This document shows positions 1 to 64,000 of a stretch of DNA of 64,000 bases, piece by piece. Position numbers and translations under genes: made by a program. The first letter of the stretch is position 1; each line of letters opens with the position of its first letter. Source of the stretch: Taxillus chinensis (lineage: Eukaryota > Streptophyta > Magnoliopsida > Santalales > Loranthaceae); contig CM042087.1 of assembly GCA_023512835.1 (NCBI GenBank), forward strand, positions 7,260,550 to 7,324,549, in the 5' to 3' direction. The notes beneath the pieces are model-generated. The model saw only the letters and a program-made list of their open reading frames with translations. It searched no databases and was not told where the DNA came from.

Positions 1-1922
1 GTTTTGGATCTGCACGAATTTATCATGATTAATGAAATTGAGCATGAACCCTAGAATTTGGCGAAAACCAATTTTGGGTTAGATCTAATGGTTTAGCATA
101 AGATCTGTGGTTAAGAACTGTTTTATATCATTGTGGATATATGTTTATGTGATTTTGGGGTTGATTTACTGTGTTTTGCATGAGGGTTGATAAGTCAACC
201 ATGGAAATCTGGGTTTAAATCTAGATTTTTAGAAATCTGGAATTTTATACGTGTTTCTGTTGTTTTTGCGCGATTTAGAGGCGTTCTGGACGTGTTTTGA
301 GGTGGATATCGTAGTTTGTGGCAAAACAGGGGTGTTAGTGAGTGTCTGGGAGTTTCTGGGCACGTTTCAGACGAAGAACAGGTGAAAACGACGATGAACA
401 GTACCCTGGGTGCGTTACTGGGTCGAACTAATGAAAATCCGAAGTTCTGGGTCGTAGGGTTGTAGTTCGTAGACCCGTAGTTCATAGGTTCGTAGTTCGA
501 AGGTTCGAAGGTTCGTAGTTCGTAGTTCGAAGGTTCGAAGGTTCAAAGGTTCGTAGTTCGTAGTTCGTAGGGTCGTAGTCCGAAGGTCGAAGATCGAAGA
601 TCCGCTTCGAGTCTTCGAGGCGCGCTACGCAGCTACAAGTCGCAGCTCTAGCTACGAGTCTCCGAGGCACGCTGCAGTTCTGCGCTACGAGTCGCAGCTC
701 CAACAATGTAACTAGACACTGGATAGCACTGGACTGGACCTATTTACATCGTAACCTATACCCATCTACACATTTAAGTATAGACATAAGTTACTATGTA
801 AATAACGAAATACCCCCCATTTGGATTCAAAGAAAAATACTAGAAAAATTAATTCCACTCTTTTAGAATGTGAAAATTGGGTTTTAGTGTAAATCTCGAA
901 AAAACCCAAAAGTTCGTAGTGGTGAATTTTTGGAAAGTGGGGTTAGACATCTCAGAAAAATCCCCAAAAATCAGATTATCTTATTTATGATATGGGAATC
1001 CAATGCCGGGACTTTTGATTTCAAGAAAATAGCTGTTATGGGTACTTCCTTCATAAATCAAGGATTGAGGATTTACTTGTGAAGACTGGTTACAGTTCTA
1101 AAGGAAATGTTGAGAATAACATGCCATACTAATGTTAGTATGTTGGTGTAAGGTATTGGGGCTTGGACTCCGTGACTTGTTTGGGTTCTCACCGTGATGC
1201 ACCGATGGTGCTATGTGGTTGACGTGGCAGGCATATGCACCGATGGCAGGCCTGTGTGGCGACTGTGGCCGGGCATATTGCGCTGTGGACAGGCTAAGGC
1301 CTGAGTTGAGCCGTTGAGCTCGTGGAGCTAGGGCTGAGTGCCCTAAGCTGGGATCCCATGGAGGATCGTGGACAAGTTATCCTATATGAGCAGGCTGAGT
1401 CCTGATGTTTGTTTGCAGCCTGAGTCCTGATGATTGTGCACACTACACGGTGCACGAGTACACTGAGCATATAGTATAGACTTATATGTGTTGCATGATG
1501 TGGAGTGTTAGGGTCACCTACTGAGCTTGTCGCTCACCCCTACTTGTTGTTTACCCTTTTCAGGTGTGACCCGAGACTAGTGGAGGACTTTCTTCCGGGA
1601 GGACGCCCACTACTCTGATGTATGATACAGTTATATTCTGTATTGTTTTATGTGATATCCCGGACATGGGTCCGTGGACAGTTGTATTTGCATACTGTAT
1701 GATGTGATGTCTGTATGATTGTTTGACTCATTGTATGCATGATGATGTATGGGAAAGTACAGGATTACCCTTGATGTATGACTGTACAGGGTTACATATT
1801 TGAGATAGCACCCGCGGTGTAGTCTTTATTGGTGCTAGTCACCAACCCCTTAACATTTCGGGTGCGGGCAAGGGGAAGTGATGTTCCTGGTTCCGGGTTC
1901 CCTGGAATTTGGGGGCGTGACA
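1..1922 (+). mobile_element. Ty3/gypsy LTR, 3' portion, inserted in copia copy A
   Basis: The right edge reads GGCGTGACA, the reverse complement of the TGTCACGCC edge of the other gypsy LTRs here, and copia coding sequence resumes immediately after it. Internal blocks match the G1 LTR in inverted orientation, for example the CCCCCCATTTGGATTCAAAG block near 816 and the TTCGAAGG-rich array at 451-606. The segment 1530-1580 holds the 'GCTCACCCC...TTTTCAGGTG' block common to the gypsy LTRs of the window. The LTR start and the rest of the element lie to the left, outside the window. No TSD can be checked because only one side is visible. Confidence 0.8.
451..606 (+). repeat. TTCGAAGG / TTCGTAG short tandem array in gypsy LTR
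   Basis: Irregular alternation of GTTCGTAG and GTTCGAAG units. Several perfect GAAGGTTC dyads occur between about 499 and 555. Related TTCGAA-rich tracts lie in the G1 LTR, the J LTR and upstream of the Ogre-like LTR. Open frames across it are products of the repeat, not genes. Confidence 0.8.
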
Positions 1923-3867
1923 CGTGGCACCAGTGAAGAACGAAGAAATGATGCAGATGATGCTACGGATGAATCGGACTCGGGACTTCCACTTAACTCC
2001 GGACATGTTCCTTCGGATATTCAAACTACCGGAGTACCTTCAAGTCCATCCGGACCAGCTAATACAGAAATGAATAGTAATGGAGAACCGCAAAACATTC
2101 CAGAATCTATTAATATGGATAATGCTGGCCCGGAAGAAGCTCACACAACAGACGAACAAGAACCACCTAATCTGACAGAGCTTCAAATCATTGAGTATTC
2201 ACCACCACTTGCACAAAACTATAGGTGGACTTAAAACCACCCTCAAGAACAAGTGATTGGTGATCCTACTGTTGGTGTTAGAACAAGGGCAGCCACCTCC
2301 AACATGTGCCTCTACTCTTGCTTTTTGTCGCAAATAGAGCCAAAGGTGGTGGAAGAAGCACTTCAAGATTCAAATTGGATAGACGCCATGCAGGAAGAGT
2401 TAAATCAGTTCAAGAGGAATGATGTGTGGACTCTTGTACCTAGGCCAAAGTCTCAACAAGTCATTGGGGTTAAATGGGTTTTCCGGAACAAACTTGATAC
2501 GGACGGAATCGTAATCCGGAACAAAGCCCGACTGGTAGCCAAGGGTTATCGTCAAGAAAAAGGAATAGACTATGACGAAACCTTTGCCCCAGTAGCCAGA
2601 CTTGAGGCAATCAGAATGTTCTTGGTATACGCTTCATACGAAAACTTTAAAGTTTATCAAATGGATGTCAAGAGTGCATTTCTAAATGGAGATCTTGAAG
2701 AGGAGGTATATGTTGAACAACCTCCAGGTTTCATTGAACCAAAGGCTGGACATCTGGTCTACAAACTAAGGAAAGCTTTGTATGGATTGAAGCAAACTCT
2801 AAGAGCCTGGTACGATACACTTTCAGAATTCTTACTTGCTCACAACTTTGAAAAAGGGAAGATTGACACCACGCTATTCTTACGGAAAGAGAAGGGACAT
2901 ACTCTGACCGTACAGATCTACGTGGATGATATCATTTTCGGATCAACTAATCCGAAGCCTTGTGATGAGTTCGCCAAGTTGATGACTTGCAAGTTTGAGA
3001 TGAGTATGATGGGAGAACTGTCCTACTTCCTTGGGATCGAAGTCAAACAACTGAAGGAAGGGACCTTCATAAACCAAGCTAAGTACACTCACGACTTAAT
3101 CAAGAAGTTTGGTATGGAAGGTTTATCTCCCGTCAAAACTCCAATTCCAGTCAGTGCCAAGTTAGACCCAGATGTTGATGGCAAATCAGTGAATGTGACT
3201 GAGTACAGAGGGATGATTGGATCCTTGCTGTATCTTACAGCAAGTCGCCCAGACATAATGTTTGCAACTTGCATCTGCGCAAGATATCAGGCGAATCCCA
3301 AAGAGTCACATATGCTTCATGTAAAACGGATATTAAGGTATCTCAAAGGGACAATTAATTTGGGCCTCTGGTACCCAAAAGAGTCCAACTTCGCCTTATC
3401 CGGATATTCTAATGCTGATTTTGCCGGGTGTCGCATAGACAGGAAAAGCACCAGTGGTACATGCCAATTCCTTGGAAACAGATTGATCTCTTGGTTCAGT
3501 AAGAAGCAGAATTCCGTATCAACCTCTCTGCTTTGAAGCGGAATATATAGCTGCTTGGGAGTTACACGCATGACTTCTCTAGATGCAAAGTCAACTTACT
3601 GACTACGGCTTCAACATGACATTTCTTCCACTCTACTGTGACAATACCAGTGCTATTGCTATCAGCAATAATCCTGTAATGCATCCAAAGACTAAACATA
3701 TTGAGGTCAGGCATCATTTCATTCGCGACCATGTTCTTAAAAAGCACATATCCTTGGAACATGTTGCTACTGAAGATCAACTGGCGGATATACTTACAAA
3801 GCCCCTACCTGATGTAAGATTTTCTGAACTTCTTCTCAAATTAGGTATGCTTGACTTTTATGCATAA
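1923..3867 (+). pseudogene. copia A pol fragment: RT and RNase H, broken
   Basis: Encodes the low-complexity tail after integrase (Asp/Ser/Pro-rich) and then the copia RT, starting around the motif [14 protein letters not shown] near 2256. RT landmarks include the [13 protein letters not shown] block near 2580-2620 and the catalytic YVDD at 2919-2930, followed by the [17 protein letters not shown] stretch typical of SIRE/Maximus. RNase H follows ([13 protein letters not shown] near 3446, CDNTSAIAISNNP near 3637, LADILTKPLPDVRF near 3783). Decay: CAA to TAA at 2232, and frameshifts around 3528-3580 that destroy the RNase H motif STAKAEY intact in copy C. The usual YGLKQAP reads YGLKQTL here. 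Family assignment is solid; the copy is not functional. Confidence 0.9.
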
Positions 3868-5114
3868 CTTCACCTGTTATCCATCAGTAGTTATTCTCAG
3901 AACATGCATTGTTGTACTTCATGGTTAATGATAGATATTGAACTTCATGTTTAACTATCTTACTTTAGTCGTGTAATTGTTATGATATTTCTCACTAAGT
4001 TCAAATGGGAGGATGCTTGCTTATCCAGACTGATAGTGAATCAAGCAAACATAATTAAATATATATGAAACAAATCCTCTTTTGATGTCATGAATTCTAC
4101 TCCATCTTCCATCTCATGTCTTATGATTTCCTGACTGACTGACATATCTAAGATGCATGGTTGAGGAATGATTTGGGATAGCTCGGATTGAAAGTGGAAA
4201 TTCACTATGTCTGCCGATCAGCTGCTTGAGTGGAGTAAATCAAGGATAGGCAGTAGTTTCTCACGATTCATGTTAAACAGGAAACATCTTAAAGGTTTTA
4301 ATAGTCTACGAGGGAGAAATTGCTCTCTCTATTATCTAAGTAATACCTCCTGATTCACATTCCATGACCTCTTTCCTAGCTGTCTATCTGAGGGGAGTCA
4401 TCCTTGAGAAGATCGCATCAAAATGATTCGCTGATCTCAGGGGGAGAGAATACTTCATTGAATCTTAAGTAACGCCCCCTGTTTCAGCAAAAGGCATGAC
4501 CATAGGGCGAGAGAATGCTTATTATTAAGTAATGCCTCTCTGATATGTCTCGGATGTTCCGCCCTATAACTCTCACTCATAAAGTTGATTGGACTTGCAT
4601 TGTTGAATCGGAATTGTGGATTGCTTGGCTGTTATCTTCCTCTTCCTAGCATTTTAGGCATGACAGTCAGTTGTAACATCATACATCATGTGCTCTTCTT
4701 TTCATTTTCACTCATACATTCTCTGATGGATGACGTCATATAAATCTAATTAAATCTTTGCTCTCATACTCAGTATGAAGGATTGGCTATGTTGACCTAT
4801 TGGATTTATGTGTTAATTATCTCACACATACATTGATTTCAGTATGATGGCTTTCACTTCTTATGTATGTGTCTAGCACTTAACTGTTTATGCATAAGTT
4901 CTGTTTCTTCTTTGTTCGGATTGTGTGTTATTCTCTTATATTATTTATCCGGACTATCCCGAACCTGACGAGACTTGCTCTTCAAAGCATCTATTTGTTA
5001 AGTCACAGGTTCAGATTCTCTTTGCAATTCATCGCTCTATCTTGTCTGATGTCTCGAATTTCTGAGGTGTTGTGGTACTTCACACTTTCTCGACATCAAG
5101 ACAGCAAAGGAATC
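3868..5114 (+). other. copia A spacer between pol and extra ORF, first part
   Basis: No protein-coding signal. It aligns in order with 49190-50350 of copy C. Three repeated units contain a G-rich tract followed by a C-rich one (about 4309-4350, 4438-4483, 4500-4535), each followed by sequence like TGACCTCTTTCCTAGCTGTC. G and C tracts can pair across an A/T-rich loop. It ends with the TSD GAATC (5110-5114). Confidence 0.7.
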
Positions 5115-6251
5115 TGACAGACAGATTTTTAGCCTCTCTAAAAGAGCTAGCTAATGTCGTTAAATCTCTCTTCAAGATAATAAATTCCCTAAGTTTGCAC
5201 TAAAAGAATAGCAGCAAGCAAGGAGTCGAACCCACAGGGATTAGCCTAGTTCTCTAGTTCTCAAATCAAAATACCCAATTACTCTTGTTCTATAAAATGT
5301 CTTGGCAAAAAGTTTTCTTTTTAAACTAAAGATCTAATTTTTATTTGGTTTTCTGAATAAACAAAGAAAGCAAATTGATTTTAGGATTAAGATGTAAGGA
5401 TTAAAGGCATCTAGGGTCACAATTTCACCTCCCTATGTTATCTCTACTGGTTCATGGTATTAAGGTTGTCTGATTGAAAACATGCTAAACATAAGCCAAG
5501 GACAACAAATGGTCATTGAGGTCCTTTTAAGAGTTGTATGCCAGAATGGTTATCTAAACATACAAACATGCAAAGCCAATAAATCATACTTGCAAAAGGA
5601 TAATGATCACACCAATTACAAATAAGTTATGAATCTCAATCCGCCCCAGACTAAGGCTAAGAATACCAAGGTGTACATCCAAAGATAGAACTTAAGAACA
5701 GATTCATAAAACATGCAAAACTTCAATCATCTAAACCCAATATTCATAAACTGTCACGCCCCAGATTTCCAACCCGAGGAGACCGGAACGTGACCCTCCC
5801 TTTACCCAAGTTGGATAGAGGGGTTAGAATACAACATACACCTCACACTTTATATTCAGAGAACAATCTTATATTTATTGAGTCCAAACATAGCAAATAC
5901 GTCCAAAACACACTTTTATTACATTGAACTCCACATTACAATATCTCCCCACTGGGGTTACAAAGCTACATAAAGAGAAGCAGCATAACTCGAAATAATA
6001 ATAAGCAAGCCACAAGCAGGACTTCCACCTTGGTGTTCCCACCTAACGGCTGTAGGTTCCTGTAAAGAAAACAACATGGTAGGAGGGGTGAGTAACCACT
6101 GCTCAGTAGGGATTATGTCTCCCTAACCCATCCCATGCACCTAATATCTACATGCCTTGTGTACAAGTGCTGTGTCGTGATACAATTATTCCACCAGATA
6201 TAATTACAGGCTATAACAGCAAATACAATCATACACAGGCTGGTACATAAA

Positions 6252-6434
6252 CACTCCCGGGCTTCCACAGCCACCGGGTTGCAAGAACAGTCCCGGGCTT
6301 CCACAGCCACCGGGTTCCAAGAACAGTCCCGGGCTTCCACAGCCACCGGGTTCCAAGAACAGTCCCGGACTTCCACAGCCACCGTGTTCCAAGAACAGTC
6401 CCGGGTTTCCACAGCCACCGGGTTCCAAGAACAC
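6252..6434 (-). repeat. 36-bp tandem repeat in G2 LTR (five units)
   Basis: Five near-identical units of the type CCCGGGCTTCCACAGCCACC plus GGGTTCCAAGAACAGT. The partner LTR has four units at about 17995-18140, and element J's LTR has two related units near 56207-56270. The units create long open minus-strand frames with repeating WNPVAVEARDCS, which I treat as spurious. Confidence 0.9.
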
Positions 6435-6940
6435 ATCACACATAGCCACACTTAGTCACACAGACATAACATCAAACACTTAGCATGAAAAGCCTCACAG
6501 GTATAAAACCAAACAATTGGTGTACATAAATTCACAGGCTCATGAACCCAGCCGCACAGGCATTTTCTCAAACATGTAGCAAGCATGTCACACAGGCATT
6601 TTATCGAACACTTTTCATGCATCACACTAACACCAGAAACACACCAAAATCGCCATTGAAGGCCAACATCCATATAGGAGATCACACCTATATGGATTAC
6701 ATATATATATAAACAGGCTTAACTCCATAATCTGCCCTAGTACCCTAGGACAGAGGAGGATTTAGGAAGAACAAAACCCCTACCTTGTGTGTTCTCCTGC
6801 TCCCGCTTCCACGCAAGACTCCGACCACCCACGCAAGATGTTCCAGAAGCCACCAGAAGCTCTCCTTCCCTCTCTCTCTCTCTCTGCGATGGCTGGTGGA
6901 GCAACAAACCCTAACCCTAAAACAGAGGGGCTTCTCCTCC

Positions 6941-7017
6941 TTATATAGACAACACAACATCAAAATGACGTAGTTTTGATTAAGTGAATCCCAGCATCAA
7001 AACGACGTAGTTTTGAT
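6941..7017 (-). promoter_or_regulatory. G2 3' LTR TATA box and two ACGT palindromes
   Basis: In minus sense two copies of an inverted repeat with core AAAACGACGTAGTTTT (6996-7017 and a one-base variant at 6959-6980) lie just upstream of TATATAAGG (6939-6947). The spacing to TATA is about 11 bp. The ACGT core is of bZIP type; binding is inferred, not shown. The same unit recurs in LTRs H, I and J. Confidence 0.65.
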
Positions 7018-7139
7018 GGAACAAGCTATGACCTTCCCACATCCATACACACCAAAATATTCACAATTCCAACATGGTCCTTTGAGAAAAGATGATTAGA
7101 ATGACAAAACCAAGGTAACCATGCAAAAACATGCTTGCC

Positions 7140-7268
7140 GCACGCCAATTCCCCAATTGGCGTGCAGCTCCAAATGCACTCAAACTTCACCACAAGCCTC
7201 GTTGCATCTTGTAGAGGCCTAAGAAGCAAAAATATGCTTGCACGTGAAATGGGTGAATTCACGTGCAG
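7140..7268 (-). promoter_or_regulatory. paired hairpins in G2 U3 (GCACGCCAATT and GCACGTGAA types)
   Basis: 7140-7165 is a near-perfect palindrome, arms GCACGCCAATT and AATTGGCGTGC around a CC centre. 7240-7268 has arms GCACGTGAA and TTCACGTGC around a short loop; each arm contains the G-box core CACGTG. The second type recurs in LTR H (19751-19797 and 19870-19898) and in I (14222-14250). Function is unknown. Confidence 0.55.
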
Positions 7269-7572
7269 CTCCAAATGCTCTGAAATTTCTGTGGTAGATA
7301 GAGGACCTCATTCTAAGAAACTTTTGTTCTTGCACGCCAATTGTTTGAGGCCATCTACTAGGTCAAAATAGCTCTCCAAAACCTGGCAAAAAAACCTAAA
7401 AGCGCCTGTATATGCATAGCATCTTCCTAGGGCATAAAGGTACGTTACCACTTGTCACATGCACCTCCCAAAAGTCCCCTCTTGGGCTCATCTCTTACCT
7501 CAAACTAGTGCACTAACCTCCAAGGTGTTTGTGGTTAACTTCTTACACAGAGTTTACACACGGGTCATTACA

Positions 7573-7590
7573 TCCTCTCCCCCTTAAGAC
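7573..7590 (-). promoter_or_regulatory. G2 polypurine tract
   Basis: Directly next to the LTR edge. In minus sense it reads about CTTAAGGGGGAGAGGA before the TGTAATGACCC edge. It is the expected plus-strand primer site. Confidence 0.8.
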
Positions 7591-7902
7591 TTTTCGTCCT
7601 CGAAAAGAAATGACATACGAGGAAAACAAACACAAGCTACCCATTTGCCACCTGGCACGCCACAACACCCAAATGGGTCATACACCGCGCACAGCACATA
7701 ACAGCACATAACAAGGTACCACCATAATCCATAACCACAATAATGCATATAACACATATCCGCATGTCACAAATACACATCTCAACACATCACAAATAAG
7801 AACACATGTCTAAAAGACAATACAAATACACCAAATCGTACACAACTAATACAAGAAAACACATCACTATCCCTTAGCCAACACCACCTCCCACGCTTAA
7901 GA
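7591..7902 (-). other. G2 3' untranslated region
   Basis: About 310 bp between the pol stop and the PPT, rich in CA/AC and ATACACA-type repeats. The conserved TTTTCGTCCTCGAAAAG inverted repeat follows the PPT at 7590-7607, and the same block follows the PPT in G1 and J. No coding signal. Confidence 0.6.
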
Positions 7903-10900
7903 TTGTTCGTCCTCGAACAAGTCCAGGTCTTCGCTCACGCATCACGGACTCATGTTCCCATGTCTCCTCCTCAATGCCACGGTGCTGCCACAGCACGCGA
8001 ACCAAAGGAATAGCACGACCACGCAAAAGCTTCTCTCGCCGATCTAGGATACGGATAGGGGCCTCAACAACGACATGTCATCCTCAATGTCTAATGGCCC
8101 CCAATCGATCACATGAGTGGGGTCAGGGTGATACTTCCGCAATCGGGACACGTGAAACACGTTGTGCACTCGACTCGGCCGCGGTGGTAACGCTAACCGG
8201 TAGGCCACAGGCCCCACACGATCCAGGAATCTCAAAAGGACCAATAAACCGCGGAGATAGCTTGGAACCTCGCCCAAACCGTCGATGTCCACGACGTGGA
8301 GAGACACGAAGGAACACATGATCACCAACGAGAAAACTCCAAAGGTCGCCGCCGCCGATCCGCCTAAGATTTCTGCCGACTCGAGCCGATAACAAACGCC
8401 GACGAATCAACTTGACCTTCTCGGTAGCCTCTTGAACCAAGCTGTGGCCCCAAGAGAGGCGCCTCTCCTACCTCGGTCCAACACAAGGGTGAGCGGCACG
8501 GCCTCCCATACAATGCTTCAAAAGGGGCCATTCCAATGGATGCCTGATAATCGTTATTGTAGGCAAACTCCACCAAAGGAAGGTGAGTTGCCCACGATCC
8601 CCCGAAATCTAGCACACAAGCCCTCAACATGTCCTCCACGGTCCGATTCGTCCGCTCGTCCGACCGTCGGTCTCAGGGTGAAAAGGCGTACTCAGGTGAA
8701 GCTTGGTCCCCATAGCCTCCTGCAAACCTGCCCAAAAACGGGAAGTGAACCTCGAATCCTGGTCGAAACAACCGATGATGGTACTCCATGCGGTCTCACA
8801 ATCTCGTTCATGTAGAGCCGACTCAAGGTCCCAATGGAGTCCCGCTCGCGAACAAGCAAGGAAATGGGCCGACTTTGTGAGTCGATCCACAATCACCCAA
8901 ATCATATCCTTCCTCCCAGTGGTGGGTGGAAGACCGAGCCACAAAGTCCATCACGATGTGGTCCCACTTCCACTCCGCTATGGGCAATGGTCGTAACATG
9001 CCCGCCGGCCGCCGATGTTCGCCTTCACCCGCCGACACGTGAGGCACCGCGAAACAAAGGCCCACATCGCGTTTCATCCCAGGCCACCAAAAATGTGTCC
9101 GAAGCGCATGGTACATCTTCGTACCCCCTGGATGCACAGCAACTCTAGACTGGTGAAACTCCCTCATCACCTCATCCCTGAGGGAAGTAGCCACTACCAA
9201 CCGCCCCTGAAACGACAACTCATGCTCAGGACCCTCTGTCCAGTCCTCAGATAGCTCCCCAGCCTCAATACGGGCACGGAGAACCTCACACTCGATGTCA
9301 CCCAGCTGTTCCTCCCGGACGCGCTGGTACAACTCAGGCACAACCACCAAAGGACACAGGATTGTCCCAACATCACGAACAAAGGCTGCAGCCGCAACAT
9401 CGCCAATTGCTCCATCGGCTTCCACTCTCTCACGGCCACCTCGGCTTTCCCTTTCCTGCTCAACGCGTCGGCTACAACATTACCCTTGCCCGGGGTATAG
9501 GCAAGAGTAAAGTCAAAGGTCCGCAAATACTCCACCCATCTCCTTTGCCTCAAATTCAAGTCCTTCGAGTAAAGATGTCATGAAGGCTCTTGTGATCTGA
9601 GAACACCACAAACTTTTCCCCCAAGAGGTAGTGCTGCCAACTCTTCAGGGCGAAGATGACAGCCGCCAACTCCAGATCATGAGTAGGATAATTCTACTCA
9701 TGAGGATTCAGTTGCCTTGACCCATAAGCTACCACATTGTGCTCTTGCATAAGCACACACCCCAAACCAACCCTGGACGCATCACAATACACCTCATATG
9801 GGATATCCTCCTGAGGTAACCTCAACACCGGTGCCGTGGTCAAACGGGTTTTGAGAGTCTCAAACGCCTGCTGACACTTATCAGTCCACTCAAACTTCAC
9901 TCCCTTCCGAGTCAACACCATCATAGGAGATGCCAAACGGGAGAATCCCTCTACTAAACGACGGTAGTAGCCTGCCAAGCCAAGAAAGCTACGAATCTCG
10001 AAAACATTGGTTGGCCTCTCCCATGATGATACCGCCTCAATCTTGGCTGGGTCCACTCTAACCCCTTCAGCGGATACTACGTGGCCAAGGAAATGGACCT
10101 CCTGCATCCAAAACTCGCATTTGCTAAACTTAGCAAACAACCGCTGATCCCTCAAGGTTTGCAACATTGTTGCCAAATGCTCCACATGCTCCCTCTCGGT
10201 CTTGGAATATACCAAGATATCGTCTATAAACACCACCACGAACGAGTCTAAGTATGGGGCAAAGACTTGGTTCATCAAATGCATAAACACTGCCGGCGCA
10301 TTAGTGAGCCCAAAAGGCATCACTATCCACTCGTAGTGCCCATACCTGCACCGAAAGGCCGTCTTAGGGATGTCTTCCTCCCTAACCCTCAACTGATGAT
10401 ACCCCGACCGTAAATCTATTTTGGAAAACCACTGGGCTCCGCTCAACTGGTCAAACAGGTCATCTATCCGAGGCAACGGATACTTGTTCTTTACTGGTCA
10501 CCGATTCGCTTCCTTGTAATCTATGCGAGGCGTAGTGTGCCATCTGCCTTCTTTGCAAAGAGCACCGGAGCACCCCAAGCTGAAGTACTCGATCTGATAT
10601 ACCCCTAGCCCACCAACTCCTCGATTTGCCTCTGAAGCTCCCTCAACTCAGCTGGCCCCATACGATACGCTACTTGGGAAATCGGACCCGTCCCCGGCAC
10701 CAACTCAATGGTGAACTCCACACTCCTCTTAGGTGGCAAACTCCTCAACTCTTCAGGAAAAACATCCTGAAATTGGTCCACAACAGCGGGCCACACCCTC
10801 TTTTCCACCTTCCCCTCCTCAGCAAAGGTCGGGCTGCCAACCTTGTAGGTAATGGCACCCCACCGGTCCAACACCGGCCCGGCCCGACTCGCCTCATAGT

Positions 10901-11289
10901 CCCACTCCCCCTGCAGGGTGCAAGAGGTCCCTGCAGGTGTCACGAAGGATACCCGCCGCCGATAACAGTCTATCTTGGCCTGGAAAGCCCTAAGCCAATC
11001 CATACCCAAGATCAGGTCAAACGTCCTCAAAGGCATTACATGCAAGTCAAAACTCAGCTCCACCTCTCCTATGGTTAACACACAGTCACGGCAAACATGC
11101 CACACTTCAATCATACCCCCCACTGGAGACTCAACAACTAGGGGCTTCGCTGCCTCCACACAAGCTAACCCCAAGCTATCTATCACAAGCTCAGCAACAA
11201 ACGAACACGATGCACCCGTATCGAAAAGAACAGAAGCTAATTTACGGGAAATCAAAAGGGTACCTCTAACCACCGATGGTCCTGCTCCA
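7903..11289 (-). pseudogene. G2 pol: protease, RT, RNase H, integrase with chromodomain, degraded
   Basis: Minus-strand order. Aspartic protease: LFDTGASCSFVAE near 11225, GMDWL near 11000. [16 protein letters not shown] near 10670, [17 protein letters not shown] near 10390, catalytic VFIDDILVY near 10225, LGLAGYYRR near 9975. RNase [19 protein letters not shown] near 9800, then [19 protein letters not shown] near 9490. Integrase: HHCC zinc region ([16 protein letters not shown] near 9150), VMDFVARSS near 8960, AYNNDYQASIGMAPFEALYG near 8570, and VHNVFHVSRLRKYHPDPTHV near 8160. The end resembles the chromovirus chromodomain. It needs at least six frame changes, with damage around 10480-10600 and 8640-8940. 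The G1 copy is the better reference. Confidence 0.9.
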
Positions 11290-12687
11290 CCCTCTCGGTG
11301 GTGGGGGTGGTAGCTCGGCCTCCTCTGGGTACGTCGCCTCCAGCGCAAACACCCTCCCTTGGCCCGTGCCACTGGTCGGCTCACTCACTGGGCGCTTCCC
11401 GCCAAGGCTGCCTCCAGCTTCAGTCTGCTGCCGCTCCGGCCTCCCCTGGGGTCGGGTCTGATTCGATCCTGCCTGACTAGCCGGCCACTGACGAGCTGGT
11501 CTCTCTGCTGGTGCACGGAAACTGGCATCACTCCTTGTGCTGGATGTCATGCCTCCAACTCCCCTGTTGCCACTCCGGCAAACCCGGCTCAAATGGCCCT
11601 CTCGTCCACAACTATGGCATTTCCGGTCCCTCTTTGGACACTCCTTCCTTAAGTGGCCTTGCTCCCCACACAGCGGTGACAACCACCGGGGAGACCTCCT
11701 CTGGACCGCCCTGTCGCCACCGCCAAAGCTAGACCTCCCTGGGTTCACCAATGTCTGTCCCCCGCTGCGGAAGGAACTGCTATCTCTCTCCTCGGTCTTA
11801 GGCCTCTTGGACCCCGAATCGCGTTCGGACCCACCTTGCAACCGGCGACCCTGATGGACCTGCCTCCCATCCTCCAACTCCCTCTCGGCCTATACGTGCC
11901 GTCACAACAACCTCAACGATAGGTCCTCAAACGTAGAATCGCCACCCTCTCGCCCAAGGGCTGGCCTAAGACCCGAGTGAACTTGTGGGCCTTCAGGTCC
12001 TCCTTTGCCATTGTCTCGGGGGCAAACCTACTCAAGCTCCGGAACTCCCTGCTCATACTCGGGCACCGTCTTTGATCCTTGCTTCAGGCTGCCAAATTCC
12101 TCTCTCTTCGCCATCTCAAAGATTCCGGGAAGAACTCATCATGGAAGAGGCGTAGAAACTCCTCCCAAAGCATGAACCGCACCGCACGGCTCCCCGCGAC
12201 ACTCAACCACCACTCCAGAGCATCCCCTTCCAGCTGCCGAATGGCCAGTCTCACCTTATCCTCCTCCCGGGGTAGGAGAAAGGAAAACACATGCTTGATC
12301 TGCCTTAGCTAGTGCTCAGCTAACACTGGGTCCTCCCCCCCCCTTTAAATCCTGGTGGTTGTTCCTTTCGGAACCGTGTCACCACATCATCCTCTGCATG
12401 AGTCGGTATACCACGCGGAGAACCCTCACGCTCCCGGGGTAGCTCCCCGCTGGTGGTGGCGGTGGGGGTGGCACCACCGCCGTGCCACCATCTCACGGCG
12501 CACCTCCTCCCGGACTTCTTGCCGGACACCCTCCCTCGGCCTCTTGGACTTCCAACCGGATGCCTTCTCGTAGCCGCACCAGCAACAGTGCATGTCCTCC
12601 AACGGACTGTCCCGCACCCGGGCCCTCATGGGCAGATGACTCATCAGCCACTACCCCGGACGCACGCGTCACTCTCCTCGGTGGTAT
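11290..12687 (-). pseudogene. G2 gag, degraded
   Basis: The start corresponds to MPPRRV of G1 but its Met codon is changed to Ile (near 12687). The capsid core is visible in pieces: EEDKVRLAIRQLEGDALEWW near 12265, FHDEFFPESLRW near 12130. Two CCHC zinc knuckles follow at about 11600-11680 (CPLCGEQGHLRKECPKR-type and CHSCGREGHLSRVC). Several frameshifts, including a run of C at 12335-12345, break the frame. Downstream the Gln/Pro-rich linker leads into the protease with a frame change near 11290. Confidence 0.85.
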
Positions 12688-13101
12688 TCTTACTACATGA
12701 AGTAAGAAGCACAAACGTCAGAACGCGTTCGACTACTAACAAGTTGACTACCTCTACCCCATTATCAAGTCAAGCAGTACATGGCATCACACACATTTTA
12801 ACCATTGCATCAATCAATATCGCACACAAAGATCCACATTGTAGTCATACCCAAGGCATTCCAAGAATATTCAGAGTTGCACAGTTCACAGATAATCATG
12901 TTATTCACATCCTTCACACATGGCAACAAATGCAACTAGTGCCCTAATGCCAATGCATGCAAATCCTACCTCAGGTCTGGACTACCCCAAATACACCTTA
13001 GAGGCTCCAAGAGGACCGTGTTGATCAGGCACGTCCCTCCAGGTTCCTCCAAAGGACTCAGGATAACCCGATCCGCCCACTCCCTAGGCCAACTAGACCA
13101 T
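12688..13101 (-). other. G2 5' leader between PBS and gag
   Basis: About 410 bp of untranslated leader in minus orientation. It contains the block CCTAGGCCAACTAGACCATG beside the PBS, also present in G1. The corresponding G1 leader is 32819-33154. Confidence 0.7.
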
Positions 13102-13112
13102 GCTCTGATACC
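13102..13112 (-). promoter_or_regulatory. G2 primer-binding site, split by element I
   Basis: Minus sense GGTATCAGAGC, matching the 3' end complement of plant initiator tRNA-Met. The last base lies across the insertion of I: the ATACC target duplication is at 13108-13112 and 17482-17486. Confidence 0.88.
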
Positions 13113-14618
13113 TGACCCGCATAAATTATGTCTGAAGGTTTTTGCAGCAAGTGCACTGGTCAAGTAATAAAATGGAGTATTAAGACTCCGGTTGTCGAAC
13201 CCACAGGGAGGTAGCTAATGCTGTTAAGCACAAGCACTAAGTTGACAAGTTGTTTTTATGTCCTGGACAATTGATTTTTGTTGGACAAATAATGTGAACG
13301 AAAGGTGATTAAATCAGAAAGTTGGCAAGCTATTGGTATAGAAATTTCAGTGATTAAGGATCTAGGGTCACAATGTTTACCACCCAATCGATTGTAATAG
13401 TCTGGTTATGGCTCTTGTTCTTGATTTATGTTCTAGTTCACGTTCATGTTGATTATCTCCTACCTATCTTACATTTGGTCCATGCTAAGATAGATTTAAG
13501 GCTTTTATCCCATTTGGTCCATGTGAATAAAAGTGATCAAGGTAGATAAACAATCTAATAGTTGCAGACTTGGTCCATCATGCAATATTAAATCTAATTC
13601 ACTAGTGTTCCACCCTAGACAAGGGCTAAGATTACCTAATTATGCATAAACTAGGCATTTCCATTCAGGCAAATGAATTAAACAAGAACTGAATTCTATT
13701 TTATTAAACAACCATAACAAAACTGACTACAATTTATTGGGGGCTACATTGCTCCCCTAGACTAACAAGACTACTCCATAATCATGACAAAAATAATAAC
13801 AATCATAGGAAAGAACATGATTACGATCCAGGACAATAAAGGAAGACTCCAAGATGAACCAGGACTCCGGCCTCTAACGACTCCGGCGTCACGCCCAAAA
13901 TCACTCCTTGCCAAGGACAATCCGATCTTTTAGCAATGGCTATAGCTCTTTTCAGAACTCAGATCAGATTCTCCTCACTCAAGATGATTTACAATGCCTC
14001 CAAAGACCCCTATTTATAGGATTTAGTGGGCCAAATTAGGGTTACAAAAGGTGTGTCCTAATTATAAATGTGGTCGCAGCCAAAACGACGTCGTTTTGGT
14101 TAGTGACACTAATCGACGTTCTAGGCGAAATAAAACTCAAACTACACCAAATTTGACCCCAGTTCTTTAGAGGAAAATGATTAAAACAACAAAATACATC
14201 ATTTGGAGCACAAAAATGCTTGCACGTGAGAAGACCCTTTTCACGTGCAGCTCCAAATTGACTCAAATTTGCTCCAAAGCTTCCTCTTGAGTTGTAGAAG
14301 ACATCCATGCAATAAAATCCTTGCACGTGAGAATGCACGTGAGAAGGCTTTTCACGTGCACCTTGATTTTGCCTTCATTTTGCTTCCATCTTCTTCCTAT
14401 AGCTTCCTTGTGAGTTGATGGAGTGATCTAGCCAAAGTGTGTGGGAAAAGGTTGCTCCAAAACTTGCCAAAAACACTCAAAAAGTACCACTATACACCAA
14501 ACAGGGTCTTCCTAGGGGTTAGAGCAAATATGTCGAAAATAACATGCAAATAGGTACAAAACATATGCTAAAACACCCTATATAAGGCATAGGATAACGG
14601 CATAAATGCACGTTATCA
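13113..14618 (-). repeat. Element I 3' LTR
   Basis: 1506 bp, TG...CA edges. In minus sense it starts TGATAACGTGCATTTATGCC and contains CACGTGCA hairpins (14218-14360), the AAAACGACGTCGTTTT palindrome (14080-14099) and a TATA box CCTATAAATAGG (around 14010-14022). Minus-sense frames in it are incidental. Confidence 0.88.
14080..14099 (-). promoter_or_regulatory. ACGT palindrome in element I LTR
   Basis: Perfect palindrome with core AAAACGACGTCGTTTT flanked by CC/GG. In minus sense it is upstream of the TATA box by about 60-70 bp. Same core as in the G2, H and J LTRs. Confidence 0.6.
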
Positions 14619-16494
14619 AATTCCCCCATACTTGAACCTTTGCTTGTCCTCAAGCAAAAAGAAATAAACACACGATCAAACGGAAAAGAACGAATAAACT
14701 AACAAACAAGAGAGGCATGGTTTCCCAAGGCATACAATTCTATCATGATGAAGTAGACATTCCAATAGCTAAAAATGAATCATAAGTTGATCAAAACATG
14801 CCCTTACTATTAAGTCCAACAACCATGTAATATCGTTACTAACAGCTGGATAGAAGCAAACATGCCAGGATAAAATGAACTTAGCTCCCCCTGAAAGTCC
14901 TCACCAAGGTTAGAGTAGCCTCACTTAAATGTCACTTTCTTTTCTCTCCTCTCAGGCCCTACTATCAATGCCTAACAGCTAAGGATTTACTCTTACACCC
15001 ACTACTAACTATTGATTAAGTTTTGCCGCGTAAACATAAGAGATCCCCATTGTGCTCGTCAAGGAAAACACACCCTCTAGTCTACTTTTGGACCAACACT
15101 TGGAGCTAAAGATGGAAGCTCACACTTGTGAAACAAATTGCAAGACAAAACAACTTAGCCATTATGGTTGCAACACGAAAACAAAAACACATATAAACAG
15201 TAAGCCATTGTGGCTTTTATTCTGGCAAACACTTTTTTTCTGTTTTTTTTTCACACTTATTTCTAGTAATAACCTTACAAGGTTACATTTTATGCTCTCC
15301 CTTGATGGATTATTCACTTTGCTATTGTCCTCACACAAGCCCTTTTGTTTGTTTTTTTTTAAACAATAATGGAGCTGAAATACTGGAATCACTAACACCA
15401 TACACCAAACACTGAGCACGAAAAGGTACTTCTTATGCCTAAGTAACTCCAACCATTAAATAGCTAGTGATGAATATTAAGAGCAAATTGAGAACCCAAT
15501 AACCCATAAAATCCACTCAAAGGCAAGACAATGGTGCTCTCAAAACGTATATGCCTATTCTGCACTCAACCTCAGGGTTTACAAAGTTCATCCTATCATA
15601 ACATGCTCAGCTAACTATTCAAATGTCAGCTCCAAAATCATGGTGATATCATTCAAAAAGTAAAGACATGCTCAACTAACTTATAACACACCTTAACAAG
15701 TGAAACATCTTTATCACAACAAGATACTAAGGTGGTCAGTATAATCAACCAAAATTACACGCCTTTGTAGCCATGCACCTCACAGGCAAAACATACGATC
15801 ACAACAAAACATAACAAAAATGAAAACAAAACATGCATGCAAACAAACAAGCAACCGGTTCAAGGGAAATAGCCCCCCCCCATACTTAAACGAAGCGATG
15901 TCCTCAGAGCATGGAAAAAGTAAAAGGAAAAGGAGCGTTACCGGTTGGTGGGTACGCTATAGTAGAAGATAACATGGGCCACCATTCTTCTAAGACGTGC
16001 GACAAAGTCAGCCGAGGTTTCTCCTGTGTGTGGGACCCTCTTCAATGAATAAAACGCATCAGTAAGATGTCTCAGATTCCCTCCTTATTTCATTTAAAAT
16101 CCTAAAAGCTGGTTTGTGTAGTCTTAAAAACATCCCCTGCATCAGTGGTTAGTGGCAGCAGCACAATCATAATAATTGCTAAACATAAAAACATAACAAA
16201 AAATAAAAAAAATGAAAAGAAATTGGGTTGCCTCCCAACAAGCGCTTTATTTTAAGTCTGTAGCTTGACTGTTCTTAGTATGTGTAACCAACACATGGTA
16301 AGCCTTCATCCTTGCCATATACACTTGAGCAGTTTCATATTCCACGACAATCAGATGAAAGAATTGTTGTGGCAACAACTTGAACTCTAGGAGCACGTAC
16401 AAAATGAAGAGCACCCCCACAAACTTGAGGTTCTCTTTCCTCTAATGTTGGGTAGGCAACAAAAATTCGATATACTCCACAATTGGAATAGTCA
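14619..16494 (-). other. Element I internal region, no intact coding sequence
   Basis: Starts with a PPT (minus sense TATGGGGGAATT, 14619-14630). The rest is A/T-rich with long T runs (15228-15252, 15350-15361), a second C-run purine tract on the minus strand at 15871-15883, and the Athila/Tat post-integrase motif at 16231-16250. I could not recognise any protein domain; open frames here match nothing known to me. Confidence 0.6.
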
Positions 16495-16692
16495 AACTAC
16501 ACCAAATTTGACCCCGATTCTTTAGAGGAAAATGATTAAAACAACAAAATACATCATTTGGAGCACAAAAATGCTTGCACGTGAGAAGACCCTTTTCACG
16601 TGCGGCTCCAATTTGACTCAAATTTGCTCCAATCAGCCAAAACTACCAAAATAATAACAATCATAGGAAAGACCACAAACACAAAAAAACAA

Positions 16693-16725
<33 letters not shown>

Positions 16726-17481
16726 ACATGATTAGACTTCGACGAAGCAAAATAAAGCAAGACTCCAACCAGGCCCTCCAACGACCCCCTCGCCCAAAAT
16801 CACTCCTTGCCAGGACAATCCGATCTTTTAGCAATGGCTATAGCTCTTTTCGAACTCATCAGATTCTCCCCACTCAAGATGATTTACAATGCCTCGAAAG
16901 ACCCCTATTTATAGGATTTAGTGGGCCAAATTAGGGTTACAAAAGGTGTGCCCTAATTATAAATGTGCCAGGATGGTGGACCCCAAACGTTTTTTTTTTC
17001 CCCCCTACACCAAATTTGAACCCTTCTTTAGAGGAAAATGATTAAAACAACAAAATACATCATTTGGAGCACAAAAAATTGCTTGCACGTGAGAAGACCC
17101 TTTTCACGTGCGGCTCCAATTTGACTCAAATTTGCTCCAAAGCTTCCTCTTGAGTTGTAGAAGGCATCCATGCAATAAAATCCTTGCACGTGAGAATGCA
17201 CGTGAGAAGGCTTTTCACGTGCACCTTGATTTTGCCTTCATTTTGCTTCCATCTTCTTCCTATAGCTTCCTTGTGAGTTGATGGAGTGATCTAGCCAAAG
17301 TGTGTGGGAAAAGGTTGCTCCAAAACTTGCCAAAAACACTCAAAAAGTACCACTATACACCAAACAGGGTCTTCCTAGGGGTTAGAGCAAATATGTCGAA
17401 AATAACATGCAAATAGGTACAAAACATACGCTAAAACACCCTATATAAGGCATAGGATAACGGCATAAATGCACGTTATCA
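16495..17481 (-). repeat. Element I 5' LTR, truncated and rearranged
   Basis: Compared with the left LTR, its pieces come in the order 14130-14283 equivalent (16495-16637), 13785-14070 equivalent (16640-16975, holding the C run), then 14138-14618 equivalent (17006-17481). The first 670 bp of the LTR are missing and a 142-bp piece is present twice. Confidence 0.8.
16695..16725 (+). repeat. 31-base poly-C run
   Basis: Uninterrupted C run inside the rearranged LTR, where the intact LTR has ordinary sequence (GAACATGATTACGATCC). It may be a real slippage product or an assembly fill. Confidence 0.9.
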
Positions 17482-17490
17482 ATACCATAT

Positions 17491-18567
17491 TGTCACGCCC
17501 CGGATTTCCAACCCGAGGAGACCGGAACGTGACCCTCCCTTTACCCAAGTTGGATAGAGGGGTTAGAATACAACATACACCTCACACTTTATATTCAGAG
17601 AACAATCTTATATTTATTGAGTCCAAACATAGCAAATACTTCCAAAACACACTTTTATTACATTGAACTCCACATTACAATATCTCCCCACTGGGGTTAC
17701 AAAGCTACATAAAGAAAAGCAGCATAACTCGAAATAATAATAAGCAAGCCACAAGCAGGACTTTCACCTTGGTGTTCCCACCTAACGCCTGTAGGTTCCT
17801 GTAAAGAAAACAACATGGTAGGAGGGGTGAGCAACCACAGCTCAGTAGGGATCATGTCTCCCCAACCCATCCCATGCACCTAATATCTACATGCCTTGTG
17901 TACAAGTCGTCGTGTCGTGATACAATTATTCCACCAGGATATAATTACAGGCTATAGAAAGCAAATACAATCATACACAGGCTGGTACATAAACACTCCC
18001 GGGCTTCCATAGCCACCGGGTTCCAAGAACAATCCCGGGCTTCCACGGCCACCGGGTTCCAAGAACGTCCCAGGCTTCCACACCCACCGGGTTCCAAGAA
18101 CGATCCCAGGCTTCCACGGCCACCAGGTTCCAAGAACACAGCACACATAGCCACACTTAGTCACACAGACATAACATCAAACACTTAGCATGAAAAGCCT
18201 CACAGGTATAAAACCAAACAATTGGTGTACATAAATTCACAGGCTCATGAACCCAGCCGTACAGGCATTTTCTCAAACATGTAGCAAGCATGTCACACAG
18301 GCATTTTATCGAACACTTTTCATGCATCACACTAACACCAGAAACACACCAAAATCGCCATCGAAGGCCAACATCCATATAGGAGATCACACCTATATGG
18401 ATTACATATATATATAAACAGGTTTAACTCCATAATTTGCCCTAGTACCCTAGGACAGAGGAGGATTTAGGAAGAACAGAACCCCTACCTTGTGTGTTCT
18501 CCTGCTCCCGCTTCCACGCAAGACTCCGACCACCCACGCAAGATGTTCCGGCAGCCACCGAAGCTCT

Positions 18568-18602
<35 letters not shown>

Positions 18603-19296
18603 GACGGCTGGTGGAGCAACAAACCCTAACCCTAAAACAGAGGGGCTTCTCCTCCTTATATAGACAACACAACATCAAAACGACGTAGTTTTGATTAAGT
18701 GAATCCCAGCATCAAAACGACGTAGTTTTGATGGAACAAGCTATGACCATCCCACATCCATACACACTAAAATATTCACAATTCCAACATGATCCTTTGA
18801 GAAAAGATGATTAGAATGACAAAACCAAGGTAACCATGCAAAAACATGCTTGCACGCCAATTTGCACGCCAATTCCCCAATTGGCGTGCAGCTCCAAATG
18901 CACTCAAACTTCACCACAAGCCTCCTTGCATCTTGTAGAGGCCTAAGAAGCAAAAATATGCTTGCACGTGAAATGGGTGAATTCACGTGCAGCTCCAAAT
19001 GCTCTGAAATTTCTGTGGTAAATAGAGGACCTCATTCTAAGAAACTTTTGTTCTTGCACGCCAATTGTTTGAGGCCATCTACTAGGTCAAAATAGCTCTC
19101 CAAAACCTGGCAAAACAGCCTAAAAGCGCCTGTATATGCATAGCATCTTCCTAGGGCATAAAGGTATGTTACCACTTGTCACATGCACCTCCGAAAAGTC
19201 CCCTCTTGGGCTCATCTCTTACCTCAAACTAGTGCACTAACCTCCAAGGTGTTTGTGGTTAACTTCTTACACAGAGTTTACACACGGGTCATTACA
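17491..19296 (-). repeat. G2 5' LTR
   Basis: 1806 bp, edges TGTCACGCC and GGGTCATTACA on the plus strand. High identity to 5752-7572. It differs by one fewer 36-bp unit, a longer CT run (18568-18601) and a duplicated TTGCACGCCAA unit near 18851. Confidence 0.93.
18656..18732 (-). promoter_or_regulatory. G2 5' LTR TATA box and two ACGT palindromes
   Basis: TATATAAGG in minus sense at 18654-18662; palindromes with core AAAACGACGTAGTTTT at 18674-18695 and 18711-18732. This LTR would drive the genomic transcript. Both palindrome copies are perfect here, unlike the 3' LTR. Confidence 0.65.
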
Positions 19297-19573
19297 TAAA
19301 CACAGCAAAGCAACAAGGGGGCTACATTGCTCCCCTAGATTAAAAGACTACTCACGCATGATTACAAGCAAAACCATAGCAGAAAAGCTAAACATCTTCT
19401 TCTAATCCACGCGTGCATTAAAGCTTCAAATCCAAGCTCCAAAATCCGTGACGGCTGCGACGACGGCTGCGACGACTGCTCTCCTAGGTCAAGGAGCAAC
19501 CTCCAAGTCGTGGAGCCTCTCTCTCTAAAAACGTGTAGGGGGTCTAGGATACATAGCAGGGGGCGTGGAGCTC

Positions 19574-19644
19574 TTATTTATAGAGTTTGGATGGCCCTTG
19601 AGGTGTGTACCCTAGCCCATTTATCAAAACGACGTAGTTTTGAT
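19574..19644 (-). promoter_or_regulatory. Solo LTR H TATA box and ACGT palindrome
   Basis: Palindrome with core AAAACGACGTAGTTTT at 19623-19644 and TATAAATA in minus sense at 19574-19581. Arrangement parallels G2 although the LTR family differs. Confidence 0.6.
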
Positions 19645-20171
19645 AAGTAACACTCGAAACTTTAAAATCTTTATCTTCCAACTACAATTTGGACATGGGC
19701 CTTCAGAAACAAATGATCAGCATGAAAAAACGATAGGATCGGTCCAAAAATATCTCTGCACGTGAATTTGCACGTGATATGGTGAATTCACGTGCAGCTC
19801 CAAATCAGCTGAAACTTCTCCCCAAGCTTCCTTGCATCCTTTAGAGGCCTGAGAGGCAAAAATAGGCTTGCACGTGAAATGGGTGAATTCACGTGCAGCT
19901 CCAAATGCTCTGAAATTTCTGTGGTAGGTAAAGGACATCATTCTAAGAAACTTTTGTTCTTGCACGCCAATTGTTTGAGGCCATCTACTATGTCAAAAGT
20001 GAGCTCCAAAATCTGCCAAAACAGCTTAAAAACGCATGTATTTGCAAATAGCATCTTCCTAAGGGTTAGAGCAAATATATATGATATATGAAGCAATAAG
20101 GCTCTAATCATACTCTTAAACATTCTAAATAAACACTAGAATAACGGCATAAAATGCACATTATCAGAATC

Positions 20172-20683
20172 ATCTCTACTTAACACTCTGTTCATACGGA
20201 TACAGTCAGTCTCATCCGGACGTTCTTTATACGGATTATCCTTCTCCGGATGAAAGTCGGTTTATTTCCTCCTGACTCTTGGAATTCTCAATTCGCGATA
20301 AACCAAGTAATTATCTTACATCGCTTATTTTTGAGGAGGGATAATGATGGTTCATTTAATGCACGCCTCAAGCCCGGTATTTTATCTTTTCAAAAATCCG
20401 GAAGTATGCCTACAGCTGTCATCTTTGAATGGTTAGCAAAGCCGCCACATCATAGGTCTATTCGATGGCGCTAATCCATCACTTCTAATGACATAAGGAA
20501 GTCGGGTGGCTCACTATTCATTTCGCTTAAACTCGAGACCCACTTCCACAGAAAGGATCCTATTTATCCCGCACTATCAGCGTCGACCGAGGTTATCCCT
20601 ACCAACTCTCAAAACCCTAAACCCTCGTCGCACCTTGTTCCAGTAAAGATTTTCTCCCCTTCTCCATCAATCTTTCACTCTCA
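20172..20683 (+). other. copia A spacer, second part, up to extra ORF
   Basis: Continuation of the pol-ORF spacer after solo LTR H. It aligns with 50370-50885 of copy C, including the conserved TTTTGAGGAGGGATAATGATGG block near 20330 (in C near 50547). No coding signal. Confidence 0.7.
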
Positions 20684-23348
20684 ATGGCATCCCAAGCTCT
20701 CTATGGTGTTGTTCCTGGCCATCTTGTCGATTGGTCCAGAATCTCTAATCCTCCAGCATGGCTCCACGAGGTTTGCCAGCTACTCGAGCACAACAACCTT
20801 TTCCCGCTTGTCTCTGCCCCGGCTGATCTTCTAGTGTCAGATGTCCTGGCCTTCTATCAGCACTCTACCTCAACAGAGGAGTAAATCTTTTCTGTGGTTC
20901 GAGGGGAACCCATCAAGATCACACCTCAGGTGATCCGGGACGTCTTCAACCTTCCTACCGGCGACGACATCCGGCCAAATGCTGCTGCCATGGCTCCTTC
21001 CATGGGGTGTCCTAATAAGGTGAAGGAGTACAAAATGAAGTCTTTCCATGGTCCTCACCGCTGTATGGCCACCATACTCATCCGGTGTCTTCTGGCTCGC
21101 TCCACGGATCTCGACTCGGTTTCGTACGATCTCCTGCTGGCGATGTACGCGGTTTTTGAGTCACTGCCACTTGACTGGGGCAACTTTCTCTTCCGGGTGA
21201 TGCGGAATGGGAAACGGAACTCGTCCTTCGGACGGATTCTGTCCCAAATTTTCCGGCATCTTCATCCCGCGCACTTCCAAAGTGAACTGGTGATTCCCTT
21301 CCCGGCGACCTACTACTTCCGACATCTTACTGCCGACGGGACCCTCACCGTTCGCCGCCCTCCAGTCTCCCGTGCCCTTGCTGCTGCTTTGGAACAGCAA
21401 GCTAGTTCCATTGGTGAACCTGTCGCCAGCTCAGGTCACGAAGTCAGTTCTGCTCTCCGGTCCGTCCACTCTAGCATCCGGTCCGTTGCCGCTCCGGCAC
21501 GCTCCCGCAGTTCACTGCACAACGTTCGAGTTGACCCATCTCCTGCTGCTGTCCCTGCCTCTCTTGCTGCTGCTCCTGATGCTACTGTTGACGCTCCCGC
21601 ACCCATCTCTCCGGTCACAGCGGCTGTTGCTGCTGTTCTTCCGGACCTCCCATCTTCTCCTGCGGAAGCCTCTCCTGCTCACTCTCCGGACCTCCAGGAC
21701 TACCTCGACCATCTTCCCACCGACCTACTGAATGACTGCTGGCTGCGCTTCAGCCTCGCCATTACTGCCGACATCCCAGAACCTACCCTCCGGGTGTTTT
21801 ACGCTCAACACACCCAGACCCCGGAGGAAATGCTTACTTGGAACTGCTACCACGGCTTTGTAACGCCGTCTCTCCTTCAGGCTGCACCTCCTGCTGCTGC
21901 CTCCTCCGGCCCTACCCATGACGCACGGACACCTGTCCCTACTGAGGCGGGTCCCTCTTATCCTGCAGATATCCCTACCATTGACCTCTCCGGTCAAAGT
22001 GGATTTGCCGCACCTCCTGCTGCTGCTGTACCACCACCGTCCTCTCATGCTGCCGCCAACTCTGCCCTGCCCACACTTGCCCCTCTTCATGCGGGCGAGT
22101 CCTCAAAAGCTCCCGCCTTTGGTCTTGGGCGCGTCTCTTTTGTCACGATTTTATCTGAGGTTGCTTTCTCCGCCCAGCTCGATCGCCTTGTTGAGGACAG
22201 TCGTCTTCAAGCCCAGGCCCTTTCCGACCATGTCCGGGCCATGGGTGCAGAGCTTCTTTCTGCCTTCTCCTCATCCTCTCTCTCCATGGATCAGAACCTT
22301 GAGCGGCTTGCCACGTCTTTCTCTGACTTGTCTACCTCGATTGCGGACTTAACGCAAGTCGTGGCCAGTCCCTCCTGCTCTCACCGATCTGCCAAACCGG
22401 GGGAGAAATCATCTGATCCTTCCCCTCCTTCCACTGCTGGCGTTGCCTCTTGCAAACAGTCTGCACCTACTCTTCGTCCAGGCCTTCCGGTGCCTAAACG
22501 CAGCCGTTTCTCCACTAGACAGACCAGCTCTCCCACTCCTGCTGTTCCATCTGGTGCTATCTCCTTCCTCCCATCATACGCGGAATTGCATCCGGATGGT
22601 GCTGATGGGAGCATTCTTGCTGTGGCCAAGGCCTATGCCTCCTCCACCGCCGAGCGCTGATGTGTGTCTGCCTTGTCCCCCTTCGAACCTCAAGACATCC
22701 GGACCATACTATCTGAGGAGGGACAATTTTCCACTGACGACATCGACAACTATGCTCTGGCAGTAAAGATGGAGTTGAGGCTATTCCCCTCTTTACTTGA
22801 GGAAGGCATTGATTTTGATGTTCTTCCTTGCTGGGTTGAAAACCAGTTTCCTGCTGTGGACGTTATTCTATCCTACATCTATGGTACAACAGAAAACAGC
22901 CGACCATGGACCTCTCTGTCCATCGTTTTCATCCCTTTCCGGGTCGACTCCCCACATTTCATGCTGACTGTTTTTTGATCAAAGAGAAGAAAATCTTGCT
23001 TCTGGATTCTCATCAGGTTATTGACCACCAGATTAGAAAGAATCAGATGCGGAGTCTCGTTCGAACCTTGTCTGATGCAATCAGACAGAGTTCTCTCTAC
23101 GAAGATTTGGCTTTACCACCTCTTGGTCAGGATGAAGTACTTATGGGGACGATCCGAACAAGAAGAATGTGCCCCAGCAACCCGATGGAAATAGTTGTGG
23201 AGCCTTTGTCTGCTACTTCCTGAAATCTGTTATCTCCTTTGATGATAACTGGAAAAATATCATCGAGTTCACCAAGAAGCAGACAATGGCAATACAATAG
23301 CATGCAGCAAGGATGATCTTCAAATATAGTAAGCCGTACGTATCATAA
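20684..23348 (+). pseudogene. copia A extra ORF: plant-transposon domain plus Ulp1-like (C48) protease, broken
   Basis: Start at MASQALYGVV, matching MAPRTSLSGV in copy C. Residues about 10-230 form a globular domain (GHLVDWS, VRGEPIKITPQVIRDVFNLP, RCMATILIRCLLARS, LPLDWGNFLFRVM). Then a Pro/Ser/Ala-rich region and a helical stretch, and a C-terminal C48-like domain: PHFML with putative catalytic His (codon 22955-22957), LLLDSH with Asp (23005), QQPDGNSCGAF with Gln and Cys (TGT 23196-23198). Breaks: TAA at 20882, TGA at 22658, frameshift in the T run at 22971, further shifts after 23100. It sits between RNase H and the PPT, the place of the env-like ORF of SIRE elements. A SUMO-protease-like activity is inferred from motif order only. 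Confidence 0.75.
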
Positions 23349-23477
23349 TTTATATCTGTACTGAGGCTTAATGTATTTCTGCTGCAACTTAGTGGAATTG
23401 TTCTCTTTAATCCTTACCTCTGTGTTATTTCTTGTTGCCTTACCGGATTAGATTACAAAGGGTTTGGCATATCCATA

Positions 23478-23488
23478 TTGGGGGAGAT
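23478..23488 (+). promoter_or_regulatory. copia A polypurine tract
   Basis: TTGGGGGAGAT directly before the LTR TG. Same in copy C (53419-53429). Confidence 0.85.
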
Positions 23489-23819
23489 TGTTAGATCAAA
23501 CCTAGAATTTGAATAATGCGGAACAAACCCTATGTAATTTGACTCGAGATGTTTCATGTTTACTATTAAGTCTGTGCAGATGAGTTAACTTTAATCTGGA
23601 CCTACTCGTGTGAGAACAAAGCTAAGAACAGGATACATAATCCTGATCCGGATCATCATGAGTATCATCATTCACTTGGTACATAACCAAGTCTTCATCC
23701 GGAGTAAGGACTTTTCGTGCGGACTAAATACTTGACAAAACGACTTGAGGAACCCGTGTCTAACTCTCAACTTGACTAAGTCAATTGATACCAAATAAGA
23801 TTCCAAGTCTATCACTCAC

Positions 23820-24220
23820 ACGGAATAAGAGAGACTTGTTGCGGAGAGAGAATCGAAATTGTCACTCCACTGGACTAAAGAAAAAGAAGACACGGACTAA
23901 GAAATCCGAATCTCATTCGAAAGGAGTAAGGACAATTGTTGCGGAGTAAGGACAACAAATGCGAAATAAGGAATCCGACCCATTACTCATGTGGAGTAAG
24001 GATTCACTGATACGGAGTAAGCATTCAGCACTTACTTTATGCGGAGTAAGGAAGCGCTGATGCGGAATAAGCTCTCCGAGCCTGCACTTCACGCGGAGTA
24101 AGAGGCGCTGACACGGAACAAGGATTCCAGGACTTCATTCATACGGAGTAAGCAACCATTGACATGGAGTAAGGATCCGAGCTTCGCTGATACGGAGTAA
24201 GGAACCTTATGACGGACTAA
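23820..24220 (+). repeat. GGAGTAAG-type unit array in copia A U3
   Basis: Units such as GCGGAGTAAGGA, CACGGACTAAG and ATACGGAGTAAGC recur about every 20-35 bp, separated by variable sequence often containing TCCGA. Equivalent arrays: 34548-34997, 35683-36240, 53637-54232. Confidence 0.9.
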
Positions 24221-24314
24221 GAAGATGCTACTTTATCATTTCCAAGCCGCTTTTATTGCAATCAGCTCGCTTCGTCCCGATGTAAAACAAACCCGTTGAA
24301 AACCAAAATTCTTA

Positions 24315-24519
24315 CACGTGGATTATGCGGAGATGTGGATGCGATCTCAAATGCAATTGGAATGAAGCAAGAAGTCACCACAACTTATGCTTCCAATATT
24401 TCGAGCTCCACATCCGCAGCAGTTAAAGCTTCAGCATTTTCTGATGAAGAACTTCAATGCTTCACACTGCTCGAAAAATGCAGTTCCAAGATAGATTCCT
24501 AGGATGTCTATATATATAC
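24315..24519 (+). promoter_or_regulatory. copia A LTR promoter: G-box and TATA
   Basis: CTTACACGTGGAT carries the G-box CACGTG (24315-24320); TATATATATA starts at 24508. The 193-bp distance is nearly the same in the other three family LTRs. Confidence 0.6.
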
Positions 24520-24832
24520 CTGAAGCAATGTAAAATAAATATACGCGCGCGCTCACTAATACTCATATACTTACAAGCGTGTATCGTGTGAAATAGCATA
24601 TACAGAGATTTACAGCCAATTGTGTGTAACCATAACAGAGTGTTGTGTTGTAATCAGCTGTTTGGCTTTGTTGTAATTATCTTCAGATAATAAAGCAACA
24701 TACTTCCACTACCTGGTTAATCTTCCGCACTGATTTTATCCGTTTAACCAGAGTGAATGTCTAGCCATTAAGAGAGAGAAAGAATTTTGAAAGAGCCTAT
24801 TCACCCCCCCTTTAGGCTCTCTGGGACCAACA

Positions 24833-25503
24833 GATGCTGAGAGAAGATGTCTATCCGAGTTGTACCTCTTCTCTCCTCAAGACATATGGACTATTCGTTC
24901 TGAGATGGGTCTGCTCACCACAAAAGACATAGACAACTTCTCTTGGGCAGTTAAGATGGAAATGAGGCTGTTTTCGTCCCTATACAAGGACAGGCACATG
25001 TTTGATATTTTGCCTTGTTGGAATGAAGGGTATCTTCCAGACTTAGCTGATATCCAGACCTTCATTAACGGAACTGCTGAGGATAGCACTCCTTGGAAGA
25101 CTCTTCAATCTGTCCTCATTCCATACCGGGTCATGATGCCGCACTTCATGCTGGTTGTCTTTATGATTCCGTCCAAGCAGCTGATCCTAATTGATTCCCA
25201 TCAAGTTGTGGAGCAAAATATTAGAAGGAATCAATTTGAGCCACTGCGTATTCATCTGACGGAAGCCATAAAGCAATCGGGGCTTTATGAAGAAAGGGGC
25301 TTGACTCCGTTGGGTTCGACTGAAAAGCTGAAGGCGACGGTCCGGGGCAAAAAGCTAGTGCCACAACAGCCTGATAGAGATAGCTGCAGAGCCTTTGTCT
25401 GTTTCTTCATCAAATCTATTGTCAAGGTGGATAAAAACTGGAACAGCATCCAAGCTTACACAATGGAGCAGACAATGGAGCTTAGAGAGAAGGCTGCAAC
25501 GAT
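24833..25503 (+). pseudogene. copia D extra ORF, C-terminal Ulp1-like (C48) protease part
   Basis: Best-preserved copy of the protease domain: about 220 codons open from 24833 to the G1 insertion. Landmarks: FSPQDIWTIRSEMG, VLIPYRVMMPHFML with putative catalytic His (25142-25144), LILIDSH with Asp (25193-25195), PQQPDRDSC with Gln (25367-25369) and Cys (25385-25387). Gln and Cys are six residues apart and the order His-Asp-Gln-Cys is that of the Ulp1/SENP family. After the Cys the usual Gly is Arg (SCRAF), while copies A and C have SCGAF. Cut on the left by copia A and on the right by gypsy G1, so the N-terminal part of D lies outside the window. Confidence 0.75.
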
Positions 25504-27466
25504 TGTCACGCCCTGGATTTCCAACCCACAGAAACCAGTTAATGAATCCCCATGCCCGCACCTGAAGGGACAAGGGGTTGGTGAGAACACCGAGAAAGGG
25601 ACCTTAGCACGGGTGCCGTCCCTAAACCATATCACACATATACTAAAATCTCATTTCAAAGCACATTACAAACACACATACATACATGTTCTTTCCCCCA
25701 CGGGGTTACCACATAGTTTTTTTTTCTTTTTTTACAATACAACAAAATAAACAAACACACACAAGGTCTTCGCCTCTGGTGAACCTCCTAGCTCCTGTAA
25801 GCACCTGAAACAAACAAAAACAAACACAACAGGAGGGGTGAGCAACCACAGCTCAGTAGGGATTATGTTTCCCCGACGCATCCCAACTCATAAACTAGTG
25901 TAGGCATGTGCTCATGTAATACTACATATACATATATATCACCAACTCAATCATGTACACATATTGAAATGAAAGAAAACCTCTCAGGTAATCCCAAACA
26001 TTGCCTCTCAGGCACACAGTACTGCCCCTCGGGCACAGCAGTGCCTCTCAGGCATAATATTGCCTCTCAGGCACAATATTACCTCTCAGGCACAATAGCC
26101 TCTTAGGCTCTGAACAAATCTCACCTCCTAGGTCCTCAACAGTAGCCTCCCAGGCTTACCAAGATAGCCTCGCATGCCCACATGACCACTTGAGTTTACA
26201 ACTCTATCCTTATGTCTTGACCAAGAGAGAGGATTCTCGTAGAAGCTATTTTCTTGAAATAAAAAGTCCCGGCATTGGCTCCCAATATCATAACTAAGAT
26301 AATCTGATTTTTGGGGATTTTTCTGAGGGGTCTAACCCCACTTTCCAAAAAGTCACCACTACGAACTTTTGAAGATTTCCGGGACTTTACACTAAATCTC
26401 ATTTTTCACATTTTGAAGGAGTGGGAATTAATGTTTCTAGTATTTTTCTTTGAATCCAAATGGGGGGTATTTCCTTATTTACATTGTAACTTAAGTATAA
26501 GAGAGGCATAAAGGTTTACAATGTAAATGGTTCAGTTCAGTCAAACTGCATTTCGACTCTGCCAGTGAACTATATTTTCGAATCTGTATTTTCGAATCTC
26601 TTTTCGGACTGTCTTCGACCCTCGAACCTACACTCGAACTACCTTCGAAAACTACCTTCAAAGTACCCATGGACTGCCTTCGAAACTCCCTTCGAAGTAC
26701 CTTCGAACCTTCGAAACGATACTCGAAAACTGCACATTCGACACTTGAAATTATACTACATCGAACCTACCTTCGAACCTTCAAAACTGCACATTCGAAA
26801 TTTTCAATTTCCAGTCGATCTCATCGGTACGTTTCCTTTCGATTCACGACGATTCTTGTTCATCATTGTTTTTCACCTATTTCTCTTCTGGATTCAACCC
26901 AGAAACCTCCAAACCTTTCGAAATCTCATAAAACTCATACCTAATAATATATATTAGGTTTTAAATTACGTCTTACCACTTAAAATACATTATGCATGCA
27001 AATAACAAGATTCAACCCAAAATTGGTTTTTTCCCCAAAACTTAGGGTTCATCCAAATTCCACGAATTTGGGGTTAATTCGCATGGTTTAGCTACTCTAG
27101 CAAGTAGAATCAACAAATAAGAGTGAGAATAACAAATCCCTACCTCGACTTTGGCCGATTTGAGCTCCGGATCGTCAATTCCTCTTTTCCCCCTTCTATT
27201 TCTCTCTCCTCTTATCTTTCTCTCTCTAGAAAGCAAGCACGTAAGACACTTAAGGATTTGAGTTCTTCACTGCCCTATTTATACTTTCCCATATTTAATT
27301 CATTAAAATATCAAAATTACCCTCACAGGGTCCCGACTCTAAATCGAGCCCAATTACTGTCAAAACTCTCTATTCGACGAATACGTTGTTATACTAATAT
27401 TCACATCCCTCGATGTGCATTCCATCACATGGCTCTCTCCCAGAACCCCAAACACGGGTCATTACA
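25504..27466 (-). repeat. G1 3' LTR
   Basis: 1963 bp, plus-strand edges TGTCACGCC and GGGTCATTACA. It contains a CCTCTCAGGCA minisatellite (25992-26110), the conserved GAGCAACCACAGCTCAGTAGGG block (25838-25862), TTCGAA-rich sequence (26570-26830), and TATAAATAGGG in minus sense around 27275. Confidence 0.92.
25992..26110 (-). repeat. CCTCTCAGGCACAATAT minisatellite in G1 3' LTR
   Basis: About six imperfect units of TGCCTCTCAGGCACA. The partner LTR (33660-33720) has about three, so the array changed length after insertion. Confidence 0.85.
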
Positions 27467-27484
27467 TCCTCTCCCCCTTAAAAG
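27467..27484 (-). promoter_or_regulatory. G1 polypurine tract
   Basis: Minus sense CTTTTAAGGGGGAGAGGA adjoining the LTR edge TGTAATGACCC. Confidence 0.8.
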
Positions 27485-28072
27485 CTTTTTGTCCCCGAAA
27501 AGAAACAAAAGAGCCAAACAACAACACAAAGTTACACTCAAACTCAACAAATCCATCGCAAAAGCCAAACTCACTCACAAACATGCCACACAGCTCACAA
27601 CTCACAACAAGCCGAAACAGGCACAAACAACCCCACAAGGAAGTCACAACTCACAAAGACACTTACCTATCCAATACATGTTTAACCAAATAGATCACAT
27701 ATATTCAACACCACAAAGCCATATTCAACACCACAAAACCACATATCACATATCACCTCATATCACATATCACATATGTGAAAATCACATATCACCTCAT
27801 ATCACATATCACATATGTGAAACCAAACAAAACACAAAATAACGGCATATCTCACATGTGCACAAACCCACCTAAACGAACGCAAGAATAACACATAAAC
27901 AATAAACAATAAACACATGAAGCACATCATACACCTAATAAACACGAAAACACAAACCCAAGAAACACACCATACACATAAGAAACACGAACCCACATAT
28001 CTCATATGTGCATAATACCACGTCACATAAGACAGAGCACATACCATATAAGGCTTTCACCACCTCCCTCCC
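27485..28072 (-). other. G1 3' untranslated region
   Basis: About 590 bp between pol stop and PPT, dominated by CACATATCACATAT and AAACACA repeats. 27725-27820 is a short tandem of CACATATCAC-type units. No coding signal. Confidence 0.65.
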
Positions 28073-29575
28073 TCAAGATTGTTCGTCCTCGAACAACTCG
28101 GGGTAATGCTCCCGCATCTCCACCTCGCGTTCCCATGTCTCCTCCTCCATGCCATGGTGTCTCCACAAGACACGAACCAAAGGGATAACTTTGCCTCGCA
28201 AAAGCTTTTCCCGCCTGTCCACGACCCGAACAGGAACCTCAACAATAGAGATATCATCAGCAATATCCAGATCACCCCAATCAATCACATGAGATGGGTC
28301 TGGATGATATTTGCGCAAATGCGACACGTGGAACACATTGTGCACCCTGCTCAATCGTGGCAGAAGAGCCAATCGATATGCCACAGGACCAACTCGGTCC
28401 AGAATCGTGGGCGATAGTTTGGAACCTTTCCCAAACCGTCGATGTCCTTTCCTCGGGAACACACAGAGGAATACATGATCGCCCACTGAAAACTCTAAAG
28501 GCCTCTGCCTCTGATCCGCATAGGATTTCTGCCTACTCCGGGCTGTCAAAAGACGCTGACGAATCATTTTCACCTTGTCGGTGGCCTCCTGGACCAGATG
28601 TGGTCCCAAGAGAGCGGCCTCGCCCACCTCAGTCCAACACAATGGAGACCGACAAGGCCTCCCATACAATGCCTCAAATGGTGCCATCCCAATGGACACC
28701 TGATAGCTGTTGTTGTAAGCAAACTCCACCAATGGTAGGTGCGTGGCCCACGAACCCCCAAAATCCAACACACATGCTCACAGCATATCCTCCAAGGTCT
28801 GGATCGTCCTCTCAGACTGACCATCCATCTCAGGATGAAAAGTTGTACTCAAGTTCAGCTTTGTCCCCAAAGCCTCCTGCAAACCTGCCCAAAAGTGGGA
28901 TGTAAACCTCGCATCCCTATCCGATACAATAGATGAGGGCACCCCATGTAACCTCACGATCTCACTGATATACAGCTGGCTCAAAGCCCCAATAGGATCC
29001 CACTCCCTTGTAGCTAGGAAATGGGCTGATTTCGTCAGCCGATCCACAATAACCCAAATCATGTCCTTCCTCCCCGAGGTAGGTGGAAGTCTTGTCACGA
29101 AATCCATCGTAATGTGATCCCATTTCCAGTCTGCCACTGCTAAGGGCTGCAACATACCCGCTGGACGCTGGTGCTCCGCCTTTACCTGTTGGCAGGTAAA
29201 GCATGCAGAAACAAACTCTGCCACATCCCTTTTCATCCTAGGCCACCAAAAATGTCTCCGAAGAGAATGGTACATCTTGGTGCCTCCTGGATGAACAGCA
29301 ACTCTGGACTGATGGAACTCCCTCATCACATCCCTACGAAGAGGAGACGCCACAATCAGATGCCCCTGAAAGGTCAACTCATGCTCAGGACCCTCGGCCC
29401 AATCTCCTGCTAGTTCCCCAGCTAAAATCCGTGCACGGAGTGCCTCACACTCATTATCCCCCAATTGTCCCTCTTGGACTCGCTGATATAACTCAGGCAC
29501 CACAACAATAGGGCTCAAAACCATTCCTCTCTCAGAGGTACTAGGCTGGAGCTGCAATATAGCCAACTGCTCCAT
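28073..29575 (-). pseudogene. G1 integrase with C-terminal chromodomain-like segment
   Basis: Minus strand. HHCC zinc region [18 protein letters not shown] through ACFTCQQVK (about 29310-29180). Catalytic core: MDFVTRLP (near 29100), [10 protein letters not shown] (near 28900), QSERTIQTL (near 28800), supplying the D, D, E residues. C-terminal GPVAYRLALLPRLSRVHNVF (near 28400-28340) and a chromodomain-like tail VLWRHHGMEEETWE (near 28150), ending EDEQS with TGA at 28073. One internal TGA at 28773-28775 replaces an Arg codon (G2 reads MLRACVLD), otherwise the frame is open. The chromodomain-type tail is what places G1 with Tekay/Del-like chromoviruses. Confidence 0.9.
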
Positions 29576-29581
29576 CAGTTT

Positions 29582-30923
29582 TCACTCTCTCATAGCCACC
29601 TCGGCCTTGTTCTTCCTACTCAGAGCATCTGCCACCACATTCCCCTTACCAGGGGTATACGCAAGGGTAAAATCAAACGTCTGTAGATACTCTATCCATC
29701 GACGCTGCCTTAGGTTCAAATCCTTCTGGGTAAAGATATACTGAAGACTCCGATGGTCTGTATACACCACAAACCTGTCCCCCAAAAGATAATGTTGCCA
29801 ACTCTTTAAGGCAAAGATCACCGCCGCCAACTCTAAATCATGCGTGGGGTAGTTCAATTCATGAGGTTTCAACTGCCACGAACCATACGTAATCACATTG
29901 CGCTCTTGCATCAACACACACCCTAGGCCTACTCTGGACGCATCACAATATACCTCATAAGGCACCCCCTCTCGTGGTAATCTCAACACTGGCGCGGTGG
30001 TCAACCGGGCTTTTAAAGTCTCAAAAGCCTGCTGGCACTTGTCAGTCCACTCAAATTTGACCCCCTTCCGAGTCAATGCTGTCAAAGGTGCTGACAAACG
30101 GGAGAACCCCTCCACAAAGCGCCGATAATACCCTGCCAAGCCTAAAAAGCTCCTAATCTCAAACACATTCACTAGTCTCCTCCACGATGACACTGCCTCA
30201 ATCTTAGCTGGGTCCACTCGGACTCCTCCAGCTGATACCACATGGCCAAGGAAATGCACTTCCTGCATCCAAAAGTCACTTACTGAACTTGGCATACAAC
30301 TGATGCTCCCTCAATGTCTGCAAAGCTATAGCCAAATGTTCCTCATGCTCCAATCTGGTCTTGGAGTACACAAGGATGTCATCAATGAATACCACCACAA
30401 AGGAATCCAAGTAAGGAGCAAACACCTGGTTCATTAACTGCATAAATACCGCAGGTGCATTAGTGAGCCCAAAAGGCATCACCAGCCACTCATAATGCCC
30501 ATATCGACACCGAAAAGCAGTTTTGGGGATATCCTCCTTTCTGACTCTCAACTGATGATATCTTGATCTCAAATCTATCTTTGAAAACCACTGAGCCCCG
30601 CTCAATTGATCAAACAAATCATCTATTTGAGGCAATGGGTATTTGTTCTTTACCGTTACTTGGTTTAGTTTTCTGTAATCAATACACAACCGCAACGTCC
30701 CATCTGCTTTCTTGGCAAAAAGTACTGGAGCACCCCAAGGCGAAGTACTCGGTCGAATAAATCTCTTGCCCTCCAGTTCCTCTAGTTGTTTCTGCAGCTC
30801 TCTTAACTCCGCAGGCCCCATCCGATAGGCCACCTGCGAGATAGGCCCTACCCCCGGTAGCAACTCAATGCAAAACTCTATACCCGTCTCAGGTGGTAGA
30901 CTCCACAACTCCTCTGGAAACAC
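29582..30923 (-). pseudogene. G1 reverse transcriptase and RNase H, one frameshift
   Basis: RT from [75 protein letters not shown], catalytic [10 protein letters not shown] near 30385. A single frameshift near 30285 separates this from the continuing [26 protein letters not shown], then RNase [19 protein letters not shown] (near 29950), [26 protein letters not shown]. It ends in the [16 protein letters not shown] linker; a TGA at 29579-29581 then precedes the integrase frame. Lengths fit a full-size gypsy RT-RNase H. Confidence 0.92.
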
Positions 30924-31497
30924 ATCCTAGAACTGGTCCACGACCACTAGCCATACTCTCTTCTCTACATTCCCCTCGGCAAATGTGAGTGTTGCCAATC
31001 TATGAGTAATGGCGCCCCACTACTCCACCATCGGTCCAGCTCGACTCGCCTCACGATCCCATTCACCCAACAAGGTGCAAGGAAGCCCTGTTGGTGACAC
31101 AAAAGATACCCGCCGTCTATAATAATCAATAGTAGCTTGGAAGGTTTCAACCAATCCATGCCCAAAATCAAATCAAATGCCCTCAAAGGCATGACATATA
31201 AGTCAAATGACAACTCTATATCACCCACAGTGAGAATACACTGGTGACTCACCTGTCGCACCTCGTAGATACCACCCACTGGTGATTCAATAGACAGTGG
31301 CCTCTCAACTGCACCACTCTCTAAGCCAAGGCTATTCACTACAGATTCAGCAACAAAGGAACACGATGCACCCGTATCAAACAAAACAGATACAAGTGTG
31401 CGAGAAATCAAAATCGTACCTCGTACAACTGAAGGTCCTGCCCCGCCCTCAGTAGTTGAGGATGGAACCTCTGCCTCCTCCTGCGGTGTCGTGGTCA
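30924..31497 (-). pseudogene. G1 aspartic protease region
   Basis: LFDTGASCSFVAESVVNSL near 31380 gives the D-T-G active site; FDLILGMDWL near 31165 is the second conserved block. A one-base lesion near 31140 (after GMDWLK) shifts the frame, and a TAG at 30927 interrupts the linker to RT. In G2 the same linker is open (KVEKRVWPAVVDQFQDVFPEE). Confidence 0.88.
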
Positions 31498-32818
31498 AGG
31501 CAAACACTTTGCCCTGAGCTGCACTACCAGTAGCCTCGCTCCTCTGTCCTCTCTCCTCTGTATGGATCCCACTCTGGACCCCTTCACCTCCATGTGGCTG
31601 CCTCTCTGGCCTCCCCTGGGGTCTAGACTGACTAGAACCTGCCTGACCGCCCTGCCACTAACGGGCTGGTCTCTCCCCTGGAGCTCTAAACTGGGTGTCA
31701 CCTCGGACACTCTATGCTACCCCTCCAGCACCGCTCATACTACCTCTGCTACGGCACACTCTGCTTAAGTGCCCCTCTCGCCCACAAGTGCGGCATGTCA
31801 AATGTCTCCGGGGACACTCCCGTTTCCAGTGTCCTGGATCCCCACAACACAAACAACGTCCTGGTGGACCACCCGTCGAACCCCCCTATCTCCCACTAAG
31901 GTAGGACCACGCTGGCACCACTAGAGCCTGACCCCTCTCTCTAGAGCTGCTCCCAAACTCTATCTTAGGCCTCTTGGAATCAGATCCACTCTGGAGATGT
32001 CATCCCTGATGGGCCTGTCTCCCCTCGTCGAGACCCCTCTCAACAATACGGGCCGTCTCCACTGTCTCTGAATATGTCCTCAGACGGAATGCCTCAACTC
32101 TCTGTTTGAGGGCAGGCCTCAAACCCAAGGTAAACTTATGGGCCTTTAAGTCATCCTGGGCCACAGTCTCTGGAGCAAACCTACTCAGGTTCCTGAACTC
32201 CCGCTCATACTCTGACACTGTCCTCAATCCCTGCCTCAGACCGGCAAACTCTTCCCTCTTCTGCCACCTCACGGACTCAGGGAAGAACTGATCATGAAAT
32301 AACTGAAGGAACTCATCCCACAGCATCATCTGCACATCACGGCTCCCAGCAACACTAAGCCACCACTCCAGGGCTTCACCCTCCAACTGTCTCACTGCCA
32401 ATCTCACCTTATCCTCCTCCCGCGGTGTGAGAAAGGAGAATAAGTGCTCAATATGCCTCAGCCAGTGCTCTGCAGCCACTGGATCGCCCCCTCCCAGGAA
32501 TTTACTCGGTTGTTCCTTTCGGAACCTCGTGACCACATCCTCATCAACATGTCGGGTCTCCACTGCCTCGTGTGGAACCCTATCCTCACACTTGGACTCC
32601 TCTCTGGGTGGTGGTGGAACCACTTGCTGTGCCGCTAACTCACGGCGCACCGCTTCCCAAACCTCGTCCCCCATACTTTCCCTCAACACCCCCACTTGGG
32701 CCACAAGCTGTGCCAACAACTCATTTCCCCCAACGGATTGCCCCGCATCCGGTCCCACATGGGTGGAAGACTCATCACCAATTGCCTCAGACGCACGTAG
32801 CACTCTCCTCGGAGGCAT
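31498..32818 (-). pseudogene. G1 gag with two CCHC zinc knuckles
   Basis: Start MPPRRVLRASEA at 32818, the first Met of the conserved region. Capsid core: VVTRFRKEQPSKFLGGG, AAEHWLRHIEHLF, LEGEALEWWLSVAGSR, FHDQFFPESVRWQKREEF, YEREFRNLSRFAPE, FTLGLRPALKQRVEA. The first 270 codons are intact up to TGA at 32000-32002, an Arg codon in G2 (HQGRRL). Two zinc knuckles follow at about 31775-31860, CLCCGDPGHWKREC and CRTCGREGHLSRVC, in a different frame. Gag core and knuckle spacing are typical for chromoviruses. Confidence 0.9.
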
Positions 32819-33154
32819 TTTCACTACACAAAGAAAGAATGGTTCAATCTCTAGTCCATCCCCATCACATGGGTCAATCACACATATGGCACATATATAA
32901 GCTGTCACATAGTCACACATGTCTATATTGTCACATAGTTATTCATATCATCACATATAGCACATCAAATCAGTTTCACATTCTCAATGCAAACTAGTGC
33001 CTATCCATGCATGCACACCTACACAATAACTGATTATCCTCAGTACACCTCAGAGGCTCATACAGGATCGTGTTGATCAGGCACGTCCCTCTATACCCCT
33101 CAAAAGGACTCAAGAGTAATCAATCACCCCACTACCCTAGGCCAACTAGACCAT
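32819..33154 (-). other. G1 5' leader
   Basis: Untranslated leader between PBS and gag Met, A/T-rich with CACATAT repeats (32880-32960). It has the CCTAGGCCAACTAGACCATG block beside the PBS, as in G2. Confidence 0.7.
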
Positions 33155-33166
33155 GCTCTGATACCA
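33155..33166 (-). promoter_or_regulatory. G1 primer-binding site (initiator tRNA-Met)
   Basis: Minus sense TGGTATCAGAGC, two bases from the LTR edge at 33169. Confidence 0.92.
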
Positions 33167-33168
33167 TC

Positions 33169-34493
33169 TGTCACGCCTCGGATTTTCGACCCACAGAAAC
33201 CAGTTAGTGAATCCCCATGCCCGCACCCGAAGGGACAAGGGGTTGGTGAGAACACCGAGAAAGAGACCTTAGCATGGGTGCCGCCCCTAAACCATATCAC
33301 ACATATACTAAAATCTCATTTCAAAGCACAGTACAAACACACATACATACATGTTCTTTCCCCCACGGGGTTACCACATAGTTTTTTTTTCTTTTTTTAC
33401 AATACAACAAAATAAACAAACACACACAAGGTCTTCACCTCTGGTGAACCTTCTAGCTCCTGTAAGCACCTGAAACAAACAAAAACAAACACAACAGGAG
33501 GGGTGAGCAACCACAGCTCAGTAGGGATTATGTTTCCCCGACCCATCCCAACTCATAAACTAGTGTAGGCATGTGCTCATGTAATGCTACATATACATAT
33601 ATATCACCAACTCAATCATGTACACATATTGAAATGAAAGAAAACCTCTCAGGTAATCCCAAACATTGCCTCTCAGGCACACAGTATTGCCCCTCGGGCA
33701 CAGCAATGCCTCTCAGGCTCTGAACAAATCTCACCTCCCAGGTCCTCAACAGTAGCCTCCCAGGCTTACTAAGATAGCCTTGCATGCCCACATGACCACT
33801 TGAGTTCACAACTCTATCCTTATGTCTTGACCAAGAGAGAGGATTCTCGTAGAAGCTATTTTCTTGAAATAAAAAGACCCGACATTGGCTCCCCATAGCA
33901 TAACTAAGATAATCTGATTTTTGGGGATTTTTCGGAGGGGTCTAACCCCACTTTCCAAAAAGTCACCACTACGAACTTTTGAAAATTTCCGGGATTTTAC
34001 ACTAAATCCCATTTTTCACATTTTGAAGGAGTGGGAATTAATTTTTCTAGTATTTTTCTTTGAATCCAAATGGGGGGTATTTCCTTATTTATATTGTAAC
34101 TTAAGTATAAGAGAGGCATAAAGGTTTACAATATAAATGGTTCAGTCCAATCAAACTGCATTTCGACTCTGCCAGTGAACTATATTTTCGAATCTGTATT
34201 TTCGAATCTCTTTTCGGACTGCCTTCGACGCTTGAACCTACACTCGAACTTCCTTCGAAAACTACCTTCGAGGTACCCATGAACTGCCTTTGAAACTCCC
34301 TTCGAAGTACCTTTGAACCTTCAAAACGATACTCGAAAACTACACATTCGACACTCGAAATTACACTACATTGAACCTACCTTCGAACCTTCGAAACTGC
34401 ACATTCAAATTTTTCAATTTCCAGTCGATCTCATCGGCTGTTCTGCTCAGTTCACGATAGTTACTGTTCATCATCGTTTTTCACCTGTTTCAT
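33169..34493 (-). repeat. G1 5' LTR, outer end missing
   Basis: Matches 25504-26890 at high identity apart from fewer CCTCTCAGGCA units. The match stops near 34493 (TTTTTCACCTGTTTC), where copia LTR sequence begins. The lost part includes the region with the TATA box. Confidence 0.9.
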
Positions 34494-35109
34494 CGGACTA
34501 AGAAATCCACACCTAATACTTCAAACAGACTAAGTCAAAAAGATGCAGAGTAAGAATCTTAGTCTACAAAGTCGCACGGAATAAGAGAGTCGTCACGAAG
34601 TTGAAAAGTTAAGTCTTCCACTTAATCGGACTAAAGTAAAGAAGACACGGAGTAAGGAATCCAAGTCTTCCATACATGCGGAGTAAGGAAGTACTTTTAC
34701 AGAATAAAGACTTGAGTCTTTATTCGCACGGAGTAAGAAATCCGGACCACTTACTCATACGGAGTAAGGATGAGCTGATACGGAGTCAGTCATCCGTTCC
34801 TTTAACTCATGCAGAGTAAGGAAACTAGATGCGGAGTAAGGAAGTGCTGATGCGGAGTAAGCACTCCGACCTTCTCTTTCATACGGAGTAAGGAAGCGCT
34901 TACATGGAATAAGGATTCCAGTACTAAATTGATACGGAGTAAGCAATCAGTATTATGGAGTAAGGATCCGAGCTTAGTTTAAATATGGAGTAAGGAACCT
35001 TACACCGGAGTCAAGAAGATGCTACTTTAACTTATCTCTTCGTAATCAAAGTCACCGGCTTGCTGCTTCCCGATGTAAGACAAACTCGTTGAAAACTAAA
35101 AGCATCTTA

Positions 35110-35307
35110 CACGTGGATCATTCGGATATGGACACAACTTTAACTACACTTGGGAACTTACAAAGACTCTTATGCGTTGCAAACCCAAGATCTTGAAGAC
35201 CACATCCGCAGCAATTGAGGCAGAGAGATTTTCGAGAAAAAGTAAATGTGCACAATGTCCGGAACAACAAGTTCCAAGGTTGTCTCTTGTGGATGTCTCT
35301 ATAAATA
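35110..35307 (+). promoter_or_regulatory. copia D LTR G-box and TATA
   Basis: CACGTG at 35110-35115 and TATAAATA at 35300-35307, 190 bp apart. Confidence 0.6.
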
Positions 35308-35490
35308 GGAACACTTGTACATTTTATAAAAAAAGTGAGCGAGTAATAGTTTTGTGTATGTACCAAAGCTCATTAAGATCATAGAGGCTAGCATGTGCGT
35401 ACTTGTAAACAGAGTGCTAAAGAGTTGTTAAGTAGGTCTAAAAGCTTCCAAGCTTCAGTCTGCTTCTACTTTGTTGTACTTATCACACTG

Positions 35491-35556
35491 ATAATAAAAC
35501 AAAATACTTCCACTATCTGGTTATCTTCCGCATTGATTTTATCTTTTAACCAGATA
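35491..35556 (+). terminator. polyadenylation-like signal and hairpin, copia D LTR
   Basis: ATAATAAAAC followed by a stem TATCTGGTTA...TTAACCAGATA with a 22-base loop. Copy C keeps the stem with one G-T pair (AACTAG); copy A has CTGGTTAA/TTTAACCAG. Role in RNA 3' end formation is inferred. Confidence 0.45.
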
Positions 35557-35631
35557 AGTGTTGTGCTAAAGAGTTAGAAAAGAGTTTTGATAAGAGCCTA
35601 TTCACCCCCTCTAGGCTCTAAGGGACCAACA

Positions 35632-36850
35632 AAGAGTGAGCGTCGTCAAACACTTGGTAAATAACCAAGTCTTTACTTCATACAGAATAAGGATCGCTCG
35701 TGTGGACTAAACGCTTAAAGTTACAGACTAAGGAATCTGCGTCTAACACTTTAAACGGACTAAGTCAAATAGATGCGGAGTAAGAATCCTAGTCTACAAC
35801 TTGCACGAAGTAAGAGACAGTTATCATGGAATAAAAAGCTAAGTCTTCCACTCAAGTGGACTAAGGGCAAGAAGACATAGAGTAAGGAATCCGAGTCTTT
35901 CATACATGTGGAGTAAGGAACGACTTGTGCAGAATAAGGACCCAAGTCCTTTATTTGCACGGAGTAAGGAAAAGAGATGTGAAGTAAGGAATTTGAACCT
36001 TTTACTCATGAGGAGTAAGGATGCGTTAATACGGAGTAAGCCATCTGGTCCTTTCAACTCATGTGGAGTAAGGAACTGATGTGGAGTAAGGAAGCGCTAA
36101 TACGGAGTAAGCTCTTCGGACTTCTCATTCATACGGAGTTATGAAGCGCTGACACGGAATAAGGATTCAAGTATCAAACTGACACGGAGTAAGCAACCAC
36201 TGACACGAAGTAAGGATCTGAGCTTCATTAACACGGATTAAGAAGATGCTACTTCAACTTATCATCTTCACATTCAAAGTAGTTAGCTCGCTGCGTCCTG
36301 ACGTAAGACAAACTCATTGATAACCTAAAACATCTTACACGTGGATTACACAGATATGTGGACACAACTTTAACTGCAATTGGGAACTCACAAAGACACT
36401 TATGTTTTGCAAACCCAAGATCTTGAACTCCACATCCGCAGCATTCAAGGCATAGAGAATTCCAATGAACAGTCAAGCTACACGGTGCTCAGAAGAACAA
36501 GTTCTAAAGTTGTTTTTCATGGATGGGTATATATAGTAACACTTGTATATTTTATATGAGGTGTGGAAAAGGAGTACATGTGCGCAAGAACAAAAAATGT
36601 AAAAGAGCTAAAGCGTGCGTGTATGTACAAGAGCTCATAGAGATATTTGGCTAGTGTGTCAGTAAACTGTAAACAAAGTGTAAGAGATTTGTTCTGTAGA
36701 TCGAAAAGCTTTACAAGCTTTAATCTGCTTCTATTTTGTTGTAATTATCTCTTGATAATAAAACAAAATACTTCTACTATCTGGTTATCTTCCGCATTGA
36801 TTATATCTGTTAACCAAATAAGTGTTGTGCCAGAGACTAAACAAGACTTT
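35632..36850 (+). repeat. copia LTR E (5' LTR of copy B), both ends missing
   Basis: Begins AAGAGTGAGCGTCGTC, internal to the family LTR (about 150 bp from its start), because LTR D was inserted here. GGAGTAAG-type array 35683-36240, G-box 36338-36343, TATATATAG at 36529, AATAAAAC near 36756. The last 60-70 bp and the PBS are missing or unrecognisable. Confidence 0.85.
36338..36536 (+). promoter_or_regulatory. copia LTR E G-box and TATA
   Basis: CACGTG at 36338-36343, TATATATA at 36529-36536; 191-bp spacing. Confidence 0.6.
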
Positions 36851-36911
36851 TCGATCAAAGCAAGTTCTACCTGCTCAAAGTAGAGATCCCACTCTTTCTC
36901 TCTTTCATCAA

Positions 36912-39207
36912 ATGGACGAACAAAGAAGCATGCTGTTCAACTCTCGCCTTAACTCCGGAGGTGCACAAGAGCCCCCTCCCAGTCAAAGCAGCAGTGAAAA
37001 TGTCGATCCACCTCAACCTGCTGCTGCCGCTGCTCCTCAACCACGGAGTTCTAGTTTCACTTTGACTAAACCGTGAAAGTTCACACTTGAGCTTTTCTCC
37101 TAGTGGAAAGCTTGCATGAAGATGTTCATGGTATGTTATGATCATCTCATGTGGTCGTGTCTTCATCAGGAGCTACCTATTCCGATGACTATCAAAGAAA
37201 ATGGAGTTAGAAGGGCAAAGACGGATGCTGAACTCACCAATGACGAAAGAGCTTGGCAGTGTGCTAGCGAAAAGGCTTTGGCTTACGTAGCATCGTCTTT
37301 GGACTCCGAATCTTTCATGGACGCCTAGGACTACACGACAGCAAAAGCTGTCTAGGATAAACTGACAATCCTCTATGAGGGAAGTTAGCCCAAATGTAGA
37401 ACGTTATCTGTGCTCTCAGGCAGAACTTTGAGAGCTTCAATCATAAACCTGGTGAATCCCTCGAGAGCATCTACCAAAGGTTCGGCAAGCTCATTCTTGA
37501 GCTGAAAACTATCAATGAGCATTATACGCAATTCCAAATCAATGACAAGTTTTTTCGCTCCTTGCCGGATTGTTACTACTCCAAGCAGCTCCAGATGCAA
37601 GCAGACAAGAACTGGTAGTATGCTCCCCTTGAAGAACTATACGGAGAGCTACGGACTCATGAGGTCAGATTCAAATATACTGACCGAGATGAGAAAATAG
37701 CTCAAAAAGAGAAAGGGGTAGCTTTTAAAGCTACGAAATGTTTCAGCATACAACAGGATGATGATATGGAAGAGTCAGAGAACTCTGACTCAGACGTTGA
37801 AGAAGAAATAGCTCTTCTGGTCAAATCCTTTGAGCGATTCCTATGAAAAAGCAGAAAAGGATTCAAAAGAGGCTCTTCATCATCATCCAGAAGGAAGGAG
37901 CGATCGGAGTCGAGTTCCCAAGAATGCTACAACTGTGGGAAACACAGTCACTGGGCCAAGGACTGTAAATCCAAATCAAAGACGGCCGATAAAAGTGACA
38001 AGGTTAAACCTCAGCGCTCCACATCAGAGAATAGCAAGAAGAAGAGCAAGGCTTTCGTTACAAATTACGTCAGTGGCTCGGAAAAAGAGGAATCCTCTGA
38101 TGATGAGCCAACCCTAAAGCCGAACGTCTGCCTCATGGCAAATACTGAGGTACCTTCTATCTCTGAGCTCATGAGTAAATTATAATCTCTTACTGCTGAA
38201 TGTGATCATGAAAAGAATGAGAGACTAATAATTACTCAAAAGTACAAAGATATGGAAAGTCAGGCTAAACATCTTGAATTTACCGTTGCAAGACTTGAAA
38301 AAGACATAGCTGACTTTAGGAGTAAAGAGGCTTGGTATCATGATCTTAGAGCTGAAAATCATTTGTTAAATACCAACCTAACTGGCCTAACTGTTAATCT
38401 TAAAAGACTCAAGAACAAACTTGAAAAGAAAAGGAAATAAATCGTAAGTGGCTAAAATCGGGGGAAATAACTTCTACGTTTAGGACTGATCCGGATGACA
38501 TCCAAGTTAAACCTGGCCTTGGCTCTGAACCATCTACCTCCATACAAGCTACTGAGTGTCCCTCGGATTTCATTCCGAAACTGACCAACCTTTATCCTGT
38601 TAGTACAGCTAAACCGTTGGATTGTTTCATTTCAGGTGGCACCATAGTTTATGACTGTGGAAGAGAGGCTATTACTGCTAATCCCGAAGTAGTAGCACCC
38701 GTACCTAAAGATGAAGGGAAGGCTGCTGTAGTTAAAGTCGAAACTGTAGCACCTAGAAAGAAAGGAAAGGCTAAGGCTAATGCATCTAGGGCTAAGAGCG
38801 CATCACCCAATCGCAAAGGACTAGGCCATAGGGAACAAAGTAGAAAACCTGTAAAACCTAAGAAACCTGTATCTCCTGTTTGTGCTCCGCATCATAGTGT
38901 CTATTCCATCTGTAGAGAAATAGGCCATTATCACTATGAGTGTTGGAGTCTATCTGATGACTGGCTTTGTAATCAAGTTCATATTAATAAAGATCAGTTC
39001 ACCAAAAAGGGTTCTTCTAGCAAATCAAAATCAAAATCTGAAAGGAGTATCGCTCCCAAGAAAACCCAAATAAAAGAAGCAACTCACACTAACAAAGTAA
39101 AGTCAACCTGGAAAGCTAAAGTTCCTAACAAAGCAAAATCCAGAACTGTTGACACCGTTGTTGTTTCTCTTAACCGCCTAAAACAAGTTTGGGCACCAAA
39201 AGTGTAA
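36912..39207 (+). pseudogene. copia B gag (UBN2-type) with CCHC knuckle, many stops
   Basis: Start MDEQRSMLFNSRLN at 36912. After a Pro/Ala/Ser-rich leader, the gag core reads RSSSFTLTKP, KMFMVCYDHLMW, then in another frame ESIYQRFGKLILELK and NDKFFRSLPDCYYSK, matching the UBN2-type copia gag. The zinc knuckle CYNCGKHSHWAKDC lies at 37924-37965. Next come a Lys/Ser/Asp-rich stretch, a coiled-coil-like segment (near 38220-38440) and a basic tail (KGKAKANASRAKSASPNRKG near 38760) ending VWAPKV and TAA at 39205. Nonsense codons at 37075, 37326, 37610, 38180 and 38438 and several frameshifts make it defunct. Confidence 0.85.
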
Positions 39208-40466
39208 ATTGTTGTTTTGCAGGAGCATCTCTAGAATTCATTGTTGGACCACTTGAAGTTGAAGATCAATCAAAGCAAGTGGATACTTGATAGTGGATGC
39301 TTCGGACATATGACAGGTGATCAGTCTTTGCTTGTAGAAGTTGTTGACAAACGAGGCCCATCATATGGCGACAACAACAAAGGTAAAAGTGTGGGGTATG
39401 GCACTTTAACCAACGACTGTGTATCAATTACTAAGGTTGCACTAGCCGAAGGTTTGAAGCATAATTTGCTGAGTGTCGGTAATTTATATGACAAAGGATT
39501 TACTGTTTCCTTTATGTCCAACACCTGCACAGTTAGGGAAAACTTATCGAGAGATATTAAGTTATCCGGATTAAGAGATGGGGACATATATTTAGTGGTC
39601 TTAAGAAATAATTCTTCTGACCCTGTATGCTTCCTCACTAAAGCATCAGATAAAGAAAGTTTGCTATGGCACAAGCGTTGCGCTCATTTAAATTTTAAGA
39701 CTTTGTCTAAACTAGTGTCGCTTGACTTGGTCAATGGTCTACCCAAACATAAATACTCCAGAGACTCTCTCTATTGAGAATGCTAACTCAGCAAGCAAAC
39801 CAAGCATAGCTTTAAGAGCAAATTAGTTAATTCAATAATTGCTCCTTTGCAACTTCTTTATATGAACCTTTGTGGTCCCATTTTTATTGCTTCTCTTGCC
39901 GGTGCGAGGTATACCCTTGTGGTTATCGATGACTTCACCAGGTATACATGGGTGATGTTCCTGAAATCAAAGGATTGAACTTTTGAACATCTTGTAGATC
40001 TCTTCAACTGGATAAATAATTCACAAGGACTAAGCATTAAATGCATCAGGAGTGATCATGCTACGGAATTTGACTTTTCTGATATGAGATCCTATTATTC
40101 TGAAGAAGTCATTTAGCACGACTTCTCTGTGCCCAGGACTCCACAACAAAATGGAGTTGTTGAGCGTAAGAATCGCACTATAGTCGAAGTTGGTAGATCA
40201 ATGTTAGTAGGGGCAAAGCTTCCTCTCAGTCTATAGGCTGAAGCTATGTCCACTGCATGCTATGTTCAGAACAGAACTCTTATCAATAAGGTTACCATGA
40301 AAACACTCTTTGAGATGTGGAGAGGTAGGAAGCCGTCAATCTCTAATTTTAAAGCTTTTGGGTGTGCTTGCTATGTGTTAAACAACGACAAAGAGGCCCA
40401 GAGTAAATTTGAGCCAAAATCCGATGATGGGATCTTTGTCGGATATTTGTTACACAACAAGGCTTA
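39208..40466 (+). pseudogene. copia B pol fragment: protease and integrase
   Basis: Protease: WILDSGCFGHMTGD near 39280 (D-S-G in place of D-T-G, normal for SIRE-type) and VALAEGLKHNLLSVGNL. Integrase: HHCC region LWHKRCAHLNFKTLSKL near 39664; the first Cys pair is interrupted by TGA at 39775. Core with GARYTLVVIDDFTRYTW near 39900 and [15 protein letters not shown] near 40146. It ends in [19 protein letters not shown], where the TRIM-like insertion begins. Stops at 39775, 39976, 40113 and 40234 among others. Confidence 0.85.
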
Positions 40467-40873
40467 TGTAACAGCCCAGCCCACTTGTAGCACAATATTG
40501 TCCGCTTTGGGTCACTCATCGGCTCACTAGCCGGGCCCCCTCACGGTTTTGTTCTTGGCAGTGCCCACTGACACCCCAAAAGGCCTCATGTCAGGAGAGG
40601 TATCCACAGCCACCTAAGTAGCCTGCTTCGTTCTCCTCCCCAGCCGATGTGGGATATTATATCTACCCCCCTTGGAGAGCCTAGCGTCCTTGCTAGCACA
40701 CCAACCCGGGTCTTGGCTCTGATACCATTTGTAATAACCCAGCCCACCCGTAGCACGATATTCTTCGCTTTGGGTCACTCATTGGCTCACTAGCCGACCC
40801 CCTCACGGTTTTGTTCTTGGCAGTGCCCACTGGCTCCCTAAAAGGCCTCATACCAAGAGAGGGAGTCTACCTA
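40467..40873 (-). mobile_element. TRIM-like short LTR element, right LTR truncated
   Basis: Left LTR starts TGTAACAGCCCAGCCCAC at 40467; a second copy starts TGTAATAACCCAGCCCACC at 40730. Between them, directly before the second copy, lies the reverse complement of TGGTATCAGAGCC (40715-40727), a tRNA-Met PBS in minus orientation, so the internal region is only tens of bases. Motifs such as CCGATGTGGGATATTATAT are widespread in dicot genomes in this repeat. The right LTR match ends near 40873 in unrelated sequence. No coding capacity. Confidence 0.7.
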
Positions 40874-41620
40874 TGTACGTCCTTAATTCGAAGATTTGTA
40901 GACTCGTAGCCCGTAAAGTCTAAGACTCAAAGGTCATAGACTAGGCGACTCGAAGGTTGAAGGTCGTAGATAGACAGACCATGGGGCTAGTAGCACAACC
41001 CGTAGCCTCGAAGGTCGTAGATAGACTGACCATGGGGCTAGTAGCACAACCCGTAGCCTCGAAGGTCATAGATAGGCGACTCGAAGGTCGAAGGTCATAG
41101 AGAGACAGACCATGGGGCTAGTAGCACCCTGGAAGGACCACAGGGTCGAAGCCTTGAAGAGGCACAGGGTCGAAGGGTCGTAGTTTGACAGACCCAAGGT
41201 GCAGACAGGTAAAGAGCAGCGACTCGAAGACTCAAAGCAAAGACTCGTAGAGTCACAGCGTGCAGAGTTGTAGATTCGAAGCTCGGAGGGTCGTAGGAAG
41301 AACCCGTTGTAAAGACCCATAGATAGTTTACTAGCCAAGGTAGAATGCGGTTGTCACTAACTCGAAGACTCGTAGAGCTCAGGCTTGTAGAATGAGATGT
41401 CAGTTATGTATTGATTCTGACCTAGCTTCGAAGCCAGAAAGCAAAAGAAGTGGAAGTTTACTTCTCAGAGCTCGAAGACTCAAACTCGAAGAATCAAAGA
41501 GGAAGACTCGTAGGAAAGCTACGAGGCAATATCTCTGAGGTTGTGGCTAAACAAAGAAACGGAGCGCGCTACAAAGGAGTGAAACGCATAGACGTTCACC
41601 ATTTCAGTAAGTCGTTACCC
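40874..41620 (+). repeat. TCGAAG/GTCGTAG-rich degenerate tandem region
   Basis: Two tandem units of about 72 bp at 40949-41050 (CGAAGGTCGTAGATAGAC, ACCATGGGGCTAGTAGCAC), a third partial one to 41130, then irregular CTCGAAGACTCGTAG units to 41540. Probably the outer part of the Ogre-like LTR that follows, but its left edge could not be placed. Confidence 0.65.
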
Positions 41621-43561
41621 AGACAGCATTTGTAAGTACGTTAAGTACTGAAAAACACGTGGACGTCATCTGAGGGTAATTTTACATGTTTCAACGGTGA
41701 AGATCGAAGGAAGAAACATGCTTAACCCTAGCAGGAGGGTTTCCGACTTTGGACGACCTATAAAAGAAAGGAATGTGCCTGACTTGAAGAGTGCGCCGAT
41801 AATATTATGAATTAATAAGAAACGTATCTGCATAGAGACAAGAGGCGACACAGAGTAGTTCATATGATATACAGAGAAAGAGGAAGATCGAAGGAGAGAT
41901 AATAGTGAGTTAATCTCTTCTACTTCCTCATACATTCAAAGAACTGATTGTGAGTTCGGCAAAGGAGTGGTTGAAGGTCGAGCATAGCAAACAGTCAGCA
42001 ACTTAGGAGCAGATTGCATTAGATAGATTCTTATAGTGAGTAAATTCTGGAGCAATACTATTTTTGTATTTGCGTTTAAAGGAAGAGAGAGTTTACCCTC
42101 GAAGCCTATAAACCTCCGACCTGCCGACACTCCGACCTTTGACCCTTCGACCCTTGACCTTCGAACCTTGTGAGTCTTTGACCCTGCCGACTTTTGACCT
42201 ACCGACACTTCGACCTGTTGACCATTGACCTTTGACCTGCCGACACTTTGACCCATTGACCGTTGACCTTCGACCCACCAAAAGAAAACCACAAAAAAAA
42301 ACAAAAACAACTCTAGTCTGCCCTTTTTGTTCTTACGTTTCATCACAAAAACAAAAAAACAATCCTTTTTCAGTCCCCTATTTCGTACGCCCACTCTCCT
42401 TATTTCCAGTAACCAAAAAATCTTAGCCCCAAAAAATACATCACTCCAATCTTCAAATACCAGGAAATCCCCTTTTTTACAAATCTCACTGCCAGATTTG
42501 TTGATTCTATCTTCAAGTAGGTGATTATCGGCGTGGACAAGATAGTTTAAGCAGAATATTTCAGACGGACGCCCTGTGTTAAAGCCCCATTCAAGCCAAA
42601 GTCAGTGTAATTTATATTTGCTGCTCTATTTTTTTTAGTTTATTTGTACTTATCTTTGATATACTCTTAGTATTTTCCTGGTTTTCATTTTTTTTAGTTT
42701 ATTTCTATACCTGATGTAATTTTTAGTATTTGCCATTGTATTTTCCTTGTATTTTCTTTATTTACATGTTGTACGATGTAATATATAAAATATAGTGAAA
42801 AAGAAGAGCGCAAAGAGAGGCATAAAAAAAAGATGAAAAAAAGAAAAAGAAAGAAGAGTGCTTTTATTTGTGGATGTCATAATCACACACTCCATATTTT
42901 TTACTTTAATGCATATGTTCATTACTTTGATTTATGACTTTGCGTTTTCAAACAAAAAAAAAAGGTTTCCAAAAATTACAAAAAAAACAACAAAAAAACA
43001 AACAAAACATTTCTTTTTTAAACAAAAAAAAAACAAAACAAAACAAACAAAACGTTTCTTTTAGCAAAACACAGAAACCCATAAATGTTTTCTAACCCAA
43101 AAAACCAAAAAAACAAAAACATATTTCCATTTTTTTTTGGACTTCAAAATAAAACCAAAAACCAAAACAAACCCCTAGGATCTCATTTCTCACTTCAAAT
43201 AAAAAACCAAAACTTTTAGAATTCCCTTTAGAAATTTAGGGTAAATCCATTTTAACCATAACTTAGTTAAATAAACTTTTTAGGAAATTTGACCCCGTCA
43301 TGGCAGTGCAAATAAAATAGAAAACCTCCTCCTCCAAAAAAAAAGATACCGAAAGGGCGTTGTAGGGGTGCTAATCCTTCCCTACACGTAACCAACTCCC
43401 GAACCCTTCTCTGATGACGCAGACCACACCTTCAAAACTACCCAAAGTAGAGGGTATCCAATTGTACCCCAAAAACAGTTGGTGGCGACTCTAAATTTTC
43501 TCACCATTGGTTTGGTTTGAGCCCACCCCAAATGGGCCTAAACGAAAACCAGTGATGACAA

Positions 43562-43579
43562 CTGGCGACTCTGCTGGGG
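43562..43579 (+). promoter_or_regulatory. Ogre-like primer-binding site
   Basis: CTGGCGACTCTGCTGGGG directly after the presumed LTR end; resembles the TGGCGACTCCACTGGGGA-type PBS known from Ogre/Tat elements (tRNA-Arg type). The exact tRNA is from memory of the family. Confidence 0.6.
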
Positions 43580-43580
43580 A

Positions 43581-44239
43581 CTTTAACACTTTAGAGAGTG
43601 AGGTCTAGAACTAGGATTAGGAGGTTATTTTAATTGTACTGTTGTATATATTTAACTGTCGTGCTAAGTTGTTTTTTTATTTTCTAGATATAATTGTAAT
43701 TTACTTATTTTTTTATACAGTTGTCGTTTATCTTTAAACTGTGATTTATTTGTATGTTTTTACTACCATGATAGTTATGATTTACTGCTTTCCTTACTTG
43801 TTGCATCCATGCATAACCCTATACCCGGGTTTAACACAATTTAGGTTAGGGAGGTTTAGTACGGTCCCCAATGCGTTGATCATTATTCGCAATGGGGTCT
43901 CGGAATCCTTACTCAAGCTTGAGGTTCTTTTAAAGCACGTCCTTTTAAGACCCCCCCTCCGGTAAATCCCACGGTGTACGGAGCCCTCTATTGAGGAAGT
44001 TTGGGAACCAACGAATAAGATAGGTGTAGCAATAGAAGCCCATCAGGGGCATTGACCCACATGTTGTTTGCTCATTCCATGCCATGCTAACCTTTGTTTT
44101 GTAGGGTAGTCCATAAGTCATCCCCTACACACCTTATTTGCCTTACTATTAGTCTATTCTTTATCTTGTCTATTTGCCCTGATTTGTTTTAACTGCCATC
44201 CTAACCTGTCATCATGCATAACACGACATTCATATAGGC
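43581..44239 (+). other. Ogre-like 5' leader
   Basis: About 660 bp of T-rich sequence with no coding signal between PBS and ORF1. It contains CTTGAGGTTCTTTTAAAGC and CCTTTTAAGACCCCCCC near 43918-43960. Confidence 0.55.
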
Positions 44240-44819
44240 ATGGCAACTTTCAGTCATCTCCTAAAAAGCCTTCAGGATAAAGAGGCTGTCGCAGTGGTGG
44301 CCCAAACATCTGAGGACATCCAACTTCGCCTTGGAGATTTTCCACCAGAAGAAGCCCACAAAGCAGAACATATTATCATAGAAGATCAGCTGGACTACAC
44401 TAAGGAGGTACAGACAATATGGAAGCAGTGGTCAGACGAAAGGAAAAGCATTTATATATAGCAGTTTGGGGATTTGCTCCATGTAACCGAGTTACTAGCC
44501 GACAAGGATATGCTTGGGGCAGCCATAAATTTCTGGGAGCCTCGTCGGCGGTGCTTTAACTTCAACGGCATAGATCTTGTTCCCACAATAGAAGAATACA
44601 GAAGATTATTGGATATGCCCGTAGAAAACAAAATGAAGATCTATCTACCGGAGCCTAGAAAATCATGTCGAAGGGCCTTTGCTGAGATAATGGGAAAGCC
44701 AGTATGGGACTCACTGGCGGCCACAACCTATAGTGGGCGGGAATATCTTCCATGGGCAACAATCAAAAAAATGATACAAACCGCAATAGAAGCAGGGGCA
44801 CACAAACTACTTACGCTAG
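44240..44819 (+). pseudogene. Ogre-like ORF1 fragment
   Basis: Start MATFSHLLKSLQ. After one TAG at 44459 the same frame continues QFGDLLHVTELLADKDML, AINFWEPRRRCFNFNGIDLV, PTIEEYRRLLDMP, matching the pattern of the domain found at the start of Ogre ORF1 and in many plant proteins annotated DUF7745-type (GDL...LL....D..L..A..FW.P....F.F...DL.PT.EEY..LL). The C-terminal part is lost at the junction with copia C. Function of this ORF in Ogre is unknown. Confidence 0.65.
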
Positions 44820-45806
44820 CTAATAATTACTCAAATGTACAAAGATATGGAAAGTCAGAATAAACGTCTTGAATTTACTATTACTAGACTTGAAAAAGAC
44901 ATAGCTGACTTCAGAGGAAAAGAAGCTTGGTATCACGATCTAAGGGCTGAAAATCATCTGCTAAATACCAATCTCTCAGGCCTAAAAGTTATTGTAAAAA
45001 GACTCGAGAATGAACTTGAACAGGAAAAGGAAATAAATCGTAAGTGGCTTAAATCCGGGGAAATAGCCTCTTTATTTAGGACTGATCTGGATAATGTTCG
45101 AGTCAAACCTGGCCTAGGCTCAGAATCATCAACCTCCAATGTTCAAGCTACTGAGTGTCCTCCGGATTTCACTCCAAAACTAACCAACTTATATCCTGTT
45201 AGTACGTCTAAACCGTTGGATGGTTTCATTTCAAGTGGCACCATAGTTTATGACTGTGGAGTTGACGCTGTTACTGCACTTCCCGAAGCAATAGCACCCG
45301 TAACTAATGATGAAGGGAAGGCTGCTGCAGTTAAAGCCAAAACTGTAGCACCCAAAAAGAAAGGAAAGGCTAAGGCTGACGCATCTAGGGCCAAGAGCGC
45401 ATCACCCAAACGCAATGGATTAGGCCACAGGGAACAGAGTAGAAAGTCTGTAAAATCTAAGAGACCTGTATCCCCTATTTGTACTCCGCATTATAGTGTC
45501 TGTTCCATCTATAGGGAAATAGGTCATTATCACTATGAATGTTGGAGTTTATTTGATAACTGGCTTTGTAATCAAATTCGTACCAATAAAGATCAGTTCA
45601 ATAAAAAGGGTTCTTCGAGCAAAACAAAAGCTATACCACAAAGGAGTGTCTCTCCCAAGATAACCCAAATAAAAGAAGCAGCTAAAACTAACAAATTAAA
45701 GTCAACTTGGAGAGCTAAAAGTCCTAGCAAAGTCAAATCCGGAACTGTTGACATTACTGCTGTTCTTTCTAACCGTCCGAAACAAGTTTGGGCACCAAAA
45801 GTGTAA
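44820..45806 (+). pseudogene. copia C gag C-terminal part
   Basis: About 320 open codons. Coiled-coil-like start (RLEFTITRLEKDIADFRGKE), then a Ser/Thr/Pro stretch and a basic region (KGKAKADASRAKSASPKRNG, REQSRKSVKSKRPVSP) with a second His/Cys cluster CSIYREIGHYHYECW near 45500. It ends KQVWAPKV and TAA at 45804-45806, at the same site as copy B. The N-terminal UBN2 core and knuckle are absent because of truncation. Confidence 0.8.
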
Positions 45807-48800
45807 ACTGTTGTTTTTCAGGAGCATCTCTGGAATGTACTACCGGATCACTTGAAGTTAAAGATCAATCAAAGCAAGTGGATCCTCGATACTGGATGCT
45901 CTGGACATATGACGGGTGATCAGACTTTGCTTGTAGAAGTTAATGAAAAATGAGGTCCATCCGTTTCATATGGTGACAACAGCAAAGGTAGGACTGTCGG
46001 GTATGGCACTTTAACCAACGGCTGTGTATCAATCACTAGAGTTGCACTAGTCGAGGGTTTGAAGCATAATTTGCTAAGTGTCAGTAATTTATGTGACAAA
46101 GGATTTACTGTTTCCTTTATGTCCAACACCTGTACAGTAAGGGAAAACTTATCCGGAGATGTTAAGTTATCTAGATCAAGAGATGGGGACATATACTCAG
46201 TGGTCTTAAGAAATAATTCTTCTGACCCTGTATGCTTCCTCACTAAAGCTTCAGATGAAGATAGTTGGTTATGGCACAAGCGATGCGCACATTTAAACTT
46301 TAAGTCACTGTCTAAGTTAGCAACACTTGATCTTGTCACTGGTCTACCTAAACTCGAATACTCCAGAGACACTCTCTGTCGAGAATGTCAACTCGGCAAA
46401 TAGACCAAACACAGCTTTAAGAGCAAATCAGTTAATTCAATAACTGCTCCTCTACAACTTCTTCATATGGACCTCTGTGGTCCTATTTCTGTTCCTTCGC
46501 TGGCTGGTGCGAGATATACCCTTGTGGTTATCGATGATTTCCCCAGATACACATGGGTGATGTTCCTAAAATCAAAGGATCAAACTTTTGAGCATCTTAT
46601 AGATCTCTTCAAGTGGATAAGCAACTCACAAGGACTGAGCATAAAGTGCATCAAGAGTGATCATGGTACAGAATTTGATTTTTCAGATATGAGATCATAT
46701 TGATCTGAACAGGGCATTCAGCATGACTTCTCTGCGCCCAGAACTCCATAACAAAATGGGGTAGCTGAGCGCAAGAATCGTACTTTAGTCGAGGCTGGCA
46801 GATCTATGTTAGTAGGGGCAACGCTTCCTCTCAGTCTATGGGCTGAAGCTGTGTCCACTGCCTGCTATGTTAAGAATAGAACTCTAATAAATAAATCTAC
46901 CATGAAAACACCCTATGAGATGTGGAGAGGACAAAAGCCTTCAATTTCACATTTCATAGCTTTTGGGTGTACTTGCTATATATTGATAAATGACAAAGAA
47001 TCCCGGAATAAATTTGAGCCAAAATCTGATGATGGGATTTTTGTCGGGTACTCATTACATAGCAAGGCTTATCGGGTCTTCAATAGAAAACTTTTTAAAG
47101 TTGAAGGATCTATCCATGTGACTTTTGATGAAGCTAATCTTGAATGGTCAAAAGTTGCTTCTTCAAGTTCTAATGTGCAGGTCCCGGACAGCAACATCGA
47201 TTACTCGAAGTTTATGAATGTTCCTGATACACATTCTGACCAACCACGTGGCATCAACGAAGCACAAAGAAATTATATGGATGATGCTACGGATGATTCG
47301 GACTCAGGACTACCGTTAAGCTCCGGACATACACCTATGGATACCCAAAATTCCGAAGCACCTTCAAGTCCGTCCGGACCAGTTAACACTGAAAGAAACA
47401 GTGTTGAAGAACCACCTAGTTCTACCGTACCTTCTAATACAGAAACATCTCGTCCAGAAGAAGCTCAACTAGCAGATACACCTGAACCACCTAACATGGC
47501 AGAGCTTCAAATTATTCAAGATCAACCATCACATGCACAGAATTACAGATGGACCCAAAACCATCCCTCAGATCAAGTGATTGGTGATCCTACTGTTGGT
47601 GTAAGAACAAGAGCAGCCACCTCCAACATGTGTCTTTACTCGTGTTTTCTATCTCAAATAGAACCAAAGGTGGTGGATGAAGCTCTTCGGGATTCGAATT
47701 GGATAGAAGCCATGCAAGAAGAGCTGAATCAATTTAAGAGAAATAATGTGTGGACTCTAGTACCAAGGCCTAAGTCTCAGCAAGTCATAGGAGTTAAATG
47801 GGTGTTCCAGAACAAGATTGATACGGATGGAATTGTAATCCAGAACAAAGCCAGACTGGTAGCCAAAGGATATCGTCAAGAAGAAGGAATAGACTATGAT
47901 GAGACCTTTGCTCCGGTGGCAAGACTTGAGGCAATCCGAATGTTTTGGCGTATGCTTCATATGAAAACTTCATAGTTTATCAAATGGACGTCAAGAGTGC
48001 ATTCCTGAATGGAGATCTTCAAGAGGAGGTGTACGTTGAACAACCTCCAGGTTTCATTGAACCCAAGGCTGGACATCTGGTTTACAAACTAAGGAAAGCT
48101 TTGTATCGATTGAAGCAAGCTCCAAGAGCCTGGTACGACACACTTTCGGAATTCTTACTCACTCATAACTTTCAAAAAGGGAAGATTGACACCACGCTAT
48201 TCTTACGGAAAGAGAAAGGACATACTCTGATCGTACAGATATACGTGGATGATATCATTTTCGAATCAACTAATCCGAAACTTTGTGATGAATTTGCCAA
48301 GTTGATGACTGGCAAGTTTGAGATGAGTATGATGGGAGAACTGTCCTACTTCCTTGGGATCGAAGTTAAACAACTTAAGGAAGGGACCTTCATAAACCAA
48401 GGTAAGTATACTCACGACTTAATCAAGAAGTTTGGTATGGAAGGTTCGACTCCCGTCAAAACTCCAATGTCAGTCAATGCCAAGTTAGACCCAGATGTTG
48501 ATGGCAAATCAATGAATGTGACTGAGTACAGAGGGATGATTGGATCCTTGATGTATCTTACAGCATGTCGCCCGGACATAATGTTTGCAACTTGCATCTG
48601 CGCAAGATATCAGGCGAATCCCAAAGAGTCACATATGCTTCATGTAAAATGGATATTAAGGTATCTCAAAGGGACAATTAATTTGGGCCTCTGGTACCCA
48701 AAAGAGTCCAACTTCGCCTTATCCGGATATTCTAATGCTGATTTTGCCAGGTGTCGCATAGACAGGAAAAGCACCAGTAGTACATGCCAATTCCTTGGAA

Positions 48801-49189
48801 ACAGATTGATCACTTGGTTCAGTAAGAAGCAGAATTCTGTATCAACATCTACTGCTAAAGCGGAATATATAGCTGCTGGGAGTTGCTGCGCACAGCTTCT
48901 CTGGATGCAAAGTCAACTTACTAACTACGGTTTCAACATGACATCTGTTCCACTCTACTGTGACAATACTAGTGCTATTGCTATCAGCAATAATCCCATC
49001 ATGCGTCCAAAGACAAAACATATTGAGGTCAGGCATCATTTCATTCGCGATCATGTTCTTAAAAAGCACATATCCCTGGAACATGTTGCTACTGAAGATC
49101 AACTGGCGGATATACTTACAAAGCCCCTACCTGATGTAAGATTTTCTGAACTTCTTCTCAAATTAGGTATGCTTGACTTTTCTGCATAG
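45807..49189 (+). pseudogene. copia C pol: protease, integrase, RT, RNase H (SIRE-like)
   Basis: Protease WILDTGCSGHMTGD near 45880. Integrase: HHCC WHKRCAHLNFK / CRECQLGK (46275-46400), catalytic D in HMDLCGPI (46463), D in IKSDHGTEF (46655), E in [13 protein letters not shown] (46760). After [15 protein letters not shown] comes a 150-residue acidic linker, then RT ([24 protein letters not shown] at 48242-48253, [17 protein letters not shown]) and complete RNase H (STAKAEYIAAGSCCAQLLWM, LADILTKPLPDVRF). Stops at 45951, 46402, 46702 and 46750, mostly CAA/CAG to TAA/TAG, and one frameshift near 47945. YGLKQAP reads YRLKQAP. The whole RT-RNase H from 47945 to 49189 is open. Confidence 0.92.
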
Positions 49190-50885
49190 CTTCTCACCTG
49201 TTATCCATCAGTAGTTGTTTTCAGAACATGCATTGTACTTTTATTGATAGTAGTAGATACATACTGATCTTAATGATGATCATACTTACTGTCTAATGTG
49301 CTTCATGCTTCTGATATTGATAGCAACTTCATATTTGGGAGGATGCTTGCGTTTCCCGACTGAAGTCATTTAAGCAAACATGATTAAAGTTTATATGATT
49401 AACCTCATTCTGGTTTCATGATCTTAATTTCCACTGATCACCACATGACAAATGTCTGTTCATTTAGATTACTTTATTAACATGTATTGTTGAAGAAATG
49501 AAATGGGTTAGCTCGGAATGCCTGGTGGATGAATACACAATCGCAGTCTGATCAGCTTCTGAAGTATAGTTTCCTAAAAGGATAGACCGTGCTGAATTTC
49601 TTTAAGCCGGAAAGGTCTACTGAGAGGATTGCACAATCTAAGGGGGAGAAAATGCTTTATAAATTATTCAAGTAATACCCCCCGTATGTGTCTCATGACC
49701 TCTTTCCTGGCTGTCTATTCGAGGGGGAGCCTTTCATTGAGAGGATCGAATGATCTACGGGGGAGCCTAAGCTTCATCTATTACCTCAGTAATAACCCCC
49801 TAATATGTCTCAGATACTCCCTCTTCTGAACCTTTACTTCCAGATTTAACTGGACATGCGTTGTTGAAACAGAATTGCGGCATGCTTGGATGTATTTTTT
49901 TCTTCAACCATGCATTTTAATCGGATAATCAACTGCTTGCTTTTGACATGTGTCCACTTCCTCATTTTTCACTCATGAATCCTAGTTTGGTCAAATCATA
50001 TAATTTTTTAATTAATCTTAGCTACGTCATTCAGTAGGACGGTTTTCGCTATGTTGACCTATATGAACTTGTGTATTTATTATCTGACATATGCCCTGAT
50101 TCAGTCACATTGATCATTCTCTAGTATGTATATGTCTATTTCATTCTTGGTAATGCATAAGTTCTGCTACTCATTAGTTCGGAAAATATAGCTCTTCACT
50201 GACTATTTTCTCCTATCCGTACTAATCCTTGCCTGTTAAGCTTTTGTACTTTTAGCTTATTTTTGTGAAGCTACAGGTTCAGATTTTCTTTGTACCCTTA
50301 TCGATAAATCCAGGCCATAGTCTTGGATTTGAAGTGTTGTGGTACTTCTCTTCTCTTCGACTTATTGACAGCAAAGGAATCTACTTCTCTTTAACCGCAC
50401 TCTGTTACTACGGACACGGTCTACTTTTCATCCGAATACTCGTCACTCGACTATCGTTAATTCCAGATGATTGTCGGTTCATTCCTTCGGACTCCTGACA
50501 CTGTCACATTGCGATACTTCATGTCTTATTATATATCACATGCTTTTGAGGAGGAATCATGATGATTCATTAAATGCATGTCTCGGGATGCACACACTTC
50601 CCCGGAAGGCAAACAGCTGTTACCCTTACTTGGTCATGCCGTCTCCACGTCATCTTTTAATTTGGAGGCGCATCGATATCAAGACTCATGACATCAGCCT
50701 GTCAAGCGGTTTACTATTTCACTCGCCACATTCCTAGACCCGCTGACATTTACGGACTCAGTCTTATATATTCTGGTCATTCCTGCGAAGCATGAGTGTT
50801 ACTCATTTCAAATCCCTAAAACTCTCGTTGCTCCTTCAATCCCTAAGACCTCGCCTTCCCTCTCGCCCTTCAACTTTCATCTACA
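49190..50885 (+). other. copia C spacer between pol and extra ORF
   Basis: 1.7 kb without coding signal. It contains three G-tract/C-tract units (49641-49684, 49721-49732, 49757-49803), the first and third with a GGGGGAG ... CCCCC pair. It has the TTTTGAGGAGGAATCATGATG block near 50547 shared with copy A. Confidence 0.72.
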
Positions 50886-53286
50886 ATGGCACCCAGAACC
50901 TCTCTTTCCGGTGTCAATCCCGGCCATCTGGTCGATTGGAGCGCTGTCTCCAACCCTCCGGACTGGTTTTCCCATCTTCGCCCTCTTCTAGAAGCCTCTC
51001 ACATACTCGACTTGATCTCCAATCCTGTCGATCTTCTTGTAGACGACATTCTCGAGTACTACCAACGGATCCGCCGTACCACCGACTCCATCATCTCCTA
51101 TGTTCGCGGTGAATCCATCATCATTACCCCCGACATTCTCCGCGCTGCTCTCAGCCTACCCCCCGGTGAACCACAGCGCCCCGATGCCGATCCCATGGCG
51201 GCTTCTATGGGTTGCACCTATAAAGGCAAGGAATACAAGGTGAAGTCCTTCCAAGGCCACTATCGCTGTATGGCGGTCATTCTGAGTTGCTGTTTACTGG
51301 CTCGCTCTGGACTCTATTCCGTACGATCTTCTTCTGGCCATGTACGGCGTTTTCGAAGGTCTTCCGATGGACTGGGGGACATTTCTATTCCGACTGCTGC
51401 AGACTAGACCCAAGAACCTTTCCTTCGGGTGCATCCTTAGCATTGTCTTCCGACATCTTCATCCGGACTATTTCGCCCGCTCTGATGCTGTTTCATTTCC
51501 TCCGGCTTATTACCTTCGCTATCTTACGCCTGATGGGAACATGACAACCCATCATCCCTCTGTAGCTCTCCGCCTTCTCCCTGCCACGGAACAACAAGGC
51601 AGTTCTGTTGGTGAGCCCTCCGACAGCCATGCCCCTGACGTCAGCTCCACTCACCGATCCTCCCGGATTCGGTCCGTTGCTGCAGCCTCCATTTCTCGGG
51701 CCTCCCAGCACAGCGTCCGCACCGAACCCTCCTAGGTTACGGGGCCATCTCAGCGCAGTGCCCCTAGAGCTGTTTCTTCAGCCCCTTCTGCTGCGGATGT
51801 CCCCACCCCCTCCACTTCCCGTTATTCTTTGCCGCGGTTGATACCGCCGTTGCTGCCGCAATTGCTGATGTCCCAGAATCTATTCCGGAAGCTCCTTTGC
51901 CTCCCCTACCTCAACCCCGAGACTACCTTGACCATCTCTCCGCCGACACCTTAACGGACCTTTGGCTCCGTTTCAGCCTTGCCCACACCGCCTCCATTCC
52001 TGACACCGATCTCCGGGTGTTTTACACACGCCATACTCAATCCCCGGAGACCATGATCATCTGGAATTTGGACCAAGGCTTTCTTACGCCCGCCTCCATT
52101 CCAGATGTGCCGTTCCCTAACCCCTCCAGCCCGGTCCATGCCGCACAGAGTCCTTCCCCCACTAAGACTAGACTTTCTTCTCCTGCTGTTGACATTCCCG
52201 TTGTTGACCTATCTGGTCAAAGCGGGTCCGCTGCTCCGGATGCCTCTGCTGCTCCGAATGCCCCTTCTGCTGCTACTGCTGATACTCCTACGGACTCCTC
52301 TTGCCAGCGCACTCCTGCTCCTGTTCATGCAGGGGAGTCATCCAAAGCTCAAGAGTTGGCCCTTGGGCGTGCTTCTTTTGGCATGGTCCACTCCGATGCT
52401 GTGCTCTCCGCCCAGCTGGACCGCCACGCCCAAGCTCAAAGCGCCCAAATATCCGCCATCGCCGCCAAGGTTGATGCTCTTGGCGCCCAACTCCTCTCCA
52501 CCCTCACCGACTCCTCGACCTCCATGGAACAGAAGATGGACCTAGTCGCCTTGTCCGTCCACTCCTTGTCTACCTCCTTTGCGGACCTGGCGCACACGAT
52601 GGCTTGCCCTCCCGTTGCTCCCCGGCGATCTGCCAAACCGGGGGAGGGAGTGTCATCTGATCCTTCTCCTCCTCCTGCATCAGAAACCTCCACTCGTGCT
52701 GAGAAGCGGCCTGCCTCTTCATTGCTTCAGGGAGTTCAAATCCCCAAACGTAGCCACTTCTCTCAGCCAAGCTCCTCAAGTGCAGCTCTTCCTTCATCCT
52801 CTCCATCCGCAGCTGACACCTTCCTCCCATCATATGCGGCTTGTGACCCTCTTGATGCGGACAGAAGCATGCGTAAGGTAATGCTTTCCTATGCTGCATC
52901 TTCTGCCGAGAGAAGATGTCTCTCTGACCTGTACCCCTTCTCCCCGGACGACATTCGGACCCTTTGTTCGGAGAAAGAATCAATGGGAACCACTGTGTCT
53001 CAGATTGACTGAAGTTGTGAAGAAATCCGGATTATATGAAAAGTTGGGCATCACTCCTTTGAGACCAACTGAGAAGCTGAAGGCGACATTCCGGGGCAAG
53101 AAGCAAGTGCCACAACAGCCAGATGGAGATAGCTGCGGAGCCTTTGTCTGTTACTTCATCAAGTCATTCTTAAGTGTGGACAAATCTTGGAGCCAACACA
53201 CCACTTATACGATGAAGCAGACAATGGAACTTAGAGAGAAAGCAGCAACAATGATCTTCAAGTATAGTAAGCCTTATGTACCTTAA
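50886..53286 (+). pseudogene. copia C extra ORF: plant-transposon domain, Pro/Ala/Ser region, partial Ulp1-like domain
   Basis: Start MAPRTSLSGVNPGHLVDWS. N-terminal domain: VRGESIIITPDILRAALSLP, KEYKVKSFQGHYRCMAVIL, then after a frameshift near 51310 MYGVFEGLPMDWGTFLFRLL, FRHLHPDYF, PAYYLRYLTPDGN. The middle from 51600 to 52300 is Pro/Ser/Ala-rich with TAG at 51733. A helical segment AQSAQISAIAAKVDALGAQL follows near 52440, then RPASSLLQGVQIPKRSHF and ERRCLSDLYPFSPDDIRTL. About 320 bp that encode the His and Asp of the C48-like domain are deleted near 52975; the Gln-Cys part QQPDGDSCGAF (Cys 53133-53135) and the end KYSKPYVP remain. It ends TAA at 53284. Confidence 0.78.
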
Positions 53287-53418
53287 TGAAAATCTTGTAT
53301 AAAGGCTGAATTGTATTCTGTTGCTGATAAATGAAAATGGTTGTCATGTGTATTCTATATCTTATCTTTTTGCACTGCTTACCATATCAGATTACAAAGG
53401 GTTTGGGCATATCCATAA
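53287..53418 (+). other. copia C 3' untranslated region
   Basis: 132 bp between extra ORF stop and PPT; includes ATTACAAAGGGTTTGG-type sequence shared with copy A (23450-23470). Confidence 0.7.
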
Positions 53419-53429
53419 TTGGGGGAGAT
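53419..53429 (+). promoter_or_regulatory. copia C polypurine tract
   Basis: TTGGGGGAGAT immediately before the LTR TG. Confidence 0.85.
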
Positions 53430-54835
53430 TGTTGGATCAAGCCCGAAATTTGGATAATGCTGATAAAGCCCTATGTAATTTGATTTGAGATCTTTTGTGT
53501 TTCTTTGATCATTGCAGAAGATATGTTATTAATCCGGAGATACACTCGTGAGAGCAAAGCTAAGGACAGGATACATAATCCTGATCCGGATAAGAGTGAG
53601 TGTCGTCAAACACTTGGTAAATAACCAAGTCACTAATACATACGGAATAAGGAACATTCGTGCAGACTAAGAACTTAAAAGCTACGGATTACGGAATCTG
53701 CTCTTAATGCCTCAAACGGACTAAGTCAAACTGATGCGAAGTAAGAATCTTGGTCTACAAGGTCGCACGGAGTAAAAGAGTCAACACGGAGCTAAAAAGT
53801 TAAGTCTTTCACTCAAATGAACTAAAGTGAAGAAGACCCGGAGTAAGGCATCCGAGTCTTCCATACATACGGAGTAAGAAAGTACTGATGCGGAATAAGG
53901 ACCCGAGTCTTTATTCGCATGGAGTAAGGAACTTAGATGCGGAGTAAGGAATCCGGACCACTCACTCATGCGGAGTAAGGATGTGCTAGTACGGAGTAAG
54001 CCATCCGATCCTTTAGACTCGCACGGAGTAAGGAACTTACATACGGAGTAAGGAACTTACATGCGGAGTAAGGAAGCGCTGATACGAATAAGCACTCCGA
54101 CCTTCTCATTCATACGGAGTAAGGAAGCGCTGACACGGACTAAGGATTCTAGTACCAAATAGATACGGAGTAAGCAACCACTGACACGGAGTAAGGTTCC
54201 GAGCTTCATTAGCTACGGAGTAAGGAAAATTACACCGGATCAAGAAGATGCTGCTTCAACTTAACCGCATTTAAGGTTATCAGCTCGTGGTGTTCCAATG
54301 TAAGACAAACTTGTTCAGAACCTGAAAAATCTTACACCTGGATCACCCGGATATGTGGACACAACTTTAATTATACTTGGGAACTCACAAAGGCACTTAT
54401 ACTCTTCAAGCCCAAGATCTTGAGCTCCACAAACCGCAGCAGTCAAGGCAGAGAGATTACCGAGGAATAGTTAGTGCTGAACGCATTCCGGGACTACAAG
54501 TTCCAAGGTTGTCCTTTAGGAATGTTTTTGTATAAATATTCATACTTGTATATTAAAGAGAGTGTGAGCAAGCCTGTATCAATCCTGTGCATGCACAAGA
54601 GTTCAAAGAGATAATATAGGCTAGAGTGTGAGTCCTTTCGTAAACAGAGTGTAAAAGAGTCTTGCTTCTATTTTGTTGTATTTATCGTTTGATAATAAAA
54701 CAAAATACTTCCACTATCTGGTTATCTTCCGCAGTGATTCTATCACTTAACTAGATAAGTGTTTGTGTCATAAGAGAATAAAAAGAGTTTGGATAAGAGC
54801 CTATTCACCCCCCTCTAGGCTCGAAGGGACCATCA
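53430..54835 (+). repeat. copia C 3' LTR
   Basis: 1406 bp, TGTTGGATCAAG to GGGACCATCA (the last unit mutated from CCAACA). GGAGTAAG-type array at 53637-54232 with about 20 units, G-box position changed to CACCTG (54335-54340), TATAAATA at 54531-54538, AATAAAAC near 54693, hairpin 54716-54757. Confidence 0.92.
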
Positions 54836-55196
54836 GACATGATCCCTACTGAGCTGTGGTTGCTCACCCCTCCCTCTATGTTGTGTTTTCTTTCAGGAAC
54901 ATACAGGTGTTAGGTGGGACCCCAAGGTGGAAGACCATATTTACTTTACTGTCTTTCATTTATGTTATTTTGTGGGAATTGATGTAACCCCAGTGGGGAT
55001 GGATTGAAAAGAGGATTTTGTTGTAATAAAGACTGGTTTGGAGTGTGGATTGCTTAATGAACATTACTTTCTTGAATGTGTTGAGGATGTTTAAAATGTT
55101 ATATTCGGGGTTTGCATTCTAACCCCTTTGCCCTCCATGTGGGTAAAAGGGGAGTCACGTACCAGTTTCCTCGAGTTGGAAATCCGAGGCATGACG
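54836..55196 (+). repeat. gypsy LTR fragment K, plus orientation
   Basis: Reads ATCCCTACTGAGCTGTGG, GCTCACCCCTCC, TTCTTTCAGGAACATACAGG and ends near GGCATGAC, i.e. the reverse complement of the 5' third of the J-type LTR. It is cut on the left by copia C. On its right is the Athila-like ORF in minus orientation, so this LTR interrupts that ORF. Confidence 0.8.
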
Positions 55197-55333
55197 AAGG
55201 GGTTGCTGTCTAAATAGGCAAAATGTTGGGCATGTTGGCTCTGAAAAACTAAACAGAGCATTCTGCCATAGACCTGTTTTGTCAAATTCTTCTTCCACCA
55301 TGTGAAAATGGCAATGGCCCAATCCACATTCAA
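55197..55333 (-). pseudogene. Athila-like element L extra ORF, distal fragment
   Basis: Minus-strand continuation of the ORF at 61251-61867 across element J (NVDWAIAIFTWWKKN, YGRMLCLVFQ). The reading frame continues exactly if one TTCAA duplication is removed. It ends at LTR K. It corresponds to the part of the domain after the RCLAHL block. Confidence 0.72.
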
Positions 55334-55655
55334 TGTCACGCCCCGGATTTCCAACCTAAGGAGACCGGAACTTTACCCTCCCTTTACCCGAGTTTGGATA
55401 AAGGGGGCAAGATACAACATGCCCACACAGAACACTACACCTCACAACAAATATTCAGAGAGACAAAATTATATATTTATTAAGTTCAAACCATTACAAA
55501 CGTGTCCAAACATACTTTTATTACATTAAACTCCTCATTACAATATCTCCCCACTGGGGTTACATCAATTACCATAAATTAACATAATCGAAAAGAAACG
55601 ATAAAGCAAATACGCTCTTCTACCTTGAGATTCCACCTAACGCCTGTAGGTTCCT

Positions 55656-56138
55656 GAAAGAAAACACATCACAGTAGGAGGGGTGAGCATCCGCTAACCC
55701 ATCCCATGCACCTATCATCTATATGAGAGTGTGTACAAGTGCAGTGACGTGGCAGAAACAAATAGCAAAGAAACACACCACACAAACGGGCGCAACCTCA
55801 GCCCCAGCCACACAAGCTCCACAGCCCCATAGGCTAACACTTTAACCACCTCAAGCAAGTGATTTAACCGCCTCTTCAGGCCACACAAGCTCCACCTCAA
55901 GAAAACACATCACAGTAGGAGGGGTGAGCATCCGCTAACCCATCCCATGCACCTATCATCTATATGAGAGTGTGTACAAGTGCAGTGACGTGGCAGAAAC
56001 AAATAGCAAAGAAACACACCACACAAACGGGCGCAACCTCAGCCCCAGCCACACAAGCTCCACAGCCCCATAGGCTAACACTTTAACCACCTCAAGCAAG
56101 TGATTTAACCGCCTCTTTAGGCCAATGATTTAACCGCC
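55656..56138 (+). repeat. 241-bp tandem duplication in J 3' LTR
   Basis: The unit starting GAAAACACATCACAGTAGG occurs at 55656-55896 and again at 55897-56138 with few differences. The other LTR has one unit with an internal deletion after 60302. Confidence 0.88.
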
Positions 56139-56836
56139 TCTCAGGCAAATAGTTTAACCGCCTCTCAGGTGAATAGATCCCACAGCCACACAGGCTAACA
56201 TAAACAGTCCCGGGCTCCCATAGCCACCGGGTTCAATAAAACAGGCCCGGGCTTCCACAGCCACCGGGTGTACAAGCAAACACGCAGCACACATGGTCAT
56301 ACAGGCATAACATCAAACACTTAATATGCATGGTCACACAGGCATAACTTCAAATACTTAGCATGCATACATTCACAGGCTCACAAACCCAGCCACATAG
56401 GTATAATCTCAAACACATAATATGGGTGGTCATTCAGACATATTATCAAACACATAACATGTGTGGCCTCACAGGCATAATATCAAACACTTAACATGCA
56501 TGGCCTCATAGGCATATATACAAATATCCAAGCAAAATACGCCATTGAAGGCCAACATCCATATAGGAGATCACACCTATATGGATTTACATATAGATAT
56601 ATAACCAAACAGCCACAGAATGCTTACCACAAGGCCAAAACCCTGGGATAGATTCAAGGAAACAGAACCCCTACCTTAAATATCCTCCATGATCTTGCCT
56701 CCACGCCTAACGCCGTCCAACCACGGGAATGACAATGGCAGCCACGAATTGGAGCTCTCTCTCTCTCTCTCTCTCTCTGCGACGGCTGCGGCGGTTGACA
56801 ACAAAAACCCTAAACCTAAAACAAAGAGAGCTCCTC

Positions 56837-56949
56837 CTTATATAGACCTCACTTATCAAAACGACGTAGTTTTGATAAATGAAATCCCACCATCAAAACG
56901 ACGTAGTTTTGATAAATGAAACACACCATCAAAACGACGTAGTTTTGAT
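56837..56949 (-). promoter_or_regulatory. J LTR TATA box and three ACGT palindromes
   Basis: Palindromes with core AAAACGACGTAGTTTT at 56854-56877, 56892-56913 and 56928-56949, next to TATATAAGG in minus sense. J's other LTR (60769-60897) has four positions, only one intact (60876-60897). Confidence 0.65.
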
Positions 56950-57302
56950 AAATAAAACATGAACTAACCACTCCGCTTTCACATAGGACAAAATAACCAC
57001 AATCCGAACGTGGTCATTGTCACACGCAGCCTCTACATGCTCCCACTTGAGCTCATTACACTCTCTAATAACCAAGCCACGAAGACTCGTAGAAACACTC
57101 CCTCGAAGACTCGCTAGAAACGCGGCCTCAAAGATCTGCCTCGAAGATCAAACCTTCAACCCTCAAACCTTCGAATTTTGACCCTCGGTCTTCGACCCTA
57201 CGACCCAAATCTTCAGGTCCTCCACCTTTCGACCCAAGCGTTCGCCCAGGGTATTGTTCATCTTCGTTCTAGCTTGTTCTACCCAAGACATGGGTCATTA
57301 CA

Positions 57303-59830
57303 TCCTATCCCCCTTAAGACTTTTCGTCCTCGAAAAGAAACTACATGCCACTAGGACCGCAAGGAATAACACACAGCATAACAGGACATACGTCCGCAAG
57401 CTCACAAAGCACCACCACAATCATAACCACATGTATCACAATGCATATACATAACCACAAGCATCACAATGCATATGCCACATACCCGCATATCACAAAC
57501 ACAAGTCTCAATCTCAAAAACATATCTCAAATATAAACACATGTCTAAAAGACAATACAAGTACACCAAATCATAAACAACCAATGCAAGAAAGCACATC
57601 ACTACAGCCGCCTCCCACCCTTAAGATTGTTCATCCATGAACAACTATGGGTGCTGCTCACGCATCATGGACTCACGTTCCCAGGTCCTCTCCTCAGCTA
57701 ACACATATTTCACAAGTAGTCACATGTCACGACGGTGTAAGACATATACTCCCATCCCCAACACGTTTAACAAATCACATAGGTCACAGACCAACTCACA
57801 GCATAAACACCACTACAAGGAACAACTCACAAACAAAACACTACTACACGTTTAACGTTCTACTGCCCATTCGCCGACATCATACAAACTCATCCGCAGG
57901 GAGTTTCCTCACAACCTTCCCACCTTTGGACTTTTCGTCCCCGAAAAGAGAAACCAAGTAGCAAACATCATGAGAAGATAAATGAGGAGATCAAAGCAAC
58001 ATAATGCAGTCATTACCACAAACGTTGTTAGAAGTTGCCAAATGAGTACCTCCATTTAGTCAACACGAACTTAACACGTATGAGTCGATCAAGAACTAGA
58101 GCTTGGCCAAAGAGCACACTGACAACAGCGCTCGTGAGCAAGTCGGATAATAGTGAGGTCGAGAAACCTCCCAAAGCACATAAGCCTACGCATGAAGCAT
58201 CCATTCATGAGATTGCATAAAATTGAGTGAGAAGTCACTGCATCGCATAGTGGGGTACTCTACTGGAGATGCCTACTCGTGTCACAATAGGACTAACACG
58301 CCACAATGTACAATACCCAACAATGACTTACCAATTGGGATTTGAAGTCAACTAACACCAACAATTTACAATGCAACCACACCTCATACGTAGACCTCAC
58401 CCTCACCGTAAACACAATGAGGTTACAATAAAACACAAACAGACAGGATAATAGCATTAGGCAAACCACAATCACATTTCCACACATGGAGATCACCACA
58501 GCAGCACCATCATCATTGCTAAAACCGCCTCACTCTATTGCGATACATGCTTGGGGATCCGAGCAACATATCCTCAATCAAGGAATAGCGGAACCCAACC
58601 AACGCCAATCGGGACTCAAGATGACTTAAAATCCAAGACACAACTATATCAGGATGAAGTTTTCCCTCCGCCATTCGGTCACAGTCAACATGACGCCCCA
58701 ACGGAGTCCAAGGAATAACTCAAAATAACAAATTTTGTACCATACCCAATCACGGCAAGACCAAAATCTACTATCGGGCTGACACCAGTCACCAATGTTG
58801 AAAATCTACTGAAGAATCCCATGAACTAGAACGCCACACAAATAACACCTCTCTGACGACAAACAAATAGGGATCCACCAAGGTCCCACACAGACTTCAC
58901 TAACTGAGGCTTATGTTACAACCCAAGTGATAACGCCTTACTCAGTCGGCAGACATTCCATGCGATAGGAATCCTTTGATGCCGGGTAGTTGCCAACAAC
59001 GTAGTTCTCTCCACCCTGCAAAACTCTCCTACCTGCAACATGACAATAACGGAATCCTCGGTGTCACCACTCACAGGTCACAAGGGAATCCTTAGCCTCC
59101 AGGATATTCTCCACCTCATGGTCCACTAACCCCGCTATACCAACCATCACGTTCTATCTCAACACACCAACAAAACACTCAAACTGACCAAGAAATACTC
59201 AGGCTCTAGCCTCAGCTAAATATGATCATTGCCATTCCTCCGTGTAGGCACAGGAAATAAGACATGCAAATGCCTGATTCGGGACTTTCACATAGCTCTC
59301 AAACACAACAACACCTTGATAGCATGAACCATCTCCCTTACCGCGTGATACTGTACATGAAAGGTTTTCAAGAGCACAAATGTAGGTCATCTGCCTACCA
59401 GCACTGCTCTAAAACATGCACCTTTGTGGCATCCGGCCGACATAAATCTCTCCCCAAGGAGTAGCACTAATACCCCTTCCAAGACCTTAATAACACTAGA
59501 CAAGGAATAACATAAACAACATCACTTCTAACACTCTTCCTCATCCTCACACCACAATTAATATACCAATACACCATGCCTCATCATTCTCTATGCATAT
59601 TTGTCGCAACACCCACACGTAGCAACTCCGCTATATACCTTTACCACTTATGCGACACATACAACAACACAATGCAATGAAACACAAAACACCTGACGAG
59701 TAGAATGTACCAGCTTTACACCTTCTCCTCTCCTTTAAGCCTACTTCCCACAAGATACGAACCAAGGCAATGGCCCTACCACGTAAAAGCACACCCTTAA
59801 TCCCAAAAGAAATAAATAAATAAACCATAT
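57303..59830 (-). other. J internal region, non-coding with pol-end relics
   Basis: PPT (TCCTATCCCCCTTAAG) and the TTTTCGTCCTCGAAAAG inverted repeat come first. A relic of the chromovirus pol stop region lies at 57616-57690 (CTTAAGATTGTTC, CACGCATCATGGACTCACG) and another at 59720-59800 (like the G2 sequence at 7960-8035). 57900-57950 holds a second, degenerate TTTTCGTCCCCGAAAAG. Between 58000 and 59700 I see no recognised domain; short open frames there are not convincing. Confidence 0.65.
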
Positions 59831-61250
59831 TGTCACGCCCCGGATTTCCAACCCGAGGAGACCGGAACGTGACCCTCCCTTTACCCGAGTTTGGATAAAG
59901 GGGGCAAGATACAACATGCCCACACAGGACACTACACCTCACAACAAATATTCAGAGAGACAAAATTATATATTTAGTAAGTTTAAACCATTACAAACAT
60001 GTCCAAACATGCTTTTATTACATTAAACTCTTCATTACAATATCTCCCCACTGGGGTTACATCAATTACCATAAATTAACATAATCGAAAAAAACAAAAA
60101 AGCAAATACGCTCTTCCACCTTGGGATTCCACCTAACGCCTGTAGGTTCCTGAAAGAAAACACATCACAGTATGAGGGGTGAGCAACCGCAGCTCAGTAG
60201 GGATCAAGTCTCCCCCAACCCATCCCATGTACCTATCATCTATATGAGAGCGTGTACCAGTGTAGTGACGTGGCAGAAACAAATAGCAAAGAAACACACC
60301 AGGTATAATCTTAAACATATAATATGGGTGGTCATTCAGACATATTATCAAACACATAACATGTGTGGCCTCACAGGCATAATATCAAACGCTTAGCATT
60401 CATGGCCTCACAAGCATATATACAAATATCCAAGCAAAATACGCCATTGAAGGCCAACATCCATATAGGAGATCACACCTATATGGATTTACATATAGAT
60501 ATATAACCAAACAGCCACAGAATGCCTACCAGAAGGCCAAAACCCTGGGATAGGTTCAAGGAAACATAACCCCTACCTTAAAGATCCTCCACGCTCTCGC
60601 CTCCACGCCTAATGCCGTCCAAGCACGGGAATGACGACGGCAGCCACGAACTGGAGCTCTCTCTCTCTCAATCTCCCCCTCTCTCTCTCTCTACGACGGC
60701 TGCTGCGGCTGACAACAAAAACCCTAAACCTAAAACAAAGAGAGCTCCTCCTTATATAGACCTCACTTATCAAAACAATGTAATTTTGATAAATGAAATC
60801 CCACCATCAAAATGTAGTTTTGATAAATGAAATCCCACCATCAAAACGACGTAGTTTTAATAAATGAAACACACCATCAAAACGACGTAGTTTTGATAAT
60901 TAAAACATGAACTAACCACTCTACTTTCACATAGGCCAAAATACCCACAATCCGAACGTGGTCATTGTCACACGCAGCCTCTACACGCTCCCACTAAAGC
61001 TCATTACACTCTCTAACAACCAAGCCACGAAGACTCGTAGAAACACTCCCTCGAAGACTCGCTGGAAATGCGGCTTCAAAGATCTGTCTCAAAGATCAAA
61101 CCTTCGACCCTCAAACCTTCGAACTTCGACCCTCGGTCTTCGACCCTACGACCCAAATCTTCGGGTCTTCCACCTTTCGACCCAAGCGTTCGCCCAGGGT
61201 ATTATTCATCTTCATTTCAGCTTGTTCTATCCAAGACACGGGTTATTACA
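59831..61250 (-). repeat. J 5' LTR, with internal deletion
   Basis: 1420 bp, matches the 3' LTR except that the sequence corresponding to about 55770-56380 is missing near 60301. The palindrome region is more diverged than in the 3' LTR. Confidence 0.9.
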
Positions 61251-61867
61251 TTCAACATATGGTCAATGCTGTACATGAATTCTAGATGTATCTTAGGCAC
61301 ACCATCCATTCCACTAGTCTACAGCAGCAAACACTTCCCTACAAGGTGTGCGAGGCATCTAAACTTATCCTCAAAGCCATTTTTGGTAAATTGCCTCCTC
61401 CTCTCAAATCGATTGGCATAATTAAATGCAGTACCATACTCCCTTAAGTTCAGTTGAAGGAAATGATCAGTAGGTACAAGGAGATTAAAGCATTTCCTAA
61501 TGATCTTAGGTGTTATACGGATATAAACTCCCTGTACCTGCCCTAGGATTTCATCTTCTTCCTCATTTAAATAAATGGGATGATAGAACTCTTGCAATGC
61601 AGTGTAATAGATGGCACAGCGGGCTGAAACTAACCTTATTAAGCCGAGATTTTGATTCTTGAGGGCCAGCTCACTTGACCATCCAAGTTCTGATTCCTCC
61701 AAAGCTCTCAAATCCAAGACATGCCCTAAGAACATCTCCCTATCCTCACTGCTTGAAGAACTTGATGATTGGACCTTTTCCTTGCCTGACCTCTTTGTTT
61801 GCACCATCTTGCTATGAAGGGCTGAGGTTTGGCTTGAAGAATTGCAGGATAAGAAAGGTGAAATCAA
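61251..61867 (-). pseudogene. Athila-like element L extra ORF with plant-transposon domain
   Basis: Minus strand. The probable start is the Met of MVQTKRSGKEKVQ (near 61807), preceding a Ser-rich run. The domain reads LGQVQGVYIRITPKIIRKCF near 61555, then FRCLAHLVGKCLLL, TAG at 61319, and in the same frame GVPKIHLEFMYSIDHML up to the J insertion. In Athila/Tat elements an extra ORF lies downstream of integrase, as here. The pattern matches the domain listed as putative plant transposon protein, and matches the copia extra ORF of this window. Confidence 0.68.
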
Positions 61868-62621
61868 GCTGCAGCAGCAAGAACTAATTTTTCCCCAAAT
61901 GTAGATCTGAAAATCAGTTTTTCCTTGTTTGACCTAGCTTCCATCCTCAAATCATATTTCATGCAGAAGTAAATATGCTCCAAATCTCATCATACACGTG
62001 TCCTAAAAATTTTAGGCTAAATAAACAAAAATACCCCTTGCACGTGATCTGACCATTGTCGCGTACAGGTCTAAATCATCCCAAAGTTTTGTGGTAGGAC
62101 CCACATCAGTTGTAAATTAATTGTCCCTTCTGCACATGATATCGTTAAAGTGTCGTTGAGGCAGAAAGATGGTATTTGTCATTTTTACCCTCTAAATGCC
62201 AGCTAGGATATTGCGTGCAGAAGACATTATTACTCCTGTTATCAACATATACCTTCTACCAACATTTCAGAGCAAAATAATGTGCACGCCATATGGGCAT
62301 ATCACGTGCATTAGCACGTGCAGGCCCAAATTGGCCCAAAATTATGGAGTGAGTTTGTTTTGCATTGAAGATCAACTTCTCTTCTTGCAAGGCATATGTT
62401 TGGGTTCAATTTCAAGCACTTTTGGGATTTACTTGGTCATTGCTCTAGGGCTTGGGCCTTAAAAATAAATCCAGAAGTCCAAGGCCCATTAATTTGCTCT
62501 TCCTGCAAGGCAATTAGTAAAGACAAAACAAGATTTCCTGCACCAAGGTTAGCTCACACAAACACATATTAAATCAAAACAAAAACAAAACCTTTGGGTT
62601 GCCTCCCAACAAGCGCTTTAT
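61868..62621 (-). other. Athila-like element L spacer between integrase and extra ORF
   Basis: Non-coding. It contains the AAGCGCTTGTTGGGAGGCAA motif in minus sense (62597-62620), typical directly after integrase in Athila/Tat elements, and a CACGTGCATTAGCACGTG inverted repeat at 62303-62320. Frames here are short. Confidence 0.65.
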
Positions 62622-63234
62622 TTAAAGTTTGTGGCTAAACTGCGAGATGCGATCATGAATGTGCAAGAGCGAGGGCATTAACAACATCCCTCTGAGCTGG
62701 ATCATAATATGATTTTGAACTATTTCATTTACCCAAAATTTATTGCCATCTTCAGCTTGGAGCTCAAAGCTCCCATATGGCTTCCTGTCTGTTATAATAA
62801 AAGGTCCCATCCATTTGGACCTTAATTTTTCGGGAAATAACCTCAACCTAGTGTTAAATAAAAGTACTTTCTGTCCCAGGTTTAAAGGTTCATTGTTTAA
62901 TTGCCTATCATGCCATTTCTTGGTTTTTTCTTTATAGAGTTTAGCACTTTTATAGGCCTCCATTCGAAACTCATCCAACTCTATGAGTTGGGTCAGCCTC
63001 AGTTCCTTAGTCTCATCAGGATCAAAGTTAAGCTTCCTCAAGGCCCGTAGAGCCTTGTGTTCTAATTCCACTAGCAAGTGACATTTCTTCCCATAAAGTA
63101 TTCTGTAGGGTGACATCCCAATGGGGGTTTTGTAGGCAGTCCTATAAGACCACAAGGCTTCATCAAGCCTTTGAGACCAAGCTTTTCTATTCCCTCCAAT
63201 AGTTTTATCTAAAATGGTCTTTTTCATCACTCGT
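62622..63234 (-). pseudogene. Athila/Tat-like integrase C-terminal half
   Basis: Open minus-strand frame of about 200 codons: WSQRLDEALWSYRTAYKTP, IGMSPYRILYGKKCHL, PVELEHKA-like LVELEHKALRAL, ELDEFRMEAYKSAKLYKEK, WHDRQLNNEPLNLGQKVLLF, RLFPEKLRSKWMGPF, which is the characteristic C-terminus of Athila/Tat integrases (no chromodomain). It starts abruptly where Ogre-like LTR sequence ends near 63235, so the catalytic core is missing. Confidence 0.88.
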
Positions 63235-64000
63235 TTTCGTTCGGGCCCGTTTGGGGTGAGCTCAAACTAGACCAATGGTGAGAAAATTTAGAGTCACCAC
63301 CAACTGTTTTTGGGGTACAGTTGGATACCCTCTACTTTGAGTAGTTTAAAGGTGTGGTCTGTGTTATTAGAGAAGGGTTCGGGAGTTGGTTACGTGTAGG
63401 GAAGGATTAGCACTCCTACAGCGCCCTTTCGGTATCTATTTTCGGAGGAGGAGGTTTTCTATTTTATTTGTATTGCCACAACTGGGTTAGGTTTCCTAAA
63501 AAGCCTATAATTCTTATTTAGCTAAGTTTTTTTATTAAAAAATGGATTTACCCTAAATTTCTAAAGGGAATCCTAAAAGTTTTGGGTTTTTGTTTAAAGT
63601 GGAGAATGAGATCCTAGGGGTTTGTTTTGGGTTTTTTTGGTTTTATTTTGGAAATTGAAGTCCTAAAAAATGGAAACATGTTTTTTTGTTTTGTTTTGTT
63701 TTTTTTACTTTCCTTTTTTGGTTTTTTGGGTTAGAAAACTTTTTTTGGTTTTTGTGTTTTATTAAAAAAAAATCGTTTTGTTTTTGTTTTGTTTTTGCAT
63801 GGAATTGAAACTCCCAGAAGTGGAAATACGTTTTGACTTGAATTTTTTTTCCTTTTTTGTTTTTTTGTTTTTTGTCTTTTGGCTTTGCAATATGTTTTGG
63901 TTTTGAAAATGTTTTCTCCCTTTTTTTTTCTTTTTGCAAGGATAAAACCATGAACTAACACAATAACATACAAAGTAATGTGTGTGATTGTGACATCCAT
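63235..64000 (-). repeat. Ogre-like LTR, minus orientation, continues beyond window
   Basis: Reverse complement of the 42860-43560 region: GACTCTAAATTTTCTCACCA, GGGTATCCAACTGTACCCC, CCTACACGTAACCAACTCCC, and the long A/C-rich tracts (T/G-rich here, 63590-63950). Its inner edge (near 63235) joins integrase coding sequence of element L. Minus frames over the T-rich tract are spurious. Confidence 0.75.

Follow-up and report, generated by a model that had tools for sequence, protein, structure and literature searches.

A putative Ulp1/C48-type cysteine-protease domain in the extra 3' open reading frame of SIRE-like Copia elements from Taxillus chinensis

Introduction

An extra open reading frame (ORF) near the 3' end is common in SIRE elements: 74% of them carry one between pol and the terminal polypurine tract (PPT), and these ORFs are highly variable, falling into 19 groups with little or no mutual similarity (PMC6317226). 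In Sireviruses such ORFs have been named env-like without experimental proof (PMC2829016, PMC6317226). Sireviruses also have, 10 bp upstream of the 3' LTR, a terminal PPT octamer, AGGGGGAG (PMC2829016), and their LTRs contain many repeat boxes with a CGG-CCG core.

Ulp1-type genes have been described in plant DNA transposons. The KIU (Kaonashi) Ulp1 genes lie in non-TIR MULE transposons and are related to VANC; their function is unproven, and the elements that carry them have been linked to methylation loss at related elements (PMC13317346). Ulp1 and LTR elements also appear to be treated together in work on Ginger DNA transposons that concerns Gypsy-type integrases (PMC2836005). In the available parts of the literature on Sireviruses, Copia extra ORFs and Ulp1 we found no Copia ORF described with a C48/Ulp1 domain, and a search combining Sirevirus, SUMO and protease returned nothing; a C48 domain may yet be among those tabulated for extra ORFs in Additional file 4 of PMC6317226.

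Here we describe three copies of a Copia element in one window, a 64 kb stretch of Taxillus chinensis DNA analysed as a whole. Our preferred reading, to which we give a probability of about 0.7, is that their extra ORF encodes a selected, C48-bearing protein that would act in the nucleus as an active Ulp1/SENP isopeptidase and help the element.

Results and discussion

Three broken copies of a SIRE-like Copia element

The copies, called A, C and D, and the repeats that adjoin them are laid out as follows.

1921..3970, + strand: copy A Copia pol, with the RT (RVT_2, ORF 2235-3533) and the stretch that follows (PF07727 E 4.1e-75; alignment to copy C pol)
20684..22975, + strand: copy A extra ORF, with a weakly Transposase_32-like N-terminus, a Ser/Ala/Pro-rich spacer and the start of the predicted C48 domain with its His (ORF list, frame and stop counts, tblastn to C and D)
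22978..23154, + strand: copy A, middle part of the C48 domain with its Asp, in a second frame (tblastn to D 47%; translation)
23163..23294, + strand: copy A, Gln/Cys part of the C48 domain, in a third frame (PF02902 24.2 bits for 23136-23294; translation)
23479..23488, + strand: copy A terminal PPT TGGGGGAG and AT attachment dinucleotide
23489..24832, + strand: copy A 3' LTR with 11 CGGANTAAG-type boxes
24833..25503, + strand: copy D C-terminal C48 domain, His 25142, Asp 25193, Gln 25367, Cys 25385 (ORF list, profile, motif and fold evidence)
25504..34491, - strand: Gypsy element interrupting copy D, with LTRs from 25504 and 33169 and with minus-strand gag and integrase
34494..35631, + strand: LTR remainder, 81% identity to the copy C LTR, which we infer to belong to copy D
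46752..49189, + strand: copy C Copia pol, split over two frames, with RVT_2 and an SH3-like domain
50886..53009, + strand: N-terminal and spacer part of the copy C extra ORF, broken by frame changes into 50886-51404, 51289-51732 and 51768-53009
52882..53286, + strand: copy C extra ORF, Gln/Cys part of the C48 domain to the stop, with the His/Asp part deleted (PF02902 27.4 bits; 28.2 for 52972-53283)
53420..53429, + strand: copy C terminal PPT TGGGGGAG and AT
53430..54835, + strand: copy C 3' LTR with 16 CGGANTAAG-type boxes

The extra ORF is intact in none of the three copies. In copy A, positions 20684 to 22975 form a single frame with two in-frame stops, compared with a mean of 21.5 and a minimum of 10 in 2000 mononucleotide shuffles, and the frame then shifts twice. 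Copy C has the ORF in four frame-broken pieces that lack the His/Asp part. Copy D is a fragment that begins right behind the copy A 3' LTR and is truncated by the Gypsy LTR at 25504. About 15 kb of other repeats separate the pol of copy A (1921-5115) from its ORF (20184-23345), and both blocks are collinear with copy C. The LTRs of the copies differ by 19-31%.

The first-pass annotation of this DNA had placed a long extra ORF between RNase H and the PPT in copies A and C, with its C-terminus preserved in D, and had called the family SIRE-like. The position of the ORF was borne out, all copies being broken, and the order pol, ORF, PPT, LTR is supported in the window copies. The RT is of the Copia type (RVT_2) and carries the assignment to the level of Copia. 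Sequence features beyond the RT support a SIRE-like Copia carrier, namely the AT/TG attachment site, present in copies A and C, several PPT copies in the linker and the place of the extra 3' ORF. The sequence exactly at the terminal PPT position in A and C, TGGGGGAG, has seven of the eight letters of the Sirevirus octamer. The exact octamer is found at 4439 (A) and at 49641 and 49722 (C), all upstream of the extra ORF, whereas 89% of the extra PPT copies lie after the ORF in the account of PMC2829016. Boxes of the CGGANTAAG type, counted without regard to CGG-CCG symmetry, number 16 in the C LTR, 11 in the A LTR and 0 in both ORFs and the C linker.

The C-terminus of the extra ORF as a predicted Ulp1/C48 protease

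A Ulp1-type catalytic set had been claimed for copy D, and on re-reading the sequence we recovered it in Ulp1 order at His 25142, Asp 25193, Gln 25367 and Cys 25385, with spacings of 17 (H-D) and 6 (Q-C). Copy A has all four residues, spread over three frames; copy C has Gln and Cys only, the remainder of the set being deleted. The bare pattern H-x16-[DN]...Q-x5-C is present in 259 of 20000 shuffles of copy D (1.3%), and residue spacing is therefore weak evidence. What speaks specifically for the protease is the match to the Pfam C48 profile together with the Foldseek matches, on which we rejected a chance motif. A Ulp1-type Cys signature, composed after the copies were known, turns up three times when all 64 kb are read in six frames, with one occurrence per copy.

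The match to the Peptidase_C48 profile (PF02902, curated Pfam cutoff 20.7 bits) that the first-pass annotation had anticipated was found for two of the three copies, C with 28.2 bits (27.4 when a longer piece was scanned) and A with 24.2; copy D, at 13.7-14.6 bits, fell below the cutoff. The anticipated likeness in structure held for copy D, whose AlphaFold model matched proteases of the SENP/Ulp1 (CE-clan) fold in Foldseek (best E 3e-5), with TM-scores of only 0.36-0.45 in the best 36 rows. Mean pLDDT of this model is 62.7, with values <50 at residues 1-33, 173-186 and 196-222, and the model is weak precisely at the Cys loop. Weak sequence matches in the PDB also support a C48/Ulp1 identity. 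The top row of one of these searches was a SETD1B chain, which is unrelated, and J-domain proteins, likewise unrelated, made up 4 of the 17 rows of the other. Profile and model together confirm the C-terminus of the extra ORF as a predicted Ulp1/C48-type cysteine-protease domain.

Such a domain might instead process the element polyprotein or the extra ORF itself, without acting on host modifiers. The fold includes viral processing proteases, with ASFV pS273R among its structural relatives and a weak match to adenovirus Peptidase_C5 (13.0 bits, cutoff 21.3), and the selection on the C48 domain described below would also be compatible with this role. The nearest matches, however, are Peptidase_C48 and SENP/Ulp1 and not the adenovirus proteases, and the pol of Copia elements already includes a protease of the aspartic type, which makes a processing protease rather unlikely.

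It seems unlikely, too, that the copies encode a catalytically idle Ulp1-like fold that binds SUMO or other proteins and is kept for targeting. The strong divergence of the copies (42-55% identity between the A and D pieces) would fit such a reading, as would the residue after the His, which is Phe here and usually Trp in Ulp1. Set against this, Gln and Cys are retained in 3/3 copies, and His and Asp in both of the copies (2/2) that contain that part. We favor an active isopeptidase.

Purifying selection on the extra ORF

Between A and D, omega over the protease part was 0.20 (A vs C gave no estimate over the protease pieces), and between A and C it was 0.28 over the rest of the ORF, values that are rough because dS, at 1.5 to 1.9 in the pooled copy A comparisons, is near saturation. 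Codon periodicity was found inside the extra ORF and in none of four noncoding controls; for the Gln/Cys piece alone (A vs D, 43 codons) it was not significant (p 0.27). Given the low omega and the lack of periodicity in the noncoding controls, the extra ORF is a gene maintained by purifying selection across diverged subfamilies.

On this evidence we rejected the very improbable case of a single capture, from a host gene or from a DNA transposon with a Ulp1 gene, of a fragment or gene that merely hitch-hikes and does nothing for the element. Plant transposons are known to have captured Ulp1 (PMC13317346) and all three copies are broken, but omega is low among copies with such different LTRs, and the periodicity is confined to the ORF.

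The N-terminal region and searches for relatives

Transposase_32 (PF20167) scored 21.3 bits with a short A piece, 17.8 with a longer A piece and 11.7 with C, all under the cutoff of 45, so the N-terminus weakly resembles this family and falls short of membership. An Athila-like ORF in the same window (61319-61933, - strand) matches the N-terminal region of copy A (E 1.5e-8); the C48 pieces gave no match to this remnant, which may be truncated, at E <= 0.01. The model of the N-terminal region has a mean pLDDT of 43. In a hydropathy scan for transmembrane segments, as an env-like membrane protein would have, the highest 19-residue value was 1.81, over the His strand of copy D, with values up to 1.72 elsewhere. 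NCBIfam, a prokaryote library, gave no match for four pieces.

Two protein searches, with 154 and 164 candidates, found 0 relatives at E <= 1: one with a 591-residue piece of the copy A extra ORF (words from residues 1-160), the other with the 319-residue copy D ORF, among candidates of up to ~558 residues, a range that leaves full-length relatives outside its scope. In a control search, pol matched at least 7992 proteins at E <= 1e-5, and many of the matches listed were named as plants, so plants are present in the database. The lack of matches to the extra ORF weakly suggests that close relatives are not in that database. Among the matches listed for 120 pol-matching proteins, none to the extra ORF pieces was convincing, and no relative appeared in four viral contig scans or in one scan of prokaryotic genome contigs with pol. 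We gave little weight to a grape protein (P0024) that joins a Copia RT to a Transposase_32 stretch (29.5 bits, cutoff 45) and is perhaps a chimeric gene model; BLASTP against copy A gave no real match (E 2.6).

A proposed role for the protein

Starting from the observed domain family, order of parts and purifying selection, we propose that this SIRE-like Copia group encodes one protein of ~890 residues (the length of the copy A stretch) between pol and the 3' LTR. Its N-terminal region, weakly like Transposase_32, would be followed by a spacer rich in Ser, Ala and Pro and, at the C-terminus, by a C48 domain with His-Asp-Gln-Cys. This domain would work in the nucleus as an active Ulp1/SENP-type isopeptidase and take SUMO, or a modifier related to it, off proteins of the host or of the element. 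The element would most plausibly benefit through weaker SUMO-dependent silencing or through protected integration machinery. Though its ORF belongs among those called env-like, the protein is more likely to be a protease directed at modifiers than an envelope.

A more specific version, which we consider doubtful, is that the env-like ORF is an anti-silencing nuclear SUMO protease, aimed at the element's own chromatin by a fast-changing N-terminal region and stripping SUMO from silencing proteins, as an independent counterpart of VANC/KIU.

An enzyme domain with a catalytic set under purifying selection makes the unproven role of Sirevirus 3' ORFs assayable. If our reading is confirmed, Copia retrotransposons would join the plant mobile elements with Ulp1-like domains, and interference with SUMO or related tags would be suggested as a recurrent transposon strategy.

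Comparison with known systems

One of the closest described counterparts is the SIRE eORF-3'F or env-like ORF, which has the same place and direction, from pol to the terminal PPT, in elements with the same AT/TG junction behind the PPT (PMC6317226, PMC2829016, PMC4093653). The first-pass annotation had inferred that this Copia lineage acquired a deSUMOylase-like protease, a step that stays hypothetical. As the extra ORF occupies the position at which 74% of SIRE elements have an additional 3' ORF, it probably represents a version of the env-like ORF itself, with no separate env-like ORF beside it. The available parts of the eORF-3'F descriptions mention no C48 domain, which is a feature of the copies here. 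The N-terminal region of copy A weakly resembles the Athila 3' ORF with Transposase_32 (PF20167; PMC11728184), whose carrier is a Gypsy element. With KIU the copies share an accessory protein with a Ulp1 domain borne by a transposon, but the carrier of KIU/VANC is a MULE DNA transposon (PMC13317346) and the carrier here a Copia LTR element. VANC proteins carry DUF1985 and DUF287 (PMC5735166), neither of which was found in the pieces scanned here.

Organization of the Copia copies

The window consists of nested plant retrotransposons, among them three remnants (copies A, C and D) from one Copia group, and these carry all or part of an extra ORF that ends in a Ulp1/C48-type cysteine-protease domain. 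All three copies are broken and were analysed unrepaired.

Features of copies A, C and D (window positions)
46752-49189, copy C, pol
50886-53286, copy C, extra ORF, after a linker
53430-54835, copy C, 3' LTR, preceded by a polypurine tract
1921-5115, copy A, pol and linker
20184-24832, copy A, ORF and LTR
24833-25503, copy D, fragment with the C-terminal part of the ORF only

The first-pass annotation had placed the ORF between pol and the polypurine tract, and the order it proposed is present in copy C, running from pol through linker, extra ORF and polypurine tract to the 3' LTR. Copy A has the identical order, with both of its halves collinear with C, although about 15 kb of other repeats lies between its pol/linker half and its ORF/LTR half. 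The start of copy D directly adjoins the end of A's 3' LTR, and D is itself interrupted by a Gypsy LTR.

The catalytic residues named for the protease were likewise recovered. In copy D, His 25142, Asp 25193, Gln 25367 and Cys 25385 are all present at the positions claimed. Copy A also holds all four, spread over three frames, while copy C retains Gln and Cys, the His/Asp part being deleted. The residue spacing pattern was found in 259 of 20000 shuffles, and taken alone the spacing is therefore unconvincing.

The extra ORF as a selected gene

The extra ORF is a gene and not noise. In copy A it spans 764 codons in a single frame with two stops, against a mean of 21.5 and a minimum of 10 in 2000 mononucleotide shuffles. 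Nei-Gojobori estimates of omega were 0.20 for the protease part (A versus D, 208 codons), 0.24 for D versus C (116 codons) and 0.28 for the N-terminus and spacer (A versus C, 618 codons), alongside 0.12 for pol (A versus C, 431 codons) and 0.39 for gag (the further Copia copy B versus C, 327 codons). For the protease pieces of A versus C, synonymous sites are saturated and a pooled omega is hence not estimable.

Differences fall in excess at third positions in the ORF of A versus C (p 1e-16), in A1 versus D (p 0.003) and in D versus C (p 0.009); for A3, the Gln/Cys piece of copy A, the excess over 43 codons against D was not significant (p 0.27). No such periodicity was seen in the LTRs, the linker or the post-ORF stretch (p 0.81, 0.97, 0.50, 0.26). 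LTR identity is 70% for A/C, 69% for A/D and 81% for C/D. Taken together, the omega values, the third-position bias and the divergence of the LTRs indicate that the ORF was maintained while the subfamilies diverged; we infer that it decayed following insertion.

N-terminal region and spacer

A profile search gave the N-terminal region a weak likeness to Transposase_32 (21.3 bits against a cutoff of 45). This region has a further match (E 1.5e-8) in a minus-strand, Athila-like ORF at 61 kb, a likeness hinting that the Gypsy and Copia extra ORFs may have a common source. The Athila-like Gypsy remnant lies at 61319-61933 (-) with 62622-63266 (-), and it is its 3' ORF that carries the matching region.

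Read by eye in the alignment, the spacer is common to A and C and includes Pro-Lys-Arg-Ser, a possible nuclear-targeting motif; one stretch of it could be helical. Simple hydropathy found no clear transmembrane segment (highest value 1.81), which makes an envelope gene a less favoured reading of the ORF.

Element type and other repeats

The pol of these copies is of Copia type. Both the AT/TG junction and the additional PPT (polypurine tract) octamers in the linker agree with Sirevirus marks given in PMC2829016, whereas the terminal PPT octamer differs in its first letter from the octamer reported there. The LTRs hold 11 to 16 CGGANTAAG-type boxes, similar to the repeat boxes of that account if CGG-CCG symmetry is left aside. 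On these sequence features we name the group no more closely than SIRE-like.

Comparison of pol between A (1921-5115) and C (47245-50382) gave blocks 82-97% identical within 2176-3968, with 68-72% just upstream and 57-73% downstream; dS between the two copies is 0.31 for the RT ORF and 1.46 for the extra ORF. Pol of A and C thus looks mosaic, and the uneven identity together with the dS contrast points to possible exchange among subfamilies, by either template switching or conversion.

Copy B occupies 35632-36850 and 38225-40467. Its LTR lacks the 5' end and abuts an LTR end at 35631, and the region after the LTR is 85% identical to C's 44820-47072. Elsewhere, a repeat pair (5752-7573 versus 17491-19297) is 94% identical, and the roughly 10 kb between its members contains another Gypsy body.

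Discussion

Protein family, part order and selection are established for the extra ORF. Its C48 domain is predicted to act as a protease. The modifier removed may be SUMO, because SENP/Ulp1 proteins are the nearest relatives; the same fold also cleaves NEDD8 and ubiquitin. The element would then gain by reduced SUMO-dependent silencing.

Two protein searches, one with an A query and one with a D query, recovered no relatives of the extra ORF in other genomes at E <= 1, the A query taking its words from residues 1-160 of a 591-residue piece and the D query (a 319-residue ORF) having a candidate set that left out proteins above about 558 residues, such as full-length relatives. Extra 3' ORFs as such are common in SIRE elements: according to PMC6317226, 74% carry one, and the ORFs fall into 19 groups that have little or no similarity to one another. 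A Copia ORF with a C48 domain was not found among the literature matches listed, the domain table of PMC6317226 lying outside their scope.

Ulp1 in MULEs is already known (PMC13317346). The nearest known parallel to our ORF is KIU, a VANC-related Ulp1 gene of MULE transposons, which that paper ties to anti-silencing; the domain content of VANC is treated in PMC5735166.
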